A stretch of 24,463 bases of DNA from a virus. The translations under genes were made by a program, and so were the position numbers. Below are positions 1 through 24,463 of this stretch, in pieces. The stretch covers positions 1 to 24,463 of the IMG/VR virus record IMGVR_UViG_3300010885_081949; one strand, written 5' to 3'. The notes under the pieces are model-generated. The model did no database searches and had not been told where the DNA came from. It worked only from the letters and a program-made list of their open reading frames with translations. The number at the start of each line of letters is the position of its first letter. The first letter of the stretch is position 1.

Positions 1-834
1 GAGCAGCAGGAGCGTGTTCATAGTTCTGTTCAGAAGGTGAAGCGGGCTTACCAGAGCGGAATCCGCGGAGAATCCCTGAAGGCTGTGATCCTTCGAACGG
101 TTCTGCCGGAAGATGTGAAGATCGCTTCCTCACTTCTGGATCCCTTCCTGCGCCAGACTCGCGCTCTAGAAGAACTTGACGATAAGCGCGTCTATGCTGG
201 AACGCAGATGTCTCAGCACGTAGCCCAGAAGCAGGCCTCAGAGGTTTCTCCTTCCATGATCACCGCCGCGAGCCGTTGGGTTCGTCGGGCGATGAACGAG
301 GGTGCCGCCGGAAACGAACTAGACGAGCTCATTCAGAATCGCTTCTCCGATAACCTTCTTCGGGCAGCTTCTTCTGAGATCGGCAAGATCCGGCAGGAGC
401 ACGAGGGTGCGGCAGGCTTCGTCTATGTAGAGGCTTCTGCCTACGCGACTGATGGCGTAAAGGGCTGCGAAGAGGGGGCTCTAAAGCACCGCGCAAACGG
501 AGTGAAGACCGTTCTTGCTATGTCGCAGTGTGGCTCTTGCGTTCACGCTCGTCAGATGATGGACGGGACGATGCGCTGCGCGCTCTATAACAAGAACCTC
601 GTCTCCTCTTCCGACTTTGGCGAGGGTCTCGCTGGCTTGAAGAAGGCAAACATCGCCTCTTCAAACATGACGGATCAGGAAAGAACAGCCTCTCTGTTTG
701 CTCCTGCCTACAATCCGGACGAGTTCTCCCTTCACAACGCCTCGCTAGAAAGTTTCGACTATCTTCCTCTTCCCGAAAATGAGAAAGCGAGTTCCGTCTT
801 CTTTGGCGGGCTTCTTCTCGGAAACATGGAGTAA
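1..834 (+). CDS. Hypothetical phage protein with Cys cluster, 5' partial
   Basis: The reading frame is open from the first base of the window, so the true start may lie upstream; an in-frame GTG at 37 is the first start codon visible and would give 265 residues. I do not recognise the family. A segment near residue 165 has the spacing CGSC followed by a third Cys 15 residues later (MRCALYNKNL), which could bind a metal. An internal peptide, AASRWVRRAM (about residues 78-87), resembles a motif that recurs in other proteins of this window. The stop is 3 bases before the next gene, so the two are probably cotranscribed. The position upstream of the terminase and portal genes suggests a virion or head-assembly protein, but this is inference from context only. 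Confidence 0.7.
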   Translation, partial: EQQERVHSSVQKVKRAYQSGIRGESLKAVILRTVLPEDVKIASSLLDPFLRQTRALEELDDKRVYAGTQMSQHVAQKQASEVSPSMITAASRWVRRAMNEGAAGNELDELIQNRFSDNLLRAASSEIGKIRQEHEGAAGFVYVEASAYATDGVKGCEEGALKHRANGVKTVLAMSQCGSCVHARQMMDGTMRCALYNKNLVSSSDFGEGLAGLKKANIASSNMTDQERTASLFAPAYNPDEFSLHNASLESFDYLPLPENEKASSVFFGGLLLGNME

Positions 835-837
835 CCT

Positions 838-1944
838 ATGAACGACGCTCAGCTCGCCATCATCACAGAACGCCTTGGCGGGGTTCTTTCCATTCTGAGA
901 GCTCAGTACATCTCCTACCAGACCTCGCACTGGCAGGTGAAGGGCCAGAACTTCTACGAGAATCATCTTCTCTTTCAGCGGCTCTACGAGGCGGTCCAGG
1001 GTGAGGTTGATGGCACAGCCGAGAAGCTCGTGGGTCTTGTCGGACCGGATTCTGTAGCTCTTGAGGTTCAGATTGAGCTGATTGAAGACTGGTGTGAGCG
1101 GTGGGCCGCGACCTCGGATCATCACCTACGGGGTCTTCGTTCTGAGCGTGACGTCCAGGCGGTCCTGAAGAACGCCTACGATGAGATTAAGGCTTCGAAC
1201 GCGATGACGCTCGGCCTTGATGACTTCCTTATGGCGACCGCAAGCGCGCACGACACCAACGCCTATCTTCTGCAGCAGGTTCTTCAGATCCCGGGAAGTC
1301 GCGTGGCTTCTCTCGTTCAGAAGAGATTCAAGCTCGCCGCAGGCCTTGAGACTCTAAACCTGAAGCCCCTCACCGAAGCCGCTATGGACATGGTCGCGAT
1401 TGTCGGGCCGGGGAGAATGAATTCTCCAAAGGCGATCGAGCGGATTAATCCTACGCTTGTTGGTGACATGGTTCCCGCTGACGACTACTTTGAGATGAAG
1501 GCTCGCGCCCACTACCTCGCTCAGCAGCTGAAGGTCGCCCTTGACGCCGTGACCGCTCATCTGAACGAGGTTCGGACTCAGAGAAAGTTCGCCTCCCCTG
1601 AGGATTCTGGCGCAGGTTCTGCGGAGAAGGAGTTCTTTCCCAATCCCCGATTTCGCGAGACTCGTCAGTTCGGTGAGTCCGGTGCGATCACGAACCTGAA
1701 GCAGGTCGTAAAGAACGTCGGCCCTCTTCAGGACCTCACAAAGAAGGAACTGAAGCCTCTAGTGAAGGACGTCAAGCAGACGCCCCCTTCGCCCCTCATG
1801 ATCGTAGAGAAGGTTCCGGGCGGCGAGTCTCTCGGAACCCTCACTCGGCTTATGGTTGAGACGGAAGACCCCACCACCCTAGAAGACAAGCCGGGAGCTC
1901 GTCGGGCTTCGGGTCTTACTTCTTGGACCTTCCTCGGAGAGTGA
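838..1944 (+). CDS. Dps/ferritin-like domain fused to a phage-specific C-terminal region
   Basis: This 368-residue protein starts at ATG 838, after a GGAG at suitable spacing. Residues 1 to about 150 look like a Dps-type ferritin domain: the segment SHWQVKGQNFYENH followed by EVDGTAEKL places H31, H43, D58 and E62 in the spacing of the Dps inter-subunit ferroxidase site (established for the Dps family). Dps proteins oxidise Fe(II) with peroxide, store iron and protect DNA. Residues 150-368 are not recognised; they are charged and contain proline-rich stretches, unlike a free Dps of about 160-180 residues. The gene sits among virion genes, 1 base before the next start, so a structural or packaged role is likely. 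Whether it forms a dodecamer or binds iron cannot be told from the sequence. The domain call is fairly secure; the biological role is not. Confidence 0.72.
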   Translation: MNDAQLAIITERLGGVLSILRAQYISYQTSHWQVKGQNFYENHLLFQRLYEAVQGEVDGTAEKLVGLVGPDSVALEVQIELIEDWCERWAATSDHHLRGLRSERDVQAVLKNAYDEIKASNAMTLGLDDFLMATASAHDTNAYLLQQVLQIPGSRVASLVQKRFKLAAGLETLNLKPLTEAAMDMVAIVGPGRMNSPKAIERINPTLVGDMVPADDYFEMKARAHYLAQQLKVALDAVTAHLNEVRTQRKFASPEDSGAGSAEKEFFPNPRFRETRQFGESGAITNLKQVVKNVGPLQDLTKKELKPLVKDVKQTPPSPLMIVEKVPGGESLGTLTRLMVETEDPTTLEDKPGARRASGLTSWTFLGE

Positions 1945-1945
1945 T

Positions 1946-2524
1946 ATGAACCGCAAGCTCATCGGAGGGCAGAAGCCTTTCCGCATTCTGGTGGCCAATC
2001 TGAAGGGGGCATCTGATCCCTCCCGAGGAGCTGCGTTCAATCCGGTGAAGCAGAGAATTCAGTTCGAGATGCAGTTCTTTCCTGAGATCGGGGGGAGAGG
2101 GCAGGACACCACCCCGGCTTCTTCCCGCTCCAAGGGGGCTTCTACAAGAGTAGGTCTTGTGGGGTATTCCGTATCTCCGATCCCGGTTCGGGCTACCGGA
2201 ACGATTACGGTCACGAGCAACGTCTTTCTGGGACCGACCACCGTTGTCCTCGGAAAGTACGAGCTTGTTTCCGGCTACGACTTCGCAATCGGCGGTGGCG
2301 CGGGCACCACGGCGGCGAATCTTGCAGCTGCTATCGGCACCCTCCCCGAGTTCTCGGCGTCAGTTCTCGGCGCGGTGATTTCGGTTGAGGGTCTCCCGGG
2401 ACCTCTTGGAAACGAGGTCGCTTTCTTCTCTACCGGGGCTTCACCGAACAACTTCTCTTTCTCACCCGTTGATCGTTCTATGAGCGGAGCCGAGCCAAGA
2501 ATCGGACCTCCTGCAATCACCTGA
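1946..2524 (+). CDS. Putative virion structural protein
   Basis: This 192-residue protein starts at ATG 1946, preceded by GGAGAG with good spacing. It is rich in Gly, Ala, Ser, Thr and Val, with few charged residues after the N-terminus, which suggests a beta-rich fold. The segment around residues 115-150, with TTAANLAAAI followed by a short strand pattern and a GPLGNEV turn, resembles beta-rich modules common in phage tail, baseplate or head proteins. I cannot name a family. It follows the Dps-like gene with almost no gap and precedes the terminase genes. A virion role is inferred from composition and context; no catalytic motif is visible. Confidence 0.6.
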   Translation: MNRKLIGGQKPFRILVANLKGASDPSRGAAFNPVKQRIQFEMQFFPEIGGRGQDTTPASSRSKGASTRVGLVGYSVSPIPVRATGTITVTSNVFLGPTTVVLGKYELVSGYDFAIGGGAGTTAANLAAAIGTLPEFSASVLGAVISVEGLPGPLGNEVAFFSTGASPNNFSFSPVDRSMSGAEPRIGPPAIT

Positions 2525-2538
2525 CGGTAAGATAGGGC

Positions 2539-3192
2539 ATGACCAAAGAAGATAGAGAGAAGATTCTATCATCGCTCCCTCCTGGAACTCGTCGGATTCA
2601 GGTGAAGGCTCCGGACGGGAAGCTCTCGTACAAAGATCCTTCTGAAATCCTTGATTCAGATGAGATAGCCCTTAACTCTTCCGGCGTTCCCATTGTGATG
2701 AAGGGAAAGCCGGGAAGACCTCTTTCAACACCTCTTCCTCCGGTAACTCCTATCGTTGCCGAGGTCGTTCGTGCGAAAGAAGACCATATGTTCGCCGACT
2801 CTCTTGTTTCGGCGACAAAGACAAACCCTGAGGGTGACGTCGTCTTTAATCACCTCATGGTAGAGCTCTCAAACGAGATCTCTGCTCTTGAGTTTGAGAG
2901 AAAAGAGGCCGAACGCCTTGGTAGGGACTCTTCTGAGATCTCTGCCAAACGGGTTCGCGCAATAAAGACGATGACCGATACCTGGATGAGAAAGAAGGAG
3001 AAGAACGAGGCTGGAGCGATCGATCTAGAAGGAGAGCCCTTCAAGAAGATCTTTGCGTTCATTCTTGAGACCGTTCGCGCTGCCATGGTAGATAGCGGGA
3101 TGCGCGCTGAGCACATGGAAACCATCTTTGCGAAGCTCTCAAAGCGTCTGCAAGACGGTTGGGCGGAAGAAGCAAAGAATCGGATGAAGTGA
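2539..3192 (+). CDS. Hypothetical protein in the small-terminase position
   Basis: This 217-residue protein starts at ATG 2539; the upstream AGATAGGG is a weak ribosome binding site. The N-terminal third has a Lys/Pro-rich stretch (KGKPGRPLSTPLPPVTPI). Residues 100-217 are mostly charged and helical, with a likely coiled-coil portion (EISALEFERKEAERLGRD). The stop codon overlaps the terminase large-subunit start by one base (TGATG), which indicates translational coupling. Small terminase subunits usually lie just upstream of the large subunit and are short helical DNA-binding proteins, so this is a candidate TerS. No clear helix-turn-helix could be assigned, and an unrelated head-assembly function remains possible. 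Confidence 0.6.
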   Translation: MTKEDREKILSSLPPGTRRIQVKAPDGKLSYKDPSEILDSDEIALNSSGVPIVMKGKPGRPLSTPLPPVTPIVAEVVRAKEDHMFADSLVSATKTNPEGDVVFNHLMVELSNEISALEFERKEAERLGRDSSEISAKRVRAIKTMTDTWMRKKEKNEAGAIDLEGEPFKKIFAFILETVRAAMVDSGMRAEHMETIFAKLSKRLQDGWAEEAKNRMK

Positions 3193-5114
3193 TGGGAATA
3201 GATCTTTCCGATCTAGCCCTTGCCGCTGGAAGAAGAAATCAAACAGATGTCTCATCTGGTGTTGACATCATCACTTTTATCGAGGCTCCTTGGGGCCTCG
3301 GTCTTCGGCTTTTCCCCGTTCAGAGGGTGATCCTGAAGGCCCATTATGGTCTGGAGCTTGATGACAATCCGCACGGATTTGATCTTTCTGCTCTTATCCC
3401 CACAGACCACCCTGGATTCAGATTTGATCTGATAGACGATGACGGATTCTACGCCTACAGAATTCCAGTCACAGATTGGCGTCGGCAGAACCCTCGGTAC
3501 ATGACCGAGGCTGGATATCTTCGCTATCTCTATGATGAAGGAAGATGCAATGTGAAGGAGGTCATCCCCGGCAAGGAACGTCGGGAAATGGTCCTCTCTG
3601 TCGGACGTCGTTCTGGAAAGACGCTCATCACCTCTTGCATCATCGCCTACGAGGCTTACAAGCTCCTTCTGAAGGGGAACCCCCAAAAATACTACGGGTC
3701 TTCCCAGAGCAACGTCATTCAGTTGATCTCGGTCGCTACAGACAAGGATCAGGCAGGACTTCTTTATCGAGAAGCCTCTGGCCACTTCATGAAGTGCGAC
3801 TTCTTCAAAGCCTACATGGCAAACTCTACGCAGTCTTACGCGACGTTTCAGACCCCATTTGACATCGACAACTACGGCTCCTACAAAGACAACCCGAAGG
3901 CGCGCTACTCTATCAACGTGACCTTTCGCTCTTGCGTCGCAAAGGGTCTGCGCGGTGGTGCGAACATCCTCGTCGCCCTAGACGAGGTGGCTCACTTCAC
4001 CGACGAGGGGCAGTCTTCGGCGGACGACGTGTACCAAGCGGTCGAGCCTTCTACCCGAACCTTCTCCCCGAAAGACCCGAAGAACACGACCAAGCCCATC
4101 GGTGAGAACGAGGGTCGCATCATCCTCATCTCTTCTCCCCTTGGAAAGCAGGGTCTTTTCTATAAGCAGTACATGCTTGGGTACTCGGGCGGTCTTGCTG
4201 CAGAGAACATGATCTGCGTAGAGGCCCCTACTTGGGAAGTGAACCCGACGGTTCCTGCTGGGACGTTTGAGGGTTCGTATCTGAAAGATCCTCGCGTGTT
4301 CTTTACTGAGTTTGGGGCTCAGTTCTCCGACAGAACGCGGGGCTGGATTGAGAACTCCGACGATCTTTTTGCTTGCATCGAGCCGGGGCTTCGGCAGAAG
4401 TTCTCAGCTCCGGCTCGTCAGCCTCACTTTATGGGGCTTGACGTCGCGCTAGTTGGCGACTACACCTCTGTTGCAATCGGGCATGTGACTCCCGAAGGAA
4501 AAGTTCAACTCGATTACATAGAGCGCATAAGGGCGGGCGAGGGTGCCTTCAAGGATCTTGATCGGCTAGACTTTGATGATGTGGCGGATTGGGTTCTCTC
4601 ACTCTCGAAGAAGTTCTACATCACCGAGGGAATGTTTGACCAGTGGTCTGGCATCCCGATGGAGCAGGCTCTTGCAAAGAGAGGCCTCTCCCAGACGAAG
4701 TCTGTACATCACACAAGAACTCTCACCTCACAGATGTTTCAGAACTTCAAGGACATGATGCTTGATAAGCGTCTTGTCCTCTACAACCACCCGATAAGAG
4801 ATGGGAAGGAGCACGCGGATTACATCCTAGAGCTTCTTGAACTCCAGGCTGAAGCCGTAAGCAAGTATGTGATTCTTGTTGAAGCTCCTAACATGGAAGG
4901 GAAGCACGACGACTATGCGGACGCGCTTGTTCGAATGGTCTGGCAGGCGACCTCTCATGCCTCAAAATCAAAGGTTGTGACAGGGCAGAGGGCAGGACAC
5001 TTTGGAACTCTTCATCACAAGTCTGTCCCAGTTCCTGGAGCTCTTTCTAAACTCCGCAGGTCTGGTTCTCACCCTGATCGAACTATACCGAAGAAGAGTT
5101 CAGGGAGAAAGTAG
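3192..5114 (+). CDS. terL: Terminase large subunit
   Basis: This is the DNA-packaging motor ATPase and nuclease; it acts at the portal vertex of the prohead. I start it at ATG 3192, overlapping the previous stop (TGATG), rather than at the in-frame upstream start at 3159, giving 640 residues. The ATPase domain shows Walker A GRRSGKT at residues 138-144 and a Walker B-like hydrophobic strand ending in D264-E265 (ILVALDEVAHF). The C-terminal RNase H-like nuclease domain begins at GLDVALVGDYTS (D417), with another likely metal-binding Asp in DDYADALVRM near residue 577. Length and domain order fit the family. The portal gene follows after three small genes. Identification is secure; the packaging mechanism (headful, cos or other) cannot be decided here. 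Confidence 0.95.
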   Translation: MGIDLSDLALAAGRRNQTDVSSGVDIITFIEAPWGLGLRLFPVQRVILKAHYGLELDDNPHGFDLSALIPTDHPGFRFDLIDDDGFYAYRIPVTDWRRQNPRYMTEAGYLRYLYDEGRCNVKEVIPGKERREMVLSVGRRSGKTLITSCIIAYEAYKLLLKGNPQKYYGSSQSNVIQLISVATDKDQAGLLYREASGHFMKCDFFKAYMANSTQSYATFQTPFDIDNYGSYKDNPKARYSINVTFRSCVAKGLRGGANILVALDEVAHFTDEGQSSADDVYQAVEPSTRTFSPKDPKNTTKPIGENEGRIILISSPLGKQGLFYKQYMLGYSGGLAAENMICVEAPTWEVNPTVPAGTFEGSYLKDPRVFFTEFGAQFSDRTRGWIENSDDLFACIEPGLRQKFSAPARQPHFMGLDVALVGDYTSVAIGHVTPEGKVQLDYIERIRAGEGAFKDLDRLDFDDVADWVLSLSKKFYITEGMFDQWSGIPMEQALAKRGLSQTKSVHHTRTLTSQMFQNFKDMMLDKRLVLYNHPIRDGKEHADYILELLELQAEAVSKYVILVEAPNMEGKHDDYADALVRMVWQATSHASKSKVVTGQRAGHFGTLHHKSVPVPGALSKLRRSGSHPDRTIPKKSSGRK

Positions 5115-5363
5115 ATGCAGACCGACGAGCCGATAAGAGCGAATCATCGCTTCATGTCTGAGCTTCTCTTGACAGAGTTCAAGGACAAGAAGATCTTGCC
5201 TGAAGAGGGTGAGCTCGACAAGGTAAGCTCGGTCTTCCAGAAGATGGGTGGCTCTTGGGAGAAGATCTTCAAGGGATCCTCTTTTCACATCAACCTTCTT
5301 CGTCAAGTGATTACAGCGGCTATTAGTCAGGGGGTTCTAACCAAGAAACCCTCCTGGGAGTAG
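5115..5363 (+). CDS. Small hypothetical protein between terminase and portal
   Basis: An 82-residue protein starting at ATG 5115, directly after the terminase stop; GGGAG upstream serves as ribosome binding site. It appears wholly alpha-helical and charged, without membrane segments or Cys. It resembles no family I can name. Tight packing with terL and the next gene, which starts two bases after its stop, supports expression in the same transcript and a minor role in head assembly or packaging. Confidence 0.6.
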   Translation: MQTDEPIRANHRFMSELLLTEFKDKKILPEEGELDKVSSVFQKMGGSWEKIFKGSSFHINLLRQVITAAISQGVLTKKPSWE

Positions 5364-5365
5364 AA

Positions 5366-5944
5366 ATGGCTTTCCAAACTCATTCAGATCCCACGGCTGA
5401 TCTTGACGTCCAGATGGCCGTCGGGGGCGACACCTTCCCTGTTATCGTCGGACCCCTCCTACGGGCCTCGAAGTGGCGTGGCGGACAGTTTGTGAAGTTT
5501 GTCACCTCCACGCAGGGTGACTATGTTGTGGAGAAGTCCGACGGAAATGCCGTGGCGGGCTATCTTCTCTTTCAGTCTGAGCAGTACTCTCCTCTGGCCC
5601 CTCCGTTTGGCGGCGGTCCAGGAAGCCCCCAGAACTACACCTCCTTTCAGTTTACGCAGGGTGAGGGTGGGCAGAATGTAGTGACGCTGGTTCTTGGGAA
5701 CTCGCGATCCCTCTTTAAGATCTACGAAACCGTTGCTCTGAATGGGGCAGGGGTTCGGGCTGGTGGTCCGATGACCTACAACCTGAACGATTATGTGAAG
5801 ATCTCTGAGAACGGACTTATCTGCACCGACTCTGACGCGAACCTTGCAGCGGCGGGCGTCACCGCTCCCGTTGTCATCGGTATTGTGTCTGCAGTTCCCT
5901 CGGCGGGGAACAGCTTCCGCGTGAGCGTAGATATGAGGTTCTGA
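5366..5944 (+). CDS. Putative capsid decoration or other virion structural protein
   Basis: This 192-residue protein starts at ATG 5366, with GGGAG upstream. It is Gly-, Val- and Ser-rich with alternating hydrophobic patterns typical of beta structure. The C-terminal third (DYVKISENGLICTDSD, then alternating small and hydrophobic residues ending in VDMRF) resembles head decoration or cement proteins that sit near terminase and portal genes in many phages. That assignment rests on general composition and location, not on a diagnostic motif. The stop overlaps the next start (TGATG), so the two genes are translationally coupled. A tail-associated beta protein is the main alternative. Confidence 0.6.
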   Translation: MAFQTHSDPTADLDVQMAVGGDTFPVIVGPLLRASKWRGGQFVKFVTSTQGDYVVEKSDGNAVAGYLLFQSEQYSPLAPPFGGGPGSPQNYTSFQFTQGEGGQNVVTLVLGNSRSLFKIYETVALNGAGVRAGGPMTYNLNDYVKISENGLICTDSDANLAAAGVTAPVVIGIVSAVPSAGNSFRVSVDMRF

Positions 5945-6186
5945 TGATTCCTCTTCGAGTAACTCTTGCATCCACCAAGAAAGACCAGGAACTACAAGAG
6001 AGCCTCGAAGAAGCCCGTAGGTCTATCACTCGAGCTCTCAGGGGAACGGACCCTTCTTCAAGGAAGATCGCCCGGAACCTGAAGGGTATTCTTCAGATGA
6101 TAGAAGACACGCGGCGCATGAAGCACGCCGTGGAGGAACCGGAAACCCCAAGAACGGAAAGAAGAGATGTCAAGCGAGATCGATGA
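5944..6186 (+). CDS. Small basic helical protein upstream of portal
   Basis: An 80-residue protein with ATG 5944 overlapping the previous stop (TGATG), so it is probably translationally coupled. It is strongly charged and predicted helical: a Glu/Arg-rich segment (KKDQELQESLEEARRSI) is followed by a basic helix and ends in an Arg/Lys-rich tail. Its last 20 bases overlap the portal start. No family is recognised. In T4-like phages small acidic or basic head-core proteins lie next to the portal gene; that comparison is positional only. Confidence 0.6.
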   Translation: MIPLRVTLASTKKDQELQESLEEARRSITRALRGTDPSSRKIARNLKGILQMIEDTRRMKHAVEEPETPRTERRDVKRDR

Positions 6187-7873
6187 TTCCGTTCCTGTTG
6201 GGAAGGTTTCTTCTGGTGACGGGAAGTCCAAGGCGAAGACCGGGAAGCCTCGCAAGGTGACCTCTTCTATGCGGGCGAAGTTTGCTTCGCTCGGCGGGGG
6301 TCTTGGCGGGGCCGGGACTACTCAGGGCGTGGGCGGAAACTTCTACTCACCCGAGCTCTCGACTGACTTCCTCGAGCTTCCTCAGAGCCTCCATGAGCAG
6401 TGGAACTACTACCGATTCTTCTATCGCTCGGAACCGTTTGTAGGTCAGGCGATTGACCTTCACACCGAGCTTCCTCTCTCGAAGATTCGTATTGCAACGC
6501 CGAAAGCGAAGAACGTAGAGCTCGCTCAGGAGGCGACTCGGTTCTGCGAGCGGTGGGCGCATAAGATAGGGCTTCTTCATCGCCTCATCTCGATCACGCA
6601 TGATAGAAACCTCATCGGAGAGGTATTCATCTGGTGTGAGGACGCCAACCCGGACATGCCCCGTGACGTCCGTGAAATCCAGGTGAATGAACTCACCGAG
6701 GACGGGGAAGCGGTTGAGAACTGGAAGCTGCGTGAGGACGCCGACGAGCGTGCGGCGCGTTGGCTGAAGAAGAACTACAAGGGCTGGACAGGAATCCGAG
6801 TTCTTCCGCCGGAGCAGATCCGGATGGAGTCTTTCAACTTCACGGACGAAAGAATCTTCGAGCTCATCCCTGACTCAAAGACGAAGGACATCATCCAGAA
6901 GGCGGACAACGGGGATGAGCACGCTATCCGCGTTGTGAACTCTATGCCTCCGGATGTGATTGCCGCAGTTCGGGGAGGGAGAAACATTCCTCTGAACACA
7001 GACCCGGACGCGGGCTCTTTCATCTACTATCTAGCCAACCGGAAGTCCGATTACGAACCTCGCGGGAAGTCTGTCCTAGAACGCTGTATGCGAATCCTTG
7101 TCTATCGAGACAAGCTCCGGCAGGCTCAGACAAGCATCGCTTCCCGTCACATGACTCCGATCCGGCTCGTGTACGCAGAGGACATGGACGCTGCGGACGT
7201 TGAGGCTCTCCGTGAGCAGGTAGACCTCGCTCTTCAGGATCCGGACTACTCTATCATCGCCAACTTCCAGGTGAACTGGGAGGAGATGGGTGCAGAGCAG
7301 AGACTTCTGGATCTCGGAACCGAGTACGACCTGACCGACCGTCAGCTGTATGCGGGCTTGGGTGTGACCGAGGGTCTTCTCTCAGGTGAGGGTGCCTACT
7401 CGGGCGACCGTATCAACCTTGAGGTCATCAACACCCGCTACATGCTCCTGCGCGAACAGCTTCAGGAGCTGGTAGAGAACGCCTTCTTCAAGCCGATGTG
7501 CGCCCGTATGGGGTTCATTGAAGAGGATGAAGACGGGGAAGAGCGGATCCTTGTTCCGCGTCTCTCATTCACTCGTCTTGCGCTCCGTGATAACCAGGAC
7601 ACCTTCGACGCTCTGTACAATCTCTACACGAAGGGGTCACTGGACGTTGATACCATCCTTGAGCTTCTCAACCTTGATCCTATCTCCGTCAAGGAGAAGG
7701 TTCAGCGTGACCTCTTCACCGTGAATGACCCGACTTTCAACGAGGTCATGCGTGGCATCTACGGCGAGGTCGGTCGGAAGCTCGCTGAGGAGTCTGACGT
7801 CACCGCAAAGGTTGCAAAGAACCTCAACCTGAAGATGACGCCTCCGAAGGAAGAAGGCGACGGTCGGTTCTAG
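6167..7873 (+). CDS. Portal protein
   Basis: This 568-residue protein starts at ATG 6167, after GAAAGAAGAG, overlapping the upstream gene. Portals form the dodecameric ring at one capsid vertex through which DNA is packaged and ejected. Supporting features are the N-terminal Gly-rich disordered region, the YYRFFYRSEPFVGQAIDLH segment near residues 80-98 (many portals have a similar wing start), a SFIYYLANRKSDYEPRGKS segment and the following helical stem, and the GEGAYSGDRINLEV stretch near residues 410-425 common to T4-like or SPO1-like portals. Size and position three genes after terL fit. It is the last plus-strand gene before the oppositely oriented block, converging with the SWIM gene 10 bases away. 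The identification is strong, although the exact portal family is uncertain. Confidence 0.85.
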   Translation: MSSEIDDSVPVGKVSSGDGKSKAKTGKPRKVTSSMRAKFASLGGGLGGAGTTQGVGGNFYSPELSTDFLELPQSLHEQWNYYRFFYRSEPFVGQAIDLHTELPLSKIRIATPKAKNVELAQEATRFCERWAHKIGLLHRLISITHDRNLIGEVFIWCEDANPDMPRDVREIQVNELTEDGEAVENWKLREDADERAARWLKKNYKGWTGIRVLPPEQIRMESFNFTDERIFELIPDSKTKDIIQKADNGDEHAIRVVNSMPPDVIAAVRGGRNIPLNTDPDAGSFIYYLANRKSDYEPRGKSVLERCMRILVYRDKLRQAQTSIASRHMTPIRLVYAEDMDAADVEALREQVDLALQDPDYSIIANFQVNWEEMGAEQRLLDLGTEYDLTDRQLYAGLGVTEGLLSGEGAYSGDRINLEVINTRYMLLREQLQELVENAFFKPMCARMGFIEEDEDGEERILVPRLSFTRLALRDNQDTFDALYNLYTKGSLDVDTILELLNLDPISVKEKVQRDLFTVNDPTFNEVMRGIYGEVGRKLAEESDVTAKVAKNLNLKMTPPKEEGDGRF

Positions 7874-7883
7874 AAGAGAACCC

Positions 7884-8267
7884 TCAGACAGAGAGGAGGG
7901 TCTGCTTCACGGCTGTGAGCCGCTTCCACTCGGGGCGGGCAACGTTCTCGAGCCACCGCTTCGCGAGGGCGAGGGAGTGCTTGCACTCCCCTGCGCGCCC
8001 GTGGTCAAAGCAGGTGCAGGTGGTCTTCACGCGAGCACCGTTCCACTCCGCGGTCACGTTGTAGGTCGAAGACCCGCCCGCGGAACGCACCGTGGCGCGA
8101 ACCTCCCCGCTCTTCCCCTCGGTGGCCCAGATCACCTGGACCCCGTTGGCGCGGGTACGGCGACCGATCTCGCCCCCGTCGTAGGTGGCGCGCATCGCGC
8201 CACCCTTCACGCGGAGTTCGTCAAGAGCCTCGTTCACCGAATCAAGAATGGCGTGAGTACGAACCAT
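7884..8267 (-). CDS. Small SWIM zinc-finger protein
   Basis: This 127-residue protein starts at ATG 8267 with GGAGG five bases upstream; the GTG at 8270 is too close to the SD. The C-terminal part holds C84-T-C86, then C95-K-H97, the CxC...CxH arrangement of SWIM zinc fingers, which bind nucleic acid or protein in plant, archaeal and bacterial proteins. Residues 1-80 may form a small beta-rich domain with an Arg/Gly-rich section (GGEIGRRTRANG). It is the last gene of the minus-strand block and looks more GC-rich than its neighbours. Its start region lies in a potential hairpin (see 8270-8288). A role as a DNA-binding accessory of the modification genes, or a regulator, is plausible but unproven. 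Confidence 0.75.
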   Translation of the reverse strand: MVRTHAILDSVNEALDELRVKGGAMRATYDGGEIGRRTRANGVQVIWATEGKSGEVRATVRSAGGSSTYNVTAEWNGARVKTTCTCFDHGRAGECKHSLALAKRWLENVARPEWKRLTAVKQTLLSV

Positions 8268-8269
8268 CA

Positions 8270-8288
8270 CTACCTCCTATAGAGGTAG
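8270..8288 (-). promoter_or_regulatory. Inverted repeat covering the SD of the SWIM gene
   Basis: On the minus strand the sequence is CTACCTC, a five-base loop TATAG, then GAGGTAG, a perfect 7-bp inverted repeat. The right arm includes most of the SD (GGAGG) of the SWIM gene. In RNA this hairpin could hide the ribosome binding site; in DNA it could be an operator. The TATAG loop could also be part of a -10 element. All functions are inferred. Confidence 0.45.
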
Positions 8289-8316
8289 AACGCGCTTCTG
8301 ACCCGAAAGGAAACCC

Positions 8317-9456
8317 CTATTCCTTTAGAAGATTGAAGAGCACCGAGTTCTCTTCCTCTTCTTCCCTCAGCTTCTTTGCGCGAACATCATGCAGAGCTCT
8401 GGAATTCACGCCGGATTCTGAGCTCTTCCACTCTTCATACTTCTTATCTTCCTCTTCCTGGGTTCCGCAGCGAACAAGGTCCACGCGGCAGTAGCAGACA
8501 AAAGAGATTCTTTCCCAGTCTTCCGCACCTTCTACTTCTGAGACCTGCTCTGTGTTCCCGTGCCATTCGTGGACGTCCATTGCAAGAAAGTCTCCGGTCC
8601 GCACGTTTGCAGCCACCCGGAACTTTGGGAAGACTGTATGCCCCCCTCGGTACTTGTCCTCCCCGCCCTCTACGACGGTCAGGTTTCCGAAACCTTTCCC
8701 GTAGTCCCCCGCATCTCTGTGGACGGCGGTCTGAAAGTTCTTGTTTACCGTGACAGTGGTAAAGGCTGTGTCCCCAAGAGCCCAGCCATTACCCGAGATC
8801 TTTTTACTGACCATGAAATCCCGCTGAGCTTTCCATCTATTCGGGGCGACTTTCTGGAAGTTCTTGCTCACTTCTTCGACAAAGGGCATCGCCTGAAGGA
8901 AGAGCTCCGGGTTGCTCTTCGTATAAGAGGTCTGTCTGCAGTAGGGGTTCCTAGGATTAGACCCGAAGTTTCCGACAATCCCGCTCAGAACTGGGTTTGC
9001 TTCCGTCGTTTCAGACATCACCCCGTCTTCTGAGATGTACTTGAACCTCGTACCAGAAACCTGGATTATTCTTTCGGCGGGTCTGGAGAGCTTTGATAGG
9101 TCTACTTTTCCTGCAGCCATTCCTCGGTTCTTGGAAGAACCCGCAGCTTCCCTCAAGCCTTCGTGCGCCTTCCGACAGATGTCATCCGGGATTATCTTCT
9201 TTCTGAACGCCAGAAGAAGTCGCGCATCGAGATCATCTTCCCCGAAAAGCTCTTCCATCTCTTCGCGAGGCTTGTAGACGTTTGCATCTTCTTCCAAGAG
9301 AACCTCATAGTGAGACTCGTCTAGGAATAAAGACCCAAGAGCGTCAACCTCATGGTCTTTCAGGAGGCCCTCTCCGGTGAGCTCGATCATACGAATGTTG
9401 TCCTGGTGCCATTCGTACCAGGACAACCCGTTCTTCTCTTTGCGCTCTTTCTTCAT
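8317..9456 (-). CDS. TET/JBP-like 2-oxoglutarate/Fe(II) dioxygenase
   Basis: A 379-residue protein. I choose ATG 9456, with GAGGAA upstream, over the longer in-frame start at 9561, which would run into the preceding gene. The C-terminal double-stranded beta-helix has H246-R-D248 and a distal H299 (HEWHGNTE), the HxD...H iron triad. R316 in the following ERISFV strand is a good candidate for 2-oxoglutarate binding. The motifs GNLTVVEGG, YRGGHTVFPKF and GDFLAMDVHEWHGN match the TET/JBP branch, which oxidises the 5-methyl of 5mC or thymine in DNA; phage members are known to work in cytosine hypermodification. The N-terminal 200 residues are charged and not recognised. It lies among genes for kinase, transferase, glycosyltransferase and inositol-phosphate synthesis, supporting a DNA-modification role. 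The base oxidised is unknown. A generic prolyl-hydroxylase-like enzyme is the main alternative. Confidence 0.8.
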   Translation of the reverse strand: MKKERKEKNGLSWYEWHQDNIRMIELTGEGLLKDHEVDALGSLFLDESHYEVLLEEDANVYKPREEMEELFGEDDLDARLLLAFRKKIIPDDICRKAHEGLREAAGSSKNRGMAAGKVDLSKLSRPAERIIQVSGTRFKYISEDGVMSETTEANPVLSGIVGNFGSNPRNPYCRQTSYTKSNPELFLQAMPFVEEVSKNFQKVAPNRWKAQRDFMVSKKISGNGWALGDTAFTTVTVNKNFQTAVHRDAGDYGKGFGNLTVVEGGEDKYRGGHTVFPKFRVAANVRTGDFLAMDVHEWHGNTEQVSEVEGAEDWERISFVCYCRVDLVRCGTQEEEDKKYEEWKSSESGVNSRALHDVRAKKLREEEEENSVLFNLLKE

Positions 9457-9475
9457 GGTGTATTCCTCAGCGCAC

Positions 9476-9484
9476 ACTATACCA
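9476..9484 (-). promoter_or_regulatory. Possible extended -10 promoter for the dioxygenase gene
   Basis: The 41-base gap between the inositol-phosphate synthase stop and the dioxygenase start contains, on the minus strand, TGGTATAGT: an extended -10 TG followed by TATAGT (five of six matches to TATAAT). No convincing -35 box was seen at 17 bases. This could give the dioxygenase and SWIM genes their own transcript. Confidence is low because phage promoters may not follow the host consensus. Confidence 0.35.
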
Positions 9485-9497
9485 TGAAATGCGGACC

Positions 9498-10661
9498 CTA
9501 TCCCGGAAGGTTGTGCTTCTTCAGGGAGTCGGTCAGGAGTCTCTTCGAGAGAGCCTCGCATTCGGCGTGTGCGTCCTGAATCATCATCTGATTCGGGGGC
9601 GTCTTCTGCGTAGACGCCGAGGGTCCGCGAAGAGATCCAACGAGACCCATCTCGCGAGCGACCTGCAGGTATCGGATTGCGTCGATGACGACGCCAGCCG
9701 AATTCGGAGAGTCCTGCACTGAAAGACGGGCATCAAAGATAACGGGTGCGCCGCCGAAGCCTTCCGCCTCAATGCGAAAGTGCGCAACCTTGTTGTCGCC
9801 GTGGTAAGCGATATACGAGGAGGGTCCCGCATAGATTCCATTCTTCGGAACCGCGATACCGCGGAGATCGTTCTGGGAACGAATCACGTTCTCCTTCGAG
9901 ATCTTCTTCGAGGCAAGGCGGGACTGATCCATCATGTTGAGGAAGTCCGTGTTGCCACCGTGGTTCGTCTGCGAGTGGAACAGAACCTTCATCCCTCGGT
10001 TGAAGAAGAGCTCCTGAAGAGCCTGCGAAAGAACGCTGGCTCCAAGCTGGGAGCGCATGTCATCTCCGATCGCCGGGATGCCCGCCTCCTTCAGCTTCCC
10101 CTCCCAGAAGGGGTCCGAAACGATGAAGACCGGGATGCAGTTCACAAAGGGAACCTTCGCCTTCAGGCAGGCCTGCACATAGAAGCGAGTCGCTTCCTCC
10201 GAGCCGACCGGAAGGTAGTTCAGAAGGACGTCGATCTTGTTGTCGACGAGATCCCGCACGAGCTCCTCAATGGTAGGTTCTGGATCCTTTGTCACGCGGA
10301 ACGACTCGTCTTCCGTGTGTGTGAGCATGTGAGGGGCGACACCATCAAGGAGCTTTCCACGACGAACCTCGCAAGAACCCTCGATGACTTCATCGAGCCA
10401 AGCGCGGGATTCTTCGGTCTTCAGGATGTCCATCGCGCAGTTCGGCTTTGCCCAGAGAGCCTTCTTCAGGGGTCGGCCAACCTTACGGGTGTCGATGTCA
10501 TAGGCAAGCACAAACTTGATGTGCTTCGCCTCATACCCGCCGATATCGGCGAACGCAAGACCGTCCTTCTGATTCGTGTGGGAATAGAGGGCGACGCCCT
10601 CAACCAGCGACTTTGCGCAGTTTCCTGCACCTGCAATCGCAACTCTGATTTCGCTCTTCAT
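9498..10661 (-). CDS. ino1: Myo-inositol-1-phosphate synthase
   Basis: This 387-residue enzyme starts at ATG 10661, after GGAGAG. It converts D-glucose 6-phosphate to 1L-myo-inositol 1-phosphate in an NAD-dependent isomerisation. The N-terminal Rossmann motif is GAGNCAKSL (residues 11-19). Also present are LNYLPVGSEEATRFY (148-161), the catalytic-region segments FVNCIPVFIVSDP and GDDMRSQLGASV, NHGGNTDFLNMMDQSRLASK (233-252) and DSPNSAGVVIDAIR (317-330), all typical of the actinobacterial/archaeal short type. Length is close to that of those enzymes. A phage copy may feed an inositol-based DNA decoration given its neighbours; alternatives are supplying host inositol lipids or osmolytes. Family identification is strong; pathway destination is inference. 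Confidence 0.93.
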   Translation of the reverse strand: MKSEIRVAIAGAGNCAKSLVEGVALYSHTNQKDGLAFADIGGYEAKHIKFVLAYDIDTRKVGRPLKKALWAKPNCAMDILKTEESRAWLDEVIEGSCEVRRGKLLDGVAPHMLTHTEDESFRVTKDPEPTIEELVRDLVDNKIDVLLNYLPVGSEEATRFYVQACLKAKVPFVNCIPVFIVSDPFWEGKLKEAGIPAIGDDMRSQLGASVLSQALQELFFNRGMKVLFHSQTNHGGNTDFLNMMDQSRLASKKISKENVIRSQNDLRGIAVPKNGIYAGPSSYIAYHGDNKVAHFRIEAEGFGGAPVIFDARLSVQDSPNSAGVVIDAIRYLQVAREMGLVGSLRGPSASTQKTPPNQMMIQDAHAECEALSKRLLTDSLKKHNLPG

Positions 10662-10683
10662 CTTCTCTCCGATCTAGTAGGTT

Positions 10684-11229
10684 TTACCCTTCTGGGTTGA
10701 CTTCTGAACTCTTCAAGCGGATCTCATCGAGGATCTGCTCGGCGGTTGTTTTCCTGAGGTCATATAGGATGCCTCTTCCACCTGCGCTACAGAACTCTTC
10801 GATGTTTTTCGGGTGGTCGTCAATAAGTACGGATTCTTTGCGAGCATAGAGAGCCTTCTGCTCGCAGTTTGTGACCCCATTGAATCTTGAGATGACGCCG
10901 TTCTTGAAAAGCTCCCCGTAATGCTTCTGCAGCCATAGTTGCTTTCCTGTATGGGCTTGAATTCCCATGTCGGAGGAGTCCCTTACTCCATAAGAGGTGA
11001 GGATCTCTATCTGGTGCCCTGCATCTTTCAGGTCCTTGATGAGCTTTTTCATCTCCTCAATTCTTGAGGGCGGAAGCTCTTCGAAGAGCTTTGTCCCATA
11101 ATGGGTATAGAGGATCTCTTCTCTGAGAGACTTGTCTTCGTAGATTCTCTTCTCAGAGAACCCAGAGATCTTGCTCAGGTAGAGGTTCATGTCGGTGAGA
11201 ACCCCATCCATATCAAAGTAGACTACCAC
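10684..11229 (-). CDS. HAD-superfamily phosphatase
   Basis: This 181-residue protein uses a GTG start at 11229. The only later Met (residue 7) would cut through the active site, so GTG is needed; AAGGGG lies upstream. HAD motif I is D6-M-D8-G-V, motif II is LTS (T78-S79), a Lys for motif III is near residue 125 and motif IV is D137-D138 in LIDDHPKN. These fit the small 5'-nucleotidase/polynucleotide 3'-phosphatase-like HAD group, which removes phosphate from nucleotides or sugars. In this operon it could dephosphorylate inositol-1-phosphate, a sugar phosphate or a phosphorylated hydroxymethyl base. The gap to the downstream synthase gene is 22 bases. Superfamily assignment is firm; substrate is unknown. 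Confidence 0.83.
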   Translation of the reverse strand: MVVYFDMDGVLTDMNLYLSKISGFSEKRIYEDKSLREEILYTHYGTKLFEELPPSRIEEMKKLIKDLKDAGHQIEILTSYGVRDSSDMGIQAHTGKQLWLQKHYGELFKNGVISRFNGVTNCEQKALYARKESVLIDDHPKNIEEFCSAGGRGILYDLRKTTAEQILDEIRLKSSEVNPEG

Positions 11230-11251
11230 TTCGCGTTCCCCTTCTATCCAG

Positions 11252-11278
11252 GATATACTCGTGTTCTGGAGAATTCAA
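11252..11278 (-). promoter_or_regulatory. Possible promoter in the GT-HAD gap
   Basis: The 55-base gap holds, on the minus strand, TTGAAT (11278-11273), a 15-base spacer, then TATATC (11257-11252). Each hexamer matches the sigma-70 consensus at four of six positions, but the spacing is short. The surrounding GAGTATATC also occurs at 24431-24439 next to the terminal palindrome, so a phage-specific promoter element is possible. Confidence 0.25.
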
Positions 11279-11284
11279 CCTTGG

Positions 11285-12487
11285 TTAGCCGAACATTCCA
11301 AGAACGTCCTCTGAAGTCTCTGCGGGCTTTGAGGCCTGAACTCTCTCCCACCTCTTGATGGTTTCTTCTAGGAGACTTTCAAGACGGGCGAGCCCCGCCT
11401 TCGGATTGTAGTAATCCCAGGTCTCGTCTAGAATCTTCTGCCTCTCCTCGTCCGAGGGTGTCTCGTAGGAAAGAAGGAATTCCCTGATTCCCTCCTTCCC
11501 AAGCTCGTGTGGGATCACAACGATTCCCCCAACATGAGAAGAGGGCGCGCAAGCCTCCTTGATGGGGTGGTCCTCGATCTTGTGGGATAGAATGACCGGA
11601 ATGCCTTGGATGTTTGCCTCAACCGCGGTGAGCCCAAAGCTCTCTTGCGCAAAGCAAAGAAGAGCCTTTGAGGTTGCGATCTCCTCTTCTAGGATCTCAT
11701 CAGAAACTCCGGTCGCGTTTATCCTCTCCGAACCAAACTTCTTCACGAGCTTTTCGTAGAGTTCTTTCTGATCCGGGTGGTCTGGAGGAGGGCAGAAGAG
11801 ACGCAGGTCATCTGCTGCAAAGAGACTGATGTGATGTCTCTTTGTCGGGATTATCCTTCCGATCGTGATAAAGCCCTTCTTTGCGGGCTTCAGGATCGGC
11901 TTCTTCCAGGTGATCGCATGATGGAACCAATGAGTGAAGATGGCGTCTTCTGATAGAATGTCCTCTTCAGGAATTCCGCTTGAGATGAGAAACTTCTTGC
12001 TCTTTCTTGAGAGCTGAAGCCACTCTCTCCTTGAGGAAGCGGCGACGCAAACTGTCGCGTGCCCCTCCTTTGCCATCTTGTAAAGAGTGCCTATGTAGGA
12101 AAGGGCGGATATCCCTCCGGCCATGCCTACATGGGAGTGAACAAAGTTCACGCAAGGCCGAAGCGGCGTGAGGATTCTGTTCAAGGAAGAGTTGTCTGAG
12201 TCATGGCAGATGACCACGTCGGGTTCAACTCTTTTGATGATGTCTCGGACGATCTGATTTCTTTCTTTCGCAAAAATCGGCTTTCCAGAGTGCCTACTTG
12301 CACCAACTCGATGTGTCTTCACCTCTGGATAGGGCGGGTCTTCGCTATCGTCGTTCGTCAAGAAGTGAACCTCGTGGCCGGCATCTTTCAGAAGGATGAT
12401 CTGGTTTGCCTCGACCTTCTCTGCGCCCCCGCGAACTTTTCCTACAAGATAGGGGTTCCATCTTGCTCCGACGATGACGATCTTCAT
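11285..12487 (-). CDS. GT-B family glycosyltransferase (GT4-like)
   Basis: This 400-residue protein starts at ATG 12487, overlapping the methyltransferase stop (ATGA). The N-terminal Rossmann domain begins MKIVIVGARWNP and has the GG-containing loop typical of GT4 enzymes (KVRGGAEKVEA). The C-terminal nucleotide-sugar domain shows GRIIPTKRHH (R211, K216 as likely phosphate contacts) and the E-x7-E motif E282...E290 in QESFGLTAVEA. GT4 enzymes transfer a sugar from a nucleotide donor with retention. In this cluster the acceptor is plausibly a modified base in DNA, as for T4 glucosyltransferases, but host or virion glycans cannot be excluded. The C-terminus ends in DVLGMFG, matching a tail in the transferase-like protein encoded upstream. 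Family call is good; donor and acceptor are unknown. Confidence 0.85.
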   Translation of the reverse strand: MKIVIVGARWNPYLVGKVRGGAEKVEANQIILLKDAGHEVHFLTNDDSEDPPYPEVKTHRVGASRHSGKPIFAKERNQIVRDIIKRVEPDVVICHDSDNSSLNRILTPLRPCVNFVHSHVGMAGGISALSYIGTLYKMAKEGHATVCVAASSRREWLQLSRKSKKFLISSGIPEEDILSEDAIFTHWFHHAITWKKPILKPAKKGFITIGRIIPTKRHHISLFAADDLRLFCPPPDHPDQKELYEKLVKKFGSERINATGVSDEILEEEIATSKALLCFAQESFGLTAVEANIQGIPVILSHKIEDHPIKEACAPSSHVGGIVVIPHELGKEGIREFLLSYETPSDEERQKILDETWDYYNPKAGLARLESLLEETIKRWERVQASKPAETSEDVLGMFG

Positions 12488-13065
12488 GCTTTCACCTTTC
12501 TCCAGATGAGAACTTCTCTTCTTCTCGGCTTCCAGTCTTGGAGAACCTGCTCTACTTTTGCCCCGTAGTCATGGTGGAAGGGCTTTCTTCCATACTTGAT
12601 CGGGGCATACTGCTTCTTGAAGCTCCTTTCTTCGGAGTCTGAAACCGCATTTATTGTGCAGAGGACGTCATCCTCTTCAAGAGAGCCGATGATCTGTTCC
12701 ATCCAGGTCTCTACTTCAGAGGTCTCCCAATGCTGAAGCACGTCCTTGATGAAGAAGAACTTTGGCCCTTCAGGGATGTGCCTCTTCCACTCTTCTATCT
12801 CAAGTATGTTGCAGACGAGATTTGGTCCGCAATCCTCGACAATGTCAATGCCAAAATAGCGTTCGCTTTCGGTAAACGCCTCAGGAAGCCAGTTCTTCTT
12901 ATCGTTGCATCCAAGATCAATGAAGACGCGCTCACCCACGAGAGGCTCGAGCTTCTCTAGCAGATCTTTACAATACTTCTTTGTGCTTCCTGCGCCAGCT
13001 TTTGGGTACTTCCCTGAACGGGCCCAACGATTGGACTTCCAGATCTGCTCAAAAACCTCTTTCAT
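12484..13065 (-). CDS. Class I SAM-dependent methyltransferase
   Basis: I start this at ATG 13065 with GAGG six bases upstream, one base after the preceding stop, giving 193 residues; an in-frame start at 13116 would overlap the upstream gene. Motif I is FIDLGCNDKKNW and the acidic strand is YFGIDIVED, consistent with SAM binding, followed by FFIKDVLQHWETSEVE around motif IV. There is no DPPY/NPPY or PC-ENV signature of DNA base methyltransferases, so a small-molecule or sugar methyltransferase is more likely. It could methylate the transferred sugar/polyol. The stop overlaps the glycosyltransferase start (ATGA), which suggests coupled expression. The substrate cannot be named. Confidence 0.78.
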   Translation of the reverse strand: MKEVFEQIWKSNRWARSGKYPKAGAGSTKKYCKDLLEKLEPLVGERVFIDLGCNDKKNWLPEAFTESERYFGIDIVEDCGPNLVCNILEIEEWKRHIPEGPKFFFIKDVLQHWETSEVETWMEQIIGSLEEDDVLCTINAVSDSEERSFKKQYAPIKYGRKPFHHDYGAKVEQVLQDWKPRRREVLIWRKVKA

Positions 13066-13066
13066 G

Positions 13067-13900
13067 TTAGCCTCGTTTGTAGTCGTCTTCAAGTCTGATG
13101 ACGTCTTGAAGATCATTGGTTGAAACCTCTACGAGAGTGCAGGAACCTCCATTCGTCGCTCCGAATCGATGAACCTGCCCCGGCTTCACATGAAAGGTTT
13201 GACCTGGCCCGAGGATAATCTCTTCGGAACCGCCCTGAACCTTCAGGCTCCCAGAAAGAACGAGGACGGTTTCCTCCTTTCTTTCGTGGTATTGAAGGGA
13301 TAGACGATGCCCGCTCTCAATGTGAATGACCTTTCCAGCGTAGGGGGCGTCTGTCGGGCTCCACCAAACTTCAAACCCCCAAGGCTTCTCTTTCAGAGAT
13401 CCTTCCCACTTCTTCGAAAGATTCTCTTTTAGCAGAGAGGAAGAAGCCTGCACCTTTCCGCCGCCTACACCAAAGACGACCTCGCACCCTATTTCAGCGC
13501 AGATCTCGAACTCAGGAACCTTGCTGCTCCTGTAGTCGCCCCCTACGTCACCGCCCTCAGTTCTATCTCCACCCTTTGTGAAGAAGATGGGGCTGAGGGC
13601 TCTTATTGCCCCGCTTACGGTCGGACCCCCATCATCCCATTCGACGACGTAGTCCACTCCCGCAAGACCCGCAATGATCTCCATCCGCTCTTCACAGTTC
13701 ATGAACGGACGACCCTTCTTTCTTGAGAGCCATCCATCTCCGTTTACGATGACGGCGAGCTTGCACTGATTCTTTCTTGCAAGCTCTGCGCTCTCTTGAA
13801 TACAACGAAGATGGCCGACGTGGATCGGATCAAACCCGCCGGAGGTTGCCACAAGGCGTTCAGACTTTAGATCTTCAAGAGTTCTGACGATCTTTCCCAT
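13067..13900 (-). CDS. Nucleotidyltransferase-cupin fusion
   Basis: This 277-residue protein starts at ATG 13900 with AGGAGG upstream. Residues 15-160 form a HIGH-type nucleotidyltransferase: GGFDPIHVGHLR contains H27-V-G-H30, as in cytidylyl- and adenylyltransferases of the glycerol-phosphate or heptose-phosphate kind; the usual C-terminal ISSxxxR signature is only loosely represented by QASSSLLKEN. Residues 170-270 form a cupin like the isomerase half of mannose-6-phosphate isomerase/GDP-mannose pyrophosphorylase enzymes (EKPWGFEVWW, then GHRLSLQYHERKEE). In this operon it could activate a sugar or polyol phosphate, for example inositol-1-phosphate, to a nucleotide donor. That specificity is inference. 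This pairing of NT class and cupin is unusual to me. Confidence 0.82.
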   Translation of the reverse strand: MGKIVRTLEDLKSERLVATSGGFDPIHVGHLRCIQESAELARKNQCKLAVIVNGDGWLSRKKGRPFMNCEERMEIIAGLAGVDYVVEWDDGGPTVSGAIRALSPIFFTKGGDRTEGGDVGGDYRSSKVPEFEICAEIGCEVVFGVGGGKVQASSSLLKENLSKKWEGSLKEKPWGFEVWWSPTDAPYAGKVIHIESGHRLSLQYHERKEETVLVLSGSLKVQGGSEEIILGPGQTFHVKPGQVHRFGATNGGSCTLVEVSTNDLQDVIRLEDDYKRG

Positions 13901-13913
13901 GACTTCCTCCTGG

Positions 13914-15104
13914 TTACCCGAACATACTCATGGCGTCGATCTTTTCTTCCTTCTTGTCAAGAAGGTTCTGGACCAGCCGCTCTACTTCTCCCTCTCTTCC
14001 GGGCTGAATGAGCATCTCTCTCTTAAGATCGAGCTCCTTCGACATGTTTGGTAGATCTGGGTAGATGTTATCCATGTTGATCGGCTGCCCTGTTCCCTTG
14101 AAGAGGGGGAACAGGGCCTTTGACTCTCTATGCCATCGAATGTTCTCGAACATGTTGCTGCTGTTCACAGCATCTGCAAAAGCAGAGTAGTCAACTTCGG
14201 GCCAAGCGTTTGAGAACTCGTAGTACCTTGTGACCGCATCCCCGACGTTTTGGCCCGGATAGTCATATCCGACGTTGAGCTTCTTGAACTGACAAAGATG
14301 GGTCTCAAGCGTGAAGTAGGACAAGAACTCTCTATTCTGAACCGCTTCCTTTGCTTGGGCCATGAGATCCTTCTCAAAGGCCAGGAACCTTGTTCTGTCG
14401 GCGGCTGTTGGCTTGTACCCAGCAAACTTTGGCTGGTCCCCAACAGTCAGGTTCTCGATTCCCATAAGATAGCACATGCCATTCCACACGGAGACGTTCC
14501 CCGTGTCTTCTATGTGCATCGTGTCTGGCTCGATGGGAAGTTTCGCACACTCATAGAGGCATTGAGCTGCGATCCATGAGGTCATCCTTCCAAACTTTTC
14601 CCAAGATCGGATCTGTGCTGTTATGTTGTGGTATGACTTGTTCTGATCATCTTCGATGAACTTGTCAAACGCCGCCTCTATGTCTCCCTTTCCTTCCTTT
14701 TCGACCCACTGTATAAAGGAAGACCACATCTTCACAACGTGGCCCTTGTTGTAGCGGGTGTCCGTCGCAAACTTCTGTCGCGGCATCGTTTCGCGATTCC
14801 ACTTGTCAAGATCAGCCATGTTGATAGCCATGGGGTCTTGAAAGTGCCAGTAGAACGTCCAAGCCATAGAGCTCTGGTACGTTGTTCCAAACAGATAGCT
14901 GTACCACAGCTTCTGCTTCCTTGTCATCGGCTTTCCAGTCGGTGACTTCTTTGTGTTCATGTACGCCAGATTCCAGGCGTAGTGATCTATGTTCTTGCCC
15001 AGAAGTCGCCAGTTGAACCAGCGAAAGAAGAGTTCCTTTCGGTTTTCTGGAAGTCTCCAGTCTACCCACTTCTTGTCAGCGTTGTCGGGGTGAAGAAACT
15101 TCAT
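13914..15104 (-). CDS. Amino acid:DNA transferase-like protein (aGPT-Pplase group)
   Basis: This 396-residue protein starts at ATG 15104, overlapping the kinase stop by four bases (ATGA). It is strikingly Trp-rich. Segments such as FFRWFNWRLLGKNIDHYAWN, WYSYLFGTTYQSSMAW, WNRETMPRQKFATDTRYN and the following KGHVVKMWSSF recall phage proteins described as alpha-glutamyl/putrescinyl thymine pyrophosphorylases, later reinterpreted as amino acid:DNA transferases in thymidine hypermodification. Those enzymes act on a pyrophosphorylated 5-hydroxymethyl pyrimidine made by a DNA kinase, and a P-loop kinase is encoded immediately upstream. I assign the family from recalled motif similarity, not a search. 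The C-terminus ends DAMSMFG, resembling the glycosyltransferase tail. If the family is wrong, the gene remains an unknown conserved phage protein. Confidence 0.6.
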   Translation of the reverse strand: MKFLHPDNADKKWVDWRLPENRKELFFRWFNWRLLGKNIDHYAWNLAYMNTKKSPTGKPMTRKQKLWYSYLFGTTYQSSMAWTFYWHFQDPMAINMADLDKWNRETMPRQKFATDTRYNKGHVVKMWSSFIQWVEKEGKGDIEAAFDKFIEDDQNKSYHNITAQIRSWEKFGRMTSWIAAQCLYECAKLPIEPDTMHIEDTGNVSVWNGMCYLMGIENLTVGDQPKFAGYKPTAADRTRFLAFEKDLMAQAKEAVQNREFLSYFTLETHLCQFKKLNVGYDYPGQNVGDAVTRYYEFSNAWPEVDYSAFADAVNSSNMFENIRWHRESKALFPLFKGTGQPINMDNIYPDLPNMSKELDLKREMLIQPGREGEVERLVQNLLDKKEEKIDAMSMFG

Positions 15105-15673
15105 CGAACGCCTCGGAGGATCTCTCCGATCTGAACCGGAGTCTTGTTGTCGGTGTTCACGACAACAAGCTCTGCGTCAAGATCGGAACCCTCGTCACCG
15201 AACATGTCAAGATCGTTCTCGTTCTTGAACATCTCTGCAAAGCGTTGCGCCTTCGTCTCACGGCCCTTCATCCAGGTCTCGTTCTGGTCTGAGCCACGCT
15301 TATCACGCCGCTCCTTCAACTTTTCTGGAGAGGCCGTCAGAAGGACGCAACGAAGAGAGACCCCCGCCTCGCGAAGAGCTGTGAAGATCTTCGAGGTGGA
15401 GAATCGATCCCCGTCCCATACCGACATCTTGAACTTCTTCCCCGGTAGTACGTTCTCCTTCCAGTAGTTGAAGCAGTCCTCTGCTCCGTCATAGGGAACC
15501 GTGTCCCCACCGTCAAAGGTTCCCTTTCCGTAGTGTCCGACTAGGGCTACGTCCTTTCCAAGGGTCCACTTCGGGCTCTCTACGAGCTCGTACTCAGAAC
15601 CCAAAAGCTCTTTCAGGGCCGAAGTTTTTCCAACACCGGGGGCACCGACGACAAAGAGGGCGACGTGAGGCAT
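15101..15673 (-). CDS. P-loop kinase, likely 5-hydroxymethyl-pyrimidine DNA kinase
   Basis: I choose ATG 15673 (AAGGAG six bases upstream) over the in-frame start at 15718, giving 190 residues. Walker A is G10-APGVGK-T17. A mid-protein segment, GHYGKGTFDGGDTVPYDG (47-64), and WDGDRFSTSK (86-95) resemble phage kinases linked to base hypermodification, where 5-hydroxymethyl-dU in DNA is phosphorylated before substitution. The Arg-rich segment EKLKERRDKRGSDQN is the likely lid. Residues 154-160 read DLDMFGD, related to tails found in two downstream enzymes. It is the first gene of the minus-strand operon. A kinase is near-certain; the DNA substrate is inferred from motif resemblance and from the adjacent transferase-like gene. 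Confidence 0.72.
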   Translation of the reverse strand: MPHVALFVVGAPGVGKTSALKELLGSEYELVESPKWTLGKDVALVGHYGKGTFDGGDTVPYDGAEDCFNYWKENVLPGKKFKMSVWDGDRFSTSKIFTALREAGVSLRCVLLTASPEKLKERRDKRGSDQNETWMKGRETKAQRFAEMFKNENDLDMFGDEGSDLDAELVVVNTDNKTPVQIGEILRGVR

Positions 15674-15751
15674 GCTTTCTCCTTCGCAGAAGTTTACCCC
15701 TCTTCCTTTGCGGTACAACCCTTATGCCAGAGGGCTCGGTAGGAATTTCCA
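15674..15751. other. Divergent intergenic region
   Basis: This 78-base gap separates the first gene of the minus-strand block from the next plus-strand head gene, so it probably carries promoters in one or both directions. On the minus strand, TTGTAC, 16 bases, then TAAACT is a weak sigma-70-like match. AAGGAG (minus) and AGGA (plus) are the ribosome binding sites. No hairpin or repeat was seen. Confidence 0.4.
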
Positions 15752-18628
15752 ATGGCCGTCCCGAAAAAGTACGAGCACATCGACTTCAAGCCTCCGAAGG
15801 GCGTCGCTGCCGAGGCTGAGAAGGGCTTGAAGTACCGGGAACGCTCCGGCAAGGGCGGCTTGTCCTCGCAAGAGGCTGGAGAGTCCGGGATCGGTTCTGG
15901 GGTTCAGAGAGCGGTGAACCTGAAGAACCAGACCAACATCGCCCCGGAAACGATCCAGCAGATGCTGAACTTCTTCTCACGGAGCGAGAAGAATAAGTCG
16001 GTATCGGCAGAAAACCGCGATACTCCTTGGGAGGACGCGGGCCATGTGGCTTGGCTACTCTGGGGCGGCGATGCCGGGAAGAAGTGGGCTGAAGGAGTCA
16101 AGGATAAGATGGACAAGGCTGATGAGGAAGAGAAGGCTCAATCCAAAAAGGCTTCTGACTTGAACTCCCTCGGGTACGGGGCTCTCTCCTCCTCCTACAA
16201 GGCGGTCTCAGAAACCCTTTCTCCTGAGTTCCCGATCGACCTAGACAAGCTCACGATTGAAGAGCCCCCGCTGAATATGAGCCCCCAGACCCGAGAAGAG
16301 CTCGAGCACCTCCTCTATCTGCAGCAGGACGTTCGGCCCTATCTTCTTGGAAGAGTTCAGGCCTCTAACGACGACCCTCTGATTCATGTAAAGGAGTACT
16401 GTCTCGAGAACGGACTCCCCGTTGACTCCGAGGCTTACCATCTGAGCCAGGAGCTCAGACCTCTCATCATGAAGTTGAAGCGGTTCTACGATAGACCACG
16501 ACCCTACCAGCTCGCACCCCTGCACGGGATGCCTGATTTCTCTCCACTTGAGCTGAAGACTACAGGTACGCCCTCCTATCCGAGCGGCCACACCATGCAG
16601 GCTTTCATCGGGGCTCTCTATCTAGCGGACAAGTTCCCTGAGCATAGAGAAGCTCTTCTCCAGTCCGCTCGGAAGACATCCCTTGATAGAATGATCGCGG
16701 GCGTCCACTTTCCCTCAGACGTGATCTTCGGGGAAGTCATGGCGAAGGATATCTACGCGGGCCGTTCTGTTGGGAGATTGAAGCAGGCCTGCGTTATCGC
16801 GGCGGGAACTTTCGGTGATTCCTATTGCCTCTTCAAGAACCGCGACCGGAACTACATCCCTGAAGTCTCTCTCATTCACGAGATCCGGGGCGGGGTAGAG
16901 GTTCTCTATCTGAAGGACGACGTCACGGGCTGGACCGAGGGCATGAACGCTCTCGGTATTGGCATAGTGAACTCGGCCCTCATGGTCGCACGTGATGAGA
17001 CTGAGTATGAGCTTATCCAGAAGGGGCAGGTTCTTCCTGACGGGGAGATCATCCTTGAAGCTCTCACTCGGAGAAACGTCCTTGAGGCCGCACATGTCGT
17101 TCGGCATTACAAGGGCGGTCTTCTCGGCCATACTGTGGTCTCAGACGGGAAGCGTTCCTACTATGTAGAGCTCCCGGACGAGGACAAGGTTGCTTTTAAC
17201 GAGCTCTCCGTCGGGCGTCTCTTCACTCGAACCAATCACGGCGTGAAGTTCAAGAACACGGGCTACACGGTTGAGGACAGATATCGGGCTTCGGTTGAAC
17301 GGAGATTGAAGTCTCTCACGGTCCTTCGAGAGGTCGAATCCCCAGAAGAGCTCGCGCCCGATCTTATGCGGTCACGCGACGTTCGGGTTCACCTCCATGA
17401 AGTGATTCAGGACTCTCGCTCAAAGAAGCGGATGCGGACTACCTCTCAGATGGTCCTTGACCTTACAAACAAGGAGCTCTTTCTCTACCTGTTCCCCGAG
17501 CGGGTGAGCTGGAAGGGGTACAAGAACAAGCTCCCCGAGGGCTACAAGCCTCAGATCAGATTCCGGGTCGAGGAGTACAAAGATATCTCCCTGAATGGTG
17601 ACGGGCAGACTATCCCCATAAAGGCTTCCCCAGTGCGGGTTGCTGCCCGCTACAAAGAGAAGAAGAAGGTTCCGAAGGCCGACGGGTCGGGTGAGACCAC
17701 TATCTACGTCTATTCCGAAAGACAGCTTCAGAACCGACACCGCGAGAAGGCCGAAAGGCTTCAGAAGTTCGCGCCCAAACTAGAAGACCTGAGAGCCTCT
17801 CTGAAGAAGGACCTTGACTCTGAAGACCCTGAGACCTTTCTCACCGCGCTTGCTATCTCTCTAATCGACGCTACTTATGAGAGAGTTGGCAACGATGGGT
17901 CCGCAGAGAACGGCCACTATGGTGTGACGGGCTGGCTGAAGAAGCACGTCACAATAAAGAATGACAAGGCGATCATTCGCTACGTCGGAAAGTCCGGCGT
18001 GAAGCAAGAGAAGCGCGTTGATGATGACTCTCTTGTGAAAGCTCTGAAGCGTTGTTGCGGAGACAAAGACCCAGACGAACCTATTCTCTCACTTGAAGAT
18101 GCTCAGGTCAGTTCTAAAGAGGTGAACGCCTATCTGAAGCCCTACGGGATCACCGCCAAGGATCTGCGCGGACTTCACGCAAACCGCGAGATGCAGGAGA
18201 GACTAGAGGAGATCCGAAAGAAGGGTCCAAAGCTCCCTCGTCTTCGCAAGGAGCGCGATAAGATCTTGAAGGCAGAGTTCAAGGAGGCTCTAGAGGCCGC
18301 AGCCGAAGCGGTCGGCCATGAGCCTGCGACTCTGAGGGGACAGTATCTTGTTCCTGCACTTGAAGATTTCTACATGAAGGACGGCACCATCATTAAGAAC
18401 CTGAAGGGTGCCACAAAGACTGAGAGTCAGCGTGAGGAAGAGCACGCTGAGCATCTGATAAAGCCTTCTCCAAAGAAGAAGCCACCTCGTGAAGATCTGA
18501 AGAAGCGTCGTATGGACGAGAGCTCTTCTGACCCTGACAAGAAGCAGGATTCAAAGGATCGTTCTCAGAACTACAAGGATGCTGCTCTCCGGGTAGCCTC
18601 TCGTTGGCTCTTCAAGGAGCTCAAGTGA
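15752..18628 (+). CDS. Multidomain fusion: phage domain, PAP2 phosphatase, Ntn-hydrolase, topoisomerase IB
   Basis: A 958-residue protein starting at ATG 15752 (AGGA upstream). Residues 30-115 match a phage domain with GIGSGVQRA, MLNFFSRSEKNK and WLLWGGDAGKKWA. Residues 170-335 form a PAP2-type phosphatase: KX6RP near 241-251, PSGH at 277-280 and R313...H319...D323. Residues 347-530 look like an Ntn-hydrolase of the C45/choloylglycine kind, with candidate nucleophile C347 and FKNRDRNY and TGWTEGMNALGIGIVN downstream. Residues 545-900 are topoisomerase IB with the full apparent catalytic set R711, K747, R806, H856 and Tyr865 (GHEPATLRGQY). A basic linker and RVASRWLFKEL end the protein. The stop overlaps the next start. 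Location in the head module suggests an enzyme packaged in the virion and perhaps cleaved into parts; that is inference. Domain calls rest on motifs; the Ntn part is least certain. Confidence 0.85.
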   Translation: MAVPKKYEHIDFKPPKGVAAEAEKGLKYRERSGKGGLSSQEAGESGIGSGVQRAVNLKNQTNIAPETIQQMLNFFSRSEKNKSVSAENRDTPWEDAGHVAWLLWGGDAGKKWAEGVKDKMDKADEEEKAQSKKASDLNSLGYGALSSSYKAVSETLSPEFPIDLDKLTIEEPPLNMSPQTREELEHLLYLQQDVRPYLLGRVQASNDDPLIHVKEYCLENGLPVDSEAYHLSQELRPLIMKLKRFYDRPRPYQLAPLHGMPDFSPLELKTTGTPSYPSGHTMQAFIGALYLADKFPEHREALLQSARKTSLDRMIAGVHFPSDVIFGEVMAKDIYAGRSVGRLKQACVIAAGTFGDSYCLFKNRDRNYIPEVSLIHEIRGGVEVLYLKDDVTGWTEGMNALGIGIVNSALMVARDETEYELIQKGQVLPDGEIILEALTRRNVLEAAHVVRHYKGGLLGHTVVSDGKRSYYVELPDEDKVAFNELSVGRLFTRTNHGVKFKNTGYTVEDRYRASVERRLKSLTVLREVESPEELAPDLMRSRDVRVHLHEVIQDSRSKKRMRTTSQMVLDLTNKELFLYLFPERVSWKGYKNKLPEGYKPQIRFRVEEYKDISLNGDGQTIPIKASPVRVAARYKEKKKVPKADGSGETTIYVYSERQLQNRHREKAERLQKFAPKLEDLRASLKKDLDSEDPETFLTALAISLIDATYERVGNDGSAENGHYGVTGWLKKHVTIKNDKAIIRYVGKSGVKQEKRVDDDSLVKALKRCCGDKDPDEPILSLEDAQVSSKEVNAYLKPYGITAKDLRGLHANREMQERLEEIRKKGPKLPRLRKERDKILKAEFKEALEAAAEAVGHEPATLRGQYLVPALEDFYMKDGTIIKNLKGATKTESQREEEHAEHLIKPSPKKKPPREDLKKRRMDESSSDPDKKQDSKDRSQNYKDAALRVASRWLFKELK

Positions 18629-20787
18629 ACCGCGATCTCCAGATAAGAGTAGCGGCGCGCTGGCTCTTCTCGCAGGGGGAGAGTCCGGAAGATCGCCTGA
18701 AGGCGCGTGCGAAAAAGGAATATGACGCCTACAAGGAAGAGCACCCAAAGACGGAGCTCACCGAGCAGGACTTCCTCGAGCGACTGAAAGAAGATGGGGT
18801 CACGGGTGATTCCTCTGAAACAGACGACGCGAAAAAGAAGAGGAAAGAGAAACTTACTCAGGCAGACAAGGATAAGAAGGACGCGGCTACGAAAGAAGCC
18901 ATGACCGCCCTTGAGGGAAAGTGGAAAGAAGCCTTCGATAATCTTGATCTCACAGATGATAACAAGAAGAAGTTCTCAGATTCCTTGAAGAACTTCGGTC
19001 CGGAGGAAAGAAAGACCTTCATGGGGTCTTTCGATTCCTCTTTGAAGAGCCTGAAGAGCGGGTCTGCCTCATATGACCCGGACAAGACCGCTTCCCTTAT
19101 GAAGAGCCTTAAGAAAGGTGTTCAGGGGGCAGACCCCTCTCGTCTCGGCTCTCTTGCCGCGGAGGCAGTCTTCGCGGATCGCATCGCACTCAACCCGGAG
19201 ATGCTCTCTGCGGGTGATCCGGTCTCGGGACCTGACGATGAAGGCTCCGGTTCTGAGGCTTCTGATATTCAGAAGGCATCAAAGAGATCCTCACTTGCTC
19301 TCGCACGCTTTGAGAAAGCCTCAAAGGAGGAGCTGGAAGAGTTCTCGAAGAGACTGGACTCTATGATAGACGAGGCTCCCGCGGATTCTCCTCGTCAGAA
19401 GGAGCTTATGGCTACGCGCCACGGGCTGAATCTCGCACAAGCACTGAAGGGCGATTCTGATGAGCCTCCCGAAGGTGTTGCGCCTCTTGAGTTTCTCTGC
19501 CTGAAGGCTCTAAAGAAGAAGGGAACCAGTATCCTTCCTCTAGCAGAGCTCTCCTACAGATCCTCGTCGCGCGACGAGAGCTCTTCGGCTTCTATGGCGC
19601 AGGAGATCGGTTCTGCCATCGAGAACATGGATATGTCGGAAGTTATGCGAATTCTCCCGACAGAATATCAGTCTCTTGGAGCTTCGGCCCTAGAAACCGC
19701 GATCGCAAACGCCACTAATCTTGATTCCCAGGGCAATGAGATCTCAGGCGATAACCGGAATAAGAAGCGGCTTCTTGAAGCAAAGGCGCAGCTTGAGAAA
19801 GAGATGAAACAGTCTATCGTTGACCTTATCACTCAAGAAGCCTCGAAAAAGGTAAAAGGCGAGCCCACTCCTATGCCTGAGGCACCCACCTATAAGGTGA
19901 AAGGCAACAAGGGCGGCTCGATTTCTGACTGGTTTGACGATCTCAGAGAGTCTCTATTCGGAAAGTCCGCAGCAATAGCCTCCCTATACGAGAAGCATAC
20001 AGGTGAGGCTTGCTCTATGCAAGCCTATCGCCCCTTTTCCTCAAGGAGACCACTGATGTCAAAGCTCACTCGTCAAGGGGCGCGTAATCTGACCGCCGCG
20101 CTTGATCGTATCGCTCAGACCCTTCAGAGCCGTCACGACCTTCTGGGCGTTGACAAGAAGATCGCGACGGACTTCGCCTATCGCTGCGATCTTCTGTCGG
20201 ATGCGATCGAGCGCACCGCCTCTGCAAACTTCCCCCTCTCCCGCGAGGCTGCGGCGAAGGGCGTGGACGACGAGGGTCTGTCCGTAGACCACGGCGAGAG
20301 CGGCTTTGACGCTAACCTCATCGGTGATGCAGTTCCGGGCCCCCTTGAGATCATCACTCCTCCCAATGAGCCCTGGATGGACGCGCACTTCACCCAGGAG
20401 AACTTCCACGAGCTCGGTGAGCTTCAGGAAGCGGGCGAGCTCGGCCCCGTGAAGCTCGCTTCTATCCTCCACAACCTGAGCGCGGCGACCGCTCTTCTCG
20501 CGAAGTCTGCGAAGAAGTCTCAGGAGAAGGCTCAGGAGTCCCAGCAGGCTCCGAAGGCTCAGCAGAAGGCGAAGGCTCAGCAGAAGGCTCAGGAAGCCCA
20601 GGAGCAGGAGCAGGAGGCTCAGGAGCAGGAGCAGGAGCAGGAAGCTCAGCAGGCTCCGAAGGCCCAGCAGAAGGCGAAGGCCCAGCAGTCCCAGAAGGGG
20701 CAGCAGGCTCCGAAGGCTCAGCAGTCCCAGAAGGCCAAGAAGGCTTTCGATCAGTCTAACGACTGGGGCTTCAACCTCACCGAGTGA
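18625..20787 (+). CDS. Probable internal head/core protein with Gln/Ala-rich C-terminus
   Basis: I choose GTG 18625, overlapping the previous stop (GTGA) with AAGGAG six bases upstream, giving 720 residues. The N-terminus, LQIRVAARWLFSQG, nearly repeats the C-terminal peptide of the preceding protein. Residues 25-480 are charged, Lys/Glu/Ser-rich and probably helical or disordered. Residues 478-720 could also be made separately from ATG 20056. The last 85 residues are a low-complexity array of Ala, Gln, Lys and Glu units (QQAPKAQQKAKAQQ, EAQEQEQE). No enzyme motif is visible. Its place just upstream of the protease and scaffold-like genes suggests a head core or internal virion protein. This is inference from context and composition. 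Confidence 0.72.
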   Translation: MNRDLQIRVAARWLFSQGESPEDRLKARAKKEYDAYKEEHPKTELTEQDFLERLKEDGVTGDSSETDDAKKKRKEKLTQADKDKKDAATKEAMTALEGKWKEAFDNLDLTDDNKKKFSDSLKNFGPEERKTFMGSFDSSLKSLKSGSASYDPDKTASLMKSLKKGVQGADPSRLGSLAAEAVFADRIALNPEMLSAGDPVSGPDDEGSGSEASDIQKASKRSSLALARFEKASKEELEEFSKRLDSMIDEAPADSPRQKELMATRHGLNLAQALKGDSDEPPEGVAPLEFLCLKALKKKGTSILPLAELSYRSSSRDESSSASMAQEIGSAIENMDMSEVMRILPTEYQSLGASALETAIANATNLDSQGNEISGDNRNKKRLLEAKAQLEKEMKQSIVDLITQEASKKVKGEPTPMPEAPTYKVKGNKGGSISDWFDDLRESLFGKSAAIASLYEKHTGEACSMQAYRPFSSRRPLMSKLTRQGARNLTAALDRIAQTLQSRHDLLGVDKKIATDFAYRCDLLSDAIERTASANFPLSREAAAKGVDDEGLSVDHGESGFDANLIGDAVPGPLEIITPPNEPWMDAHFTQENFHELGELQEAGELGPVKLASILHNLSAATALLAKSAKKSQEKAQESQQAPKAQQKAKAQQKAQEAQEQEQEAQEQEQEQEAQQAPKAQQKAKAQQSQKGQQAPKAQQSQKAKKAFDQSNDWGFNLTE
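20043..20048 (+). promoter_or_regulatory. Internal ribosome binding site AAGGAG
   Basis: AAGGAG lies seven bases before an in-frame ATG at 20056 within the 720-residue gene. It matches the SD consensus as well as any genuine start in the window, and in the long frame it encodes part of Ser-Arg-Arg using the rarer agg and aga codons. This supports internal initiation. Confidence 0.55.
20056..20787 (+). CDS. Nested product (243 residues) of the 720-residue gene
   Basis: An internal ATG with a strong SD could produce the C-terminal 243 residues as a separate protein, MSKLTRQGARNLTAALDRIA onwards. From here on, Arg codons are cgt or cgc in the first 60 residues, whereas the stretch before uses aga and agg, so codon use changes at the internal start toward that of abundant proteins. 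The product has a helical N-terminal part, an acidic middle (LSVDHGESGFDANLIGDAVP) and a Gln/Ala/Lys/Glu-rich tail. It resembles the scaffold-like protein encoded at 22753 in tail composition. Either both products are made or the frame is a fusion of two formerly separate genes. No family recognised. Confidence 0.5.
   Translation: MSKLTRQGARNLTAALDRIAQTLQSRHDLLGVDKKIATDFAYRCDLLSDAIERTASANFPLSREAAAKGVDDEGLSVDHGESGFDANLIGDAVPGPLEIITPPNEPWMDAHFTQENFHELGELQEAGELGPVKLASILHNLSAATALLAKSAKKSQEKAQESQQAPKAQQKAKAQQKAQEAQEQEQEAQEQEQEQEAQQAPKAQQKAKAQQSQKGQQAPKAQQSQKAKKAFDQSNDWGFNLTE
20517..20745 (+). repeat. Low-complexity Gln/Ala/Lys/Glu coding repeats
   Basis: This stretch is built from imperfect units such as cagcaggctccgaaggctc and caggagcaggagcaggag. 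It encodes QQAPKAQQ and EQEQEAQ blocks. Very similar units recur in the gene at 22753-24363, so the two genes share repeat DNA that could recombine or expand and contract. Confidence 0.8.
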
Positions 20788-21335
20788 GATTCCACTTGAA
20801 GCGCGTCGCACAAAACTATGTCAACTACCAGCAGAGAGCCACCGAGTTCTCTGTTGGTGACGTTGTTGTCCCTTATGGTTACTACGAGAGCCATTCGGGA
20901 AGAGTCGTCGCGCTCTATCCTGGGATCGGCATGGCCGACGTTGAGTTCGCCTCGGGCTCGAAAAGATACCCCGTAGAAGAACTTCAACGCATAAACCCGG
21001 AGACGGGGAGCGCGATCCCTCCTAGAACAAACTCAGTTCCTGGAGGGCTTCCCACCACTACCGTCTCCGGGGGGCCGTTCCCTCAAAAGGAGGCAGCTGT
21101 TCGAGTTGCCTCCTCCTACGTTCGGAACGCCCTCTATTGGTACGGGCCGGACAGAAAGTATCGCCTCACGCGAGTAGAATCCAACGAGGGTTCCTACTAT
21201 TGCCCGAAGTGCGATAAGATCGAGATGAAGAAGACAGTTTACAAGAGAGTTCAGGGGAAGAGCGATAAGCTCCTCGGCTGTCCTTCTTGTCTCTTCCTCA
21301 TCAAAGAGTTCGACATCATCCGGGTCGAGGAGTAA
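20784..21335 (+). CDS. Zinc-ribbon protein with SH3-like N-terminal part
   Basis: This 183-residue protein starts at GTG 20784, overlapping the previous stop (GTGA); no good SD is visible, so translation probably relies on coupling. Residues 20-70 (FSVGDVVVPYGYYESHSG and a following MADVEF strand) resemble a small SH3/KOW-like barrel. Residues 135-180 contain CPKC and CPSC about 30 residues apart, a zinc-ribbon pattern. Between them is KEAAVRVASSYVRNAL, a version of the Arg-Val-Ala-Ser peptide seen elsewhere in this window. The function is unknown; nucleic-acid binding or a head-assembly role are possibilities. The next gene starts 3 bases after its stop. Confidence 0.72.
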   Translation: MRFHLKRVAQNYVNYQQRATEFSVGDVVVPYGYYESHSGRVVALYPGIGMADVEFASGSKRYPVEELQRINPETGSAIPPRTNSVPGGLPTTTVSGGPFPQKEAAVRVASSYVRNALYWYGPDRKYRLTRVESNEGSYYCPKCDKIEMKKTVYKRVQGKSDKLLGCPSCLFLIKEFDIIRVEE

Positions 21336-21338
21336 AGC

Positions 21339-22751
21339 GTGGCTTTTCTGAAGTATGCCCGCGCTCACGTCATGCACCCTCGTACTACGGGGGCGCACTG
21401 GCAGGGCGTACGCAAGGCGGCTTCTTCAGCTCCCGCAAAGAACCTAGTTGCGCAGGCTTCAGAGATCCTCGGTGAGAACTTCTCACCTGACAGGTTTCTC
21501 CTTACGCACTGCACGATTGTGGCCTCGGTTGACACCGATCCTGTCCCGAACGTAAAGCTCGGCTCTGAGAAGGTCGGCTCCAAGGTGATCACCCGTAAGT
21601 GGGCTGACTTCTATATCAAGCCTGACTGCGCTCAGTTCGTGAACAACAACGGTGACTCCTGGTCGCGTGATGTTCTCTTGAAGTCTTATCGCACCTTTAT
21701 CGGGGCGCATAACTTCCTAGAGCATGTTCAGATCGAGGAGCAGTCAAAGGGCCGAATCATCGACGCCGTGGCGCGCGACATCGGTGATTCCCTCTACATT
21801 GACATCCTAGTCGCTACCGATAGAAAGCACGCCCAGCTCGTTTCTGACATTGAGGCCGGAAGACTCGGCACTCTATCAATGGGTTGTACTTGCGAGTTCA
21901 CTCTCTGTTCGCAGTGCGGAAACGTAGCCGTAGATGAGACTGATCTCTGCGATCACATCAAGTATGCCAAACTGAACACCTTCTTTGATGACGGTGGGAA
22001 GAAGAGAATCATCGCCGAGCTCTGCGGGCATACCTCGCATGGAGATACGGGCGGGGTTCGGTTCATTGAGGCTTCCTGGGTAGCGGTTCCGGCATTTGCG
22101 GGAGCGGTGATGCGCAACATCATCGATCCGGCAGCGGTTTCCGCTGAGCTTGGAAAGCAAGCCAACAAGATTCTTTCTTCGCCGCCTCCAGAATGGGGAA
22201 CGGGTGTTCAGAGAGCGGCTTCCCTAGAAAACCGCCTTGGCGGTTTCGGCGAAGAAGAGCCAGCGGCTGAGGCTCCGGCTGAACCCGCACCTCCTCCGCT
22301 TCCCTTCCAGGATATCGAGGATCAACTCTACGAGACCCTTAAGAACAAGGTTCGAGAGAGACTCGAGAAAGATATCTCTTCGGGCAACGTCGAGAAGGCT
22401 CTTGGGACTCCGACTTCTCCTAATGATTCTATAATCCGGGAAGCCCGTCGCCATCATCAGGGAGCCCTCACTGCTCTTCAGAAGGTAGCATCCAATGATG
22501 CCTCTCTAGTAGAGGGTGTCATGGAACTAGACCGTCAGTTTGGCCTAGTTGCTTCTAGTGATGTTTATCGGACTGCGCTCCTCGCGGGCGACCCAGCTCG
22601 GTATCTTTCTCCAGATGAATATCTGCGGGCTTGTCATAAACTTGCACGCAGGGTTCTGTCCCCCGCCGAGGTTCGGGTTGTAGTCCGAGTCGGCAAACTG
22701 CTTTCCCGAAAGGGAAGCACTCTCAACCACCGCAATCGTGAGGAGTACTAA
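21339..22751 (+). CDS. Prohead (capsid maturation) protease-like protein
   Basis: This 470-residue protein starts at GTG 21339 with GAGGAG upstream. Prohead proteases cleave scaffold and capsid proteins during maturation. The likely catalytic His lies in GAHNFLEHVQ (H124 or H129), followed by a SKGRIIDAVARD strand, and the Ser is S180 in TLSMGCTCEF. This order and spacing fit the T4 gp21/herpesvirus-assemblin-like S-type proteases of large phages. Right after the Ser is a Cys-rich insert (CTCEFTLCSQCG, then C and H in LCDHIKYA) that could bind zinc. The C-terminal 200 residues are Pro/Ala/Glu-rich then helical, perhaps a core-assembly region. It lies just upstream of the scaffold-like gene, as in T4. 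Assignment is by motif and order. Confidence 0.75.
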   Translation: MAFLKYARAHVMHPRTTGAHWQGVRKAASSAPAKNLVAQASEILGENFSPDRFLLTHCTIVASVDTDPVPNVKLGSEKVGSKVITRKWADFYIKPDCAQFVNNNGDSWSRDVLLKSYRTFIGAHNFLEHVQIEEQSKGRIIDAVARDIGDSLYIDILVATDRKHAQLVSDIEAGRLGTLSMGCTCEFTLCSQCGNVAVDETDLCDHIKYAKLNTFFDDGGKKRIIAELCGHTSHGDTGGVRFIEASWVAVPAFAGAVMRNIIDPAAVSAELGKQANKILSSPPPEWGTGVQRAASLENRLGGFGEEEPAAEAPAEPAPPPLPFQDIEDQLYETLKNKVRERLEKDISSGNVEKALGTPTSPNDSIIREARRHHQGALTALQKVASNDASLVEGVMELDRQFGLVASSDVYRTALLAGDPARYLSPDEYLRACHKLARRVLSPAEVRVVVRVGKLLSRKGSTLNHRNREEY

Positions 22752-22752
22752 C

Positions 22753-24363
22753 ATGCGTGAACGGCTCACTTGGCGGGCGGGGGCGCGTCGTGCCTCTGCT
22801 CATCCTGCCTACCCCGATGAGGGCGCGGCTTCTCCTGCTTACCAGCCGGATCCTGAGGCTGACGCCTACGAGAATGGCGACCCGTCTTCTTGGGCCGAGG
22901 ATCCGCACCCCGGTCCTTACACCCAGTCGGCGCACCCCGCGACCCCCGATGAGGGTCCGGCTTCCCCGGCCTACAAGGCTGCGGCTCTGAACGTCGCTCT
23001 CGAGCGCAAGGCCGCGAAGTGCATCCGCCTCGCTTCCGCGCTGCTCGGCCCGACCGCTTCTCAGCACGAGGTCGAGGATCAGGCTCTCGCGTTCATGGAT
23101 CTCTCTGATCGCGCTCTCCACGCTTCCCTCACCCGCATGGCGGGTGAGGAGCAGGAGCAGGAGCAGGAAGCCCAGGAGCAGAAGGCTCAGAAGGCTCAGA
23201 AGGGCCAGAAGGCCCAGGAGTCTCAGAAGGCTCAGCAGAAGGCGAAGGCCGCTTACTTCCGCCGTCTTGCAGAGCAGGCTGAGAAGGAGTCTGACGACGA
23301 GGAAGAGGACGAGGAAGAGGAGGAGGTAGAGGAGAAGGAAGAGAAGGTTGAGGAGAAGAAGGCTTCTCTCAACTCTCGTCTTGCCCGCATCGAGCGTCTT
23401 CTTGCTCGCACCGCGCAGCAGGTGATGCCCGAGGCCCAGCAGGCTCCCAAGGCTCAGCAGTCTCAGCACGCTCAGGCCGAGGCTCTTCTCGCTCAGCTCG
23501 TCAATGAGGAGCAGGAGCAGGAAGCTCAGCAGCTTCTTTCTCAGCTCGTCGCTGAGGAGGCTCAGCAGGCTCCGGTTGCGCAGCAGTCCCAGCAGGCTCA
23601 GCAGCAGGCTGTGGCCCAGATGCAGTCTCTCCTCGCGCAGATGGCTCCTTCTGCCCAGCAGCAGGCTCTGGCCCAGCAGGTCCAGATGATGGCTCAGATG
23701 GTGGCGCAGCAGGCTCAGCAGGCTCCTGTCGCTCAGCAGCCCGCGATGGCTCAGCAGCAGCAGGCCCAGCAGCAGGCAGTTGCGCAGCAGATGCTCGCGC
23801 AGATGCTCGCTGAGGAAGGCATGGGCGAGGCTCAGGGCGCACCCCTTGAGGCTCAGTACATGGACGCTTCCGAGGCGGCTATGTTCGGCGTTGAGTCCCA
23901 GCAGGCTCCCGTCGCGCAGCAGCAGTCTGTGGCTCAGCAGGCTCAGCAGCAGATGATGGCGCAGCTGCTCGCCCAGCAGGCGCAGCAGCAGCAGGCGCAG
24001 CAGCTCATGCTCGGCGAGGAGTCTATGGACGTCGCTCCGGGCATGATGGACTCTTCCGCCGTTGAGGACCCGATGGGCCTCATGGGCGTTGAGGGTTCTG
24101 AGGACATGATCCTCGCCCAGCTCTTCGGGATGAAGTCTGCGAAGAAGGGTCAGGAGCAGGAGCAGGAGGCTCAGGAGCAGGAGGCTCAGGAGCAGGAGCA
24201 GGAGGCTCAGGGCAAGGAAGGCAAGAAGGCTTCCCTCCGCCCGCAGCCGAAGAAGGCTTCCGTCGGCGCGACCCGTCTCGGCGGCGTGACGAAGGAGGCC
24301 GCTGAGATCAACGAGCTCTCCTCTCTGTGGGAGTCCGCTCCGGACGTGGCCAAGTATTTCTGA
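22753..24363 (+). CDS. Gln/Ala-rich scaffold-like or internal head protein
   Basis: I choose ATG 22753 (GAGGAG seven bases upstream), giving 536 residues. The N-terminal 75 residues contain an imperfect duplication, SAHPAYPDEGAASPAYQ and SAHPATPDEGPASPAYK. Residues 130-170 and 470-510 are EQEQEAQ/KAQKAQK arrays, about 180-200 is a Glu/Asp run, and 220-430 is almost wholly Gln, Ala, Met and Leu (QQAPVAQQ, MLAQMLAEEG). Such sequences form coiled coils or disordered assemblies. Position after the protease and immediately before a terminator fits a scaffold or core protein, with the major capsid gene expected downstream outside the window. Codon use (cgt/cgc for Arg, gct/ctc) suggests high expression. 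No sequence family recognised. Confidence 0.7.
   Translation: MRERLTWRAGARRASAHPAYPDEGAASPAYQPDPEADAYENGDPSSWAEDPHPGPYTQSAHPATPDEGPASPAYKAAALNVALERKAAKCIRLASALLGPTASQHEVEDQALAFMDLSDRALHASLTRMAGEEQEQEQEAQEQKAQKAQKGQKAQESQKAQQKAKAAYFRRLAEQAEKESDDEEEDEEEEEVEEKEEKVEEKKASLNSRLARIERLLARTAQQVMPEAQQAPKAQQSQHAQAEALLAQLVNEEQEQEAQQLLSQLVAEEAQQAPVAQQSQQAQQQAVAQMQSLLAQMAPSAQQQALAQQVQMMAQMVAQQAQQAPVAQQPAMAQQQQAQQQAVAQQMLAQMLAEEGMGEAQGAPLEAQYMDASEAAMFGVESQQAPVAQQQSVAQQAQQQMMAQLLAQQAQQQQAQQLMLGEESMDVAPGMMDSSAVEDPMGLMGVEGSEDMILAQLFGMKSAKKGQEQEQEAQEQEAQEQEQEAQGKEGKKASLRPQPKKASVGATRLGGVTKEAAEINELSSLWESAPDVAKYF
23143..24214 (+). repeat. Long Gln/Ala/Glu low-complexity repeat region
   Basis: Interrupted arrays of cag-cag, gct-cag and gag-cag codons run through most of this span, with Glu/Asp-rich and unique segments between them. 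The unit caggagcaggagcagga occurs near 23151, 23511 and 24151, and in the other repeat region near 20608. Confidence 0.75.
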
Positions 24364-24382
24364 TCCGAAAGGGTTAGAAACT

Positions 24383-24420
24383 GAACGCCCGAGGTTTCTG
24401 CCTCGGGCGTTCTTCTTTTT
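24383..24420 (+). terminator. Strong Rho-independent terminator
   Basis: A perfect 12-bp stem, GAACGCCCGAGG with CCTCGGGCGTTC, and a six-base loop TTTCTG is followed by TTCTTTTT. It lies 19 bases after the scaffold-like gene's stop, so it most likely ends or attenuates the upstream head transcript. Confidence 0.93.
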
Positions 24421-24433
24421 GCAATAGTCCGAG

Positions 24434-24452
24434 TATATCTAGCCTAGATATA
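24434..24452. promoter_or_regulatory. 19-bp perfect palindrome after the terminator
   Basis: TATATCTAG, a central C, then CTAGATATA form an uninterrupted inverted repeat just after the terminator and before the window end. It is A/T-rich in a GC-rich genome and is a good candidate operator or promoter element for the next gene. Adjacent GAGTATATC also occurs in the 11230-11284 gap on the minus strand. Confidence 0.5.
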
Positions 24453-24463
24453 GCAACGATCCC

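Follow-up and report, generated by a model that had tools for sequence, protein, structure and literature searches.

A conserved viral operon joining TET/JBP, kinase, transferase and inositol synthesis genes, predicted to make a polyol-hypermodified thymine

Why should a virus carry a gene for inositol synthesis among genes of the kinds that phages use to modify the bases of their DNA? The question is raised by a 24,463-nucleotide viral fragment (IMG/VR record IMGVR_UViG_3300010885_081949, positions 1 to 24,463), the whole of which we call the window. A preliminary description, made from the sequence alone, had placed nine tightly packed minus-strand genes at positions 7884-15673, and all nine open reading frames were confirmed there, tightly packed and partly overlapping; all coordinates below are on the minus strand. 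Three starts were refined, and likely lie later than those of the longest open reading frames: the ATG at 15673, with AAGGAG upstream, for the kinase, and 13065 for the methyltransferase and 9456 for the TET enzyme (comparison with cassette L002). At the core of the operon are genes for a P-loop kinase and a TET/JBP dioxygenase, for a transferase that shares its fold with the enzyme PUGT, and for a myo-inositol-1(3)-phosphate synthase (INO1) and a HAD phosphatase. When the same gene set was sought in other viruses, as the preliminary description had suggested, the core turned up again in the cultured Caulobacter phage Cr30 and in some 30 further viral loci, and a chance grouping of genes is thereby excluded. 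We consider it probable, with appreciable room for doubt, that thymine in the phage's own DNA is hypermodified with a polyol by the enzymes of this operon, with inositol as the nucleophile. The gene set, its conservation, the transferase fold, and the patterns of gene exchange are observed directly; we infer every chemical step, above all the use of inositol as nucleophile.

The proposed pathway would begin with the TET/JBP 2-oxoglutarate/Fe dioxygenase (8317..9456; Tet_JBP PF12851, 3.9e-21), in which the HRD and HGNT iron-ligand motifs, the expected HxD...H pattern, are conserved. It is predicted to hydroxylate the methyl group of thymine in DNA to give 5-hydroxymethyl-U. The P-loop kinase (15101..15673; Walker A motif GAPGVGKT; AAA_33, 1.2e-7; phrog_800, 8.7e-8; Ploopntkinase3, 1.5e-5, below cut-off) is predicted to act as a 5-hmdU DNA kinase, placing a phosphate on the hydroxymethyl group to yield 5-phosphomethyl-U in DNA. 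A profile of the cassette kinases matches gp49 of phage PaMx11, which sits near PUGT (gp46), at 2.5e-11; the window kinase sequence alone reaches E 0.12. Neither the proteins of the window operon nor the complete Cr30 genome gave a match to the helical domain of 5-hmdU kinases (HMUDK, PF18723), which is present in two loci of the INO1 clade, L046 and L113. These two and a third member of that clade, L056, carry a thymidylate-synthase-like hydroxymethylase (PF00303), and TET was looked for in all three and not found; judged by gene content, such a hydroxymethylase sometimes stands in for TET within the clade.

The base that is modified is probably thymine. Characterised phage TET enzymes reportedly act on 5-methylcytosine, and a TET-associated glycosyltransferase family, TAGT, occurs in cassettes of the Cr30 type, both of which would suit a pathway in which TET produces 5hmC from 5-methylcytosine, as in phage TET/C5-methyltransferase systems, and inositol is then added by the kinase and transferase. 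We regard that cytosine route as unlikely. A C5-cytosine methyltransferase (PF00145) was found neither in Cr30 nor in three relatives of 131-173 kb (G001, G002, G003), which disfavours a cytosine substrate, the window itself being a 24 kb fragment whose phage may encode a methyltransferase elsewhere. Against cytosine stand also the three loci in which a thymidylate-synthase-like enzyme occurs without TET, two of them with the 5-hmdU kinase helical domain, and the transferase, whose fold matches that of an enzyme acting on 5-PmdU.

That transferase (ADDT-like, 13914..15104; ADDT PF18724, 5.6e-22) gave an AlphaFold2 model of pLDDT 95.1, whose best match in the PDB is 8z2m, the 5-PmdU glycinyltransferase PUGT (Z 16.9, rmsd 3.6 Å over 257 residues); DNA glycosylases match at a Z of about 8 only. 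The link to PUGT is undetectable by sequence alone and visible only through the fold; a single-sequence search returned no viral relatives of the transferase, and an alignment-based search of bacterial genomes returned none either. We predict an inositol:DNA transferase acting on 5-phosphomethyl-dU, in which the base phosphate would be displaced by an inositol hydroxyl, instead of the amino acid used by known relatives, to leave 5-(inosityloxymethyl)-dU. Before any glycosylation the expected nucleoside has a mass of 420.138 Da and is isobaric with glucosyl-hmdU (base J). The INO1-linked ADDTs fall on one side of a single branch relative to the references (32 rows, all bootstrap trees), a side that includes one row without INO1, and two ADDT positions, R33/S and M174/Y, divide the sampled sequences completely (24 vs 7). 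Because this clade split is a single event, counts of linked genes overstate independence.

INO1 (9498..10661; PF01658, 1.5e-24; TIGR03450, 3.7e-89, below its cut-off) matches the INO1 structure 1gr0 at 5e-78 and retains the SKKISK and DSPNSAG blocks; it is predicted to convert glucose-6-phosphate to inositol phosphate. The HAD phosphatase (10684..11229; NT5C PF06941, 6.8e-8) is predicted to be an inositol-phosphate phosphatase, which would release myo-inositol for the transferase, or else a deoxynucleotidase. Across loci from all sources, INO1 has an ADDT, an HMUDK_hel-like protein (c3), or QueC no more than 6 kb away in 62/62, and a HAD gene accompanies it in 59 of the 62. Among the viral loci found through INO1 that have enough flanking sequence, all 44 (28 distinct at 90% identity) adjoin a DNA-hypermodification gene of one of these three kinds. 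Glycosyltransferases, cupins, heptose-type nucleotidyltransferases, and INO1 are all known from surface glycan pathways, and the window operon might on that ground be thought to serve an envelope or lipid glycan. This we hold to be the least credible of the alternatives, with very little probability: across many viruses INO1 keeps the company of a conserved TET, kinase, and DNA-glycosylase-fold transferase, and a surface-glycan role is rejected because every testable INO1 locus has DNA-hypermodification genes.

The tie between INO1 and the ADDT-like transferase is not exclusive, since INO1 also accompanies 7-deazaguanine genes, and the INO1 tree requires at least five switches between contexts. 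A broader reading, which we put forward tentatively as somewhat short of an even chance, is that inositol is a general phage DNA decoration, supplied by a mobile module of INO1 and phosphatase to three base chemistries, with Aeromonas T4-like phages not making the polyol themselves and importing it through a phage-encoded sodium symporter. The proposed routes are 5-hydroxymethyl-U with ADDT-like transferases, a 5-hydroxymethyl pyrimidine with HMUDK_hel-like transferases, and a 7-deazaguanine pathway that contains QueC. A family link between the ADDT-like and c3 proteins is undetectable by sequence alone; PUGT is the best match of the c3 model, at a Z of 10.3 that is within the chance range for helical proteins. 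One clade member (contigs L042/L055) has phosphatase and kinase and lacks INO1 across 109 kb; a symporter was considered as an explanation, and none was found there.

The exchange of accessory genes bears on what the transferase attaches. Cassettes that have TET, kinase, and transferase without INO1 contain amidotransferase, amidoligase, or GNAT acetyltransferase genes in 29/30 cases, whereas none of the 22 INO1 cassettes has these amino-acid tailoring genes; a glycosyltransferase or FkbM methyltransferase is present in 16 of the 22. The transferase could instead add an amino acid or other amine, with inositol or another cyclitol joined later, for example by a glycosyltransferase. All characterised members of the family that are named in the literature and structures consulted do use amino acids or amines (PMC6449724; 8z2m), and the relatives of INO1 include, at a distance, a five-membered cyclitol phosphate synthase (6k96). 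We rate this as improbable though not negligible, given the absence of tailoring genes from the INO1 cassettes and given that INO1 and HAD are constant partners while the glycosyltransferases vary.

Some of the remaining genes may serve to decorate the inositol adduct. The preliminary description had labelled one of them a nucleotidyltransferase-cupin and another a GT-B glycosyltransferase, and profile matches uphold these names as they do those given to the TET, kinase, transferase-like, INO1, and HAD genes. The HldE/RfaE-type nucleotidyltransferase-cupin fusion (13067..13900; CTP_transf_like, 2.2e-10; Cupin_2, 4e-12; motif GGFDPIHVGH), for which the HldE/RfaE adenylyltransferase model TIGR02199 is closest (2.8e-18, below cut-off), probably makes a nucleotide-sugar donor. 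It would feed the GT4-type (GT-B) glycosyltransferase (11285..12487; Glyco_transf_4, 3.4e-10), which has homologues in cassettes L002, L030, L039, L049, and L052 and would place a sugar on either the appended inositol or the base, further decorating 5-(inosityloxymethyl)-dU. That the nucleotidyltransferase rather activates inositol phosphate to a nucleotide-inositol, from which phospho-inositol is transferred, seems very unlikely. The CTP_transf_like enzyme in the operon and a separate gene of this type, some 10 kb away from INO1 in Stenotrophomonas phage Mendera, would fit such a route, but the other cassettes yielded no relative of the window's nucleotidyltransferase domain, the window copy is closest to the HldE/RfaE adenylyltransferase model, and HAD phosphatases are nearly constant. 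The proposed class I SAM methyltransferase (12484..13065) has the motif FIDLGCN, and its best PDB matches are mostly methyltransferases (E about 0.7); no Pfam family reaches significance, so that the label is weak and stands as putative; in a tailoring role the enzyme would perhaps add further decoration. For the proposed SWIM-like zinc-finger protein (7884..8270), the motif CTCFDHGRAGECKH is present; a convincing Pfam match and a relative in any other cassette are both lacking, and the gene may not be part of the system.

The case for a polyol on thymine draws on the PUGT fold, the INO1 neighbourhood, the clade split and the R33/M174 division, the exchanges of tailoring genes and of PF00303 for TET, the kinase match to PaMx11 gp49, the lack of a C5-cytosine methyltransferase in four large relatives, and the INO1 context switches. 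Counted against it are the INO1-less L042/L055, the missing PF18723 in Cr30, the 7-deazaguanine-linked INO1 genes, and the cyclitol synthase relative. The earlier proposal of a DNA hypermodification operon that combines inositol synthesis with TET and a kinase-transferase pair, which held the product to be unpredictable, is supported and made more specific by the INO1 neighbourhood, the transferase fold, and the probable thymine substrate. The likely purpose of such a base would be to shield the DNA against host nucleases. Literature searches found nothing on inositol in phage DNA, and the phage thymidine hypermodifications described in the literature surveyed carry amino acids or polyamines. 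If the reading is correct, polyol-bearing bases would add a new chemical class to the known DNA modifications, inositol:DNA transferase would be a new activity, and phage INO1 genes, annotated in the records consulted without a link to DNA, would have a reason; a nucleoside of 420.138 Da in phage DNA need not then be glucosyl-hmdU.

The proposed system is best read as phage thymidine hypermodification with a polyol as the appended group. Like the 5-hmdU kinase/ADDT pathways of Pseudomonas phages M6 and PaMx11, Salmonella phage ViI, and Delftia phage phi W-14, it would pass through 5-hydroxymethyl-U and use a DNA kinase followed by a transferase with the fold they share (8z2m), and PaMx11 gp46-gp51 form a gene set parallel to the window operon. 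It differs in having TET in place of a dUMP hydroxymethylase, INO1, HAD, and glycosyltransferase in place of amino-acid tailoring genes, and in that both the window operon and Cr30 lack an HMUDK_hel helical protein. With phage TET/C5-cytosine systems it shares a Tet_JBP enzyme with DNA-modifying partners, and TAGT in sister cassettes; unlike them, it has a kinase and an ADDT-like transferase, and no C5-cytosine methyltransferase was found. In kinetoplastids, JBP and a glucosyltransferase together produce base J, which is glucosyl-hmdU. Its synthesis resembles the proposed pathway in TET/JBP oxidation of T followed by addition of a C6H12O6 unit, and differs in having neither a kinase-transferase step nor inositol. 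In Cr30 (NC_025422), a TAGT-like protein replaces the GT4 enzyme, a separate gene carries the annotation cysteine dioxygenase (cupin type), and the cassette is not annotated as DNA modification; as in the window, TET, ADDT-like transferase, INO1 (gp121 in Cr30), HAD, and kinase lie together, within about 9 kb.

The window, a 24,463-base viral record, carries on its minus strand, at 7884-15673, an operon surrounded by plus-strand genes, terminase and portal genes among them. The preliminary description proposed nine genes of DNA hypermodification here, and its gene families were recovered by ORF and profile searches, except that the methyltransferase and SWIM protein labels, which are motif-based only, are weak. 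Probable gene starts are 15673 for the kinase, from a Shine-Dalgarno site; 13065 for the methyltransferase, from the end of the neighboring gene; and 9456 for the TET/JBP dioxygenase (TET), by comparison with the related contig L002. Elsewhere in the window, PAP2 phosphatase and type IB topoisomerase domains lie within a single 958-residue protein (15752-18628), and two large proteins with long low-complexity QEQEAQ / QQAPKAQQ repeats flank a head maturation protease-like gene (18604-24363).

Related loci were collected by INO1 (myo-inositol-phosphate synthase) and transferase searches of viral contigs. TET, ADDT-like transferase (PF18724), INO1, HAD phosphatase, and kinase cluster in these loci in varying order, and only 1 of 32 other cassettes has a flanking gene in common with the window; the shared unit is therefore the cassette itself. 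Caulobacter phage Cr30 is the only cultured phage with the full core. Its TET is annotated as an SNF2 DNA repair protein and its kinase as a terminase small subunit, names that are likely misannotations of phage TETs and predicted 5-hydroxymethyl-dU (5-hmdU) kinases, respectively (L023:8709-10037 and L023:17057-17602 in Cr30, and gp49 of Pseudomonas phage PaMx11).

INO1 in phages accompanies DNA hypermodification. Among INO1 loci flanked by 2.5 kb or more on both sides, all 62 have a hypermodification gene within 6 kb (ADDT-like, 26; the HMUDK_hel-like family c3, 32; QueC, 4), and 59 have the HAD phosphatase; restricting the count to loci found through INO1 gives 44 of 44, or 28 distinct at 90% identity. 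Some c3 members contain the 5-hmdU-kinase helical domain (PF18723), and the best, weak match of a c3 structure model (Z 10.3) is the 5-phosphomethyl-dU glycinyltransferase PUGT. Dcm-like proteins (PF00145; L020:14955-16169 and relatives, cluster c13) also occur inside c3 cassettes, and a pattern search found no PCQ-type catalytic motif in them. The QueC-type loci resemble 7-deazaguanine pathways; INO1 and a HAD phosphatase adjoin QueC-like genes in Stenotrophomonas phage Mendera (L024:11998-16621), L124, L131, L133, and L134, which suggests 7-deazaguanine as a third base chemistry using inositol. The INO1 tree requires about 10 switches among these contexts, at least five forced by well-supported branches; hence one module has passed from one base chemistry to another.

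The AlphaFold2 model of the window transferase (pLDDT 95.1) matches PUGT of PaMx11 (8z2m) with Z 16.9 and rmsd 3.6 Å over 257 residues, a match that is silent on the nucleophile; the next structural class, DNA glycosylases, scores near Z 8. In PaMx11, the genes after gp46 (PUGT) encode an oxidoreductase, an acetyltransferase, a kinase (gp49), the protein gp50, and a thymidylate-synthase homolog. A cassette-kinase profile matches gp49 at 2.5e-11; the window kinase sequence alone does not. In the transferase tree, INO1-linked members fall on one side of a single branch, opposite 41 INO1-less relatives from metagenomic cassettes and four cultured-phage references. One INO1-less row, L042, lies within the INO1-linked clade, and INO1 was found neither in its record nor in that of L055 (109 kb). 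These contigs (89 and 109 kb) carry an INO1-clade transferase, HAD, and kinase; TET, PF00303, and a symporter were not found in them either.

Inositol is the likely nucleophile of the ADDT-like transferase. Glutamine amidotransferase, amidoligase, or GNAT genes, as an amino-acid adduct would predict, occur in 29 of 30 INO1-less TET-transferase-kinase cassettes and in 0 of 22 INO1 cassettes, a contrast for which Fisher p-values are too strong because the split corresponds to a single event in the tree. Of the 22 INO1 cassettes, 16 carry glycosyltransferase or FkbM methyltransferase genes, and transferase positions R33/S and M174/Y separate the sampled groups completely. INO1 and HAD are kept where the upstream step differs: L046, L056, and L113 lack TET and carry a PF00303 hydroxymethylase (L046 and L113 also PF18723), a swap that also favors 5-hmdU as the intermediate. 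Searches of Cr30 and three relatives of 131-173 kb found no C5-cytosine methyltransferase.

A c3 relative is present in 19 Aeromonas T4-like phage records; every one of these also has an SGLT-type sodium symporter gene, and INO1 was found in none. These phages possibly import the polyol or sugar in place of synthesis. In 44RR2.8t (ORF234c-ORF233c, L181:6307-10287), c2 and c3 relatives are fused in one 795-residue protein adjoining the symporter gene, and the solved structures closest to this symporter are named sodium/glucose cotransporters.

Alongside the observed gene content, conservation, fold, and gene swaps, we infer a chemistry in which TET would convert T to hmU, the kinase would form phosphomethyl-U, and the transferase, with inositol supplied by INO1 and HAD, would yield inosityloxymethyl-U, which would finally be glycosylated or methylated. 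The expected nucleoside, C16H24N2O11 (mass 420.138), would be isobaric with glucosyl-hmdU. A literature search found no report of inositol in phage DNA; Iyer 2013, Lee 2018, Lee 2022, and Burke 2021 lay outside that search and could already contain such a prediction. The 5-hmdU kinase and transferase steps are established in M6, ViI, and phi W-14 (PMC6449724), and the proposed inositol system would be a novel form of thymidine hypermodification in phages.

Follow-up and report, generated by a model that had tools for sequence, protein, structure and literature searches.

The window, that is, the whole 24,463-nucleotide stretch analyzed here, is a 24-kb IMG/VR fragment that encodes a phage head module, as the earlier note had proposed and as PHROGs profiles for TerL, the portal and the head maturation protease bear out. 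The terminase large subunit TerL (positions 3159–5114, + strand; phrog_2, E 1.1e-20) and the portal protein (6167–7873, +; phrog_16240, E 7.2e-29) are encoded upstream of a long fusion gene, and the head maturation protease (21339–22751, +; phrog_18299, E 4.2e-14) and an acidic, Q-rich scaffold-like protein (22738–24363, +; recognized by conserved synteny ahead of an MCP-like gene) are encoded downstream of it. The fusion gene occupies positions 15752–18628 on the + strand, starts with ATG, stops with TGA and encodes 958 amino acids without an internal stop. Its stop codon overlaps the GTG start (GTGA) of the next gene (18625–20787, +), whose product begins with MNRDLQIRVAARWLF; in a related locus, L003, this product is fused to the topoisomerase, and the homologs of both genes form a single 1713-aa protein. 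Next in order is the gene for a 183-aa head-module protein, conserved in synteny and with no function assigned (20784–21335, +).

The − strand between the portal and fusion genes (8317–15718) contains a block resembling a DNA hypermodification cluster, with a Tet_JBP oxygenase (Pfam, 3.9e-21), a myo-inositol-1-phosphate synthase (NCBIfam, 3.7e-89), an ADDT amino acid:DNA transferase (5.6e-22), a HAD protein, a glycosyltransferase-like protein, an HldE-like nucleotidyltransferase with a PMI-like cupin and a P-loop kinase-like protein; the DNA could conceivably carry a modification linked to inositol. Upstream of TerL, a 368-aa protein (838–1944) opens with a Dps/ferritin-like domain (phrog_3636, E 2.6e-10).

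The fusion protein joins at least two biochemically unrelated domains in a single polypeptide encoded near virion late genes. The four domains that had been read in the 958-residue frame are confirmed by Pfam, PHROGs and fold comparison of models: profile and structure searches run for each domain recover the TopoIB, PAP2 and AAT-type Ntn folds, and the N-terminal domain is recovered by profile and identity only. PHROGs place residues 6–131 in phrog_2859 and residues 648–824 in phrog_23460. The N-terminal phage domain (residues 6–131, 15767–16144, +; phrog_2859, E 2.6e-10) shows 54% identity to gp019 of Synechococcus phage S-CBS4 and 58% to its counterpart in contig L180, and stands alone in other phages; no fold is assigned to it from the full-length model. 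That model, which was built on an alignment without the stand-alone Ntn proteins, whose joint alignment misplaced the second half, has a mean pLDDT of 62 and is reliable for TopoIB only and moderately for PAP2.

By its modelled fold and intact catalytic residues, the C-terminal part of the fusion (residues 636–890, 17657–18421, +) is a type IB topoisomerase, with activity predicted. Pfam Topoisom_I matches residues 660–860 (E 6.7e-25), and most of residues 681–880 exceed pLDDT 85 in the full-length model. The topoisomerase model superimposes on the D. radiodurans TopIB-DNA complex (PDB code 3m4a) with a Z of 23.0 over 216 aligned residues at 2.4 Å, and on variola TopIB (PDB code 2h7f) with a Z of 22.9. 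The Arg-Lys-Arg-His/Asn-Tyr set of type IB enzymes is present as R711, K747, R806, H856 and Y865, exactly the residues named before, and is invariant in 24 of 24 aligned homologs. The reading of the tyrosine enzyme as an integrase was rejected, as full-length TopIB chains score Z 18–23 and tyrosine recombinases below 13. The domain is preceded by the junction motif RVAARY (residues 629–634, 17636–17653, +) and followed by a low-complexity tail (KPSPKKKPPREDL...; 18422–18589, +), conserved in the alignment with L003 and L005, and by a C-terminal motif helix, RVASRWLF (residues 947–954, 18590–18613, +).

The PAP2, or class A acid-phosphatase-like, domain comprises residues 189–339 (16316–16768, +) and is recognized by both Pfam PAP2 (residues 242–330, E 1.9e-13, 50.7 bits against a cut-off of 27.2) and fold, with a Z of 8.7 and 30% identity to the acid phosphatase 7f18. 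Its motifs KRFYDRPRP (K-x6-RP), PSGH and R-x5-H-x3-D are present and conserved with L003. Two other phage contigs encode PAP2 proteins that stand alone.

The section that follows (residues 347–600, 16790–17551, +) is, according to its model, an Ntn hydrolase of the AAT/penicillin-acylase fold, with the predicted nucleophile C347 and a predicted cleavage at A346|C347. Folded separately with 26 relatives, it reaches a pLDDT of 86 and resembles the AAT-fold enzymes CV2077 (Z 19.1), NAAA (18.7) and isopenicillin-N acyltransferase (17.9). The aligned range begins at C347, which matches the nucleophile position of these three mature enzymes, and the cysteine is invariant in the aligned relatives. 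Chryseobacterium phage MA9V-1 encodes a stand-alone homolog of 274 aa, whose alignment likewise begins at the equivalent Cys. The domain of the fusion alone has no Pfam hit, and 11 of 29 members of its family match AAT (E up to 0.01). A sequence profile of the family found no match among PDB sequences; the AAT fold is recovered by fold comparison only. The earlier suggestion of lipid or amide substrates for the phosphatase and hydrolase is reasonable as a guess, with lipid-amide hydrolases (NAAA) or N-acyl amidases, and nonspecific acid phosphatases, among the nearest folds.

Eighty stand-alone or otherwise fused phage AAT-like Ntn homologs (L047–L126) carry the catalytic Cys behind a short or a long leader, and the short propeptides of the stand-alone homologs hint at a predicted cleavage that would leave the Cys N-terminal. 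The Cys is directly preceded by [LI]-x-E in 40 of 47 distinct cases, even where it lies 100–360 residues into the protein; [LI]xE has a background frequency of 1.2% per position in the contigs concerned, and as the rows are related, no formal probability is attached to this count. Cleavage by T4 gp21 occurs after L/I-X-E (PMC9026906), and a T4-type prohead protease (Peptidase_S77) is encoded in 7 of 10 records having such proteins. The sequences thus suggest that, in phages with a T4-type protease, head maturation may free the Ntn nucleophile, with self-cleavage by the Ntn enzyme as the alternative. The fusion protein has no L/I-x-E protease site before C347; it carries LKQA|C, and its kin carry GRTA|C, TREA|C and NKEA|C. 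As the residue before C347 is Ala, the [LI]xE rule is not directly transferable to it. In L103, L115, L116, L121 and L124 the Ntn domain lies within longer phage proteins of about 950–1340 aa, several of which end in APINQI.

An IMG/VR scan with the topoisomerase alignment yields 39 loci with 48–61% identity, on contigs of up to 485 kb. At least one homolog of TerL, portal, protease or MCP is located near the topoisomerase in 26 of 38 loci (L009–L046), and none of these markers is seen nearby in the other 12. In three that were checked, L019, L027 and L037, which form a separate branch, the gene is near a conserved DHH phosphoesterase (phrog_4771), without recognizable head genes beside it. 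Of ten records inspected over their full length, G006 has two TopoIB copies and the other nine have a single one. The IMG/VR record L012 matches LR745208 over the topoisomerase region. In LR745208 (L005), two TnpB-like ORFs (2069–3370, +, and 5538–6821, −; CSKCG/ECGL zinc-finger motifs by eye) flank TerL. In the tree of topoisomerase domains, the head-module rows form one clade (100/100) apart from PaBG, Motura, HRDY3 and PhiXhv-12.

The domains joined to this topoisomerase vary widely. The partner is a PolyA_pol nucleotidyltransferase with PAP2 in L003, HAD_SAK in L012, L013 and L025, 2H/LigT in L009 and L010, a short 2H remnant that Pfam does not recognize in L045, HAD_SAK with 2H in L046, 2H/LigT with InPase in L028, LPD1 in L021 and L027, and GNAT in L039. 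The order in L034 is Ntn, topoisomerase, InPase, and that in L036 is DUF5661, InPase and AstE-like, then topoisomerase, then RNA ligase. In six loci (L016, L018, L022, L026, L033 and L041) a stand-alone topoisomerase of 345–356 aa directly follows TerL and precedes the portal. In L180 the cassettes are adjoining separate ORFs: PolyA_pol with the S-CBS4 domain and HAD_SAK; Ntn, beginning MHTFTHRVASRHLASMTREA|C; and topoisomerase with GGACT, in which an HExxH-like zincin section can be read from the sequence. This single contig came from a scan of a genome collection, inside an Actinomycetota MAG; it is probably a binned phage piece, and no host is therefore inferred from it. Partners differ even on supported sister rows (L028/L034, 100/99). 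The topoisomerase is kept as the constant part, and the other enzymes are exchanged among relatives.

The domain joins and protein termini are marked by a short motif, R-V-A-[AS]-[RK]-[YWF], a version of which is shared by the end of the fusion protein (LRVASRWLFKELK) and the beginning of its downstream neighbor. The pattern R[VI]A[ASHT][RKH][WYFH] has 39 matches among the 368 ORFs taken from the window and 20 loci, against 0.33 in shuffled proteins (maximum 2 in 100 shuffles); a first, stricter pattern misses LR745208. Twelve of the 39 are the topoisomerase N-junction, and being homologous they are not independent. Of the other 27 matches, 17 are no more than 25 aa away from a terminus, where 16.5% would be expected by length, and most of the remainder fall at the join of the topoisomerase tail and the following domain. 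Genome-wide, the motif is enriched, yet it also occurs outside the head module; because it is not confined there, it is not called a proven packaging signal. A targeting or processing role of RVA[AS]R[YWF] may nevertheless be envisaged.

This organization resembles that of the polyvalent proteins that Iyer et al. (2017, PMC5512222) described in phages, where several unrelated enzyme domains share a single polypeptide whose gene is close to virion genes; 2H, InPase, GNAT, LPD1 and zincin domains, all listed in that paper, occur in relatives of the fusion. Known polyvalent domains (2H, InPase, LPD, zincin) are absent from the fusion protein itself and present in relatives that share its topoisomerase. 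Unlike in the polyvalent proteins, the constant element here is TopoIB; in PMC5512222 the word topoisomerase appears in a reference title only, and PAP2 and Ntn are not mentioned. The statement that no such combination was known holds for the exact set of domains: the 958-aa query is not covered to 80% by any phage record, no second PAP2–Ntn–topoisomerase protein turned up in IMG/VR, and the exact four-domain protein was found here only. It does not hold for the principle, since polyvalent proteins are known and relatives fuse the same topoisomerase to many other domains.

The phage-specific TopoIB of PaBG, Motura, Lu11 and phiRSL1 (PMC7824862) belongs to the same enzyme superfamily, and the PaBG gene is also near capsid genes, but no multi-enzyme fusion is described there and these enzymes are deeply separated in the tree. 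The TopoIB gene of PaBG (L175) has a SprT/Spartan-like gene on one side and the capsid genes on the other. Proteases of the SprT type repair DNA-protein crosslinks of the sort that topoisomerases can leave behind. The Deinococcus and poxvirus type IB topoisomerases share the fold (Z about 23) and the catalytic pentad, while being single-function enzymes. The poxvirus TopIB is present in the virion. Vaccinia H6R is a late gene (PMC11980589). The Ntn section shares the fold and the N-terminal Cys position with AAT, NAAA and penicillin V acylase; in the fusion, however, the Cys is internal, after PAP2, and LKQA precedes it instead of a short propeptide. The T4 internal proteins and Alt, with their capsid targeting sequence and gp21 processing, are similar in carrying short end sequences on varied cargo, and the L/I-x-E site before Cys is a T4-like feature of the stand-alone Ntn relatives; the motif here differs in being RVA[AS]R[YWF], located at either end or at joins, and is a putative targeting signal.

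On balance, the fusion protein probably represents a topoisomerase-centered branch of the polyvalent proteins, which would be packaged in the head and injected; this reading is favored because of the gene order, the partner domains and the end motifs. TopoIB and its tail would form the constant part, and the N-terminal slot would accept interchangeable enzyme cassettes, here the phage domain, PAP2 and the Ntn hydrolase. Judging from gene order, the protein would be expressed late within the portal-to-protease block and recruited into the prohead, possibly via the short RVA[AS]R[YWF] stretches found where domains join and where proteins end. By analogy with the Ntn family, a cut before C347, autocatalytic or by the head protease, would expose the nucleophile and split PAP2 from Ntn-topoisomerase. 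On entry, the topoisomerase may nick and rejoin the phage DNA, removing torsion, and the phosphatase and amidohydrolase may have host small molecules, lipids or defence signals as their substrates. A more far-reaching version, which we regard as possible yet doubtful, is a cassette system of huge phages in which enzymes (RNA repair, phosphatase, Ntn amidase, pyrophosphatase, peptidase) are joined to or split from a conserved TopoIB platform at will, each cassette would be bounded by RVA[AS]R[YWF] as a head-targeting tag, and the Ntn enzymes would stay inactive until head maturation frees the Cys.

Several observations count against the main reading: the L019/L027/L037 branch near the DHH phosphoesterase, the occurrence of the motif outside the head module, and the Ala before C347. 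In PaBG, a distant TopoIB phage, the topoisomerase is missing from 14 stained virion bands, among which its neighbors gp80, gp81 and gp83 are listed; this is weak evidence against packaging, since stained bands would miss minor proteins. The main rival holds that the topoisomerase relaxes torsion of the concatemer in the cell during packaging by the terminase and is not injected, the fused domains being co-expressed late-acting enzymes. The stand-alone topoisomerases between TerL and the portal fit this, but the partners found in the other lineage (2H, HAD_SAK, RNA ligase, InPase, GNAT) play no part in packaging and correspond to the set of injected polyvalent proteins, and the terminal and junction motif is common to neighboring proteins; we consider this rival rather unlikely. 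It is improbable that the enzyme is an ordinary large-phage topoisomerase for replication or transcription, placed among late genes by accident and fused to its neighbors by chance. Phage-specific TopoIB is indeed known in Motura, NCTB, phiRSL1, Lu11 and PaBG (PMC7824862), in Motura within a mixed gene region; against this stand the repeated fusions with many unrelated enzymes, the conserved place by portal, protease and scaffold genes, and the deep split from the Motura/PaBG type in the tree. An assembly chimera, which the short metagenomic fragment might invite, is very improbable indeed: the flanking gene order agrees with independent contigs, PAP2–topoisomerase and Ntn–topoisomerase fusions recur in other contigs, and the N-domain, Ntn and topoisomerase cassettes occur together in L180.

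Polyvalent proteins are already known as a kind. The literature searched, a scope outside which most subscription journals fall, yielded no account of phage head modules in which TopoIB repeatedly serves as the platform for fused enzymes. To our knowledge, no earlier phage case of a virion-carried topoisomerase has been described; if the present one is virion-borne, it would be the first, parallel to the poxvirus enzyme. It would then also suggest that phages with very large genomes have to relieve torsion during entry or packaging. The swapped enzymes and the common short motif offer a route to further head cargo and a testable targeting tag, and the L/I-x-E|Cys pattern of the stand-alone Ntn relatives leads to the testable idea that capsid maturation may switch enzymes on.
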